This document shows positions 1 to 64,000 of a stretch of DNA of 64,000 nt, piece by piece. The stretch is from positions 58,743-122,742 of the forward strand of contig JACCGJ010001475.1 in assembly GCA_013407085.1 (NCBI GenBank). The letters run 5' to 3'. Positions within the stretch are counted from its first letter, which is position 1; each line of letters begins with the position of its first letter. The notes beneath the pieces are model-generated. The model did not search any database. It was not told the origin of the DNA and saw nothing but the letters and a program-made list of their open reading frames with translations. Source of the stretch: Atriophallophorus winterbourni. Lineage: Eukaryota > Platyhelminthes > Trematoda > Plagiorchiida > Microphallidae. The position numbers and the translations under genes are program-made.

Positions 1-818
1 GAGCCATCCACACAGTGCATCTTAGTCATGAGAATGATCATTTTTTGGAGTGCTCGAATCCCCGCCATTAACACTCCACATCCATCACTGGCAGTTTTCC
101 TTCGTCAAGTACACACAATGAGATAAGTAACAGGGAGCATTGAAACAGTGAAAAGGTAACAAATAATGTTATACTTGATTGCCATCGTCAGTCAGATTGG
201 CACGATCAAACTTTATATGACCAATCGGTGTGGAACGGTGTGGTGTGTACGAGCACTCCAAATAGTGTTGAATCCTAATTCTGCACCATAACGGTGTGTA
301 TGATTCGACCTCCAAACATCATAAAATTAAATATGACAGAATAGTACCTTGTTTCATTCGATTTATCAACTTTACTGCTCTGCGCTAAAATGGAGAAAAG
401 AACTTTCTCTATCAGTCCTACCGAGATTATGTGCAATTAAAATGGAAACTTATCGTTGTAAGTGCAAATATCCATTTACCGCCTACGAATTTTGTGAGAA
501 ATAGAAAGCTGAACTTAAATTTAATTCGAAAAGTTTGTAAAAACTGATGTCTGATCATATAAAAAGGATATTCTAAATGAAGTAGAACGGTCCCTAACCT
601 AGATATTTGGAAAATGTTGCTAGATACATTGAATTGCGATAAAATTATTTGAGCTGCGAAAGTTATCTTGAGGATAGTTAATAATAAGCTTTGATAGATT
701 TCTTTGTTAAATCTGCATCAAAATGTTAGCAAGATTTTATTTCGTCGTAATAGCTATCTTACCGCTATTGTTGTATCTGCTTATGACGCTGATTTTCTCA
801 TTAAACATTAAAAGCTGA
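1..818. other. No gene seen
   Basis: AT-rich DNA. No ORF with family resemblance and no repeat shared with the rest of the window that I could detect. Confidence 0.6.
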
Positions 819-982
819 TTGGTTGTTAACAAGGTGATACTTGTATGCCAACTGTTATATAGGGTTCGTACAACGAATCACGATGTTCAGACACAGAATC
901 ACAAAGTAATTATTGGTCATGCGCTCGAGGCGCTTAAGGCTGACCAAAGTATTGTGTTGCTCACATCACCATCCCTTACACA

Positions 983-1020
983 CCACTACCGGTTTCTGAC
1001 TGTTTGCCGTCGTCAGGTGG
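983..1020 (-). ncRNA. Hammerhead-like, CUGACGA subfamily
   Basis: Minus strand gives CUCCAC, CUGACGA, CGGC-AAACA-GUCA, GAAA, CCGGUA, GUGGUG. The cleavage triplet is GUA, which is allowed. Stem I has a C-G where the main family has U-G. The pair closing stem II (C/A) is mismatched, so activity is doubtful. Confidence 0.6.
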
Positions 1021-1170
1021 AGACAGTAAGATCAGGTTCAGTGAGCCTTGAAACAGTGTTTGAACATCATGGTCCGTTGTACGAACCCTATATATCAGTT
1101 AGCATACAAGTATAACCTTGTTTACCTTCAATCCACTGTTTCAAGACTCACTGAACCTGATCTTACTGTC

Positions 1171-1211
1171 TCCACCTGACGACGGCAAACAGTCAGAAAC
1201 CGGTAGTGGTG
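1171..1211 (+). ncRNA. Hammerhead-like, CUGACGA subfamily, inverted partner
   Basis: Same sequence as the copy at 983-1020 but on the plus strand, so the two form a head-to-head inverted pair. Another, more damaged plus copy (CUCGACGA, GAAACCCGAAG) lies at 1411-1453, 242 bp further on. Confidence 0.6.
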
Positions 1212-1499
1212 TGTAAGGGATGGGGATGTGATCAACACATTAATTTGGTCGTCCATAGGTGCCTCGAGGGCTAGATCAAGAATCACTTTGTGATTCTGTG
1301 TCTGAACATCGTGGTTCATTGTACGAACCCTACATAACAGTTGGCATACAAGTATAACCTTGTTTACCTTTAATCCACTGTTTCAAGGCTCACCGAACCT
1401 GATCTTACTGTCTCCACTCGACGACGGCAAACAGCCAGAAACCCGAAGTGGTGTGTAAGGGATGTGGATGTGAGCAACACATTACTCTGATTGGTTGTT

Positions 1500-1690
1500 G
1501 TTGTTAATGTTGTTGAATTGGGCTTCCTTCGGCCGATGTCGATCATGAATTAATATCGTAAGCGTATGACGTTTTCTGGCTCCACAGCTTTTCATATGAC
1601 TAAACCGTCGAATTCGCTGAAAACATCTTTCCTGCAGCTGTCACGGCGTAAAAACGCTTCCAAGAATTTGCTTGCTGTCATCGTAACATG
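1500..1690 (-). mobile_element. Antisense 3' end of zinc-finger-tailed LINE, diverged
   Basis: Shares ccttcggccgatgtcgatca, ctccacagctttt, atgactaaac and cctgcagc with the 59 kb copy, at lower identity than the 5.4 kb fragment. Confidence 0.65.
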
Positions 1691-1869
1691 AGGGCAAACA
1701 AAATGTTTGAGCGGAATTCAGTGTGATGCATGTGGACTACCAAAAATAATCTTTTACATTGAACTCACCGTGAGCTGCGCTAAAAGTGTTATTGATTCCA
1801 GACCGCATCTTAATGTTTCCATCAGGCTAAATGTATATTAACAATTTTACAAAGAATAAACCCTAAAAA

Positions 1870-2400
1870 TCTCTATTTGCATGCAGTTCCATCACAAACC
1901 ACCATACAACTATTCCGTGTTATTTACTCCCATCACGTTGAAACAGCTCTATCAGGATCCGTACAACTTGAGACCATGGAGAAGCGGTATAGAATGTTTT
2001 GAAATTGTAAGCCACTGTTGGACAAGGTTGGTATGTGCAAATTATTAACTAACATGTTGCCACACACATTCGGATGGGGTTAAATCTGTGGACTTAATTG
2101 ATAGACATGCATGCAATTGCAGATTTATGTTTCGAGCATGAGATTAACCCCATGCATTTGTGTGAGCAAATGCGATTGAGCGGGTTGGCTGTGCTAGCTT
2201 TATCGGAGGTTTGCTTACAAGTTCACATCATGCTTAACTATACTTCACTGCATACGGATACTGATTATACTGCCAGTATCGGCGAGTGCAAGCAGCACGA
2301 AACCGATCTTGGGTTTGTGCGTGTGATGGAATTCCAAGCAAATGAATATTTTTCTTGAGCAGGTGGGTTAAAACCGTCTACACCTGTGTGGGTAAATTTG
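1870..2400. repeat. Decayed hammerhead repeat units, inverted pair
   Basis: 1875-2090 is in minus orientation (tttgcatgcagttccatcac, then tcaggatccgtacaactt). 2265-2400 is in plus orientation with AAGCA-GCAC-GAAACC at 2288-2304. The hammerhead core CUGAUGA is lost (UCGGCGA). Confidence 0.6.
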
Positions 2401-4529
2401 ACTAATCAAGCTGACCCTGAAAAAATATTAGTAGAGCGTTCGTTTCGAAGTTATTTTTTTCTAATATGGTCTTTATGTTTAGTTACGATAGTGGGATTAA
2501 CGTAGGCCGAAGTATAAAATTAGACTAAGCTTTTCAAAACATTCAACTGCTTGTCAAGAAACATTTTTTAGGTTTTCACTCAGATTTGATCTAAATATTT
2601 TCATTGCAATCGCATCAGCTGTCCGCACGATGTTGCAGACACGTTCGAGAATCGTTATGGGGAACAGTGTAAACGACTGAGAACGTCTTTTCAGGCTTTA
2701 CTCGTTACCCCGTGTCAATCAAGTGAGATAGAATCGTGCTATTCGACTTCTTTGAACAGCCTTTGCTTAACCAACTAAGGTGATGTCCGACCATTCGCTT
2801 AAATGGCCAATGTATCCTCCTCCGCAGGAACAAATGGATTGATAAATACACATTGAGATTGTCAATGCAGTTGCCGCTACATGTAGAGTTTAAATAATCT
2901 TTCATGAATTTCGGTAATTAGTTTAATGAGGTACAATTATTAGCGATGCTGGCACATTTTAATATCGTATCAACCACTAGAGATACACTTCAGCCTTTTT
3001 ACACAAATATTTGTGACAAAACGTGATATCCAAATTCTGAATACATGTCAAGGAAATTGAACATTGTTGAACGCTTAATTTAGCCTAACAGAATCATTGT
3101 CATATTTATCATTCTGAATGATAATTCCCACAAGCTATATGAGGATCTTCTTAAAAGTCAAGCTTTTTCAAAGACTTGATTAAAACAAATGGTACTGCGT
3201 TGCAGAAAGTCTTCATACTGGAGGACATTTATCTCATTTGCTTCAAGATAACTACGTCAAAAGTAACAATTACGGTCAAATTTATCTCGTTGAATACATC
3301 AACTTCGATTATCTTTTTTATGTGAGAAATGCTGTGCTTATTTAAACGCTAGACTGCAGCGTAAATTTCGAACAATTTTGAATAAAGGGCTGTCGGTGAA
3401 CAAGCTGGATGGGGCGGATATCTCAACAATCTGGTGTTTCGGTTCTGCAGCGGATCAAGATTTACGTGCGCACATGGATTACGTGAGCAGTGGATCAGCG
3501 GACGCTGCTCACACGTGCACACAAAATAAACAAAGTAGGGATTAACACAGCATTTAGGGTGTGTGACCAATTGTCTTGATCTCGACTGTCTATCTTAGAG
3601 AACTCAAGATTTACCAAGCAAATGCCATTTAAACCTGAACACGTTGCGTACCGACGCACTTGGTCTGACGAAGTTTCTGTTTTCAAAGGCGAAATCTTAC
3701 AAAAAAACCTGCTTTAACCGATTTATTAAAAACTTTCTTTTCTCTTTCTTTTTTCTTTCCCTTCTATTCGGAAGCGACATGTCAAAGTATTAGCCTTTCC
3801 TGAATTGAACACACCTACAATAAAACCAGAATAATTGTGGTTTATTCTCGAATTAAATGTTCTCACAAACAAAATGGCGGCATCATTCTGTTATCCGAAA
3901 TGAATAAATTCAGTTGGCTGTGGAGGGAGTTCGAAGTCGTCCGGGTAAATTCGTCGCTTCCCAAAACGGATGTATCGTTTGTTTCGTGACTGAAAAGATG
4001 GTAAATCGCTGTTTCTTTCGTCACCGCTTGGGTACCAATCAGATGCTATAATGAACGACAATGAAAACACATTTAAAGAAATTTCTTGCAACCACATTAA
4101 GCTAGAAGTAATAAAAATCTTGTCACAATAAAATACTTTTTACAGCATTAAGGTTTATTAAGTACAAATATGACTCGTCCTCGTACCTGTGCATTTTGAT
4201 TGTCTCTGATACATCTGTAACAACTGTGTTTTACACGACCTAAAAACAATGACCTTGATACATCTTCCGTTCGCTCGTGCTACATGACTGCTCTTCTGTA
4301 CCGTTCTGCACGTTTTGGCTACCGCGATAAAATCTTCATTATTCTGTGCGTTTTCTTCCACCATTGTGTGACGTCATTGTAGTAATCAGTCAACTACAGA
4401 TCTTTGACTGCATGATCCAAGTCGTGATAAATTGAAAACATATGTTTATAAAGAGAAAAAATGGTATACGGAGTATCAAAACTTTACTCCATCACGGAGA
4501 CATTCATTTAAATCGCGCTTAAAATTAAA
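2401..4529. other. No gene seen apart from the repeat at 3120-3255
   Basis: Short random frames only. A gcacttggtctgacgaagtt stretch at 3656-3675 recurs inverted inside the element at 15810-16125 (15871-15885). Confidence 0.55.
3120..3255 (+). repeat. Dispersed repeat of unknown nature, copy 1
   Basis: gaggatcttcttaaaagtca, aagctttttcaaagacttga and gaggacatttatctcattt align with 11248-11345. Probably a decayed coding piece (LLKSQAF-type reading), family unknown. Confidence 0.5.
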
Positions 4530-5345
4530 GTAAGCTCGATAGAGCAATCAACAGAAGGAAAACCACTGGTGACGACGGAATTCCAAGTCAGAAAATAAAA
4601 CAATTTAAAACAGCTTTAATGCCGCCAATTTATAGGTCCATTCTTCATTGATTGCTAGAGGAATCAGTCCCACAAAAGAGATAAAAGACATAAGTTTATA
4701 CAGCTAATAGGAATAATGGTGATCGAGGCTGACTGCAAGAATTATCGAGAACTCTCTCTGTTAAGTGATGTAGACAAATTGATTACTGAAGATTCAACGA
4801 TACGGGTACAAGAATTAGCTGATATAATTTATTGACTATCTCAATGTGGCTTCCACAGGGGAAATTATCGCAGTCATGAGATTTTCACTGAGAAAACTTC
4901 AAGAATAATGTTGAGAAAAGCGTATACCATTATACGCTGATTAATTGATTTAACTAAGGCATTGTACTATGCCAGCGGAAAGGGTCTTTTCAAAACGCTT
5001 GATCTAATAGGCTGTCTTCACAGACTGTTTAAAGTAGTTATTTTCTTTCATTTTAAGAGAGGGAGGGCTCAGAAAATTTCTACGTTTGCAGTTCAAAATC
5101 GCATCAAATTCGCCGAGGCGTCACAAAATGGTCTGTTCAAGCTCCCATGCCGTTCAGCAGTTATTTTGTTCCGCTTCTGAAGCATGCTTTCACGACGAAA
5201 ACAGATGTGATGGCAAGCTTTTCAACCTGAACCGCATTGGAGCACAAACCAAGGTACAGGATGTGCTAATGAGTTACCTGCTGTTTGCCAATCATGCAGT
5301 TGATTTTGTAAAATCTAAAGAGAACTGTCTCCACTTAATCAGATT
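4530..5345 (+). pseudogene. Zinc-finger-tailed LINE, reverse transcriptase relic
   Basis: Many stops, but RT landmarks read in shifting frames: TGDDGIPS (4573), WLPQGK near 4855, then KLFNLNRIGAQTKVQDVL and LLFANH (5210-5300), where the catalytic FADD has become FANH. This matches the central part of the RT family whose C-terminal part is at 58270-59180. Confidence 0.6.
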
Positions 5346-5349
5346 TCTA

Positions 5350-5490
5350 TCAACATGTTGGCCTCCTTCGGTCGATGTGGACCATGGATGTACATCATAA
5401 TCGCATGAATTTTCATGTTCTACAGCTTTTGAATGACTAAACAATCCGATTCGGGAGGAACAATATCTCCCGCAGCGCTGGCAATCTATC
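5350..5490 (-). mobile_element. Antisense 3' end of zinc-finger-tailed LINE
   Basis: Near-identical reverse complement of 59030-59170: cctccttcggtcgatgt, cgattcgggaggaacaat, cagcgctgg. The short length fits 5' truncation. Confidence 0.8.
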
Positions 5491-6330
5491 TTATATCAAC
5501 ATACGGAAATGTAAAATGTTACGTCTAGGCCGGAATAATAGCATAAATATAATGTTGGTCATGAAAACTTGAATTGGAGCAGCGCTGAAAAGGACCTTGA
5601 TATCTGAATTACTAATAATCTGAAACTCATTACCAAAAAGTCTTCAATATGGCCAGCGCTATCTTGGGAATCTTTAGAAGAATATTTGGCGATACTCTTT
5701 TAAAACACTCCTCAACGTTATACATATTTACATCCATCCAACAATAGAGTACATGATCCAAGTTTGGGTACCGTGGCTGTGTAGAGATATGATTGCTGGA
5801 TAAAATTTACCACCGAGCGAGGAAGCTAGTTGATGAGATTCAGCAAATCCCATACCAAGAGGCAACTGCCATGCTGGTATTGACCGAATTTACACAAAGT
5901 ATTGTAAGGAGCAACATGATCCTAACATTTAAAATAATACGGATGGAAGATCACCCTCTTCTCGATTCGATAGAAGTAATTTTACCAAGGAATACACAGG
6001 GTCATTCAAGTTATCATGCTAAAACGCACTCGAAGCTCAATGGTAGACGTGATTTCTTATCTGTGCGTATTTGGTTTCTGTGGAATTCACTATCACAGGA
6101 TATTGTGAACACTAATACGATCCGTGATTTCTAATCAAAAATGGATGGTTATATCAAAGAGTACTCCGCTATTGGCCATGTATATCGATCCCATATGAAC
6201 CAACACAAGCCAAACACCTTAATTTAATTTCGATAGTATCCTATGTATTTATTATAGCAATCAACTGATGGTTTATGTAAAGCGATTGCTTTTTTCACCA
6301 TAACATCTTTATTCCTAATTCTTGAACACA
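5490..6330 (+). pseudogene. CR1-like LINE, 3' RT fragment
   Basis: Starts in the thumb (TYNVGHENL-like and LDKIYHRARKLVDEIQQIPY) and reads to the C-terminal FLWNSLSQDIVNTNT at 6075-6115. The 3'UTR at 6230-6330 matches the 3'UTR of the antisense copy at 45523-47085 (gcgattgcttttttcaccat, ctttattcctaattcttgaa). It lacks the catalytic RT part. Confidence 0.75.
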
Positions 6331-8139
6331 CCTAGTCGTTGGCATAAACAGAATATGGGTTATTGACGAACATTTGATTTCAAGAGAGATATATATATAT
6401 GAAAACACTTGGCATCGTAATGTACATCCACGGTCGAGGTTGAGCGAAGCATTCTAAATATACCAACACCAGGTAGATATGCAAAGAAGTTTCATATGCT
6501 CTTTTTTCCAAAAAATGTTTATCATCAACTATCAATTGGTCGTAATGTTTGCTACCGTGAACTATTTTGCTTTGAATTGCAAAATTGAATGAACTTAAAA
6601 CATCCAGATTGCAATTGAACATAGATAAAAGTTATACTGCTACATATAATTTTTTTCGAGTAGACTAAAACGTTTTTTTTTAATTTTCCAACATATACAA
6701 AAATTCTAAAGTTACCACAACTCACGACGGTTGGGATTAGCCAAACTCGGTCTAGAAATTGCTATACACACGAGTGCTATGAAGAGGAATGCGCGAAACA
6801 TCTTTCTGAGTTGTCTGTTAAAAGGAAGAAATTCGTTTTCTCGTGTTTGGTCAAATGATAAGATTTAAAACATGCGATTAAAGTTAAACGCGTGAATCAA
6901 ATTGGATATTACAAATACACAACCTGATCTTACATCAGTGTGCAACAATTCTATTTGAGAATTATATTAACAACTGAAAAATCCAGAACTTCAATTGTTC
7001 AATTCCTGGCTTGATAGCCGTTCAGTCAATCACGAAATGCGGGAGATTTAAAGCTGCTACAGACTAATTCTTTAGCATTTTTTAATTTGGTCACTGACTA
7101 TACATGTACACGAATTAAGCAAATTCTTACTTTTTCTTTGGTTTAGTTCTTATTCTTAGCGTCAACATGCATATCAATATTAAGGTGGAGTCTAACTTAA
7201 TATTATTCTCGAAACAAATTAGTTGGAACAAGAAGCTGTTTTTTCTATAAAATTGATGCGCCTAATAGAAAATGATTTAACTTGACTATTTGCAATTAAG
7301 CATTCATTTACAACGTATCTTCAGTTCACTATCTGAACACAAATTTAAACCTGAACGTATTTTGCACTTACATTATATGTTGCTACGTTTGTTTGTGTAA
7401 AACGGAATGTGAGTAAAGGTAACACTCCTACCATATTTACAGAGATGTTTTCCATATATTATTAAGCATTAACCGCGATAAAAATAGTTGGATGATGTGT
7501 TCTATAATCTGTCCGTAAATGAGGAATCACATAGAGATATTTGATAGTCAACAACGATTTTTTATGTGTATACATTCTGATTCGGATTTAAATAATCTGT
7601 CACACAACCTTCAGAGCACGTTGCAGTACTACTTCCATAAGCAGCATTTTTCAAGTCTTTCGGTGTGCATATCACATCAGCTAACATCAGTACAACACTG
7701 TTTTTCGATTTGAAGTCTAACATTTCGTCTAAAACGAGAAGGTTTGCGGGGAAGAAGTTCACATGTTGTAAGGTGAAACATGTTTGCAAATATATTTTTA
7801 TCACAGACAATTAGCTTTCTGCAGTAATTGTAATTTTAATGTTCTATCAAAAAGAAACTCACTGTCGTTTTGCAAATGTTACGATTGTTTAATTAACGTG
7901 ATTAATTTATACTCACTTCTCAAAAGCCTCATTGGTTAAGCGTTGTGGATGAACCAATTGCATGCTTACGGAAATGTGGATCAATACAAACACATCATTT
8001 AAGGTCATAAACGGTCTGAGCTAGTACTACCGTTACTAAGGAAGAGCGATTTTCCGATATTAACACGTAATTAAAAATTTCTTAAGTAGGCACGCTACCT
8101 TATGCGAAATATGTATTATACCAAAGTGATGTTTTCCTC
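6331..8139. other. No gene seen
   Basis: AT-rich, with a short (AT)n run near 6388. No domain resemblance in any frame. Confidence 0.6.
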
Positions 8140-8590
8140 ACATCCCCCGAAATTACACTTCACTACCGGTTCTGGCTGTTTGCCGTCATCAGGTGGATAC
8201 CATACGATTAGGTTCAGCGTATTATACTAAGTTTTAGGTTTGAAAATAAATTTTGATAAAAAAATGCTCATTTGCATGCATTTTCATCACATAATACCGC
8301 GGGCGTGCAGTTTGCACTCATTAGGTATGGACAATAATATCAGGATCGCATTCGCTTGAAACGGTGGGAGAATGGGAAACAAGTTTATCTTCTATGTCAC
8401 TATTTCATAAAGTTGGTACGACCAACCTGTTTAATCACATGTGCCCAAACACATTTAGATGATGTTCAAAACCTTGATGATGAAAATATAATCATTTGCA
8501 TGCATTTTCATCACAAACATGCCATAGAACAAAGTACCAAAGTTAGCCAACAATGGCATAGAAGGAAATTTTAATAACTTTTATTCATTT
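8140..8590 (-). repeat. Tandem hammerhead repeat units, minus orientation
   Basis: Two to three partial units with hammerhead relics at 8159-8198 and 8289-8330. The shared unit segment gtacgaccaacctg appears as gtacgaccaacctgtttaat at 8416. Confidence 0.7.
8159..8198 (-). ncRNA. Hammerhead-like, decayed
   Basis: Minus strand: AUCCAC, CUGAUGA, CGGC-AAACA-GCCA, GAAC (one A lost), CGGUAGUG. A more damaged copy with CUAAUGA lies at 8289-8330. Confidence 0.5.
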
Positions 8591-9439
8591 TGCTGTACTG
8601 ATATGCATTGAATAAAAGTGAAAACTGATTTCGGACCAGGGCTCGGTGAATTAGTAATCTTACTCACTTACAACAGAGTGAACCTAACTTTATAACATAT
8701 GAAATCAATGATTCTATAATGATTATCAACGATATGTTTCTTCAAATGCCTAGTTATAACTGAATGCGTTGTTGTTTTAAGTGACAACAAAGCGAATATG
8801 ACATTCTACATCCGATCGGACTGACCAGGTTTGAATTCGGACGTCGAAATAGGATTAAGAAAGAATGTGACTCTACACGAATGAAATTGATACCATTAAC
8901 ATATGAAATCTGTGAATGCAACAATTTAACGCCTATCTTGTGGTTAATGCCATATCTCCATTGACGCTTAGTGCTCTAAGGACAGGAAATATGCATGGGT
9001 CAGTGCCTGATCAGTGATTTAAAAATATACATTTTTATTAATTAGTCAAAGCTACAGAATGGTGCATTGTCCAGATTTCTGAATAAATTTTATCAAGATA
9101 ATTGAAGGTTAGTTTCATCGCATTAATACCAATAAATTCTTGGTGCTTATTTACATAAAATATCCTAGAAACACCCGGAAAAAACTTGTTTTGATCGCTT
9201 CTATTATTTAGCTTACATAAATGATACTAAAATGTTTTGCATGTTGTGAAAAATTAGGCAAATCTTAAAAACATTTGAAGGTTGATTTGTTTTAAATAAC
9301 GTGATTAGAACAGAACGTGTATGTCTACATTAACGAATTTGCTAACTTGCGTTGAAATTATATCGTTTAACAAATTTGCAGTATTTGTATTTCTGGATTC
9401 ACGCCAATTTCCCAAAGGATTTTACATATTTACTCGCCA
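8591..9439. other. No gene seen
   Basis: AT-rich DNA between hammerhead repeat units; nothing recognised. Confidence 0.6.
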
Positions 9440-9570
9440 TACATAAACTTTGTTGGCGTCAGTTTAATGCTGTACGGCTTTACAGATGAACGAACCGTTC
9501 AATTGGAGGGAACAATCTCTCCAGCAGCGCTCAGAACGATGGCAGTGCTCCGTCGATCGGTGTCAGTTGC
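9440..9570 (-). mobile_element. Antisense 3' end of zinc-finger-tailed LINE, diverged
   Basis: Retains ggagggaacaatctctccag, cagcgctcagaa, and agtgctccgtcgatcggtgt of the family 3' end. Confidence 0.6.
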
Positions 9571-9729
9571 ACGCTAAATACATGATCTAAGTTTATTAGA
9601 CAGTCATACACAATCAGTCTGATAAATTACTGTTTTTCATTTTTAATGCAAAACAGTTCTGGACATGAAAACCGCAATATCAATCTAAATATCTCCTATC
9701 CAAAACTCCATTTTAATGATTGATTTTAG

Positions 9730-10340
9730 CGAACTTAAATGCTCAGTTGCATGCATTTCCATGACATCCCAATACCGGTTGCGTATTGTAAGCACCCATC
9801 AGGTAGGGAGAATATGATCAGGAACCGCATGTGCTGTAAACCGTGGCAGAATGGTAAACAATTTGCGCGTGTATTTCATTGTTGGATAATGTTGGATCAG
9901 CCAACCTGTGCAATCACATGAGCCCACAATCACACCTTATTCAGCAGTAGCAAACAAGCGCAACTTGTTTACCATTTTCCCGCTGTTTGAAGTGCATTCG
10001 GATCGTAATCCAACTGTCCCTACGTGATAAGTGCAAACAGTCCGAAACCGGCGTGTGGTGTGTGTGTGATTTAAATGCATGCAAAAGACATTTCTTGTTC
10101 ATTGTCATAGTTTCAAACACTGTCTAACGTTGTGTGGGCTCATGTGATTGTACAGGTTGTTCGCGCCAACCTTACCCAAAAGTGGCATACAAGCGCTACT
10201 TGTTTATCATTCCCCACTGTTTCAAGCGCACGCGGATCCTGATTCTGCTGTACCTACCTGATGAGTGCAAACAGCATTAATCCGGTCGTGGGTTGTGTGG
10301 GCTAGAAATGTGTGTAAATGAGCATTTTTGTTCTACCTTT
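9730..10340. repeat. Hammerhead repeat units: one minus, then two plus in tandem
   Basis: The minus unit 9730-9935 (relic hammerhead at 9767-9808) meets plus units with relics at 10017-10060 and 10252-10294, a spacing of about 235 bp. The plus units share the hairpin-forming gccaaccttaccc segment and cactgtttcaagcgc. Confidence 0.75.
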
Positions 10341-10985
10341 ATCGTTGGATTACTTCAATTTGCATTAAATAATATCGTGTTGTGATACTTTATTTCTGCT
10401 TGCTTTTGTTGGATAACTTCTTGGTTTGATTTTGCGTTTATATGAAATTCTGTATCTAGGGCCTAGAACTGAATTTATTCAATGCATTTCTGAGAGCTGT
10501 GTTCAGTAGATTTATTGGCCAGCATGCAATGATATTCGATTCATGTACGATTTGAGATAATAATTTTAAATTTCTGAAACGTGTTGCGTTATATAAAATT
10601 GTTTAAAGGATTAAGTCGCTGATATTCCTATCGGAGCGCTTTTTGCAATTGAAATGAATGTCATAATTTTCTGTTAAAGTTGTCGTGTTTTTACGAAAAT
10701 CAATATTTATTTGTATTACCAGGCAATCCCAGACTTCTTCAACTAATCTGAAACTCAAAAATTCCATTAGGAAGAAAAAGGACAAAGATTTATTAGAAAA
10801 TTATCGGAGTTTCTGCTTCGGATTAGTGTTAAAAAAAAACACAACGAATACTGTGTGAACTACACATGAAATAAAAATAGCCGCAGAATATGTCCACATG
10901 ATATCACATGGGTACATGTGCTGAACAGATTGGTAGCACCAACCTTACCCAACAGTGGCATACAAGCGCTACGTGTTTAATAATA
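10245..10985 (+). mobile_element. Composite: hammerhead unit, ~560 bp body, start of second unit
   Basis: A plus-oriented hammerhead unit is followed by AT-rich DNA (10320-10890), then by the beginning of another plus unit (10890-10985, ggtagcaccaacc and acagtggcatacaagcgcta). Body parts recur downstream of other hammerhead units: 10320-10560 matches 18349-18570 and 10605-10905 matches 14075-14320. No long ORF is present. The arrangement resembles a non-autonomous element with hammerhead-bearing pseudo-LTRs, as in Penelope-like elements or retrozymes (inference). Confidence 0.55.
10252..10294 (+). ncRNA. Hammerhead-like, GAAA lost
   Basis: Plus strand: ACCUAC, CUGAUGA, GUGC-AAACA-GCA, then UUAAU in place of CGAAA, CCGGUC, GUGGGU. 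The 5' half is intact. The unit begins the composite element 10245-10985. Confidence 0.6.
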
Positions 10986-11087
10986 GAGTGTTTTTAGTAT
11001 AATCGTCTAGAGAATACACCGTGCAATTTTCATTGATATTATGTTTATCTGTTAAGGAATGAACATTTTACTATAGTTTAAAAGTGT

Positions 11088-11435
11088 ATGAGGAAATCTA
11101 ATTTTGCGTACGATAAATATAAAATACATTTTGAGTCTACTTCCAACGTTCGTGGGCTATTTAGTGGAGATGCATATCAAAAGCAGAGAAATTTAAAGCA
11201 TTTCAAAGAATTGTGCAAGCATGGTTCATTTATAAATACTATCCGCTACATAAGGATCTTCTTAAGAGTCAAGCTTTTCAAAGACTCGATCAAAACACAT
11301 TATACTTCCTTCCAGAATTTCTTCAATCGGAGGTCATTAATCCCATTGTCTTCACGGTACATTAGACACATGGAACGTCACATGGAACAATTACTGTCGA
11401 ATTTATCTTGTTTTTATTATTTGTATATTTTCTGA
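11088..11435 (+). repeat. Dispersed repeat of unknown nature, copy 2, with 115-codon frame
   Basis: Contains aggatcttcttaagagtcaa, gcttttcaaagactcgatca and gaggtcattaatcccatt, the counterpart of 3120-3255. An open frame of 115 codons covers it but its translation is not recognised. A second frame reads LLKSQAFQRLDQNTLYFLPE and FLQSEVINP, which looks more protein-like. Probably an unidentified mobile-element relic. Confidence 0.45.
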
Positions 11436-12454
11436 GAATATTTTTTGTGTTTTTTATTTGTAATTTGTTAAAACTAGCCTAAACCTAAAATTACGAAAAT
11501 TTTCGAATTAGCCGTCGTTCTTCTTCTTATAAACAACACAGGACTCTGTGCGAGCTCTGTGACCGCAACAATCAATATCGGTCAATAATTCTAATTCCTT
11601 TGAGATGTTATAGTGACTGGCACTCTTTTCAGCAAATTCTTTAAGAACAACAATGCAGAAAATGTTGCCTACTTGACACACTTTTTTGTTTCCTTTTAGA
11701 AAATTATTATTCCAGCGAACAAACCTGGAACAATCTAGAATTTAGTGAAAGTTTTGATGCTAAAGTAAGCAAACATATAATGCTTTTGCAAAACCTTTTT
11801 GTTTGGATTAAACTAATCGATTGTGGATACAAAAATTTCGTTAGGTCGTTACCCGGTGAGTAGACATAAGCGTTCGAACGAGGCTGATCTTATAAAGTTA
11901 ATATCATTTGCAATTATTGGCTGATCATAGGTATTAAAATGCATTTTATCCCAAGTTAATAATTCAAGAACGCGTAAACGTTTCCGACAAACGGCGATAG
12001 TGAAATGATTGCCTGGGTAAACTATTCATAACTCAATCTTTTTATTCAGGAAGATATCGCAGTGAGTGTTTTCTACAGGAATTTGAGATCACAAAATCAA
12101 AAATCTGTATAAAACTCAAATTTTACAAAATAATTTACCATTGATATTTTTTGGCTAACTTATACATTTTTCGACGGATTGGATACCTCTTTGACTGCAA
12201 AATAAAACCTTATTTAGAGTCACTAACAGATTCACTAACCCAACATGTGGTGGACTCTCTTTGCTTGTCGGCCTATTTAAAGCAAAATTGAACTTATATA
12301 TGCAAAAGAACATCATTCGCAAGCCATAAATTTCAATATACTCTACTCGTTGTTTACTGCTATTTTTCCATCTTCATTCAAACGTAATCCTGTTGTGTTG
12401 TGTAGTATCAACTTTTTCATAATAAAGCTTTGATTGATCCACACGAATACAACG
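11436..12454. other. No gene seen
   Basis: AT-rich; no supported feature. Confidence 0.6.
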
Positions 12455-12560
12455 ATAATATGCAGATCCCGATATTACTGGCCCTACTTAATGAGTGCCA
12501 ACAGCACGATACCGGTCGCGGTGAGCGTGTGTGATGGCAATTCTTACAAATGAGCTTTCA
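12455..12560 (+). repeat. Partial hammerhead repeat unit
   Basis: Plus-oriented fragment with relic CUUAAUGA, GUGC-CAACA-GCAC, GAUA, CCGGUC at 12482-12525. Confidence 0.6.
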
Positions 12561-13399
12561 TGAAAGTATGTTCTGTTTTTATTCTCTGACTTGCACCGCA
12601 TTTAAACAAAAATTCGTATCCAAATTGACCATAACGCACCGAAATGGTTTCTCAATTGATTTGATTTTGCAACCGTTCAATCCCTTCTTCTTGCGTGTAG
12701 AGTTGAACAAACCCTAAACAAAATATAATTATCATTTATTAATGTAAATGCTATGGCAACAATTACGGGCGCTCATGTCGAACGTATTGGTTCAAAGGCG
12801 TGCGGCAATTAGTTAATTAATCTGTTTTACATTTTCTGTTGAATCATACTGTTATTTTGGATTATGAGAATGATAATATAATGATATTTTATGGGGATCG
12901 AACACTGGCGGCCTAATATGCAATTAAACTATGCAAATATAACTCATTATTAATTAAGATGATCATTCTTTGTCCAGAAAATATTACTTCGAGATTAATC
13001 TGCTCCAAAACCAAATCTCTCTGTATATGCACAGTACGCTGTGACTCTGAACAACTTTTGATGTTATTTGCAGGCATTTCCTCGAGCAGCATTTGTACGT
13101 TGACTTTCATAAATTTTTTGTCGATTATTACTTTTGAATAAAACACATTTGTTTGCGCGCAATTGGGGTTCTACTGTAGTTTCATCGGTTGTATGTGAAC
13201 TTGTAATTCTTATCGTAATCTGACGGCTAACCGCTCCATATTTCAACCCTCCGTCAATTCTTCAAGTAATACATGTTATCGGGGATTTCTTGATTAGAAT
13301 TATTACTTCACGTGGATATTTGAAGAATACACACAGCGTTGCTATCACTGAGTTTCATCCTACTTTCTCATAACTCATTCGGTGCCATATCCACTACAC
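12561..13399. other. No gene seen
   Basis: Several overlapping 60-77 codon frames on both strands near 12913-13246 have no recognisable content. Confidence 0.6.
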
Positions 13400-14070
13400 C
13401 TCTAGCCGCGTTACCAATCAGGATACTATTGCCCTACCCGATGAGCAAAAACAAAACAAAACGGTAGTGGTTTTGTTTGATGGAAATGCATGCAGACGCT
13501 TGTGTTTGTTCAAGAGCATGGATTTAAACTCATCTACATATGTATTTGATAGAACGGGTTGATCGTGTCAACCTTCTCCAACATTGAATTACAAGTTCAT
13601 ACCTTCTTTTCTTTTGATATCTTATTCTATTTTGATTAATTTAGTACTCAAATAAACGCACATTTAAACTCAATCGACAATAATATGTTTTTCAACATTT
13701 GCATAACTTCTTATGTATATAAACATGACACTATGTTGGATAAACGGTGTGTACGTGTGTGATGGAGATGCATGCAAAAATAGATATTTTGTTCAACCTC
13801 ATGTGCTTAGCTGTATCTAAACGCGAATTATGTATACTTTTCGTTGAACACATTAGTGATATCGGCCTTATTCAAAGTGACTCAAAAATTCGGACTTTAT
13901 GCATCGTTTCTCTACTTTTTCAAGTCATACCGATCCTGGTCGTTTTGTGCATACCTGAAGAATGCAAACGACACGAAACCAGTCTTGACGTATGTGTGAG
14001 GGAACATAGAAATATGTTTATTCGTAGAAGAATTGTTTCGTTTTTTGCTTTAAATTTTAAATAACTGAAA
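13400..14070 (+). repeat. Decayed hammerhead repeat units, plus orientation
   Basis: Relics at 13430-13480 and 13948-13992 (CUGAAGA, GAAACC retained). The unit start segment gggttgatcgtgtcaacctt lies at 13555-13574. The 105-codon frame at 13747-14064 runs through the second unit and is not a gene. Confidence 0.6.
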
Positions 14071-14325
14071 ATTTTTTAAGGAATTAAATCGCCGGTATTC
14101 CTATCAGAGCGCTTCTTGCAATTGGCATGAATGCCATAATTTTCTTCTAAACTTGTCTTGGTTTTTCTTGACAACTTTTGTGAAACTCAGAAATTCCATT
14201 TAGAAGAAAAAGGACAATGAACGAAATTTCAGCTTCGGACAAGTGTTAAAAGAAACACAACAAATTATGTGTGAAATACACATGAAAGAAAAATAGTCAC
14301 AGAATATGTACACATGATATCAACG
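14070..14325 (+). repeat. Second copy of the composite body segment
   Basis: Matches 10605-10905 at roughly 75 percent by eye (tattcctatc, gagcgctt, aattccat, aagaaaaaggacaa, acacatgaaa). It directly follows a hammerhead unit, as in the 10 kb copy. Confidence 0.6.
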
Positions 14326-14379
14326 GGTTAATTACCACCGTAATTATTTAATAGGCAGTTATCAGCTGTCGTCGATAAT

Positions 14380-14660
14380 TTTATTGTGTACGTGTCTGTC
14401 TCCTTTGGAGTTCCCTCCCCGAAACTCTTGTCATCTCCCCAGCATCGAAACGTTTATTCGAAATTTGGATACTTATTTGTTGCATAACGATTTAACGACT
14501 CCTGCGTATTGACTCATGGTAACTATACAACTTGACTATACTTGACATTACATGTTCATTTTATATCTATTTCCTGAACGAATATTTACTATGATATGGT
14601 ATTTGTGAAGCTATGTGCTTTTTGTGACCATAAATTCTTGAATCTTGGATCTTTGACAAA
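14380..14660 (+). pseudogene. CR1-like LINE, extreme 3' end
   Basis: Reads RVCLLWSSLPETLVISP in one frame, the C-terminal motif of CR1-type ORF2. A 3'UTR follows with gctatgtgctttttgtgacc and a ttcttgaatcttgg tail like that after the copy at 20944. Confidence 0.6.
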
Positions 14661-15809
14661 GATATCGTGAAGCAACTCTGACAAATGATCTCCGATATGA
14701 TGACGTTCTAGAAGGCAGTATAATGGGTTTTAAACTAGTCTTTAGGCAAATAATCATTGCAGATAATAATTAAAAGCTAATTTTGAGAGGAAATATTTAG
14801 TATCAGGATTTTTTCAAGATTGTCCTCATGAAAAACAGAGCTTGTGCGTAAAATGATTTTGATGCAACGTTTGATTAGCACAAATTGTTTTGAAATGGAA
14901 AACGTCTTTGGCTGGAACATAGCCAGTTAACAATACAGAATTTCAGGTAATATGCGATATACTTGGGGTAATATACTTAATGCTCAGAGAACAAAGATGA
15001 AAAGCATAAAATGAAAGCTTACTAACTTTAGTCAATAGATAATTTAGGTGATGGGTCCAAGTAAGGTCGTCGTATATGGTGACGCCTATCTACTTTACTT
15101 ATTTCTTTCTAGTCAGGTCTGTGGACTTAATTCTAGATTAAGTATGATTACTGCAAATTGGTTCCGACGTACACCAGACAGATTAGTGAAAATAAGTTCA
15201 CTGTATTTTTCGGGATTTAAGAATAGGCGACATTCTTCTGAGCAGATTGTAATTTGATTAAGTGCTCAGATATTTGTATTTCGATAATACGCTCTCACAA
15301 ACGGCGCTACAGATGATTTTTCTGTTAAAATGAACTTAAGCTTATTCCTTCGTAATTAAACGAGGTTCCCTTCGCAGTTGAATTCGGCAAATCAAAGTTT
15401 TATCATTATTAGTCTGCTCCATATTCTTTATTATAGAATATTTTTTCGCGAAAAGCTCTCCAGAATTATTTCAAATCATGTGCCAAAACCAAAAATTTGA
15501 TTTGGAAAAAACAATTGGAATAACGTAAATTTTGAATCTATAAATAAACCGGTGAAGAACGAAATTGTTCGTTTTCTTCGTACATGGGCAATTGATTTAC
15601 GTTAATTTTTGCGTTAGTGTGTGTAGGATCGCAGCTGAAAATAATTGTGAATCGATACACAAACTTTTCAGTAGAATAAACTCACACTGAATCTACAACT
15701 TTTACGGAATCACAGGTTAATATATCCAGTTGGAATCGTACAACTAGATTTATAATCAAATTAGCAATCGATTGGAATATTTTTGGGACCGATCGTGTAT
15801 TCATAGTGC
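14661..15809. other. No gene seen
   Basis: AT-rich; nothing recognised up to the inverted-repeat element. Confidence 0.6.
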
Positions 15810-16125
15810 AAAGAAATTTGAGTGGAATCGGTTAGAGTAGTTTTTGGGTACGTTTCACTTCTGACACAGAAGCTTCGTCAGACCAAGGGTGATAGTTAAG
15901 ACAGGGAACATGATTAAGTAGCGGTCAACCCACCACCACTTATTTGACCTTACCGCTAAACAGCCTATAGTACGCTTACCGTGTGTCACGTCTCGTGGGA
16001 ATGACCAGGATCAGTGGTCCATTTTCCTCACAGTGTGTATCCAAATCAATCCGATACAAGTGAACACGGTCAGAAGTGAAACGTTACCCAAAAACTACTC
16101 TAACCGATTCCACTCAAATTTCTTT
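15810..16125. mobile_element. 316 bp element with ~56 bp terminal inverted repeats
   Basis: Left arm 15810-15866 and right arm 16069-16125 are reverse complements with a single one-base indel. They begin aaagaaatttgagtggaatc. The ~200 bp interior contains no coding sequence. I could not settle a target-site duplication. It could be a MITE or a foldback element. Confidence 0.8.
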
Positions 16126-16544
16126 ACATTATAATCAAATTAGTTTTCGGTATGTGGCTTCGATTGATACTGACAAAGAAAACACATAAGAAATAACTTA
16201 CCTGGTAGGGATGTTAAATTACTTCGCGACCATGTAACTTCTGTCGGTGACATCAAATATATTGTCTTAAAAATTAATTTTGTGCATTTTGAGCTCGTTG
16301 AATCGATTATATTTGGGCTATAATCTGAATTTGTAAATGATAATAAAAATCTTGATTGAAAAATTAATATATTGGTTATGGAAATCATAACGGAAGAATT
16401 AGATGAAAGGAGTTCCACGTGGTTCAGTTGGAAATGTTAGTAAATCATGTATGCAAGCAAGAACTAAATTTGGGTGTATTTCGAACAAACACCGAGTGGT
16501 GCTGGGGACATCACTTGTACACTACCCCCAAGAAACTTCATGAT
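16126..16544. other. No gene seen
   Basis: AT-rich gap; the 92-codon minus frame here is not recognised. Confidence 0.5.
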
Positions 16545-16720
16545 GATGTCTCAATGGGTCTGCGTACCGTCTACGGAGTTCGCAGGTGGAAACGAGACTG
16601 GATCACGATCTGCAACGATCTCGCCTCCGATCGACGTGCGTGGGCTGGTGCGATCCGAGACATCAATGAAGCCGGCTAATCCACCCGTGGAGCCAGCCGC
16701 ACAAAAGTAAAGTAAGTAAG
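16545..16720 (+). pseudogene. RTE-like LINE, extreme 3' end
   Basis: Encodes WKRDWITICNDLASDRRAW and GAIRDINEAG, paralleling WDRTWLRICADLASNRRAW and AIRDVNEAD at the end of the 60.8-62.2 kb element. It ends in the same cgcacaaaagtaaagtaagt tail. Confidence 0.85.
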
Positions 16721-16799
16721 TCGCTGAACGAATCATGAAGTCCTCATGTGGTCACCATCTGCTTTTATGTTTGAAAACAATTGAAGAAAGCCAGCACCG

Positions 16800-17015
16800 T
16801 TAACATAATTTTAGTGATAAAATGATTATTTTCATACATTTCCATTACACACACCACGACCGGTTTCATGCTGTTTACACTCATTAGTTAGGAACAGTAG
16901 GATTAAGAGCATAACACTTTGAACAGTGTCGAAATGGTAAACAAGTTTCGCTCGTGTGCTAATGTTGGATGAGATTGGTACGACCAACCTGTACAATTAT
17001 ATCCGTCCATCAAGA
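16800..17015 (-). repeat. Hammerhead repeat unit, minus orientation
   Basis: One unit containing the relic at 16853-16894 and ending with the palindromic ggtacgaccaacctg segment. Confidence 0.7.
16853..16894 (-). ncRNA. Hammerhead-like, decayed
   Basis: Minus strand: CUAAUGA, GUGU-AAACA-GCAU, GAAA, CCGGUC, GUGGUG. Only one core base (G5) is changed. Confidence 0.55.
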
Positions 17016-17036
17016 TTCAATGTTGATGCTATATAA

Positions 17037-17350
17037 AGTTGTTGTTGTTGGCCCATGTTTGTCGATGTCAAACATAGATGTACTCCACAATCGCACGATT
17101 TTATCAAATTTCACAGCTTTCCGGATGACTAAAAAGTCAAATTGGGAAGGAACAATCTCTCCTGCAGCGCCCAAAGCGATAGGCAGTACTCGTTTAATCG
17201 GCGTCAGTTACATGCCCGCATCGTGAGCTGCGTTCAGCAGCGAAGAGCTGTTGTTAATTATTGACAGCTTGCAGACGACGCTTTACACGATGCTCTTAAG
17301 TGAGCGATCAAGAGCAAGTTCTTTCCAACTCGCAGGGTCGATGTCAAGAG
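17037..17350 (-). mobile_element. Antisense 3' fragment of zinc-finger-tailed LINE
   Basis: Longer fragment. It covers the 3'UTR, the C-terminal CxxC zinc finger (cagcgcccaaagcgatag) and the linker (gcttgcagacgacgctttac, cgcagggtcgatgtcaagag), colinear with 58870-59170 reversed. Confidence 0.75.
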
Positions 17351-17399
17351 TCTAAAGTATTCCATAGATATCACTTGACTTAAGTTTCGTGTTACGCAG

Positions 17400-17910
17400 A
17401 ATATATTTGTATTTTTCAAAAAATGCTCTTTTGCATGCATTTCCATTACATACACCACAAGATCAGTTTGTGCTCTTTTCCCTCATCAGGTAGGGACAGT
17501 ACTATCAGGATCCGCATGAGCTTGAAACAGTGGAGGATTGTTAAAAAAGTAGCGTTTGTATGACACTGTTTTATAAGGCTGGTACGACCAACCTGTTCCA
17601 TCACATGTGCCCAAACACATGTACAATGGGGTTAAACCCATAACCATGAAACAAAATATTCATTTGCATGCTTTTCCGTCACACACCCAACGACCGGTTT
17701 CGTCCTGTTTGCACTCATCAGGTAGGGACAGTAAGATCAGGATCTGCATGGTTTTGAAACAGTGTGAAGAATGGTGAACAAGTAGCGCTTGTATGCCCCT
17801 GTTAGATATGGCTTGTACGACCAACCAGTTTAATCACATGTGCCAAAATACATATGTAATTGGGAAGAACAATCTTGAGCAAAAATGCTCAGTTGCATGC
17901 ATTTTATTTG
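17400..17910 (-). repeat. Tandem hammerhead repeat units, period ~232 bp
   Basis: Two minus-oriented units. tcatcag of the first hammerhead (17483) and of the second (17715) are 232 bp apart. Both units have ctgcatg/cgcatg, gaaacagtg, tacgaccaacc and cacatgtgcc landmarks. The second carries the intact core at 17685-17727. Confidence 0.8.
17685..17727 (-). ncRNA. Hammerhead ribozyme, core intact
   Basis: Minus-strand reading has stem I CCCUAC, CUGAUGA, a GUGC-AAACA-GGAC stem II with one mismatch, GAAA, CCGGUC, and return strand GUUGGG with one mismatch. It is the second unit of a tandem pair with period ~232 bp. Confidence 0.78.
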
Positions 17911-18059
17911 CTTTAGCGATGACAATTTAAGAAATTTAAATGTGAATACATATCGTTCCCTTACTTAAAATTTACAGTGCAACTGAATGAGAGTATGTTT
18001 ATTGTAATAAATATACATTGATATTCTACAAATTTTCGTTCAATGATTCATGTTCTGTT

Positions 18060-18600
18060 AATATCAATTATATTCTAAATGTGTGGATGATGGAGATGCA
18101 TGCAAATGAACATTTTTGTACATGATCATGAGTGTCAACACTATGTACATGTGTTCGGGCTCATGTCATTGGACAGGTTTGTCGTAACAACTGTAACTAA
18201 CAGTGGTATACAAGCGCTCCTTGTTTACCATTCCTCCACTGTTTCAAGCGCATGCGGATCCTTATCTTACTGTCCCTACCTGATAAGTGCAAACAGCACG
18301 AAACCAGTCTGGTTGTGTGTGCGATGGAAATGCATGCAAATGAGCATTTTTGTTCTAAATTTATCGTTGGATTTCTTTAATTTGTATTGCATATAATCCT
18401 GCTGTGTAACTTTTTCCTACTTGCTTTTGTTGCATAATTTCATGGTCTTGATTTTAATTTTATATGAGAGCCTGTATCGACGTCCTAGAACTGAATCTAT
18501 TAAATGCATCTCAGGAAATATATTGGCAAGCATTTAATGATATTTGATAAATCTATGATTATAATAATAATTTCGATAATACAAAATTTAATTTTCCTAA
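18060..18600 (+). repeat. Hammerhead unit plus downstream body segment
   Basis: A plus-oriented unit with the near-intact hammerhead at 18273-18315, followed by a segment (18349-18570) matching the body of the 10 kb composite (atcgttggat, acttgcttttgttg, cctagaactgaat). Confidence 0.65.
18273..18315 (+). ncRNA. Hammerhead-like, one core mutation
   Basis: Plus strand: CCCUAC, CUGAUAA, GUGC-AAACA-GCAC, GAAA, CCAGUC. Stem II is perfect; G8 is lost and stem III and stem I return (UGGUUG) are weakened. Confidence 0.6.
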
Positions 18601-18939
18601 AAACGTTTAGGACAATAACGTATTCCATAGGTTTAAATAAAGTTTGATGATGAAATCTGAAATGGCCTCTATTCATTCTAAAATTTTGTTGCTCCCATTT
18701 TATTCTCTTTTAATTGTTCAACTTGAGGTTCACCAAGGACACTAAACCTTTCAAGAATTGTTTAATCGCATTGAAAATTAATCATTCATGTTGATTGAAT
18801 CTGACATTTTCCGATTGCGTAATTGATGGATTAATGTCCAATCCGGTTGGAGATGGATGTATAACCCTTCAACAGATTGAAACGATTAAGCATCTTGTGC
18901 AGACGTGAGCATCCTAAAAGCTGTTACTTATATAATTGT

Positions 18940-19215
18940 TTTTTTAACTTGCTTATGTGCATACATTTCCATCAGACACATCCCACGGCCGAGTTTGCGC
19001 TATATTCTCTCTTCAGGTAAGGCAGGTAAGATCAGGTTCCACACGCGCTTGAAAGAGTGAGAGAATTGAAAACAAATTACGCTTGCTGCTGGATACTGGT
19101 ACCACCAACCTGTTCAATCATATGTGGCGAGACACATGTATATAGGTTTTAAACCTATGATCATGAATACAAATGCTCATTTGAATGCATTTCCATCGCA
19201 GACACCCCGCACACG
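18940..19215 (-). repeat. Hammerhead repeat unit, decayed
   Basis: Minus-oriented unit with landmarks ggtaccaccaacctgttcaa and caggtaagg. The hammerhead core at 18980-19024 is destroyed. Confidence 0.6.
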
Positions 19216-19879
19216 TCCAATCTGATTCCAGACTTTTCATCAGATTGAAGTGATTGGCCATCGTGTGCAGACTGGAGCATCTCAAAGGCTGCTACAAAAA
19301 TAATTGTTTTCTAAATTGTTACTTTTTAAATGACCTTCAATCATTTGTTAACGTGAGTAAATTTTAAACATTTAGAATATTCAGGGTTCATTTCATACAC
19401 ATAATGATATGCCGAAGATGCATTAACGGATAATCAGAATAATTTTATTCAGATCATCAGTTACCCGACAATATCTACAACGACTATGAAAGGCAATGCA
19501 ACGGGTTTGTTTATATAAAGCAAAAAGGAAGAATAATTAGGTATAAAAATATGTGAGTAATTATCACAAACTCCATTTCACAAAAAAATTAAATACCTAG
19601 TTATGTGGAAATATCTTTAAGAAACTTCCATTTTCATATTGAGAAATTAGTTTGAAGACATACTTTATTGTATTACAGAATATGATAGAACATAATTTAG
19701 CGCTGTTTTCTCGTATCGGCACCCAGAATTTTGGGTAACATAGTGTCATAAATATTATTTCTTGTAGCGGAGACAGATTTTGCAAAAAGATCAAGAGGTA
19801 CAGACCACATGATGATGAAATGCCTTTAATACAAGATAATTCACAACTTTGGTGTTAAAATTGTAATGGTTGCTGATGT
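19216..19879. other. No gene seen
   Basis: AT-rich; no supported feature. Confidence 0.55.
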
Positions 19880-20110
19880 TTTCGTTGTTGTTGATCTTCC
19901 TCGGTCGATGTAGACGATGGATGAACATCATGAGAGCATGATTGTTACATGCTCCACAGCTCTTATGGAGACTAATTATTTCGAGTTGGGAGGAACAATC
20001 TCTCTCGCAGCGCTCACATATTTGCAACGGTAGACACTTGAAAAGTGTGGAGTAAACATTTTCGCTATAGTTGTTCTCCGAGCCAAGCTTTGAGCCATCA
20101 AACTTGATGA
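19880..20110 (-). mobile_element. Antisense 3' end of zinc-finger-tailed LINE
   Basis: Contains cctcggtcgatgtagacgat, gttgggaggaacaatctctc and cgcagcgctca in family order. Confidence 0.65.
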
Positions 20111-20943
20111 TTAATTTCCTGCGAAGCAGTTTGGCGGGGTGCATCACTCGCTTTTATCGGCTGCGTGCGACCTAATCTTCCGTGATTGGTTAAGATTCTC
20201 GCGTGTTCTCGTCGTTCCTGTGCTCCAATTGGTCCGTTAATATCAATCAATTTAATTTGTGGTTAGCATTCTTTCCACTAACTTCTCCTGATATACATTA
20301 CCTCACGAATCTATGAAGATTGGGAAGATAATATAAATAAAAATAGATTATTTTGTGTCTGCGAACATGTCACTGCCATTAAGTTGCTTTATCCGATAAA
20401 AGCTGATGAGAAATACACTTAAATACGGCTGGGGATTTGCTTTTCGGTATTTAACAATAAGCTCATACATGAAAATAAATATGGTCAATTAAATGAATGA
20501 AATTAAGATTTTTTGGTGATTTCCCGAACAGCTCTCGTTGCGCTTCAGCGAATTCTTCGCTAAATGCAGCGAGAATGGTTCCACTCCTGTTGAAAAATGA
20601 ATGAGATGTTACTGTGCGCATTATTATAATTAGTGATGCATTTTCCGTTGTCCGTTTTTCATCGAATGTAATTAAAAATGGACCATTTTGAATAATGTCA
20701 TCCTTTCATTGTTTACTTCACTGACTTTTTCAAAGGATTAGTTTTGGGCGTAACAGGAAATGTGAAATTAGCAGCCAAATATTAGTGTGGAACGGTGAAG
20801 TGCATTCGCGATTAGTGTTAATCACGAATCTTCGAAACATGCAGAACCCTCGCTCGACACCCTTGGCGAGAGTTGTAAATGCCTTATACACACGTATGGG
20901 CAATTGGCGTTCCCCTTTTTGGTGGGTGAATGCAATTAGCGTT
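20111..20943. other. No gene seen
   Basis: A 98-codon minus frame and a 65-codon plus frame overlap at 20730-21026; neither is recognised. The LINE endonuclease begins abruptly at about 20944. Confidence 0.5.
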
Positions 20944-23560
20944 GGATATTTTGAGCTCAGGGATACATCGAGTCGCGTTTGAAACGCGCAGTGGTGAAAA
21001 TTCGACTTCTGGCCGCCAGATTTCAAACGCCACTCCTGGTTATGGGAGACTTCAACCTTCCAAACTTGATGAAGAATAATGCTCTTTCAACGAATTCGCT
21101 CGACGATGCGTTTCAAGAACTGATCTTTGATATTCCTTTTTATAACCACGTCTTCGATAACACTAGATATAGAGATGGTAACATGCCACCTGTCCTGGAT
21201 CTAATACTAACGAGTGAGGAACATGCCGTCGAAAATCTGAGCTACGAAACTCCATTGGGTTCTAGCGACCACCTGGTCCTCTTATTCGATTATGCTTGTC
21301 AAGCTGAGAGAACGAATGACATCAACAAAACAAAACTACAACTGGATATTTGAAGTCTTCACAATGCTCTTCGAACGATTTCTGACTGGAAACCAGACAC
21401 CACGGACGTGCATCGTTCTTGGGTAAACTTCAAAGAGAAGCTGTGTGATGAAATAAACCTACATTCCAGATTTGTGCCAAAGACAGCGAAAAAACGATTT
21501 ACCTTCACGTTGAGAAGCCGCACAAGGAAGTGGATTAAGATACGCAACGATGCATGGAAAAACTATGTCCACAATCCGATGCCAGATAATTGGGAAACAT
21601 ATCGTCTGTTGAGGAACAAGGTCACCTCTCTTATCACCGAGGATAAGCAGTCTCATCAGGCAAGACTACTGACCATGATGGAGCGGAACCCCAAAGTCCT
21701 GTACCAGATCGTTAACACTACATCAAAAATTAAGCCAGGAATCTCAGCACTATGCACACCAAATGGTCTAACTACGACTGCGTTCTAGGCTGCCGATGTT
21801 CTTGCAGGTTACTACTGCAAAGTGTTTTGCCCCAAGGAATCAGTGCATCTTACGCCGCATTCGATTGGCTTTTCCAATGAAATACTAAATGAAATCTCAA
21901 TAAACAATGAGTGTGTCATGCTCAAACTTCTTCGTTTGAATACCGCAAAGTCACCAGGAGCAGATGGAATCACTCCTTTTATCCTCAAACGATGCGCATC
22001 CTCATTGTGTGGTCCACTCAGCACATTATCCCAAATTTCGCTCGAAAATAGTATCGTTCCCGCGGAATGGAAATCTGGTATCATCACACCAATCTACAAG
22101 GGCGGGAGTCGATCTGACGCTGCGAACTATAGACCAGTTACCCTGTTGCCAGTAATTTCTAAAGTGCTAGAGAGTTAAGTAGCGGAGAAGATCACCCATC
22201 ACCTCGAAAACAATAGACTGCTTGCGACTGAACAGCACGGTTTCAGGAAACATCACTCATGTCTATCTAACCTCTTGCTCACCTTAAACGACGGGACTGA
22301 GTGTGTGGACAATGGTTACTCCATCCACGCATGCTTTTTAGACATGTCAAAGGCTTTCGACCGCGTCAATCATAGTATTTTAATCCAGAAACTTGAATTA
22401 CACGGGATAACAGGAAAACTTCTTGCTTGGCTAGAAAACTATTTACGCGACAGGAGTGCCCAAGTCAGAGTTGACGGCGCCTTATCGAAACCATTCAAAA
22501 TTACGAGCGGAGTGCCCCAGGGTTCGGTCCTCGGACCGATTTTGTTTTTTGATCTACGCAAACGACATTCCCCAGCGTGTTAAATGCAAGATTATGTTAT
22601 TTGCAGACGATATAAAGCTTTGGAGAAGCATACGTACCAATGATGACTGTGAAACTTTGCAGAAGGATCTAAACACATTGCAAGATTGGTCTTTGAGAAA
22701 CAAACTACCATTCAACTTCCAAAAGTGCAAGGCGTTAAACATTGGAAAGACTGTTAATTACAACTACACTCTCGGGTCCCATCAACTCGTCTGGACAACT
22801 GAAGAGAAGGATTTGGGTGTTTGGACCAGTTCAAGTCTGAAGACTTCACTGCAGTGCAAAACGGCATATAAAAAGGCGTCACAAGTATTGGCGTTATTGA
22901 GACGAAGTTTCGGCAGATTCTCCAATCAGTCGGTGCCCCGTATCATGAACACCTATCTGAGACCAGCGATGGAGTACGCTGTTCAGGCTTGGTCACCCTG
23001 GATTCAGAAAGACATCAATCTTCTGCAACGTATTTACCACCGAACCACAAAGCTTGTACCCGGACTAGCTGCTAAACCATATGAAGAACGTTTGAGGAGT
23101 CTCAATCTTTTCGACTTTCGCTGTCGTCGACTAGGAGGTGACCTCATACTGATGTACAGTATTATGCACGTCCCTAACCATCCCTTGTCCAAACTTTTCA
23201 CACGCTCGCCACCCCGTGCCAGTCGGAAACACGAACTTTCAGTGCTTATTCCCACTTCAAGACTGAACTGTCGAGGATATTCGTATGCTGTACGTGTAAG
23301 TTTCACATGGAACACCCTCCCCTCCACTGTTACACACTCAGCCAACCTGGATATTTTTAAAGCTAATTTGGACAAATACTTGAGAGACAACCCAAACTTT
23401 GATACGATTTACACGACATGAGTTTTCCTGTTCTTCTTTTTTATTGTATATACCTCATAACTCCATCCTATGGTTATTGTTAAGCTAAATGCTTTTTAGA
23501 CCATTACAACTTTGAATCACTTTGAATCACTTTGACGTGATTTATGTTGTATCGAGTACT
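20944..23560 (+). pseudogene. CR1-like LINE ORF2 (endonuclease C-terminus + RT) with 3'UTR
   Basis: 5'-truncated in the endonuclease: LLVMGDFNLP then SSDHLVLL. Linker and RT follow in one frame, with internal stops at 21351, 21786 and 22176. RT motifs: SPGADGITPFIL, NYRPVTLLPVISKV, CFLDMSKAFDRVNHS, TSGVPQGSVLGPILF. A frameshift at the T-run near 22545 moves the rest into another frame (22456-23421), which has the catalytic MLFADDIKLW, thumb, and FTWNTLPSTV end. The 3'UTR reaches about 23560 with ctttgaatcactttgaatca repeats as tail. The catalytic Asp pair is present; stops and the frameshift make it dead. Confidence 0.9.
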
Positions 23561-25966
23561 CTAGAAGCCTGTACAAACAACGTCATTGACGGTAGGACAG
23601 AATCTGCGGTTTGGCGAAGACTTCTTTAACTTAATATTCTTCCAATATTTGCATTAGGACCATCGCTCTTTCTGGATAAGCTTTAAAAGAAAGATCAAGA
23701 ATCGTTTGTTTACATAGGCAACTTCGTAACTTTTACATTTATTCTGATAACATGATCCAATTACGCTTGTTTTTCAGCCGGATCATATTCATGTGCAAAA
23801 TGCATGAAACCAGTCATTTGATCAAAAATAAATGTTAGGCAGTCATTTGTTTATCGAGAATGTAATAAAAAACATGTATGTAATAAAACATATCCGCCGT
23901 AGCAATAAGCACCCATCATTTAATGCAGATATAATCGGCTGCATACGTGGAAGTACTTTTAAAAACTCCCTCAATCGTTCAACTATTTGAAGTGTTAATA
24001 TATGTGTAATTTAGTGCTTTTAATTCGTTTAGAGTCTCGTTTACACAATTTATGAACACGAGATGCTTATATGGGGTCAATTTGCACGTGTACTCAGATG
24101 ATACACCTTTTAATGTCCTTAAGTGAAGCTTCGCACGTATCGATCTTGTGATAATACCCACTCTGTTTATGTATGCATGGCCTGAAGCTCAAATTCGACG
24201 TAGTTTACTTAATATTGTGATCGTTTTTTCTCACAAACTGTAAACTGTGTTATACATTTTTCCGCTAAAAATTGGCCTAGAAAACTAATTAACTGCCAGC
24301 AAAACCTCAAGCATTATCAGTTTCCTTCTATTCCACCAAATGAACCGCATATAATTTTTGCGGAACAAATAAAATTTTCCAACGACTATTCCCAGCACTT
24401 ACATTCAGTCCATATTAAATAAAACGCGACATTTAGAGATTCAAAGAATTAGTATGTTGCCTGATTCGATGAATATCTCGACACGGATACAGTTTGCTAT
24501 CATATTCGTGACATGCATGTTAAATCTCAAATTAAGCGAACACGCTGAAATGAGGTAATTAATTAAGTATTTAATTAAGATCAAACGATTTACTGCCGCT
24601 GGTTTGAGTTAAACAATGCTGATCGTCTCGGAATTAACATTTTCTAGAATAACGATTTTTCTCGTTTCCTATTGCATTCCTAAAATAAATAATAAGCATA
24701 TGGCAGTACAACCAACATTTCAATCTGAAACCATCAATGGTTAGCTCTCTATAAGTTCGATTTAAACCATGAATAAGGCTTCCTTACAATACTTGTACCA
24801 TAGTTTATGAATATATAGAACGCCCAAATAGTTTTATGGCCCTTCACTCGTAAGATACAAATTAATATTCATTGCTTAGAGAGCTGAGCTCACAAAGGCT
24901 GACCTTGTGTTTGACTTCATTTACTCAAAACGACAAAGGCTGGACTCTGATTAAGTTAAATTTTTTATTTTCATTGGTACTCGTTTTAAAACTCTGCATG
25001 TTAGAGTTTAAGGATTACAAGTTTATTTTTCCCAGATATCCCGACCACCTAGGGGTTCACACAGAGGAATTTCGATTAAAAGGAGCATTTATCGAACAGC
25101 TAGACAACTAATGCCCTCAAAACGTGGAACTTTCATCCGGAAAATGTGTGATGATTACCAAATAAAATTTTGAGTCTACATCAGAAATTATCGCGATTTT
25201 GTCTTTCTTCCTTCGAAGTCAAACAGTCATGATAATCATGATTGAGAATAACCTCAAATAACATATATTTAATTTAGAGTTTGGCAACAACAGTGACTTG
25301 TGAATGCATGATATTTTGGTGAAACATTGTAAGAAGTGAATGTGTGTTATACTGAATTACTTGAAAAGCACTTACGAGTTTCGCAAATGTCCATCAATTG
25401 TACGAAACTTATCTAAAATGAGGTAGAATTTTTCCAAGAAGTTTGCCCCAAAACCTATTCGATGGAGTTTATACTGCAAGGTATTCAAAGTAGCGCAATG
25501 TCCTGAATGCACTAGAAGGCATTAAGCTCAACGATGGTAAAAATTGAAAATTAAGTGTATAAAAACAATTTAAGCAAATACGTTAAACATTCGGGAAACG
25601 GATAATTATACAGAACTAGTCTAATTTAGTTTTAGGATCATGCAAGTTAGTTGAGTGAACCACGTAAAAGAGACGTTTGCAGATTATAAATAAGTTTTAC
25701 AATTTATTAGCCAATGGGATAAAACCAGCGTAATTCCGCGTAACCCTTCGCGTGAACAATCCCTGAGAGGAATGGCTTGATGTACGTAATATTTTGTAGA
25801 GTATGATAAGGTCTCCTCTGATTCGTCTTAATGCAAAGTCGAACATGAGGATGTTAAATACTAGTTTTGTTGAGCGGTGATAGACTCATTGTTTTGCGAC
25901 TACTCATCAGTAACTAGTCATTCGAAATATTCAGAAAGATTATCACAACGGTCCACATTTGAAGAA
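23561..25966. other. No gene seen
   Basis: The longest LINE-free stretch in the left half. A 79-codon frame at 24872-25111 has no recognisable content. Confidence 0.6.
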
Positions 25967-26285
25967 CCGGACTCGAGTTTCGCTATTATTTGAGCTCATT
26001 AGCAGCGCATATCCTGTCTTGGGTCGGATTCGAACACGGGAAAATCACCGTTGTAGGCTTTCGCCTTACGGCTTGAGTCAAGGAGATCAGATCGGTTGGA
26101 CGACCATAACCGTTCTTGCAGGCTCCTTCTCGACTGGTCCCGCATATGACCCTACTCAGTCTGGAGAAACATTCAGGAAGGCTTAATCACAAACGGTCAA
26201 ACGATGGACGGTTCGAATCCGACCCGAGATATGGTATGCACTGCTGATGAGCTCAACTAAGAGCGAAACTCTAGTCCAATGCTAC
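25967..26285. mobile_element. Head-to-head pair of tRNA-derived SINEs
   Basis: Arms of about 70 bp (25967-26037 and 26205-26280) are reverse complements. Each contains a pol III B-box-like gttcgaatccgaccc, one per strand, facing inward with tRNA-like sequence between (minus: aaggcgaaagcctacaac; plus: ggaaggcttaatcaca). The outer parts share gagctcatnagcag and gcgaaactct. Confidence 0.6.
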
Positions 26286-26389
26286 CAATTTTGACTAATG
26301 TGATAAAACTTTGTTAACATTTCGAAGGATTTTTTCTTATGAGTGGTCGCAAAATATTTATTCATGACCCATTTGGAATAAATTTGGCA

Positions 26390-26930
26390 AAAATTACTCA
26401 TATACCCGTTTTAATAATTTGAGGACAGGAGCTGCTTTTGTAAGGGCAGTGTTATTTTGGAGTGAGGTTTTTAAACTGATGCATATCCAGGTACTCAATA
26501 CTTTTTCTACACTACACTTTTCTAGCACATGTAAACCTATACGTTCAGTGTATTCTAATTGCTTCCCGGCATTCATGAACCTGATTTTGTTAAAGTTAAG
26601 TCGCAGTTTATTCTTCAACGACCAATTGTGAAGCGTATTAATATCATTTTGTAATAGCGATCATTCTGGGCTACGGAAGCATCTACTTATCTTTATGTAG
26701 TCCGAGAATGACGATATATTACAGCGAACAAGCTCCTGTATTTCATTAACCTGAACCAGGAAGATAATCGGACCAAGGACTGAAACTTGTGGAACTCAGC
26801 AATTTGCTGCGATTTGTTGTGCTAATGCACCATCAACGCATTCCTGGATAACGCCGTTTGCTATGTAGATTTTTTAGCCAATTCAACAAATCGTTTAAAG
26901 CACAATCTTGTCTAACTTGTGACGAACGTT
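26390..26930 (-). pseudogene. CR1-like LINE RT fragment, antisense
   Basis: Minus strand: VSVLGPIIFLVQVN, then SFSDYIKI in place of FADDIKI, then NKLRLNFNKIRFMNAGKQ and ICISLKTSLQNNTALTKA, homologous to the palm and thumb of the 20.9 kb copy. Both ends are truncated. Confidence 0.75.
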
Positions 26931-28599
26931 TATATCTTTCGAATGTTCGTTTGCGGTACTGTTGGAGATTAATGGTACAGCTCATGAAACTCACAAAGCA
27001 TCACGAAGTTTTGTTAATGTTTCTCATGTTTCGTTAAAACGCAAAGAATAAGATTAGTATATTAGATCTATCTAGTAGTGAACTGATTTCATGTCGTTGA
27101 ATAACATAAAACTTGCGTCGGAAATAGATAAAAAAATTTATACCTTGATAAAATTGTGAAAAGGAAGTTCATGAATAACAAAATCTTTAATGACTATTTT
27201 CCTTGCCGAAAATATTCATAGACTGATTACGCATAGTAGTAAATAAAATAACGTATTTCACAAAATCTCGTTTGTGGGCATCTAAAGAGTAATAGTGTGT
27301 TTTTCTAACCATGTACAAAATTAATGGTCATGATGTCGGAAATAAAAAAATGAATGACGCTCTGAGAATATTGAGTGTAGTAAATGAACGAAAATCTAGT
27401 GAGAATCGAAAGTGTTAACTGACGGATGCGTTTATTAAACGGAACATAAAAATCACACTTCCCCAGTACTCACACAAGAAAAACGTACGTGCCAGTAGTC
27501 ATCAATTTTGGATTTTAGCAGCAATATGTAATCTAAATTCAGAAAATTAATTGATATGATAATGTAATTAAACAGGTTGATGCTGCCAGCTCTTCACCAA
27601 TGGTCGCCTCAAACTTCAAGCATTGGTTATATAATTCCCTTTGCTTTAATGCGTTCGGATCCTGATCAAACGAACATTAATTGATATGTGTGAACAGGAA
27701 TGAACGTATCGTCATTTTGGTATACCTAAATGCAATCAAATACAGAATTTATTGCTCAGGTTTTTGGGTATTATCTCATTCCCAACTTGTAGTCGCGACG
27801 TATTTAATGCAAACGTTTGGCCATGTCAGCCTTATGCAACGGTGACCTTCAAGTTCCCGGTTTGGTTTACTTTTCACTACAGTCTCAGTGTTTTAGCATC
27901 CTGATTCTGGTGAGCTATTTTATAATTTCTCATTTATGAATAAGGCATCAACATAGCAAGCAGTCTGGTTCACTCATGCGATTGAGAAACCCTACAATAG
28001 ATTGTATCTTCTTAGTTGCATAACATACCGAAACTTGATGGTCCACAATATATTGTGTTACTCGATACTCCCGAAAATTCCAGTACGTAACAGTTTACGT
28101 AGAGGAGATAAATGTAGTATCATGTTAACATGAACGAAAGGTAAACGGGATCAACATATTGGCGAATTTTGCTTAGCAATTATAAGCTAAAATAAGCTAT
28201 AGAAATGACAGACAAATGATTTACTTGATCAACTAAATAAAATGAAGTTGAATAAACGGAAAATACCAACATAATATTATTTACCGCTAGGTACACTAGA
28301 TCGATCGATATAAGTAAAATCACTCAACACTAATCTTTTCATGTGTGGTAAAATTGGCGTACACCCGATTGCATGTGTTATTCAATGGTTGCTCTGTGGT
28401 TGTGTCTGACAAACTTGCTCTTGGTGCTCATTCGCGTGAAATTGTAGTTATTGAGGTCTATTAAATGTGTTTTAAATTACCTCCGTTAAAAATCTCCCGA
28501 TCTGTTTCACAAAAGGCAGTCAAACTTTATAGCAATCAAATGTTACTCAGCAAATATACAACAAACATATTGATTTCTTCCGGGAACTGACATGACTTA
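26931..28599. other. No gene seen except repeat relics
   Basis: AT-rich, with only the faint hammerhead repeat relics near 27.6-28.0 kb. Confidence 0.55.
27580..28000 (+). repeat. Very decayed hammerhead repeat relics
   Basis: Only fragments such as gcgttcggatcctgatc (27652-27668) and agcatcctgattctggtgag (27895-27914) resemble the unit. No hammerhead core remains. Confidence 0.35.
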
Positions 28600-28690
28600 A
28601 AGATTAGAGCATTCTCTCTCCCGCAGCGCTAACAACGATAATCAGTACTCGGTTGTAGGGCATTAGTTACACGCCGGCGGCGTGATCTGT
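28600..28690 (-). mobile_element. Antisense fragment of zinc-finger-tailed LINE
   Basis: Matches the zinc-finger coding segment: tctctctcccgcagcgct, cagtactcggttgtagg, gccggcggcgtgatctgtg. The 3'UTR part is absent. Confidence 0.75.
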
Positions 28691-30240
28691 GTCATATACA
28701 GACCAGAAAATCACTGTTGCGCTGCAAATGAAAGCTAAAAGTGAATTTGAATACAGATTAGATGTTTACGGCTTTGTTAAATTCAAACGATTTTTAAGAG
28801 AAGATATAGGTACGTTAATGCTGGATGGTGGCAACGCGGCTTTGATTATACAGAAAAAGCCGATGCTTTGCACACATTCTTCTGCAGTGTTTATCGGCAT
28901 GATTTAGGTATCCGTTTAGAAACTAACGAGCGCAGCGCACATCTCTTCAGCAATGTAAAAGTTAACCAGGAAATAGTCACCACAGGTCTGTCGCAGCTAG
29001 AAATAAGCAAGTCGGCTTAACCCGACGGTATACATCCGGGTATTGTTCAACCGCTCGCCAATATAAATAGAATTGCAATCAGAAATCTTTTGTAACTAAA
29101 TTACTCCAAGGTGATGAGTGGAAAAGATCGGCGGTAGTAACCACTCACAAAAGGGTTCCCGCTCGTATGTACGCAAATATAGGCCAACAAGCCTGACTAG
29201 TATTCTTTGAAAATGCTTGGAAAAATGGTTTGGCACCAGATATGTAAACATTTGGTAGCACATTCCTTACTAATGCGATGCCCAGCACAAATTATGGAAA
29301 GGACGTTCCGGTCTAACAAATCTACTGTGCTTTCTTGATGAAGTAACATTATGGCTCAACGAAGGGAGAGTAGTCGATGTTAGCTACCTTGATTTCCAAA
29401 AATCCTTCGACTCATTGAACCATAAGTACCTTCTGTACAAGCTGAGGATGTGTGGAGCCACAGATGAACTAGATAGATTGTAAGTCAGCTTTTTAACCAA
29501 CCGTACTAACTTTGTTAGTATTAATGGGTTGGGATGGGAGGAATCAGTGATACTCAGTGGAGTCCCTCAAGGCTCAGTGATTGGTCCACTACGTTTTTTT
29601 ATTTTTGTAAAAGACCTTGTAGCCCGCTCGAGTTTAGTTTGCTGTTTTGTTGATGGTGCTAAGATCTTAGGAACCGACAATAGATATACACTGATCTCTT
29701 ATTTACAGAACGTAATCGAGTGGACAAAAACATGGAACATACCACTAAACTTGAGGAAGAGCTGCGTTCTGACGACTGATTTGGCGACAACAAAACTAGA
29801 ATTCGGCAAAAGAACTATCAGAATAGCTGCTGATGAATGATCTTGGTATTAAAAGCACATGAGATTTTAGATGGTGTACTTAATGTGTCTAAAAAGCAAA
29901 CAAGGATCGCACAGAATTGTTTATTTTGCGCTCAGCGTTGTCATGCCGAAAATATTCTATCTCTATTCTTCAATTTAAGTCAATCGTTTGGTCACACTTT
30001 TAATACTAAGTATAATCCTGAGCAATGTACTTGAAAAAGAGATATCACATGTCTCGTAAGGGTCCAGCGCCTTGCGACTCGTATGGTTAAAGTTCAGATA
30101 GGTGAAACCTATGAATCGTGACTCAAAGACATCGATCTATTCACCCTAAAGTGACGGTAACTGCGAGAGGACTCAATAGAAGCCATTAAGATTCTGAAGG
30201 TTCCTATGGGTAATAATATTACTGAATTACTCTGTCACCG
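28690..30240 (+). pseudogene. CR1-like LINE (second subfamily) RT relic
   Basis: Shifting frames give KADALHTFFCSVY (28855), QLEISKSA and PDGIHPGIVQPLA (29000), YLDFQKSFDSLNHKYLLYKL (29385), SGVPQGSVIGPL (29560), CCFVDGAKILG (catalytic FADD changed to FVDG), and EWTKTWNIPLNL. The 3' part to ~30240 is heavily decayed. Confidence 0.8.
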
Positions 30241-30359
30241 TCAAATTTGTGAACCGTTCTCCAGCCAATTCAATCACATGAGCCCTTACTCATGTAGACT
30301 GGGTATACAACCCATGACCATGAATAAAGAAGCTCATTTGCATGTATCTCCATCACAAA

Positions 30360-30401
30360 CCCCACGACCGGTTTCGTGCTGTTTGCTTTTATCAGGTAGG
30401 G
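30360..30401 (-). ncRNA. Hammerhead-like, core mutated
   Basis: Minus strand: CCCUAC, CUGAUAA (invariant G8 replaced), AAGC-AAACA-GCAC, GAAA, CCGGUC, GUGGGG. Stem I is a perfect 6 bp. It lies 233 bp from the intact copy at 30593. Confidence 0.7.
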
Positions 30402-30592
30402 ACACTAGGATCAGGATCCGCATGCGCTTGAAACAGTGGAAGAATGTTAAACAAGTTGCGCACTTATGTCATCATTGGGTAAGGTTGGTACGACCAACCT
30501 GTTCAATCACATGACTCCCGACTCATGTAGACTGGGTTTAAAGCCCATGACCATGAATAAAGTAGCTCATTTGCATGCATCTCCATCACACA

Positions 30593-30634
30593 CCCCACGA
30601 CCGGTTTCGTGCTGTTTGCACTCATCAGGTAGGT
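30593..30634 (-). ncRNA. Hammerhead ribozyme, intact core (best copy)
   Basis: Read on the minus strand: stem I ACCUAC, core CUGAUGA, stem II GUGC-AAACA-GCAC, core GAAA, stem III ACC/GGU without a real loop, cleavage triplet GUC, stem I return GUGGGG. Five of six stem I pairs form (one A/G mismatch at the outer end) and all invariant core bases are present. A stem III this short is typical of hammerheads in Penelope-like elements and retrozymes, which act as dimers (family knowledge). The CCGG at its tip is self-complementary and would allow this. It sits inside the tandem repeat block 30240-30890. Confidence 0.85.
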
Positions 30635-30806
30635 ACAGTAGGATCAGGATGGTCATGGTTATAGGTTTTAAACACAGTCTACATGATTGGTAGCTCAGGT
30701 GATTGAACATGTTGGTCGTACCAACCTTACCCAACAGTGGCATAAAATTGCAGCTTGTTTTCCATTGTTCCACTGTTTCAAGCGCATGCGGATCCTGATC
30801 CTACTG

Positions 30807-30850
30807 TCCCTACCTGAAGAGTGCAAACAGCACGGAACCGGTCGTGGGGT
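30807..30850 (+). ncRNA. Hammerhead-like, two core mutations
   Basis: Plus strand: CCCUAC, CUGAAGA, GUGC-AAACA-GCAC, GGAA, CCGGUC, GUGGGG. All helices are perfect; the GAAA has become GGAA. CUGAAGA only changes free position 7. Confidence 0.7.
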
Positions 30851-30889
30851 GTGTGATGGAGATGCATGCAAATAAGATTTTTTATTCTT

Positions 30890-32290
30890 TGTTCTCCAGC
30901 CTGTTCAGCTATTCGTTGCTTAAGAGTGTGGTACCAAAAGATTGGAAGTCCGGCATGGTAACACTTATTTTCGAAGGCGGCTGCCGATCTGACGCAGCAC
31001 ATTATCGTCCCGTAACACTTTTACTTGTTATTGTCTCGAAACAAATCGTTGCACACTTTGAATCGCATAACTTAGTTTTGCCAGCGCAGCATGGATTTTG
31101 ATCTCACTGATCTTGTCTCACAAATCTTCTCGTGGCCTTATACGACTGGACGAAGGAGTTGGATAGATGTTCTTGCATCCACGTCTGTTACCTAGACATT
31201 TCGAATGCTTTTGACAGAGTCAATCATCATTTGCTTCTTCAAAAACTGATGCGTTTAGGAATATGTGAACCACTCTTATTATGGCTGTGCGACTATCTGT
31301 CAGATTGCAACACCCAAGTTAAAGTTAACGGAGTGCTATCACAAACGTTCAAAACCACCAGTGGAGTCCCACAAGGATATCTGCTGCTCGCTCCTCTTTT
31401 CGTTGTACATAAACGATTTACCCCCCTCATACTGTTTCTGTTCACGGATGATATGAAAATTTGGAGGCCAGTTAGTTCTGCAAAGGATTGTGCGAAACGG
31501 CAAATGGATTTGGACAGCGTGTCGAATTGGGCGGTCATGAATGACATGTCATTCAACATACAGAAATGTAAGATGCTCCATTTCGGCAAGAATTTTTCTA
31601 GGACATATCGATTGGGAACTAAAAAACCATCATGGAGCTCGTTAGAAAAAGATCTTGGAGTGTGGATTAGCGGAAACCTGAAGAGCACCATGCACTGCCA
31701 GAATATATATCGACGGGCAAACAGATTGTTAGGTATCTTTCAAAGAATATTTGGAAGATTCTCTCTGGTAACGTTACTGAGGATAGAGAATGTCAACCTT
31801 CGCTCTACGATGGAGTATGCGATAGAGGTCAGAGCTCCTTGGCTGCACAAAGATATTGCTCTCTTCGATATAATCTATCAGCGCAACAAAGTTAGTGATG
31901 GGTCTTCGCAATGTTCCGTACACCAAAAGATTGCGACGTTTGGGTCTATGCGACTTTACCCAAAGGAGGATACGACCTATAAAATTGTGGCTACTAAAGG
32001 GCATCCACTAAAACACTTGCTTGATTTGTGTGACACGCGGACATACCTTATCCCTTAACGTTCCAAGTTCTTGTGTTGATTGTCTGTGCCGAAATTTTGT
32101 AGACTTTTCTTGCCTGGCGATTTTTAAAGCGAACTTGCAAACGAACATCATTCGTGAGACTTACATTCGATATTCTCTATTGATTTTCATACTATTGTAT
32201 TTTTCATGATTTCATTCATGCCGTAACCCCGAGGAGTTGTAAAGTATTAACCTTTTCAACCATAAATCCTTGAATCCTTAGCCCACGTGC
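30890..32290 (+). pseudogene. CR1-like LINE RT, long frame with mutated active site
   Basis: From VPKDWKSGMVTLIF and CRSDAAHYRPVTLL through a stop near 31100 into a 308-codon frame (31132-32058): CYLDISNAFDRVNHH, TSGVPQG, LFTDDMKIW (FADD changed to FTDD), FNIQKCKMLHFGK, DLGVWISGNLK. The 3'UTR ends near 32290 with aaatccttgaatccttag. Related to the 20.9 kb family. It abuts hammerhead units on its left. Confidence 0.85.
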
Positions 32291-32350
32291 AGTATAAGAG
32301 TGTGCGTCACGTTTCCTAGATCAGGCTAGTGGTTTCATACATCATACATT
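32275..32350 (+). repeat. Short SINE-like repeat, copy 7, outside the host gene
   Basis: Sense: cttagcccacgtgcagtata, ctagatcaggctagtggttt, catacatcatacat. It directly follows the 3' tail of the LINE at 30890-32290. Confidence 0.6.
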
Positions 32351-33734
32351 GTTCGCATATATCATTTCATTGCTTACTAAATCGATGACATTACTTTCCA
32401 TGTATCTTGCAACAAGAAGACGTAAACCGTACGAACTTTTTATTCAAAATTGAAGTGCCGTTACTAAACCGCATACCGTCGAAGGAAATCTGGACGTGTG
32501 ATTTGAATTTATCCACCTTCAGCCCTGTGCAACTCGCGTTGGAACTTGAACCTAAAATGCTGGTGATAGTAAGAAATATTGATCTTTCTACGGGATCATT
32601 TCATTTGCGCATATATGCTCAATTTTTGTGAACCAGTGGAAGAACTAGGTTAGCAATCTATTCTTACTGAATGTTAGCACAAAACCTGCATCGCGTCAAT
32701 ATAAGATTAACCCGCAGTAACAACTGTTAGATTATTGTAAAACTCAGGATTATGGTCCACGCTCTCTGCAACTACTTAAAGATTTAGCGTTTTGTTAACG
32801 TCGGTCAAAATACCGAATTCGGTAATTAACTCGAAGCGAGGAATTAATGTGTTTCAGCTTTTGTGCAGTTAGAGATTTTCGCTGTTCGACACCAGTGAGT
32901 AGTTTTCCGAATGTGGTCTTAAATAATTGGGTAGTTTTTACAAATTTTCTGACTTTTAAACGACATACGGGTCAGTCAATGGTATGATTTCTCTAAAGTC
33001 TTATACTTTTGCAGCGGCAAGTCTAACAGACTAGAGAAAGTTTAAAAATCATATGTTCCGTGAGGAAAGGAATTTTAGATGGATTATGCATTTCAGTATT
33101 TGAAGCTAAACATTCGAATGTTCTACGTGAAAGCTTGTACTTGAAATTCCAGTCGAGATTGATGAGAAATATCTGTCTACATGCAAACGTGATCTAGTGT
33201 TTATTAGCAAGATCACAAAATGATTTATGTGTGAAAATCGAATATTCAACATTGAACATTGAAGATTCAAGAATTTAATGTATATAGAGCTTGTAGCTGT
33301 ACAACACCTTAAGATATTCGTTTAACAATAAATGAATATAGTTGGTGCGTTGGGAAGATCGACATTTCTAATAGTTGGAAAAATTGTCATGTATTGTATC
33401 GGTATGATGGAAAATATTGGTTAGGATAAATCTCGTGTTATATAAACGGAATGGAGGGTGAAATTACTACGCATAAATCTATCCAATTTGTTCCTGAAAA
33501 TCCTTTCACTTGATGATTGTACAACATATGACGGTAGGGTGTTTTATAAATAATAAACGCTCACCAAATAGAAGAGCCGACGTCACTTCCGGTGACAACG
33601 TGAAATTTCAAATGCCAGCGGTTGTGTACGTGTGGTATGGCTTGATTGGAACCGAAATAGATGCCTCAGAGGGTGCATTGTTGAGTTTATTATACTATAG
33701 GTTGAGAGTAGAGTTGAGGTCCACTTTTTTGTTC
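32351..33734. other. No gene seen
   Basis: Frames of 74-79 codons at 32407-32631 and 33510-33749 are not recognised. Confidence 0.55.
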
Positions 33735-34660
33735 ATTTCAGTTGCTTGATTCAAGTTTGTAAGATATTGGGAAATCTTTACCTATTTGCAACATTTTGCA
33801 ATTGCTGGATTCGAATGAAAGATTGTTTCGCTCTAACCATCTGTTCAATATATCCAAATCGCTATGTGAGCGCAAACAGTCCACGCTTGATGTCATTAAC
33901 ATCCAACGTTTAGCATCATCCGCAAAGAGAACCATTTTTGCTGTTACTAGTTTTGGAAGGTCATTGATGTAGGCCAAAAGGAAAACCGAACCAAGTACCT
34001 AACCTTGTGCGACACCGCTAGTGGCTCAGATATCCCTAGACATCACACCGTTGATACATACAGTCGCCTTGCTATCAAAAGGTAGCTTCTCAGCTAGATG
34101 AGAAGACACCCATTAATACTGACATATGGCAACTTGCTCAGAATTATAGAATTGTCCACAAAATCAAACGTCTTTGATATGTCAAAGTAACACGCATGCA
34201 ACAAGCCTCATCCACTACCTGCGTCCAGTCATCCAGTGTCTCCAGTAGGTTAGTCAAGCAAGAACGAGACTTCCTAAATCTATGTTGCTCTATGGACAAC
34301 AACAAGTTTTGGGCTTCAAAATAACTCACAATTCTTTCACACACAATTCGCTCCATAGTTTTTGAGATCACTGGAGGGAGTGTAACAGGACGGTCGTTTG
34401 CTGATTCAGAACGAGTTACACCTTTATAGATAGGTGTTATAATTCCTCTCTCACAGTCAGTCGTACGAAAACCTCCCTCAAAAAGTGATCAAATAATCAC
34501 AAAGTTGTTCGCACAATTCTCAACCGCATAACTTAAGGATTGCAGTGTCATTCCGTACACTTTCGAAGACTTTATGATATTAGACCTGCGTATTTGGTTC
34601 TGCACTATTTCAAAATTGATGCTTATATCGCTTTGAGTCTCCGTCTCAATTTATGATGTC
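33735..34660 (-). pseudogene. CR1-like LINE RT fragment, antisense
   Basis: Minus strand in pieces: ENCANNFVIIWSLF, PVTLPPVISKTMERIV, KSRSCLTNLLETLDDW, then AYINDLPKLVTAKMVLFADD with the catalytic pair kept. Stops around 33990-34370. Confidence 0.8.
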
Positions 34661-35042
34661 AATTTTCATGGTGAGAATGCAACCTAGGTAGTGAAAACTC
34701 GTAAACATAAACTGGCTAGTGCGTTATCGGTTTTTAGGACCAAATAAGTTAGTCCGTATCAGTCATGATCGGAAAAACACCAAATTTCAGCTTCTCAGTG
34801 TTGTCAACGGTTTGATAAAGGAGTTTGAGATTTGCAAATTCGAGGATAAATACTCATTTGCAAATTTAAATTTAGCTTTTATGTGAAGACTAATCTAAGT
34901 CCCACAGTCGGTGCAATGCAGAACCGATAACCATTTAGAATATTTTTGCAACATTCCCATAACAGAATGATGGTAGTTTTTTTGTTTTAAAGTCAGATTT
35001 TTTCAATAAGTGGTATATGACGTTTGAAAAGCAGGACGGAAT

Positions 35043-35084
35043 CACACGACCGGTTTCTCGTTTATTGACGCTCGTCAGGTATGC
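35043..35084 (-). ncRNA. Hammerhead ribozyme, divergent variant with compensatory changes
   Basis: Minus strand: stem I CAUAC, core CUGACGA (position 7 is a free base in hammerheads), stem II CGU-CAAUAA-ACG closed by G and A, GAAA, ACC/GGU stem III, GUC, return GUGUG. Both stem I and stem II differ from the common copies yet still pair: a C-G becomes A-U in stem I and stem II is rebuilt. It is isolated from the other units by several kb. The surrounding DNA is not recognised. Confidence 0.7.
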
Positions 35085-35799
35085 GTATCCGAGACCTGGC
35101 ATTCGAACGCCGTTCTAAATTTGTGCTAAGCAGAGGTGGAGTTACCCCTCTACAATGCAATAATTTTGCCACATCTTGAATACTCTATTTAGGCTTAGAG
35201 GCCATATTACCAGAAGAATCGAAAGCAGAAATGTAAGGTACAGAAACTGACCTTTCTCACGGCCGTGTGTTTGGCATGCACCAACCATGAAAATCGTATA
35301 TTAACATCATGACTTCTCGCGCATAAGAAAGTGCAGCCTCGAAACTAACGCATATAATCCTTCAAAGTTGTCAAGTGATTAAGCCCTGTCGAATTTGATG
35401 GCTTCTATCGGTTCTCTCCCCTGGTTGTTACACGATAGCATAGTCTCTAGCTGAGTAAACAGCACACCAGGATAGAGTCTATAGCGCATTTTTTGACATC
35501 CGTGTAGAAACGCGTTGAACTGACTTCCCATAGAACTATTCTCAGCAGCTTCATTAATTACGTTTAGATTTGGACTGGACAAATGTTGGCAAGTGCTCTA
35601 CCACAAGCATATCCCATATAAATAAATCACTATATTTTTACTGACAAAAAAACAAAAATAATCTGCTTATATTTTTCAAACGCGTACAAGCGTTTCACGA
35701 ATCGTCCTATATCGTTATGTATGTTTGCATTGTATAGTCTTTTTATATTATATACTCGTAACCCTTTATACAACCATTCCTTTTTCTTTTTAGCCATAT
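35085..35799. other. Unrecognised stretch next to divergent hammerhead
   Basis: A 67-codon minus frame (35379-35582) ends GREPIEAIKFDRA. It has a protein-like look but I do not recognise it; it could belong to an element that also carries the hammerhead at 35043. Confidence 0.35.
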
Positions 35800-38700
35800 A
35801 CTTTTCAGTTCAATTTAGTTCAGTTCAGTTGGCACAGGACTGTAAATGGCTAATAAACCAATCGAGCGTTCAGAATTTCGGTCGCTAAGAAACATTTTCA
35901 TGCTAATTCGATCATGCCAAGTTGCATCCAAACTTCTTTTGATCGCACCTACCTATATGCAAGAGATTAGTTCCACTGACAGCCTATTCCAGATGCTTAC
36001 CACTTTTACTGATGACGTGTTCTATAAAATTCAGACGATTGTGTTTTTTCTAGCGAGCTTTATTGTATGCCATCTAGTTAAAGGGTTGATCGCTCAAAAG
36101 AAAAAAATTTATTACACGTGGCCTAGGCCTTTCAGTATTTTGAAGATTCTTATTAGGTCACCCCGTAGATGCCGACGCCAAGGTGAGAATAGACATAAAA
36201 ATTAGAGGTTCCTAGTAGGGTTTTCCTGACATAATTTCAACCATACTAGCGTTGAACTCCCTAAAGTGGTAACATGTCTTTTTGAAAGAAAGGGCTCCCG
36301 GCTTGCACGCATCATTCTAAATGTGGCCAGACAACCACCATATATAAGGAAATAAACCACCGCCGTTCTACATGTCATAACAGATTTAGGCATACGGTGA
36401 TCTATTCAAACTAGTTGTGCAGCTGAGGCGCATTGCGCATCCAATTTGAATCCGCTGTTTTGACTATACCTAAATACTTAACCCACAGAATAGATTTAAA
36501 GTCGATCTTATTGCTATTGGCATTCACTCTAATTTTGTCGACTTATGCATAATATGCTATAGTTCATAGGAAGATCCCAATACTCTGACCATTAATTAAC
36601 CTTTTCGATATCTCTTAACAGATCACCGTTATCAATGTATCCATTAAATTTGACATAATCTGCAAACATTTAAGAAGGTCGTGACAACTGATATGCCAAC
36701 TCATCGATGAAGATCACGAAGAGTATTGTGCCTAGTTGTTCACCCTGTGGGACTTTAATGGTCAAATGGCGAATTCCGAGAGAGATTCGCCTACACGCAC
36801 TTGGGTGGAACTATAACGAATGAAACTGGTTGTCCAGTCGTAAAGCTTACTGGATAAACCTTTTTCTGCGAGATTCAACCTTTAGAACCAGCAACTGACC
36901 GAGTCGAATTAATTATTAAAGTCTAACAAGAAGAACTCTACCCGTCCGCCTTTGTCTTTTTTCATGGAAACTCTATCAAAAAAGTATAAACGATTCGAGA
37001 AACACGAACTTCATTTAAGAGAGAGATGTTGAACCGTGCTTAATGATGAATTGTGAAAGAGGTGGCTGCATAAACGGTCCGTGATTAGTCTATTCAAGTT
37101 TTTGGATAAAACACTATTCAAGCTTATCGGTCGGAAATTGGTAACCGTGTTTGTGGAACCTCCTTTTGTCATGGGTACTACAAGGGCATTCTTTCAGTCA
37201 TCCAAGAGGATACCTTTGTAGAGCGAATCATTATATAGACTACAAAAATGCTTTGTAAGTACCATAGACATCCATTCTATGTACACTTTGAACATAATCC
37301 AGGAAAGCTGTTGACTCGTCGGAGTGAGAACTTTCTCACCATTGTCTAATATCATGGTACCTACGTGCTCCACCGACTTACCTCTAGACTAGACGTAACT
37401 AAAATACTTCTTAGGATTCATTTTAGCAGAGTTTGCCAGGTAGGTTTCGTATCGTCGCTCAAGCCTCCGTTGTATCTTAACTGTGTTGTTTCCCAAAGCC
37501 TTATAGCACTAATTATTTCTGTCAGTCAGAAAGGCTGTGTATATACTCAGTTTCCGTCCCACCAAATAATATTGCGTCGCACAACAGAAGTCCGCCAAAG
37601 TGGCTTGTTGCTAAGCCGTGCATGTCGGAAAAGACAGTGAATGTATTGATGACGAACGCTATTGCGCTTCATAACTGACCATATACATGGTCGCTTCACC
37701 ATAAATGTGATTTGTAGGAAAGGTTTTGGACATTTTAATGACCTTTAGGCAGAACAAGGTCTAGTGCAAATGGTGAAGGCCCATCTATGTGCCTAGATTC
37801 CCTAATTACGTGCTGATGAAACGCACAATAGTTTCTGGTCCTCATTCTTAGATGCACCCAAGGACCTGTATAAAACAGCCTAATGCAAAAGTGAACTTAC
37901 CAGTGTCGAGACCAGCTGGACTCCGAGGGTAGCCATTTTGATGGCAGACTATATGTATTCAATACCATGCTGTGGGAGTATTAGAGATGCTCTTTAGCGT
38001 CTAAAATATGGCATATCCTTTCTATGAGCTTTATAGGTCGAAAGAAAATCAACGTGGAATAGTTTCTGCATCTTGAAGCAATTTGCATTAATTCCAGCCA
38101 TTTACTAAGCACGCTGCAAGCATTTGCGTAAAGTATGCTTTGTGCATTTTCATGTGTGGCCCCTGATTTTGGAGAACCCTCGGGTGCAGCGCACGAGGTA
38201 CTACCGAGTTTTTCGTATCCACATATGATAGCACAATAGTACTTTATGCGCAATCTACGTCGGTTTGCGTGTAGTGGTTCTTAATAGAGCGGCGTTGAGT
38301 GCAAACGAAGCCAGGCTTTCGTTTACTGCACCGCAACTTATCAAAAAACCCACATGTGTTTTCCAACATCACTTGAGCATTCCTCATAGAAATTATACAG
38401 TTGCAGAGTTCATTCGTTGGCGTTTTTGGGGTTTTCCTCTGGCTCCGCTGCAATGCCTACCGAACCATGGAACGCGAATTATTTTACCGAAGCTGGGCGA
38501 TTGTCGGGTGCCAATCTATACCAGCCCATTGTATTGGTATGTATTTGGTAGTTTTTGGAAAAAACAAGTTTCTGTCACAAAGATTTTTGAATTCGAAATG
38601 TTGCTGGATTCTTGCTCATGTTCGAATTACTGTCTCTTCCAGAGATTGATTGTCTGTACCTAAACTGACTGAATATTAGGATTAAGGTCTGCTAATCGCA

Positions 38701-39270
38701 ATAGAATTGGTACAGATTGTCGATTAAAGCTGCGTCGTCACATAGCTTCATTTATAAAAGTTTTTTTGTTCGTTTAAGATCAAAATATTTCTGGTGTAGT
38801 TTTATTATTTGTCTTTGGAACAGCGCTCGCAGATCTCGCAATTCACGACGTAGTGAAGCTGATTGCGAGTTCATTGCCATATAATTATAAAGACGCAGCT
38901 CGCTTTTCTTACTTTTAGGCGAGAGCGGTTTATTTTGGGCTTGCCGAGGCTTCTTATTATGCTGGCAAACAAAAGTTTTGTTAGCTTTTAATAAACTCAT
39001 TGCTGCAGCAATATGTAGAACCGTCGACTGTGGCCGGATTGGCTTGGACGATGCCGCTACTCGGGCAAAGGATTTCTGGGTTGGTTCCTGCAGTGTCGTG
39101 AATAATGTGCAAACTAGCTACGACAAGCCTCCCTCGCGAGTTCTGTGCATTTTATGCAGACCAATGAAAACTAAGAATGGGCTGCATACACTGTATATGG
39201 GTTTGGAAAATTTAACAAAGTTTGATCGTAACGCGAACTTCAATTTTTCGCAAATGAACTAAACCGCTGA
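35800..39270 (-). pseudogene. PHD/TGAAC-tailed LINE family, antisense, long relic with ORF1 and ORF2
   Basis: The minus-strand element ends at 35810-35845 in a (TGAAC)n-type tail, next to the family 3' end (cacaggactg, aatcgagcgttc). Upstream: thumb, RT pieces TILFVIFIDELAYQLS and FADY (36650-36720), FRPISLNSVLSKNLN (37100), linker RRLERRYETYLANSAKMNPK (37430), endonuclease start ILYANACSVLSKWLELM (38060-38150). A basic, coiled-coil-like reading frame (38752-39000) is likely ORF1. Stops in every part. Confidence 0.7.
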
Positions 39271-39576
39271 ACCGAAAATTTACGCTTGTTGCCTTTCAAT
39301 GATATGTAAAGGTTCTTTGCTCATCTATAATTTTCTCATTTAGTGGCTTTTCAAATACAGTCGAAAACGTTAAACTTCACACTGAAGATCTTTCATTGAT
39401 ACTGTCAAATCACGCTGGAACTATCGCTTTACGCCGGGCGTCGACAGTATAAATACCTTAAATTAAAATTAATGAAGGCAACTATATCACTGATATTAAA
39501 CTTGCACAATCTATTATCTGAATAGGTTGATTTTATTCTGTGTATCCTAAAACTTGATTGTTGAAGATAAATATAA

Positions 39577-41700
39577 GTTTCGCGCAGTAAGTTCAACTTG
39601 GTTGTATTTCTCACGCTCTGTTTTAAAAACCAATACGAATTTTCGCTATTCTACGAAATTGCTGTAAAATAGACTATTAATTTTACTACATTCTAGAAAG
39701 CAAATCGCTCATTATATTTCCTGCAAATTAATTACGCTTGCGATAAAATCAGTCTTAAATTTTTCTGGTACATTATCGTTATTCATAATTCTCGCTGTAA
39801 GATGTTGGTTGAATTTTCAAGGTCCACACAGACGTTTGCTTCTTACGATATTTTGATAATTCTTCAAACGCACCGTCGAATTTGTTTGGCCTGGCATCTG
39901 ATGTCCATGTATTAGATGAGTTGACTTTCAATGAAGCTGAGGTGTATAACGCACTTATCCATGTTCGCGTCAAAAACTCTGAGGGACCGGATGGCATTCA
40001 CACAATTATGCTTACAAATCTTGCCTCAGTGCTTACCGAACCGTTTTTCCAGCTCTTTAATTAATGTTTGCAACTGAGGGTGTTTCCCAGTAAGTGGAAG
40101 GGAGCCATAGTCGTGCCAATACACAAAGGTGGTTGCAGGCCAACTCTTTGGAACTATAGACCTGTCAGCCTGACTAGCATCGTCTCAAAAGTACTAGAAA
40201 AACTATTGCGTGACGAAATCTGTCAGCTTCTTAGTCAGCATTCTCTGTTGAATGTAACTCAACATGAATTTCTAAAGGGTAGATCCTGCCTGACTAACCT
40301 TCTTAGTTTTCTTGATACTGCAACTAAAATGCTAGACGAAGGAAAGCCAGTCGATGTCCTCTACTTAGATTACAGCAAGGCTTTTGATTTCGCAAGCCAC
40401 CGACTTCTAGAGTTAACGCTAGCAGCAAAGGGCATACAGGGTAGTCTACTTGCTTGGATAAAAGCATTCCTCAAGGGTCGGAACTCGGCCCTGTTCTATT
40501 CATAATCTTCATTGATGACTTGTCATCTGCCTTGAAGTTTACATGCTTCATTTTCGCGGATGATGTGAAGTTCATAGGATCAACGGATGTAGATACCCTG
40601 ATGCATGACCTTGAGCGTGTCATAATCTGGTCATACTAGTGAGACATGTCACTGAACCTTAATAAGAGCACACGCTTGTCAGCATTGGATGATAAGATTT
40701 CGGTCCAGGTGTCGGGAAATTCTCTCAGTGTTAACGCAGCACAGTGTGTTAAGGATTAGGGAGTACTGGTTAGGGCTGACTTAAAATATACTGATGCGGC
40801 TCAGCGTGCACGCAAGGTACTTTTCGGCTGTAATCAGTGCTATCGACCAGAGGACCCGATGTATTTTTACCACTTTACAAGGCATTAGTTCGGCCATCAC
40901 TCGAATATTGTGTTCAGAGGTGGTGTCCCCACTACAAATATGACATCCTTTGACTTGAAAGCGTACAGCGCCTCGCAACTCCCATGATTGAGGGTCAACG
41001 AGGGAAACCGTACGCTGCGCGCCTGGTGTCTATCGATCTTTTCTCACTCAGGCGCCGTCGTTTAAGAGGTGACTTAATTGAAAACCTTTAGGGCCCTGAA
41101 GGTTTTGAGTGGCGTGTCAATAAACGTTTTCTTTACATTAAGTCCCGAGCTAAGCACACTTACAATTGCTAAGAAACGATTTTGGCTTGACTCTAGGAAA
41201 AACTTTTTCAGCCCGAGGGCTGTAACCTTCTGGAACATTCTTCCAGAACAACTTATATCCTGCAGTAGCGACACGAGTTTAAGGCATGGTTTGGACCGCA
41301 ACTGGGTTAAATTTTATCCTGAATACTCTCTCTAATTACTATACAAGCTTAGGCAGTTCACCATTCAGCGTTATCCCGTAAATCAAGTAAAGGCTAGTGT
41401 TCTCTGTGTTTTTATTATACACGATTCTACTTCAGCTGACCTCTCACCGTGCTGGTGAATAGAAACTGCTTTTTTCTTTTTTAAGCATCGGTTATAACGC
41501 GGTGCCCCCTAAATACAATCCGCATTTTATCTTGGACTCGTGATCGTCGAATATTTCAAATTGACAAAAAGAAAAAAACGTTTAGGTAGTGGTGAGTGCT
41601 TTTTTTACAGCTTTCCACCAAAATAAATCAGGGACGCTCGATTGGCTCGTTAGCCACATACTGTCCTGTGAAAACTGAACTGAGCTTAACTTAACTTAAC
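39577..41700 (+). pseudogene. TGAAC-tailed LINE, internally deleted copy
   Basis: 39577-39800 matches the 5'UTR of the 47.6 kb copy, then the element jumps to the RT linker. ORF1 and the endonuclease are gone. RT: LTFNEAEVYNAL, SEGPDGIHTIML, NYRPVSLTSIVSKVLEKLL, YLDYSKAFDFASHRLLE. A second deletion near 40477 removes about 25 residues before SELGPVLFIIFIDDLSS. The catalytic CFIFADDVKFIG is intact. The thumb is truncated. The 3'UTR 41340-41700 ends gaactgagcttaacttaact. Confidence 0.88.
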
Positions 41701-41702
41701 TA

Positions 41703-42010
41703 TAGAAGATGAAGAAAAAGAGGACCGAGTAACGATCCTTGAGGTATCCACTGATAGCGTAGTTTTGGTTATACAACGAGAATCCTCCTCGAACTCTGAA
41801 CGTACTGGCCATATATAATGCTTTCATTCAAGGAATTAGACTGCCCCGTATAACTTTTGTTGTAGCCTGATCACTATAAGGCGGTGATTCGCGGAATTGA
41901 TAGCCTTGCGAAAATCTAGTTAGATGGCTCCGACTGGGTTTTCTTTGTACGAATGGATTGCAATAGAAATAATTCTGGTAATTATTACTCCAATAATAAA
42001 GTGTGGTATG
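41703..42010 (-). pseudogene. LINE RT palm fragment, antisense
   Basis: Minus strand reads NENPVGAI, LDFRKAINSANHRL (the KAFDSVNHRL motif) at 41860-41950 and a decayed SGVPQG-type stretch with SVLFFFI at 41703-41755. Confidence 0.6.
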
Positions 42011-42114
42011 GATTCAAGCATAAACATTACAAATGTTTACTAACATACATACAGGTCTCTAAATCGATTAAAGACTTATCATTATTAAAAAATTGATTTC
42101 TGCTCAAAGGTCTA

Positions 42115-42185
42115 GATTAAGTTCAAGTTCAAGTTCAACTTGCATAGGACTGAAGTTGGTCAATGCCAATCATGCGCCCAGATTT
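42115..42185 (-). mobile_element. Tail fragment of TGAAC-tailed LINE, antisense
   Basis: aagttcaagttcaagttcaa followed by cttgcataggactg equals the reversed tail and last 3'UTR bases of the 47.6 kb family. Extremely 5'-truncated. Confidence 0.6.
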
Positions 42186-42289
42186 TGTTCAAGGTCAACA
42201 TGGACGTTTCTTTTTTACGATATTTTGATATTGTAGTGGATATTCGAGCTATTTCAAGATTATTACAAGAACTTCATTCTCTTTTCAAC

Positions 42290-43290
42290 GCATCTGAATA
42301 TGGGTACGACTCGTAAATCTGCAAAAGGAGATCATGCAGCACCGACTGCAAGGAAGACTCAAGAAAATGGGGGCTCCGCTGCTCACTCTGGGGATTCTTG
42401 TCTGATTTGTTCGAAACAGGTCGCCAAAAACGCTGAAGCTGTTTAATGTGAAATATGTTTAATGTGTATACATATTCGATGTGGTGGAATAAAGCCGGAG
42501 ATATCATTAGCTTCAGAAAAATTCATGCGATGTCATTGGCACGATATGTAAGATATGACTTCCACCGACTGGTTTTAGGCTCGCAGGTACTCAGCTTCTG
42601 CTAAGACCTCTGAAGGTACTAATGATGGAATTGTAAATAGTGGCTCTCCCTAGAAGGAGGATAACCACCACACACCTTGTGTACAGCAAGTTTGCATGCA
42701 ATCTGAAGATTTACGCACCTTTGCAAAAGTTGCTTCCTCGCCTGTACTCGGTTCCAAAGACGGAGTTAGTTTTGCTGGTGCAACGAACGTTCTTAAGCCC
42801 AAAGAGGTCCAGGAACTATCACAGCTAGATAAAAGTATCAAGAATAAACACCAAAGCTTTACCACTGATGAGAGTAGCAAATCCTGCATCACTCTTCACA
42901 ATGAGTCGGATAAACAGGTTCTTTGGTGATCGAATGAGTTTAACACGAACGCGATTTCTTAAATTCTGCTCTTGCCCCTGTATTTGACGAAGGTGAAAAG
43001 GGTGTAAAGGTACACACAGCGTTTCGTCTAGGCCGCAAGCCAGCGCCAGGTGATCACCCAAGTCCGTTTGAAATTGTGTTAGACTTAGCAAGTGGCCTTA
43101 CTGCTAAAGAGGGGTTACAGGTTAAAGGGTAGTGAACTGCGACTTCTGCGTGATCTCTCCCTGGAAGATCGTGTGAAAATTCGGAAAGCTACTCAGGAGA
43201 TTAGCGAGCGCAGAGACGCAGGTGAAACTAACTTGCGCATTGTGGATTTTCGGGTTGTGAGGATGAGGCTAAAAGTTGAAAACCTCTGAC
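42290..43290 (+). pseudogene. LINE ORF1 with PHD-like zinc finger (element C)
   Basis: Starts MGTTRKSAKGDHAAPTARKT at 42299. A PHD-type finger follows, CLICSKQV...CEICLMCIHIRCGGI, broken by one stop (42445). Ser-rich region, then LRTFAKVASSPVLG (42705) and a basic C-terminal part (43092-43289). CR1-type ORF1 proteins often carry such fingers (family knowledge). At least three frame breaks. Confidence 0.65.
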
Positions 43291-43319
43291 GATTGGCATT
43301 CGTAGGGATCTGGATCTTT

Positions 43320-45470
43320 GAAAGTGATATATTTTGATGCTAGGAGCTTGAGAAACAAACTGGATGAATATTTGATCGGATTAGACGAAACTCTCCAGCG
43401 ATCATTGCGGTGACTGAAACCTGGCTCTCTCCTGAGCAGGATGATCCGGAGCTGGCCCTACTTGGATATAGACTCTTTCGCTCAGATCGAACAGACGCTG
43501 AAATCGCTTATTATTCCAACAACATATTTCCGTCGCAGTTTGCTCGTCTCCAGCAGACTGCCGGTATGGCTGAGAGTTTATGGTGCCGTATAACGACTGC
43601 AGCTTCATTTGCCACGATAATTGTCGTTTATCGTGCTCTCAATACTCAGGCAGATACTCTGATATCACACATATGTCAGTATGCTAGATCCTCAAACAGC
43701 TTCATTATGGGGGATTTCAATGCTCCTAGTATTGATTTGACTTCGCTAGAGGAAGGTTCTAGGTCATTAGAGCGGGACATATTGGACGCTGTGGTTGATG
43801 TGGGCCTCGTACAGCATGATTCCTATCCGACCACAGTAGGCCCTACTCGGTGTGAGTCCATTTTGGACTTGGTATTCACTCCCACGCAGTCCGATATTAC
43901 TCAGCTTCGGACTGAAGCTCCATTAGGCTGTAGTGACACCTTAATTTATATTTGGAAACGCAAAACTGGCTTGGTACCCGATCCAATTCCCATAAGGAAT
44001 TTTTGGAAATTAGACGCGGATGTTGCTTTATTTCTCGATTGGTCTTTCGATCAATCAGCTAATGTTGGAGATTGTTGGCTGATGACACTTATTGAGGTGG
44101 CTGTTCCGTTGTCCACACGTGAGGCGAAAGGTCAACGTTGGTTTGATAAGGAGATGAGGAAACTTTTGCGTCAACGTCAAAAGCTCTGGTCGATATTCGT
44201 AAGCCGGATAAACGCCACTGACTATGACAATTATCGGCAAGCAAGAAACCTTTTCACGGCATTCAAACGCAAAAAAACGTATGTTGTACGAGCAGCGATT
44301 GGTTGACGAGTTTACTTGTGCACCAAAACGGCTTTTCGCGTACATACGCCGCCGCACAAAGGCGTCGCCATATATTTCTCATTCGATAGACATTACTGAG
44401 GATGGTTTGAAAGCATAAGCCTTGGCTAAGCAATATGCCTTCGTGAACTGTCTCGAAGACAGTGATCATCTTTCTGTCTCTAAGAACAGTGAGGTCCTGT
44501 CTGACCTTGATGGAGATGTAGAGACGGTTAGACTCCTGTTGGAATAGTTAGACACACCATCCGCGTCAGGACCAGACGGTATTCATGCGTTGGTTTTACG
44601 AGCACTATCAGAAGTGTTGTGCATTCCGCTGGTCAGGTTGTTTACAAAATCTGTAACATTAGGGGTCTTGCCACAAGAATGGAAACAGGGTATTTTCAAA
44701 CCTATGTTTAAGAGACGGAACACTAGTAGTCCCTGCTAATTACAGTCACATTGACTTCTGTGATTGGTAAAATTTTAGAGGTTGATTAAAAGGAAAATAG
44801 AGCTTTTTCTTTTAGGGTGTGTGCATTAGTGTTCACAACAACATGGATTCACCAAAACTCGCTCATGCGTAAGTAATCTTCTCCTGGCACGAGAAAGTTG
44901 GTGTGCTTTGACTGACTCTGGTCAAGTGGTCGATGTCATTTTTATCGACTTCAGTGAGGCGTTCGACTGCGTGCCCCACAGCCGATTGCTCGTCAAGCTG
45001 GAGGGTTTGGGTATTCAAGGTTATCTACTTAAGTGGATTGAGGCGTTAATCTCAGGGCGGTCAAACCGTGTAGAGGTTTTGGTTTTTCTTCTTCTTAAGA
45101 AATGATAGCAAACACCGGAGTGCCGCGGGGATCTGTCCTTGAACATGCGCGTATACTTCGATGACACTGGTGGGAATACATTCGTGGAGGTAAGCCTATC
45201 AGAGCGGTGATGTTCGAAAAAATACTTGAGGATTCTGGTTATGGATTCCGTAAAGTCGGAGGCTGACACTTGTAAGAGAATAGGCAGCGCTACCAGGATT
45301 CTCTGGGCGATTCGGCGCAAATTTGCGTCCATTACCCCGCAAATGTTCCAGACACTTTTCTATACTTCCATTCGTCCTCCGTTGGAATATGGGCTACCTG
45401 TTGCATTACCTCTGTCTGAAGGCGAATGCGACTTCTTGGAGCGGGTACAAATCAAAAATAAAGAATCAAT
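43320..45470 (+). pseudogene. LINE ORF2 (element C), endonuclease and RT, left part
   Basis: Endonuclease begins IYFDARSLRNKLDEYL at 43329, then AVTETWLSPEQ, MGDFNAPSID (43708) and GCSDTLIY, where the usual SDH is SDT. A long frame (43410-44306) covers the domain and linker. RT pieces: SGPDGIHALVLRALSE (44570), IDFSEAFDCVPHSRLLVKL (44945), GVPRGSVLE (45118). The catalytic region is largely deleted. Then thumb DSVKSEADTCKRIGSATR and PPLEYGLPVALP. It stops at DFLERVQ (45450), where another element is inserted. Confidence 0.82.
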
Positions 45471-47085
45471 ATTTTATGTTGAAAAAAGCAATTGCTTTAC
45501 ATGTACCATTGGATGACAACTATTACAAAAAAGAAAATGTAATCAAAGACACATTGTTGTATGTTTGTCTGGGTTCATGTTGATTCAACACAGGGCCGAT
45601 TATGGGGTGTTCTTGGATATATGCATCTAGTTTTGCTTTAAAAACATCGAATGTTGTTACATTCACAACGTCTTGTGGTAGTGCATTCCATAGAAAGCAG
45701 ATACGCACAGAGAAGAAATTGCGCCGACATTCAAGTCTTGAGTGCAGGATTGCGAGACAACTTGAGTGACTACGTGTATTCCGAGGGGAGATTATTTTTA
45801 TTCGATCTCGGAGCGGGTGGTTTTCGATTCGCAGTATTTTGTAAGCTAGAATAACGTCGCTCCTCGTTCGCCTCTGTGTAAAATCAGGCAAACCTAGTAT
45901 GGCCATTCGCTCTTGATATGGGACGTGCTGCATCTCATCAAATAGCTTGTTGCTCGGTGGTAAATTCTATCCAAGAGATCGATGTCTTTGCGCAGCCACG
46001 GTGCCCACGCTGAGATCAAATACTCCATCGTTAGATGAATGTAAGTATTTATAATGCGCGAAAGTGTTTCGAGCGAGAACCGCCAAAAACTTCTCCTCAG
46101 GATTCCTAATATATCACATGCCCGAATAAACACTTTTTGACAATGCATATTCGGTTTCAGGTTATTAGTAATCCAAATCCCGAGATCCTTTTTAGCGGTG
46201 GTCCAAGTTAGGTTCTCGTGGCCTAGATTATATGTATGGTCGTATTTACGGTCAAGCTGTAACATATTACATTTGCGTAAGTTGAACGGCATTTGATTTA
46301 ATAGGGACCAGTGATACAGAGCATCCAAGTCCTGTTGTAGCATCAAACAATCTTCAGTAGATCGAATTTGCTACCATATTTTAATGTCGTCAGCAAAAAA
46401 AACTAGCTTACACCGCACTATTTCAGTAATATCATTGATTTGCAACAGGAAAAGTATATGCCCGAGCAATGAACCTTGAGTTACCCCGCTCGTGGCAACG
46501 ATACTTCCTGATAGTACACCGTCAATGCGAACTCGCACATGCCGATCGGTCAGATAATCTGATAACAACGATAGTAGATAATCTGATAACCACGATAGTA
46601 GCTTTTGCAGAATCAGGCTGTGATTGACCTAGTTAATAGCCTTTGATATATCAATATAACAAGCGTGAACCGTGTAGCCTTGGTCGAGCGACATAGTCCA
46701 GTCGTTTAGTGTGATCAGTATATTCGACAGACAAGATCTGGTCCGGCGAAACCCGTGTTGTGCTGCTGACAAAAGACCTCTTGCTTCAAGGTGACCCACA
46801 ATACATTCACCAATGATGAGCTCCATGATCTGAGAAATACAGGGTAGCAGCGTTACAGGTCTGTAATTTGCTGCGTCAGAACGACAGCCACCCTTGTAAA
46901 TTGGTGTTATCACACCCGCTTCCCATGCTAGAGGTACGCAACCTTCGCGAAGACTCTGGATAAAGACCGCAGCTAAGCTATATGAAAGCTCTCTACAACA
47001 CACATGAAGAATTGCTGGGGTAATGTTGTCCTCCCCGGGGGATTTCTTCGTGTTTAATCATCGTAAGTGTCGCTCCACTACGAAT
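45455..47085 (-). mobile_element. CR1-like LINE inserted antisense into element C
   Basis: Minus-strand RT: CVPLAWEAGVITPIYKGG and NYRPVTLLPCISQIMELI, HACYIDISKAIN (47003-46629), TSGVTQGSLLGHILFL and LVFFADDIKIW (46568-46371), DLGIWITNNLKPNMHCQKV, FLWNALPQDVVNVTT (45690). Its 3'UTR continues to about 45455 and ends with ttgattctttatttttgatt. Both ends cut the host LINE between DFLERVQ and TKLVCGMRKLAYE. Frame breaks at 46346/46371 and 46568/46629; the FADD pair is kept. Confidence 0.85.
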
Positions 47086-47600
47086 TGATCTATTACCGGA
47101 GGGCACTAAGTTGGTTTGTGGAATGCGCAAACTCGCGTACGAGGATAGGAGGAGCTTACTAAAACTCTACCCCCTAGAACTTCGAAGGGAAAGATTTGAC
47201 CTGCTCCTGACACGCCGTTTTATTCTCGGTCAATATGGAAACGAGTTACTCCAGTACTTCCGATTAGTAGGCGAGTCGAGGACTCGGGGACATAACTTTA
47301 AGTTGCAGAAGCCTTGAAGGCTAAAGCTTCGTAATGCGAGCACGCTATCCACGCGGGTGTTGAACACTTGGAACTCTCTACCGAAAGGGCTCCTGTCTCT
47401 ACCATCAGAACATCTACTCAAGAGCGCGTTGGATCAGCATTTGTTGAGACAGATGGACTTGATCCCTGGAGTGATATAGTAGTGTTCCTCTACTCTCAGG
47501 TTTTGCCATGTCAGCAGAAGTCACCCATGTTTATTGCTGTGATAAAGCTTAAACGGGATTTTGTCCCTTCGGCTCTTGATTCAGAAGAAGAACCGATATT
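47085..47600 (+). pseudogene. LINE element C, ORF2 C-terminus and 3' end
   Basis: Resumes the host LINE after the nested insertion: TKLVCGMRKLAYEDRRSLL, YPLELRRERFDLLL, SRTRGHNFKLQKP and TWNSLPKGLLSLPSE-type end (47365-47410). The region 47440-47600 is presumably its 3'UTR; no clear tail. Confidence 0.75.
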
Positions 47601-47827
47601 TCATGCTTCGCGCGGTACGTTCAACTTGGTTGTATTTTCCACGCTCTGCTAAAAATTATAAGCGTTTTCGCTATTCTGTAAAATTACTGTAAAATAGACT
47701 AACTATTTTACTACCTTATAAAAAACAAATCGTCTATTATATTTCGTGCTGATTAATTACGCTTGTGATTTAATCAGTCTATAATCTTTCTGGTACATTA
47801 TCGTTACTTATATTTCTCGCCGTAAGA

Positions 47828-49095
47828 TGAGTACAATTAATGCTCGCCTCAACGGAAATTGCTGCAAAAAATGTGGCAAGGGGCATTGAGTGCACAGCGT
47901 GCAAACGTTGGGCTCACCCTGGCTGCTCTGGTATACATAAATCTCACTATGGGATTCATGCAAAGTACCGCTGGTTACAGTGGTATTGCAGCTCATGCCA
48001 TAAGGCTGCCAGTGACGCTACTTTTATAATTGTAAAACCTCAAAATAGTGAAATTTCGCCTAGCACGTCTAACGTCCTACCCTCTCAAACCTATGCATCT
48101 GTTTTGTGCGAAAACATGAGCCCGGGGACAACTGCAGTCAAGGCGAAAGTTGAAAATGGTAACCAGTTAGACCATCCTCCCAAGGAGGCCAATGTAAGGA
48201 GAACTTTGAAAAAACGTGCAAAATAAATTTTAGATTACCTGCAGCCGAGTGGAAAGTCAAACAGGTGAGCCAGGTAACCCGTCCACGTAGGCAAGCTGCC
48301 ACTCCCAAGGTGGCCAATGTAGCTGGAACCTCCAAGAAGCGTACTAAAGCCAGTAAGGTTAGTACACAAAAACGGCAACATTCAATTGATGCCGGTTTGC
48401 CTGTGCTAGAGCAACTTATTCAGGAATTAGATGGTTTGCGTCAGCAAATCGAAACACTGCACAGCAATTCCTCTGCTCCGAAATCTAGAACTAGAAATGT
48501 ACTAGTTTTCAACCGAACAGAACCATTTAATAAGGAATCTAAGTCTCGCAGAGATCTTGATCGTAGGTGTATAAACGATCTTCTCCGAATGGTGGATATG
48601 AAGCCTTCTACTTCCACAGTGCGAATCCACTGAGTAGGAAGATGGAGGATGGGTAACTGCCCTCGACCAATCCTAGTTGAATTTAATTATCAGGCGGATA
48701 GGGATGCATTCCTGGCTAGGGCTGAGTATATCGCAAACTCAACGCTAGATAAACTTCAGGTGAAGCCCGACAACCCTCCGTCCAGGATTCGGCAAAATTA
48801 TTCTGATTCCAATAGGAGAAACATAGCAATGAGAACATCGGTCATTCTTAACCCGAATGCAGCGCAAAACGCTATTCAGTCACAGACGGGCTTACCAAAC
48901 AGCACTTTGCCACTAGTTTTGTTGTTCGGCCCAGATGACGTTGATTGTCTTAGCGCAATTGACGATGGCACCCGAGAAGATTACTCCAGTAGTTGCTTCT
49001 CTTCTATGGATGCGGTATCAATTGTCAGGCAACGGTTTGATACGTTAACGAAAGAGACCGCCGAAACTGATGCTCCTGCTCTAAGTAGCACCTAA
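47828..49095 (+). pseudogene. LINE ORF1: PHD finger, coiled coil, basic/RRM-like region
   Basis: Start ATG at 47828 (MSTINARLNGNCCKKCGKG). A frameshift near 47880 moves to IECTACKRWAHPGCSGI and QWYCSSCHK, together a C4HC3 PHD finger. After a break at 48226 the frame from 48265 has a short coiled coil (LEQLIQELDGLRQQIETLH, about residues 45-65) and a Lys/Arg-rich stretch. After a stop at 48631, PRPILVEFNYQADRDAFL resembles the nucleic-acid-binding part of other LINE ORF1 proteins. Function inferred: RNA chaperone of the retrotransposon particle. Confidence 0.7.
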
Positions 49096-49189
49096 TAAAC
49101 GTGCAGCTCCCTCGGGTGCTTCGACCGAGGGCCAAACAGAACTAGTTTCAGAAGCACGAATAACCTTTGCCTAAGTATTGTATGCAAAT

Positions 49190-51940
49190 GTATGCAGCAT
49201 CAGGAATAAGTGGGCTGAACTTCCTCTCTGCGTGCTCAGTTACACCCAAGGGTTATTGCGCTTTCTGAGACCTGGCTGTCTGTGATTGATGAGGTGCCGG
49301 TAAACATCAGTGAACAGTATCTCGTCATAAGATGCGATAGGCCGGGCGATAGGAGAGGCGGTGGCGTTGCACTGCTCTTGGAGTATGGTTTGCACAACAT
49401 GGGTACAGGGATATCTCTCGCCATTGAAAACGTCCAAGTTGTTACGAGTATTCTGACTTGCTACAAGTCATCTCTCGCAATTGCTTGTGTCTACGTCACT
49501 CCCAGTGCATCCATACAGGAGTTTACACAGCTTATTGAGACACTCGACTGTTTGTTTCACTCAGCTCACAGTGTACTTATCTTGGGTGATTTCAACCTCC
49601 CAGACATAGATTGGCCTGTCCCCACTGGTCTAGTCACCCAGCAATCTGACACCTTTCTCGAATGGCTTCATAATCATGCGCTGCACCAGCATGTCAATGA
49701 TCCTACAAGGTTTCGCCATGGATGCACTCCATCCACGCTTGACTTGGTATTGTCGTCCCAGCTAGAAGCCATTAGTCATTTAAAGTACCTACCGCCGCTC
49801 GGCAAAAGTGATCACGTAATGATAAGCTTCGAAGCGATATTGCGTTTCTCGCAAACCTTTCACTCGTCCTAGACGCAATTTTAGGCGTGTAGACTGGGGT
49901 TTACTCTTGCAGACTTCAAAATCTTCCCTTCAGTTATCTAGCGATTCAAATGTGAATGAAAACTGGGATAGAATTTCTAGGTATCTAAGCGAGTTACAAG
50001 ACAAGCACGCTCCGCTGCAGTGTGTGAGAAAGCATCAAAGGCCACCCTGGTGGTCTCCTCGAGTCCGTAGGTCTACCCGTAAACGGGATCGTCTATGGCG
50101 GCAATATAAGCTATCCCTTACTTCTGGTTCTTGGGACCGCTACAAAACCGCTCGGAATGCCTGTGTTAAATTACACCGTGTGCTCAAACAGGATTTCGAG
50201 TTTTCTCTAGTTAAGGATGCTAAATCCAACCTGAAAAGGTTTTATAGCTACGCACAGTCGAAAGGAAAAACTAGGGAAAACATAGAGGGTTTCAAACTGG
50301 AGGACTGAAAAGTTGTCGATACCGACCTGTCTAAGGCGACTGCCTTCTCAGGGTTTTTCAGTAGCGTTCAACGACGGGATAATTCTTAAAACGCACCGTC
50401 AGGTCTGCTTTACCTGACACCTGGTGTCCATGTATTAGATGAGGTGTCCTTCAATGAAGCTGAGGTGTTTGACGCAATTATTCATGTTCGGGTCAACAAA
50501 TCTGAGGGACCGGACGGCATCTACTCAATTATGCTTAAAAACTTGCCTCAGTGCTTGCCGAACCGTTTTGCCAGCTTTTTAATTCATGCCTGCAGCTAAA
50601 AGTTGTTTCCAGTAAGTGGAGGGAAGCCATAGTCGTGCCAATACACAAGGGTGGTTGCAGGTCAACTGCTGGTAACTATAGACCGGTCAGCCTGACCAGC
50701 ACCGTCTCGAAAGTAATGAAAAAACTGCTGCGTGATAAAATCTGACAGCATCTTTGTCGGCATTCTCTGTTGAGTGTGACTCAGCATGGATTTCTCAAAG
50801 GTAGATCTTGCCTGACAAACCTTCTTAGCTTTCTCAATACTGCCACTAAAATGATGGATGAAGGGAAGCCTGTCGAAGCCCTCTACCTAGACTTCAGCAA
50901 GGCTTTCGATTCCGTGAATCACCGCCTCCTAGAGATTAGGCTTGCAGCCAAAGGGATACGGGGTAGTCTACTTGCTTGGATAAAGGCCTCCCTTACAGGT
51001 AGGACATTCCGAGTGAGAGTAGGATCTACGCTGTCGAATCAAACCGACGTGATCAGTGGTGTACTCCAAGGATCGGTACTTAGTCCTCTTCTATTCCTGA
51101 TTTTCAACGATGACTTGTCCTCTTAATTGAAGTGCCCATGCTTCATTTTCGCGGATGAAGATACCTTGATGCACGACCTTGATCGGGTCATAAACTGGTC
51201 ATACCAATGGGATCTCCCACTGAACCTAAATAAGAGCCAACTCTTGTCAACACTGGTTGATAAGATTTTGGTCCAGGTGGCTGGGAATTCCCTCAGTGTT
51301 AACGCCACACAGTGTGTTAAGGATTTTGGTGTACTGGTTAGGGCTGACTTCAAATGGGAGGACCAATTTGCCGCTGCGGCTCAGCGTGCACGCAAGTTAC
51401 ATTTTCGGCTGAAATCAGTGCTATCGAGCAGAACACCCGATGTATTCCTGCCACTGTACCAGGCATTAGTTCGACGCATCTTGAATACTGTGTTCAGGCG
51501 TGGTGTCCTCATTAAAAAAGGACATCCTTCGACTTGAAAGCGTACAGCGCCTCGCAACTCGCATGATTGAAGGTCAGCGAGGGAAACCGTACGCTGTCCG
51601 CCTAATGTCTCTCGATCTTTTCTCCCTTAGGCGCCGTCGTTTAAGAGGTGGCCTAATCGAAACCTTCAAGATCTTGAAGGGTTCGGGTGGCGTGCAAAAG
51701 AACGACTTCTTTACCTCAAGCCCCGAGCTGGGCACCCGGGGCCACTCACTTAAGATTGCTAAGAAACGATGTCGGCTGGACTCCAGGTAACACTTTTTCA
51801 GCCTTAGGGTTATTAACTTCTGGAACATTCTTTCAGAAGAACTTATATCCTGCAGTACCGTGCCTAGTTTTAAGCAGGGTTTGGACCGCAACTGGGGTAA
51901 GTTGTTTCCTGAATACTCTCCTTAATTTCATCTTTTAGCG
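49190..51940 (+). pseudogene. LINE ORF2: AP-type endonuclease and reverse transcriptase
   Basis: Endonuclease IALSETWLS, RRGGGVALLLEYGL, ILGDFNLPDIDW (49583), KSDHVMISFE (49808): all catalytic landmarks are present. Linker 49907-50308. RT: YRPVSLTSTVSKVMKKLL (50680), YLDFSKAFDSVNHRLLEIRL (50885), ISGVLQGSVLSPLLFLIF (51052), then CFIFADE running directly into DTLMHDLDRV (51137-51185). Compared with the 40.5 kb sibling, some 30 nt containing the second catalytic Asp and downstream residues are missing. Stops at 49870, 50306, 50743, 51124 and a frameshift near 51520. Catalytically dead. Confidence 0.85.
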
Positions 51941-52599
51941 TTATCCCGTAAATAACGTGAGGGCTAGAGTTCTCTGTGTTCTTATTTTATTATACACAAT
52001 GCTACTTCAGCTGACCTCTAACTGTGCTGCTGAAGAGAAACTGCTTTTTCTTTTTCCAGCATCGGCTATAACGCGGTGCTTCCTAAGTTCAACCCGTATA
52101 ATCTCTTGGCTTCGCGATCAGCGAAGATTTCAAATAGACAAAAAGAATAAACGTTTTGGCAGTGATGGGTGCTTCTCTGCAGCTTTCCACCGATAGAAAA
52201 ACTGGACGCTCGATTGGCTTGTTAGCCACATACTGTCCTGTGCAAACTGAACTGAACTGAACTGAACTGACCTAAATAATTAGGCGGTCGTTTCAAATTA
52301 CACGTGGTTTAGAATTTGTTAACAGTTATTAAAATTACACGAAATTCTAAATTCCCTCCAAACATTTTTTACCTGACAGGTGTTTTATACATTCAGAAAA
52401 TATGATTGTCCTGATCGATTTTGGTGATTTCATATGATATATACGTGGAAATACATGAAATAAATACTAAGAAAACTCTAGAAAATTAAACAGTCTTTTA
52501 TGCAGCTCGCTCCGCGGGCAGATCAGCATTCTTTATTGATATCATGAATTACGCCAGTCATGCGCGTCGTTTGATGGCGAGTTCGTTAAGTATTGTCAT

Positions 52600-53995
52600 C
52601 TAGTCATGCTTTCATTTCGAATTCCGTATATTATAGAGAGTTTCAGGGTTCAACGTCCAGGAAATACTACCCTCCATCCTGCTTCACCAATTAAGTACCA
52701 AACGGGAAGAACAAATCCGTGAGGCGCAAACTGAGTTTCGTGTCGGTCGAAGGTATATAGATCAAATCTTCACACTTCGTCATTTACTGGAGCAGTTTCG
52801 TAGGCCAACTATCCTGGTATTCCTTGACATCCGAGCGGCATTCGACTCAATCGATCGCGAGTCTTTGGAACTGTCTGCTGAGACATGTATGTTTGGATCC
52901 TTAAAGCATTATATTGCCCAACCTCGGGCATGGTTCGAGCGTACGGACAATTGTCGTCCTCGTTCAATGTATCCAGCGGGGTGCAACAGGACTGCCCTAT
53001 CTCACCATTACTTTTTAACTTCGCGATCGACGATGTTCTAAGCAAGGCCTTAGCTGGTCTGATGGGCGAAGGTGTTGAACTTCTGCCGGGTGAGAGAGCT
53101 ACCGATCTAGAGTGTGCGGATGACATCGCACTAATGGGAAATGACCCTCATATGATGCAACAAGCCCTGGAACGCCTAGCACTTGAAGATTCAAGTTATA
53201 GCCTGTGCTTTGCGCTTAACAAGCGTAAAACATTTACTCAGGACTGGAGCGGCTCTCTTCCAAATCTAACTGTGTGCAATGTCAATCTTGAATTGGTCGA
53301 CAGCTTTGTTTACCTTGGCTGTTGTATCTCTGCTGGCGGTTGTGCTGAGGACAAGATCTTATTGTGTGCTCGCAAAGCGGGTAAAGCGTTTGCTAACTTT
53401 CGCCATTTGCGGATTCGACGCGATGTTTCACTCCGTACTAAAGTCCAAGTGTACAACACACTGGTGCGTGCTACACTACATTATGACTGCGAAACCTAGT
53501 CTATCTGAGCGGAAGATGTCTGTCGGCTTTCTATTTTTGTTACCCGTTGCCTGCGTAGGATTGCTCGCATTCGGTCGCAGCATCCTGTTGCAAATATAGA
53601 TGTCGGCAAGTGTGTTTTAAGACCAAATGGCCACGGACTGAGAGAAATGCTGATGTTTGCTCGTTTGCGACTGTTGGGGCGTTTTAATAATGTCTCCTCA
53701 CCATACCATACCTTGCCTTATTCGCAGAGCCTGGGAGAAGCTGGCAGAAACGATCGGGTGGTCAGTCCATGACCTGGCGCGTTAGGATAAAGAAACTCAT
53801 CGTAGCGCTGGGCTCAGTTGGGCGTATTCGTTTGCCTGTGTGGAGTCCAAAAGCTCCGCCTAATAGTTGCCTGGAAACCTTACGAGACATGGCTGCAAAC
53901 CGAAGTCGGTGGCGCCAGTGTATTTTATTATGTGTCCTAATTTTTTCCTTATATTATTATAATATTAAATTTGATAAACAAAAATAAATTTAAAA
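52600..53995 (+). pseudogene. RTE-like LINE RT with CADD active site
   Basis: 5'-truncated. 52640-52880 in one frame: FRVGRRYIDQIFTLRHLLEQ and VFLDIRAAFDSIDRESL. After a break, a 204-codon frame (52885-53499): GMVRAYGQLSSSFNVSSGVQ, QQDCPISPLLFNFAIDDVL, LECADDIALMGND (normally YADD), FVYLGCCISAGG. Thumb/C-terminal DMAANRSRWRQCI at 53885. Tail aaacaaaaataaatttaaaa. Same RT type as the 60.8 kb element but more decayed. Confidence 0.85.
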
Positions 53996-54800
53996 AATCG
54001 CATGCAGCTAAACTACGAAAACAAGCTGCTTTTTGCGCATTTGTTTTTGCATAATCTGCTTGCCTGTTTTCCATTTTCACGCGCTTGCTTATCTGCTTTT
54101 CCTTATTCATATTGCTTGGAACTTTGTCTGTCTCCAGACTTGTGCTTCATGATGATGATGAAGTGAAATAAGATTGAAACATCATGCTCGAAGTAAGGTC
54201 TGAAAGACCTCCGCATCGAAACATGATAAATAATGTTAACAGAATCTTTCTAAGCACACATTCTAAAACAGGCGTTGCTATTTACCGCAGTAGCTACCAA
54301 GCTACTTTAAACCTAACAAGCTGGGTCGTTTTGAATCAACACCTGGAGGTACTTCTCTTTGTATCTGTCTACAAGATGGATCGCGGAGTGCTTGTGATAT
54401 CAGATTCGAACTACACGGCAACTCTGCTTCCTAAGCAGTAAGTAATTTAACGTGCACAAGTCGCCAAGACTGAGGCATAACGTGTTATGTATACATTGAT
54501 GATCCATTGAGCTGTACTGAGTAGTATTCTTCGTTCTGCAGCAGAGCCAACCATCCGAATATCGATAGATATATGTCAGATAAGCTCGATCTCAGACCAA
54601 CTGACTTGTGGATGAGGTTTTTCGTCTAACCATCCTGAGTGGGGTCTCCTAATATAGACCATACTTTGGCCGGAGCCAACTGTTAAAAGCATGTAAAATA
54701 GTAGAGTGCGCGTTTTCATGTCATGTGCTCACACTGCTCTCGCACTACTTGCAAACGGTTTCAATAACCTTTTTTTAGTTGTCTGGTCAATCCCAAGTAG
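53996..54800. other. Between LINE tail and first placed TTC27 exon
   Basis: Should contain the TTC27 5' end if the gene is complete, but no exon could be placed. A frame from 54376 to a gtaagt at 54438 is out of phase with the exon at 54801. Confidence 0.5.
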
Positions 54801-56720
54801 ACCTACCGCAAACGCAATTTGTTCATCAACGGCTTCCAATTTACGTTATTGAATGCAATAATAGAGGATTTGGCAAGCCAAACCTTCCGCGATATGGCAA
54901 CGATCGATACGAGTCGAGCCGCTGTAGTTGCTTATATGTATCAACACATTCCAAGTTAAACGTATGTTTCTCTTAGCTGTATTCGTTTGTCATTTATTTT
55001 TTATTCTCCATAACGTATGCTACTTGACACTTTGTTGGGTTCTAAACTTGTGTCTTTATTTGTCTATCATTAATTTTTCAGCCCCAATGAATTTCAATGA
55101 CGTGTTGCAGCAGTTATCCACTGATATCGATCTTTTGACTGCCACGGATAAAAGCATTATCGATTATTTGTTGAACAAGTTAGATTTAGTAAACTTATCT
55201 CGTTAGATCCCTATCGGTTCTCGGATTTTTGAATTTTCTCTTACGCGAGTTTGTCGCTGTAAATTTTCTCGGTGGGTGTGCGGAGTGCGTCTGTGACTGG
55301 GGTCGTGATATCAACGAAGCCGCCGTCAAAGAACTGTCATGCGAAGGTGAAATGCCTTTTCAGGGTGCGAAAAACCTCGTCTTATTCTGGCTTTGTGGTC
55401 GATTGTCGCGATATATGTGCAGTGTTTCTCAAGCAATGGTACGAATTCACCTTTTTCACGTTTTTCAGCTCTTCCCGTATCTCTTGGTTTCACTGAAGTG
55501 CCTATATTTGCACCAATATTTACTTGGCCATGAACGGTCCTCTAAACTAGATTCGGAACTGAACCACCTTTTAGACCTCAGTAAGGTTCCGTTGTTGTTG
55601 CGTCATGTTTAGGTGAAACGGCGTTTGTTTTGGATGACAGTGTTTGCGACTCAGAGATAGTTTGTTTCTTAATCATCGCATCTTACCTCTCTGTATTCTA
55701 TTATCGATACGAGCTTGCTGATGATCTGGCTTTAAAATGTGCCAAATATTTGGGAGTGTCTATCAATTTCTCCGGTAACGATTATTTTGTCATCTTTTTA
55801 TTGTAGGTGCTCTTGGGAAACGAACCAAATATCAAGATACCGACGTTGCCAACTTGCTAGTTCGTGTCGACAGAAATTCAAAAAATGTATCCAAAAATGA
55901 ACCACAATTTTCCAAACTGCCTACAGTTTGTTTTTATCTGGCCCTCACGTTATATTTCAGGCGTTTCCGCTAACTGACGATGGTTTGTTGGATTCTATAG
56001 CATTCAATAATGACGAGAATGGCTATGCACGAGACCTTTCGCTTTCAGAACAAGGGCTGCTTTTATTGTTATGGTATGCTCGTTCTTGACATAATTTTCG
56101 TTTTCATCCTAGCGAGATATACCACCTTGCTCAGCCAAAGGATGAAATGACAATTGAACAGCGCCAAGCCTATTTGGCACTGGTCCTTCAGCAGGCATAC
56201 CCGGATGGGAAAAGTGTATCCTCTACGTCACCCGGAACATCAAGTTGGCCAATAGCAACTGAGGCGTTATTCCACCGTAGTCTTATCGAATACGATTCGT
56301 CTCGAAAGCTCGATCGTTCTCTTAATCAATTAGAGGTTTTTCATTCATCATTTTCTAAACTTCTCAGGAGCTTCACGATCAGTTTAACAGGAATGAACCA
56401 GCGTCTACTGAGCGGGGTTATGACAGCTTTTTCCTGTGTCGTATGCCGTCCATCTGGATGATAGATGCAAGTTTATCTCAACCCGATATCTCATTAATAA
56501 GTTTATTTTTCTACTCGGTATTAATTGTAGTCATTCGGTGTCGCTTATTTTGTATATTTTTTGTAACTTTTTTCATCGTAACTGTTTTTGTTCTCAGATT
56601 GAGCAAGCCCATCACCTGAAGAAACTTGGTTGCCACAAAAGTGCTTTGGATATTTTTCTTCGCTGGAATCGCTGGTTCGATATCATTGAATGTTATACTG
56701 CATTGAACAAACGGGAAAAG
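54801..56720 (+). CDS. TTC27: TTC27 N-terminal exon cluster (10 exons, micro-introns)
   Basis: Ten exons packed into 1.9 kb. Introns are 127, 61, 30, 32, 32, 35, 39, 32 and 80 nt. All begin GT and end AG. Phase is preserved across each (1,0,0,1,1,0,2,0,0). The third exon aligns as EGEMPFQGAKNLVLF with the human block around DGESIYS. The fourth has LKCLYLHQYLL, matching the LRCVNIHQHLL block. The fifth has FVLDDSVCDSE, matching the FVDDSG block. Exon 9 matches the segment before the first TPR, but its 3' end (TCG before gtatta at 56518) is chosen only because it keeps the frame. The left edge of the first listed exon is set by an in-frame TAG at 54798-54800 that doubles as the splice acceptor. 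Confidence 0.82.
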
Positions 56721-59700
56721 GTAAATCTCTCTGTTTGGCATTATCAAGGGAATGTGGTAGTTTTGTTTACTTGATTGAATGAAACTTCCTCTGGTTACAG
56801 CCATTTGAACAAATACCGTATTTTTCGGACTCTAAGGGGCACATAAAAACACTTATTTTTACGAAAAATCGGCAGTGAGCCGTATATTCCGGTGCGCCTT
56901 ATGTATGAATAGTGTATGTTCACAGTGTGAACATACACTATTCATACACATACATTCATACATAAGGCGCACCGGAATATACGGCTCACTGCCGATTTTT
57001 CGTAAAAATAAGTGTTTTTATGTGCCCCTTAGAGTCCGAAAAATACGGTAATTTCAAAACGCTTATGTGCTCATGATGCTTTTCTTTCCTCACGGTGATA
57101 TATGATGAAATCACAAGCCTGATCCAGGCAAAATGCCGCCGAATCATAGGCTCACAGTTGCTGGTTGTGTCACTAATCTTATCACCCCAGAATGTATGTA
57201 CTTTTACCGGGTTTAGTGCCGAGCGATCTAAATCGGTGCCCACGTTTCCATGAAAACGTCCTCCTAATGGTCTATGATAAAAATCGAATATCTGCTACGT
57301 CGTTCAACACGCATAACACTGTCAAATCCCCACGCTGTACTGCATCGCATTTAATAACTACGGTTTTCTGGTATTATGGCACGACCAGAATGACGTTCAT
57401 AAACTGTCACTTCCAGATTACACTTGTTTAAGAGACAATATAGCCATCGGTATTCGGCCTGGTTAGCATGCGATATTACGGTATTTTTCTCGGCCACGAT
57501 GCTTTTCAGCATCGACCATCTGTTTGCGCCACTTTTACCCGCTAATAGAAAAACTACAACCAATTACGGTTTCAGGGAAGTCTTGCCGCTGCTTTTCGGT
57601 TGTCGTTGTTTCACTCGTTTCCGAAATTTTACTAACTGCACGTTATAGACTATTGGTATTCACCTCTTCCCTCTGTACTTGCTGCACGGATGTGCAAACG
57701 TGCAGTAGTTCAGTGTTGTGTAGTTAACACTCATAATTTATTCCCCACCGGTAGTGAGCTGAATGCGAGGACACGCTGAGCCTGGGTGTCATTTTATTTT
57801 CCTCTCATCTGTCATGGCCTCGGCAACCCGACAGTAACTTGTATGTATGTATGAAAGCACAAGCCTGATCCAGGCAAAGTGCCGCACAGTCAGTTTGCAG
57901 GGGGCTAAAGATACTCTCAGGTTTTCCAGGCCTAGACAAATATAAGAAAATGAAAATAGCATCGAGACTCCAACGTGTTTTTTTCGCATGCAGCTGAGTA
58001 CCGATTGCAATTCAATTCAGCATGATGATACCTGCACAGCACACAAGTACTGCGCGATTGTAGATCTGTGACAGTAACTTAACCCATGTGCCGTCTGTGA
58101 TTGTGTGGCAGTTTACCTAGATCAGGCTTGTGCTTTCATTCATCATGCATGCACACCGACATATTTTTAGATACGACACTGTTCGCTATCTCGGTAATGC
58201 TGTTCTTGGCGCTAAAGTTACAGCCTAACGAGCACAACTACTTTGCCACCATCAGTTGTTTAATGGTGCGTTGTGATGTGATGATGATGTCCAAAGTACT
58301 TGGTCAAGGGACTGTATCGCCTCCCATCATCACTGTTGGAAACTGTCGGCTCAAATCAGTACATCATTTCACATGCCTTGGTACAGCCATTGCGGATAAC
58401 CTCTCGCTAGACACGGAGATTGATAAGCGGATTGGCAGAGGAGCTGTCATTCTGTCCCGATTGAACTCTCGTGTTTGGGGTAACCGCAAGCTGACTATAA
58501 AGACAAAGATCATGGTATACAGCGCGTGCGTACTAAATGCTTTACTGTACGGCAGTGAAACCTGGACCACCCACGCAAGACACGAACGGAAGCTGAATGC
58601 TTTCCATCTACGAAGCATCCGTCGTATCTTGAAGATATCGTGGATGGACAGAGTGACTAATGGCGAAGTGCTTTCAAAAACTGGTCTACAGAGCATGTTC
58701 ACCCTATTGCGACCGCCGCCTGCGATGGCTTGGTCATGTCTACAGAATGGAAAATGGTCGTATTCCGAAAGATCTACTCTATGGTGAGTTGCAATTAAGA
58801 AGTCGACCACTGGGCAGACCGCACTTGCGGTACAAAGACGTTTGCAAAAGAGTCATGAAAGCTCTTTGCATCGACCCCGCGAGCTGGGAAGAACTTGCTC
58901 TTGACCACTCCCGATGGAGGCATTGTGTAAAGTGTCGTCTGCAAGCTGGGCAGCAGCAGATACAGCTCTTGGCTGCTGAACACAGATCACGCCGCAGGCG
59001 TGCAACTGATGCTATACAACCGAGTTCTGACTTTCGTTGCCAGCGCTGTGGGAGAGATTGTTCCTCCCGAATCGGACTGTTTAGTCATTCCAAAAGCTGT
59101 AGAACGTGAAAATTCATGCGATTGTGATGTACATCCATGGTCGACATCGACCGAAGGAGGCCAACAACAGTTGTTTAAAAATGTTGACTGTATTCGAAAT
59201 TTCATTCTGTCACGTTGATTACTCTTTTTTACTCAAATCTCAGGCCGAAGAGGTTATTCGTAGACAAATCGATGCAGGCGATAATTCCCCCGAATTGTTT
59301 TGTGCCCTTGGCGATGTGACAAACAATCGGGAACACTACTTAACAGCCTGGGAAATTTCCGAACACAAATCGGCACGCGCTATGCGCAGTCTGGGTGTTG
59401 TCTACATGTATGTGGACAAGGTACGTGACTCCATATCTTTTCTTGTTTCACACTTCGATATGTAATACCATCGCCCTTATTCTACACTCATCATTGCAGG
59501 ATTATCCAAAGGCCATTGAATGCTTTGAAAAGTCGTTGAACATAAATAGTTTTCAAGTGAGTAACGTTGATTGTTATTAACCATTACATTCTTTTTTATC
59601 ATAGTATTAGTTTTGATGCATGTATGAAAGCACAAGCCAGATCCAGGCAAAGTGCCGCACAGTCAGAGACTGCACATGGGCTGAGATACTGTCAGGTTGC

Positions 59701-62700
59701 TCTGGCCTAGACAGGTATGACAAAAGAAATAGAAAGAAAATAGAAATGGTAGTGAGACTCCAGCGTGTTTCAGCATGCACTTGCCTAAAGTAAGATAATA
59801 ACCCGCTTAACTTAATGAATAGAACAAGGTTTGTTGTTTTGCGTCTCTCGTCGATGTCGATCATGCTCTACACCACAAGCGATTGATGCCCCGCGCTCCA
59901 AAACGTTTCACATGGCTAAACAGTCCGATTCGGTAGGAACAATAACTCTTACAGCGTTCACAACGTTAGCCAGTACTCGATCGAACAGTGGCATTTACAT
60001 ACTTTCTGCGTGGTCTACGTTTAGCGGCCGAAAGCACTATCTGCACTTTCCAAGCTTTACAACGTGACTCCAAAATAAGGGCTTCAACTTCTTAGCTACT
60101 CGTAGGGTCAATGTCAAGATGTTTCGTATCTCGTTCGTTAACGTCTTTGTAGCGCAAGTTGACTTCCTGAGTTCATCTCTCCATAGACCATTTGTGATTC
60201 TATCCACGTCACCCAGTCAGTTCAATTGACGCCAAATATCGTCCCCTAATCCAACATTTATTGGTATGGTATGCAAGCACAAGCCTGATCCAGGCAAAAT
60301 GCCGCAAGGTCAGTGACTGCGCGTTGGCTAAGATACTGTCAGGTTGCTGTCTGTACAGGTTTCAAAACACTCGATGCATCATTTCACTCGTGGCGTTTCA
60401 TTCCCGTTTGACCATTGTGTTCTGATTCACCCATGAGGCCAACCTTTTCAATGATGATCGTATCCACCCCCGGTATTTCACAGGAGAACGCTAATTGGTC
60501 AAACGCCTTTATTACGCATAAGCGGCCGTCAAACGCGGTTGACATTGTTCATCTCCTCATGTTTCCGTGAATGCTGCCGCTCGATCAGTTGTCATGTAAC
60601 CCTTCCGAAACCCGAATGATTACGCGTTCACGATTGTTTTCGTCGTCGGTCGTTGTGGCGCTTTCTGCTCTCATGTTGTGCCGGGGATAGTGTGCTGCAC
60701 ATCACGCGAAAGCTCGTGATTAGCATTCATCGGTAATACACTTCACACGTACACAGTGGCTGTATATATAAAGTTGTGCAGATTGTCGTCGCGCTTGAAT
60801 TGATCAGCTTGTCAGACTTTCATGCTATCAATGATTTGTATAGTAAGATATGGGAACTAGAGGAGCTTCTAAGCGACTGGGGCACTTCACTCTTGATCCT
60901 CATCTTGAAGGAAGGTAATGCCTCATTGTGTGACAACTACCGTGGCATCAGTCTTATCGACATCGCCGCGAAGGTTTTTGCAGTGATTCTCTTATGCCGC
61001 TTTACGGAGGAGAGGGATATACGTACACGAGTCAACCAAGGCGGTTTTCGTCGAGGTCGGGGCTGCGTCGACCAGCTGTTCACATTGCGTCGGATTCTGG
61101 AACATCGTTACCGCTATCAGCAGGCAACAACCGCTTGTTTCATCGACTTCGAAGCCGCCTTCGACTCCGTCGACCGAGATTCGCTGTGGAGTGTGATGCT
61201 GGCGGATGGTATGCCGGAGAAACTTGTGCGCATGATTGCAAGCGTACTATTCATTCACGCAGAGCCGCGTACGCGCATATGGAATGGTGTCCTCGACGTT
61301 CCCCATTAGGACTGGTGTCCGGCAAGGGTGTCCTTTGTCCCCTGTGCTATTCAACTTCGCGATCGATTGGACAATGAAGCAGGCGCTTTCAGATTACGCC
61401 GGTGTGATACTGAGTCCGAGCGTTTCGATTGCCGATTTGGAGTATGCCGACGACATCGTAATCTTGGGGGATGATCCTGGAACGCTTCAGACGACCCTGG
61501 AACGCCTCAGCTCATTTGCTTCTATGCTGGGGCTACGAATCAACACGCGCAAAACTAAGATTGATGGCGAGAACTTGGAGATGGTGAACACTTTTCGTTA
61601 CCTTGGTTCGTGCGTGCTACCGTCAGGCCAAGCCAGGGATGAGATACCGACCCGTGTACAAGCTGCGCGCACGGCGTTTTCGCGACTACGTTGGGTTCTA
61701 TTTAGCCGTAGAGAAATCAGCCGACGTACAAAGCTGCGCGTTTACAGAGCGGCGATTCGCCCAGTTCTCACTTATGGATGCGAGACGTCTCGGGTGGAGG
61801 ATATGCGGAACCTAGAGGTTTTCGACCACTGGTGTCTCCGACGCATCCTCAATGTTCGATGGGATGAGCGGGTAACGAATGACGAGGTTCGCCACCGTTG
61901 TTTTGATATCCCTCGCCTGAGTTCGATATTGCGGGAACACCGACTGAGATGGTTTGGCCACATCCTGAGACGCTCGGACGCTGAACTAACCAGGATGACA
62001 CTATCGCCGACACCCTGCGCAGAATGGCGTTGTCGTCGCGGAGGACAAGTGAAAACTTGGCTTGCCACCGTGAGATCGGACGTGGAGCTGCTTGGTCTAC
62101 GATCGGTTTACGAATGGGGCACATGGGACCGGACCTGGCTTAGAATCTGCGCGGATCTCGCTTCTAACCGCCGAGCGTGGGTGGCTGCAATCCGTGATGT
62201 CAACGAAGCCGACTCATCCTACAGGAGGAGATAGTCGCACAAAAGTAAAAGTAAAGTATCAATGTTACGCCGTGCTGCATTGTAATGATTCACTATTCAT
62301 ATTCTAGTCAGCATGCAGCTCACTACCGGTGACAACTCAATTTAGCACGGTATTGCCTGCGCAGCACAGAAGTTTAGGCCTGGGCAACCTGACAGTATCT
62401 TAGCCTACGTGCAGTCTTTGACTGCGCGGCACCGGGCCTGAATCAGGCTTGTGATTTCATACATACTATTCATATCTCTACATTCTCTTTTCCATTATTG
62501 CATCAATCTTCTTTCATGACCCCATGCACATTATTCGTGTACTCATGCATCACTTGTAGTTTGTGTTGCTCCATCAGTTGAGTTTTTCACACACGAGTCC
62601 TTCAATTTCAGGCACGCTTGTGGTTTACTTATGGTTGCTGCTGTCTCCAAGCCAAAGAGTTTGTCAAGGCTGAAACAGCATTTCGACGTTGTGTTCAAAT

Positions 62701-63764
62701 AGAACCCGATGTAAGTATTTCAAGTTTACAAACTTTTTTAAATACACTTTTTCCTGACAAGTCAACGTTAAGGCTCATCGTGTGTTCTCCCATACGCGAT
62801 GGGCAACAATTTTTGCTACAATTTTCTTTTTCATAAGTTATGATAAACGATCTGATACAATTGTTCTCATGTTGAGATGGTATGACTGTTTTCCCGATTG
62901 GTTCAAATAACTCGTTTTGTCGTAATTAAAAATCGTATCGCTTGGCGATGACAAATTTGCCTACTAGTCAAAATCTGTTATCTTTTTCATGGTCGTTTTA
63001 TTTGCGAGTTAAGCAGCTGTTCTTTTCATCAGAGGTTATTATGACGCTATTTACTACGAGAGCAACTTCTTCCCATCTCACAAGACTAATGTCATATCTC
63101 TTTTGCATACGGCTTTTTATCACGAATTTGGTCCGTCCATAGGCCGACTTTTTGGTATCAACTCGCCATGGAGTAGATTTTTCGTAATACAACCTATTTC
63201 CCTTCTGTAAGCATGATCTAGTCAAAGTAGGTGACGTTGTTATAGTGGAGTGAACATGCTCTGCACAGCAGCGTTTGAGCATGCTTCTTACATTTGTTCC
63301 GTTCATCCACAATATGTTCAAACAGAGTTAAAATGGAAAGCTGTCAGCTTCCGCTCGTGTTTTACGTAGATGGTTTAGGTTTTATTGCCACCCTTACCAA
63401 CGTGCTGTATGCCTACACTTTGATGTTTACAGTCAGCTCGCAGTTGCCCAAATCACCGATGTTCAAGCGGGACAAGATGGCAGTCGCCCTGGCTATCTGC
63501 TCATCATTCTCGGTATCTAACGATACGTTATCCGCAATCTTCAAGCCAACTTGTACTAAGTGATGTTCTAGTTCAGGCTGACATTGCTTTAATTATAATT
63601 TTTTTAAATCAATTGAATCGCAAATCTATTCCCTTCTGAAAGCTGTTCGAACTATCAGTGAAATCTTTCTTCATTTGGAATAATAATTGCTGACCCCAAC
63701 TTTTCCTTCAGAATTTCGAAGCCTGGAACAATTGTGCCAGCGCAGCTGTCCTCAGGGGCAAAAA
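54801..63764 (+). CDS. TTC27: TTC27 homologue (TPR repeat protein 27), 3'-incomplete, 14 exons seen
   Basis: Spliced host gene. Exons read from splice signals and reading phase: 54801-54954 (left edge uncertain), 55082-55188, 55250-55438, 55469-55580, 55613-55774, 55807-55925, 55961-56073, 56113-56335, 56368-56517 (donor uncertain), 56598-56720, 59244-59420, 59500-59556, 62612-62710, 63712-63764. Phases agree at every junction, giving about 612 codons. Blocks matching animal TTC27 as I remember it include GALGKRTKYQ (exon 6), KKLGCHKSALDIF (exon 10), PELFCALGDV and AWEISEHKSARAMRSLG (exon 11), AIECFEKSLNIN (exon 12), AFRRCVQIEPD (exon 13) and NFEAWNN (exon 14). The TPR array starts around exon 10. 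TTC27/Emw1 is a cytosolic TPR protein reported to act with HSP90/R2TP in U5 snRNP assembly (family knowledge). The first coding exon and the C-terminal third lie outside what I can place. Homology is strong; the exact N-terminus is not. Confidence 0.9.
56816..57048. mobile_element. 233 bp palindromic MITE-like element with TA duplication
   Basis: Left arm from 56816 (ccgtatttttcggactctaa) and right arm ending at 57048 are near-perfect reverse complements through a centre at about 56925 (tgttcacagtgtgaaca). Only a ~12 nt asymmetric insertion near 56950 breaks the symmetry. TA flanks both ends (56814-56815, 57049-57050), fitting a TA target duplication. Lies in the first large TTC27 intron; no ORF. 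Confidence 0.8.
57090..57170 (-). repeat. Short SINE-like repeat (GCCTGGATCAGGC family), copy 1
   Basis: Antisense copy: cacaagcctgatccaggcaa then atgccgcc. Decayed downstream. Confidence 0.6.
57171..57834. other. TTC27 intron part, unrecognised moderately GC-rich segment
   Basis: Between the palindromic element and SINE-like copy 2. A 70-codon minus frame (57351-57563) includes SGRAIIPENRSY, not recognised; might be a transposon relic. Confidence 0.35.
57835..57945 (-). repeat. Short SINE-like repeat, copy 2
   Basis: Antisense: tgtatgaaagcacaagcctg, gatccaggcaaagtgccgca, cagtcag, gatactctcagg. The outer end is a tgtatgtatg run, the likely tail. Confidence 0.75.
57950..58150 (+). repeat. 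Short SINE-like repeat, copy 3
   Basis: Sense: gtgacagtaacttaaccc, gtggcagtttacctagatca, ggcttgtgctttcattcatc. Preceded by gcatgcagctgagtaccg, also seen before the 62.4 kb copy. Confidence 0.65.
58270..59180 (+). pseudogene. Zinc-finger-tailed LINE, RT thumb to C-terminus
   Basis: 5'-truncated sense insertion in the 2.5 kb TTC27 intron. One frame covers MGSCH-like FTCLGTAIADNLSLDTE, RLNSRVWGNRKLT and LLYGSETW (58340-58680). After a frameshift, another reads RLRWLGHVYRMENGRIPKDL, DVCKRVMKAL and SWEELALDHSRW. It ends with a C2H2 finger, CQRCGRDC...GLFSHSKSC, and a stop at 59109. The 3'UTR to ~59180 is the part found as antisense fragments elsewhere. The RT catalytic region is missing, so it cannot be active. 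Confidence 0.85.
59244..59556 (+). CDS. TTC27: TTC27 TPR exons 11 and 12
   Basis: Exon 59244-59420 (59 codons) follows acceptor ctcag and ends at AAG before gtacgt. Exon 59500-59556 (19 codons) ends at CAA before gtgagt. Together they encode an AEEVIRRQID helix, the LGDV motif, and a canonical TPR with AIECFEKSL. The 79 nt intron between them is ordinary. Confidence 0.9.
59610..59795 (-). repeat. Short SINE-like repeat, copy 4
   Basis: Antisense: tgcatgtatgaaagcacaag, atccaggcaaagtgccgcac, gagatactgtcaggttgctc. The best preserved long copy, extending to ctccagcgtgtttcagcatg. Confidence 0.75.
59825..60165 (-). mobile_element. Antisense 3' fragment of zinc-finger-tailed LINE in TTC27 intron
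   Basis: Carries gattcggtaggaacaataac, cagcgttcacaacgt, agggtcaatgtcaagatgtt and cgtctttgtagcgcaagtt, all in the antisense order of 58800-59170. Confidence 0.7.
60265..60362 (-). repeat. Short SINE-like repeat, copy 5
   Basis: Antisense: caagcacaagcctgatccag, gcaaaatgccgc, taagatactgtcaggttgct. Confidence 0.75.
60370..60660 (-). pseudogene. Possible antisense RT relic
   Basis: Minus strand pieces SGFRKGYMTTDRAAAFTE (60560-60625) and AFDQLAFSCEIPG (60465-60505) resemble the GFRKGR and KAFD motifs of RTs, in the right order, but with stops between. Weak. Confidence 0.3.
60776..62260 (+). mobile_element. RTE-like LINE RT, best preserved in the window
   Basis: Sense insertion in the 3.1 kb TTC27 intron, 5'-truncated. 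First frame 60776-61309: NYRGISLIDIAAKVFAVIL, FRRGRGCVDQLFTLRRILE, CFIDFEAAFDSVDRDSLW. A frameshift near 61250 leads into an unbroken 332-codon frame (61236-62234): RVRAYGMVSSTFPIRTGV, RQGCPLSPVLFNFAIDW, LEYADDIVILGDD with intact YADD, FRYLGSCVLPSG, thumb, and AIRDVNEADSS end. The tail is gcacaaaagtaaaagtaaag. Only one clear lesion besides the 5' truncation, so it is comparatively young. Confidence 0.88.
62300..62470 (+). repeat. Short SINE-like repeat, copy 6
   Basis: Sense: gcatgcagctcactaccggt, gcctgggcaacctgacagta, tcttagcctacgtgcagtc, gaatcaggcttgtgatttca, ending in catacat. Shows the fuller ~170 bp unit. Confidence 0.75.
62612..62710 (+). CDS. TTC27: TTC27 TPR exon 13
   Basis: A 33-codon exon between acceptor tttcag and donor gtaagt. 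It encodes a full TPR: LWFTYGCCCLQAKEF then AETAFRRCVQIEPD. It matches the GVWFSLGCAYL / AFQRCVTLEPD repeat of vertebrate TTC27. It is flanked by 3055 and 1001 nt introns. Confidence 0.93.
62985..63575 (-). pseudogene. Antisense zinc-finger-tailed LINE relic in TTC27 intron
   Basis: On the minus strand the right end reads LKIADNVSLDTEN and ATAILSRLN, matching the thumb of the 58 kb copy. Further on are degenerate YKxVCKRD and WEEVAL blocks (around 63010-63150). Stops and frameshifts throughout. Confidence 0.6.
63712..63764 (+). CDS. TTC27: TTC27 TPR exon 14, last exon in window
   Basis: After acceptor ccttcag, reads NFEAWNNCASAAV, equivalent to NAEAWNNLSTSYI of the next TPR. Ends phase 2 at a gtgagt donor. 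The gene continues past the right edge. Confidence 0.85.
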
Positions 63765-63965
63765 GTGAGTGACTTGTTTTAATCATTGTGTAACGTGGCT
63801 ATTTCAATCCCATCCACTGCTTATTCGCGTAATATTTTATCATTTTTCGACGACACATTTTCCTGCTCTCAACGCTGTTCCTGCTATGTTTGCGTACAAT
63901 TACTTTCTGTTCATGGTCGCGCTGTTGGAATTCTGTATCAAACGGAATTGGTGTCGCTTCTTCCT

Positions 63966-64000
63966 TTAATAAATGTATGTATGTATGTATGTATGCATGT
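63966..64000 (+). repeat. (ATGT)n microsatellite at window edge
   Basis: atgtatgtatgtatgtatgt with one C variant near the end. Lies in a TTC27 intron. Confidence 0.9.

Follow-up and report, generated by a model that had tools for sequence, protein, structure and literature searches.

A stretch of 64,000 nucleotides from the fluke Atriophallophorus winterbourni (hereafter the window) contains about 20 elements built from a unit of ~233 nt (39 profile matches, grouped by eye), the consensus of which forms a complete type I hammerhead with all core residues and stems present. We consider it probable that this unit represents an animal retrozyme, a retroelement that neither codes for protein nor moves autonomously and which, taken as a joint proposition, is cut by a double hammerhead, copied in trans by a Penelope-type enzyme, and inserted through two-sided priming. 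The paper that established metazoan retrozymes as a class goes no further than calling Penelope-like elements a strong candidate for their mobiliser (PMC7229834); many copies of the 233-nt family bear Penelope-like insertion marks, which makes the mobiliser question testable through element boundaries and a single purified enzyme.

Copies were collected with an iterated nhmmer profile, whose 39 window matches lie on both strands and include one that is partly a palindrome artefact (30590-30780) and one that is weak (35043-35083, E 0.0014). The preliminary description of this DNA had proposed an interspersed repeat family carrying hammerheads, and the consensus, Rfam, and a motif descriptor now agree on such a family in this flatworm genome. 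Its estimate of about 21 copies holds in that copies are many, the actual count being 24 that span the hammerhead plus the weak 35043-35083 match, and these occur on both strands. The consensus hammerhead reads CCCUAC CUGAUGA GUGC AAACA GCAC GAAA CC GGUC GUGGGG, and its canonical core is kept in only two of the 24 copies, at 30593..30634 and 17686..17727, both on the minus strand. These two (the latter then placed at 17685) had been reported as complete, which is correct for the cores, but stem II of the 17686 copy contains a G.G mismatch. The 30593 copy has a complete core and stem II, and the 5' strand of its stem I is UACCUAC; the CCCUAC previously given for the shared fold belongs to the consensus and to the 17686 copy.

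Significant covariance-model matches had been anticipated for both minus-strand hammerheads. With the Rfam type I model, 17686-17727 (35.9 bits against a gathering threshold of 34) was the sole window match above cut-off, and two matches fell below it, namely 30593-30634(-) (26.8 bits, E 0.027) and 30808-30849(+) (29.6 bits, E 0.0031), the core of the latter being degenerate (CUGAAGA..GGAA). The bare pattern CTGATGA..GAAA occurs three times in the window, at 17698-17721(-), 26244-26268(+), and 30605-30628(-), against 0.74 expected, and 3 of 100 shuffles also gave three. A stricter descriptor including the core and stems I and II, composed after the copies had been inspected, recovered the same three sites and none in 400 dinucleotide-shuffled windows, which rules out a chance motif as the origin of the hammerheads; the third site, at 26244(+), is a member of another hammerhead family (see below). 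A subfamily, represented by window copies at 1038, 1154, 1396, and 8213 and at some loci elsewhere in the genome, displays a CGGC/GYCA stem II with a C.A pair at its base and mostly a GUA cleavage triplet.

Metazoan non-LTR retrozymes, according to PMC7229834, are low in GC and carry a type I hammerhead in short units (150-450 bp) repeated in tandem, including units of 220-240 nt in coral and 233 nt in one jellyfish, and retrozyme-like repeats are reported there for platyhelminths in general. The 233-nt unit shares the hammerhead type, tandem unit size, and low GC content (44.6%, below 50%) of these retrozymes. A type I hammerhead within a tandemly occurring unit of 150-450 bp, together with target duplications that exceed 4 bp where present, agrees with assignment to this class. 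No long frame was found in a concatemer of the unit (at most 67 aa sense and 107 aa antisense).

The stem III letters ACC/GGU of the preliminary description were right, but they form the palindrome ACCGGU without a loop, such that pairing in cis is limited to one A-U pair closed by CCGG. This palindrome suits a predicted two-molecule (double) hammerhead, as in newts, and folding energies favour the dimer action suggested earlier: the consensus double hammerhead is modelled at -40.3 kcal/mol, close to the cofold minimum free energy (MFE) of -42.3, against -10.0 for the monomer hammerhead with an MFE of -18.1. In individual copies the double hammerhead is less favourable, at -31.7 versus a cofold MFE of -38.5 for the 30593 copy and -23.3 versus -41.7 for the 17686 copy. 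A circular consensus folds better than its shuffles (z -3.14) with 64% of positions paired compared to 63% in shuffles, and the fold of one linear copy was no better than shuffles (z -0.19). According to PMC7229834, the newt and axolotl HHR_Amex1 likewise combines a one-pair helix III with a palindromic tetraloop and acts as a dimer, although its unit is 330 bp long and both host and sequence differ; the stem III of the 233-nt unit is of the amphibian kind, and not of the longer invertebrate kind described there. A predicted newt-like dimer hammerhead would be placed in a fluke genome, beside a SINE-like hammerhead family that is also often arranged head-to-head.

The insertion at 30267..30891 is a 625-bp composite in which a minus array (30267..30650, about 1.65 units with two hammerhead copies, including that at 30593) meets a plus array (30653..30891, about one full turn of the unit, with the degenerate-core hammerhead at 30808) head-to-head. 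It is flanked by an exact target-site duplication, TTCTCCAGCC, at 30257..30266(+) and 30892..30901(+), which is 10 or 11 bp long as the G preceding the left copy also matches. The composite looks like one insertion: alignments to reverse transcriptases (RTs) cross the joined empty site, with P0126 aligning at E 3e-49, and the target is a LINE-type RT sequence, which we take to be CR1/Jockey-like. The portion of these alignments left of the join is only ~10-25 residues long, and beyond it the sequence corresponds to the C-terminus of such RTs; the target may hence be the border of two LINE copies.

Four further head-to-head pairs are present in the window, at 808..1488 (the subfamily, with a GUA cleavage triplet in 2 of 3 hammerhead copies), 1865..2353, 9737..10338 (9737-9932 minus, 9934-10338 plus), and, with a 176-nt gap, 17419-18351; no adjacent tail-to-tail pair was seen in the window. 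The last of these pairs consists of an array of about two units (17419..17904, minus), which includes the 17686 hammerhead, and a ~270-nt plus-strand copy (18081..18351) that starts ~5 nt after the cleavage site and finishes at the common 3' end. The remaining elements comprise single minus-strand copies at 8260..8518 (about 1.1 units, with a 5' end close to the cleavage site), 16819..17009, and 18946..19247 (between ~75-nt direct repeats), two short copies of the hammerhead region only (8123..8220, minus, 98 nt, with a 12-bp flanking duplication including one mismatch; 12460..12558, plus), two degenerate copies in one orientation (13412..14018, plus), an old degenerate copy (27558..27913, plus), another degenerate one (32..215, minus), and a unit fragment (10892..10984, plus). 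When 19 window intervals were tested for flanking duplications, five gave p<=0.03, two matches lying off the boundary not being counted. Parts of a ~570-nt region are shared downstream of several copies (10338-10906, 14068-14322, and 18358-18573, with 10338-10566 resembling 18358-18573 and 10595-10906 resembling 14068-14322), which weakens the apparent 8-bp duplication of the 18081 copy; a larger element uniting the unit with this region is conceivable.

Element ends are unevenly distributed along the unit. In the window, 12 of 20 elements have their 3' end at unit positions 89-101, i.e. 37-49 nt past the cleavage site (p about 1e-10 under uniform ends, for a bin picked after looking). Of the 20 5' ends, five fall in the first 17 nt beyond the cut (p 0.013) and another five 170-182 nt beyond it (p 0.004), for bins chosen post hoc and with several ends set by eye.

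The 537-Mb genome assembly was then queried with the unit as DNA, yielding at least 127 unit matches (40 of 3063 candidates scored) and loci L011-L040, of which L019, L023, L025, and L038 appear to duplicate L015, L021, L014, and L026, leaving 26 distinct loci. A head-to-head pair within 160 nt is present in 14 of these, including the window's own L011. Of 93 copies that span the hammerhead, 39 keep the canonical core (CTGANGA..GAAACCGGT[H]), and in 22 of these every position of stem II is paired, the loci having been picked for similarity to the window unit with a resulting bias to young copies. Ends were compared across 46 arrays, a set that omits L011, L019, L023, L025, L038, L036 (tandem throughout), and arrays at locus ends. 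Here, 28 of 46 3' ends fall at unit positions 83-104 (31-52 nt past the cut; post hoc bin), and seven 5' ends at positions 50-59 (p 0.003; post hoc bins, several ends by eye); a further 5'-end cluster at positions 1-5 may be an artefact, as both query and model start there. Adjacent arrays of opposite orientation are more often head-to-head (13) than tail-to-tail (3; p 0.011).

Target duplications were assessed for 35 composites or single arrays (omitting L011, L019, L023, L025, L036, and arrays near locus ends, with L038 kept), and 10 of them gave p<=0.03 for a null rate of 3%. Seven of them come from the 12 head-to-head composites and three from the 23 remaining cases, with L026 and L038 representing one event. 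The duplications of head-to-head composites span 8-14 bp. Examples from the ten are 14 bp exact in L014, 13 in L018, 12 in L030, and 11 in L035. In L018, the composite has inserted into an older member of the 233-nt family that resumes after the 13-bp duplication. The common 3' end is found at both outer sides in 6 of 14 composites (L012, L014, L022, L027, L032, and L039, one arm of the last being 34 nt), on one side only in seven, including 30267-30891, and on neither side in L013. L036 is a tandem array of 13 full units and two cut units. The unit was also found in 6 of the ten loci fetched for the SINE-like family, head-to-head in L004, L005, L008, and L009, and in L005 also with a tail-to-tail neighbour.

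We propose that the type I hammerhead would cleave transcripts with at least two units, most probably in the form of a double hammerhead held together by pairing between two ACCGGU palindromes, to yield a unit-length RNA that may be circularised. An RT acting in trans would copy this RNA from a preferred internal site ~40 nt past the cut. With priming at both edges of a staggered break, two copies would meet head-to-head and 8-14 bp of target would be duplicated. The mobiliser is likely a Penelope-type RT/GIY-YIG enzyme, as suggested by an insertion anatomy that resembles Penelope-like elements and is the sole link between the two. Inverted head-to-head repeats, short duplications, and a short post-hammerhead stretch are together what Penelope insertion would leave, although they are not unique to it.

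Penelope inserts are described in PMC3846280 as inverted, mostly head-to-head pLTRs with duplications of 8-10 bp and a 31-bp tail, and purified Penelope RT is reported in PMC11167929 to begin synthesis inside the RNA, downstream of the hammerhead cut, and to cut and extend both DNA strands. Compared to the accounts in PMC3846280, PMC6155905, and PMC11167929, the 233-nt family shares head-to-head inverted repeats, short duplications (8-10 bp in those accounts), a short tail, and a minimal hammerhead without a real helix III, whereas its unit contains no RT or GIY-YIG frame. In the anole element the start codon and the cut are 26 bp apart, and in the 233-nt unit the predicted cut is 27 nt from an ATG, a weak likeness since every CUGAUGA contains an ATG. 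Weighing against a Penelope mobiliser, PMC11167929 further reports for this anole element that hammerhead mutants were without effect on in vitro insertion and that no RNA-seq reads start or stop at the cut, and cross-mobilisation between Penelope types was not seen in the rotifers covered in PMC3846280. More tentatively, retrozymes may be moved by Penelope two-sided target-primed reverse transcription of ribozyme-cut RNA, in which case palindromes would arise from two RTs working at one break from the same internal site and the 5'-end pile-up would reflect germ-line cleavage; we regard this combination as possible but doubtful, the anole hammerhead-mutant result counting against it.

GIY-YIG loci fetched from the genome carry frames that are presumably of canonical Penelope type, and no full-length Penelope element was identified among them. 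No hammerhead was found at these loci (descriptor on 17, Rfam at E<=0.1 on 15), nor with Rfam in four longer stretches, which also speaks against the Penelope link. Two of the 17 loci, L042 and L044, contain fragments of the unit that follow the endonuclease by 380-540 nt and share its strand. In L058, a subfamily copy with a hammerhead-like core (L058:7123-7218) precedes a GIY-YIG frame of the same orientation by 1.9 kb and falls just beyond the stretch that L058 shares with L059. As the window itself contains about one element per 3 kb, these neighbours were not counted as enrichment. Inverted pairs are present at some GIY-YIG loci. One locus, L061, displays a 2-kb inverted pair (1869-3852 and 4133-6134, 97% identity) around outward-reading GIY-YIG frames.

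Alternatively, the same retrozyme could be moved by LINEs of the CR1 or RTE type, with head-to-head composites representing 5' inversions by twin priming, and PMC7229834 names both LINEs and Penelope-like elements as candidate mobilisers. The window is rich in LINE-type RT and endonuclease frames, and twin priming fits the 7 of 14 composites with a one-sided common 3' end, 30267-30891 included. LINE twin priming yields only one such end, however, and both sides carry it in the six composites listed above. Poly(A) is absent from the 3' flanks inspected, but CR1 and RTE elements are not known to require any. Overall, we regard mobilisation by LINEs as unlikely but deserving consideration. The common 3' end could also be set by the RNA itself, if a Pol III transcript terminated at the T-run GAGCATTTTTG, rather than by an internal RT start. 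The consensus does place this end directly after T5, and T-runs of at least five occur in 6 of 13 terminal versus 2 of 15 internal copies; this difference, however, falls short of significance (p 0.067 by Fisher's test and 0.14 by a rank test, with some internal stretches cut short), and the B box GWTCRANNC is absent from the 233-nt consensus, which leaves Pol III termination improbable.

Less probable still is a plain satellite whose hammerhead-like sequence never cleaves. Most window copies are indeed broken, and their core is conserved no more than the rest (p 0.21). Covariation is weak in an alignment of 23 of the 24 hammerhead-spanning window copies, and no selection on the ribozyme was seen among window copies, which also counts against the main reading. 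Such decay is expected if copies degrade after insertion, and a satellite of this kind is at odds with the canonical consensus and the intact copies found elsewhere in the genome. Finally, a fold-back or MITE-like DNA element with hammerhead-like units in its terminal inverted repeats would account for inverted composites that carry target duplications, but is disfavoured, and the least credible of all, given the variable 5' ends, the single-orientation copies, the ~98-nt copies of one end only, and the 13 full units that stand in tandem at L036.

Returning to the retrozyme assignment, the portion of PMC7229834 consulted makes no mention, for metazoan retrozymes, of duplication-flanked head-to-head composites or of a preferred 3' end beyond the cut. 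Among the papers listed from the open-licence literature on fluke and flatworm hammerheads, retrozymes, and Penelope structures, we recognised no description of the 233-nt family or of head-to-head retrozyme insertions. It is plausible, rather than proven, that the family is undescribed, as the preliminary description had ventured: the comparison drew on literature descriptions, and PMC7229834 already mentions retrozyme-like repeats in platyhelminths. Beyond that description, the present analysis adds the ACCGGU palindrome, the head-to-head anatomy, the target duplications, and a second hammerhead family at 25890-26359. Three patterns searched in viral contigs gave no match.

This second family is SINE-like and forms a head-to-head pair in the window (25890-26067 minus, 26160-26359 plus), with a complete-core hammerhead at 26226..26299(+) that was recovered by the descriptor and scored 36.6 bits with the Rfam HH9 model, below its cut-off of 52. 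In the genome, it accounts for all ten best of 32 matches that the Rfam type I model gave when 74 of 96,317 candidates were scored. A B-box-like stretch, GGTTCGAATCC, precedes the window hammerhead at 26211 and is similar in 6 of the ten loci (by eye), and ARAGORN detected no tRNA in eight loci of the family. Five of the ten loci (L001, L002, L005, L007, and L009) display a head-to-head arrangement; matching flanks (p<=0.012) were found in L001, near the ends, and in L002, 15-17 nt outside, and none in L005, L007, L009, or the window pair. The schistosome SMalpha/W-element is likewise described as a fluke SINE-like carrier of a type I hammerhead (PMC8490949, PMC4918200), and the second family can be likened to it through the B-box-like stretch before its hammerhead, whereas the 233-nt unit, without a B box, is set apart from SMalpha at the level of these descriptions. 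A third hammerhead-like element, at 35025..35093(-), has a degenerate stem II (25.1 bits and E 0.069 with Rfam HH9, short of the cut-off) and joins an upstream GTTCGAATGCC with the ACCGGU stem III typical of the 233-nt family.

Elsewhere in the window, one RT frame has its best named matches in Schistosoma and Trichobilharzia at 42-44%, with metagenome proteins reaching up to 67% over the full length, whereas among named proteins a second RT frame is closest to those of Paragonimus (56-79% in five matches). Two regions with RT frames, at 39579-41702 and 47607-52274, are related to each other, sharing 78-83% identity over ~2 kb. The sole sign of a host gene among frames given to Pfam is an ORMDL-like exon at 35846-36205 (E 0.0023, below Pfam's cut-off), for which a protein search returned no match. 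A 255-bp palindrome (87%) at 56804-57058, with sub-threshold matches to miRNA models, is probably a fold-back repeat.
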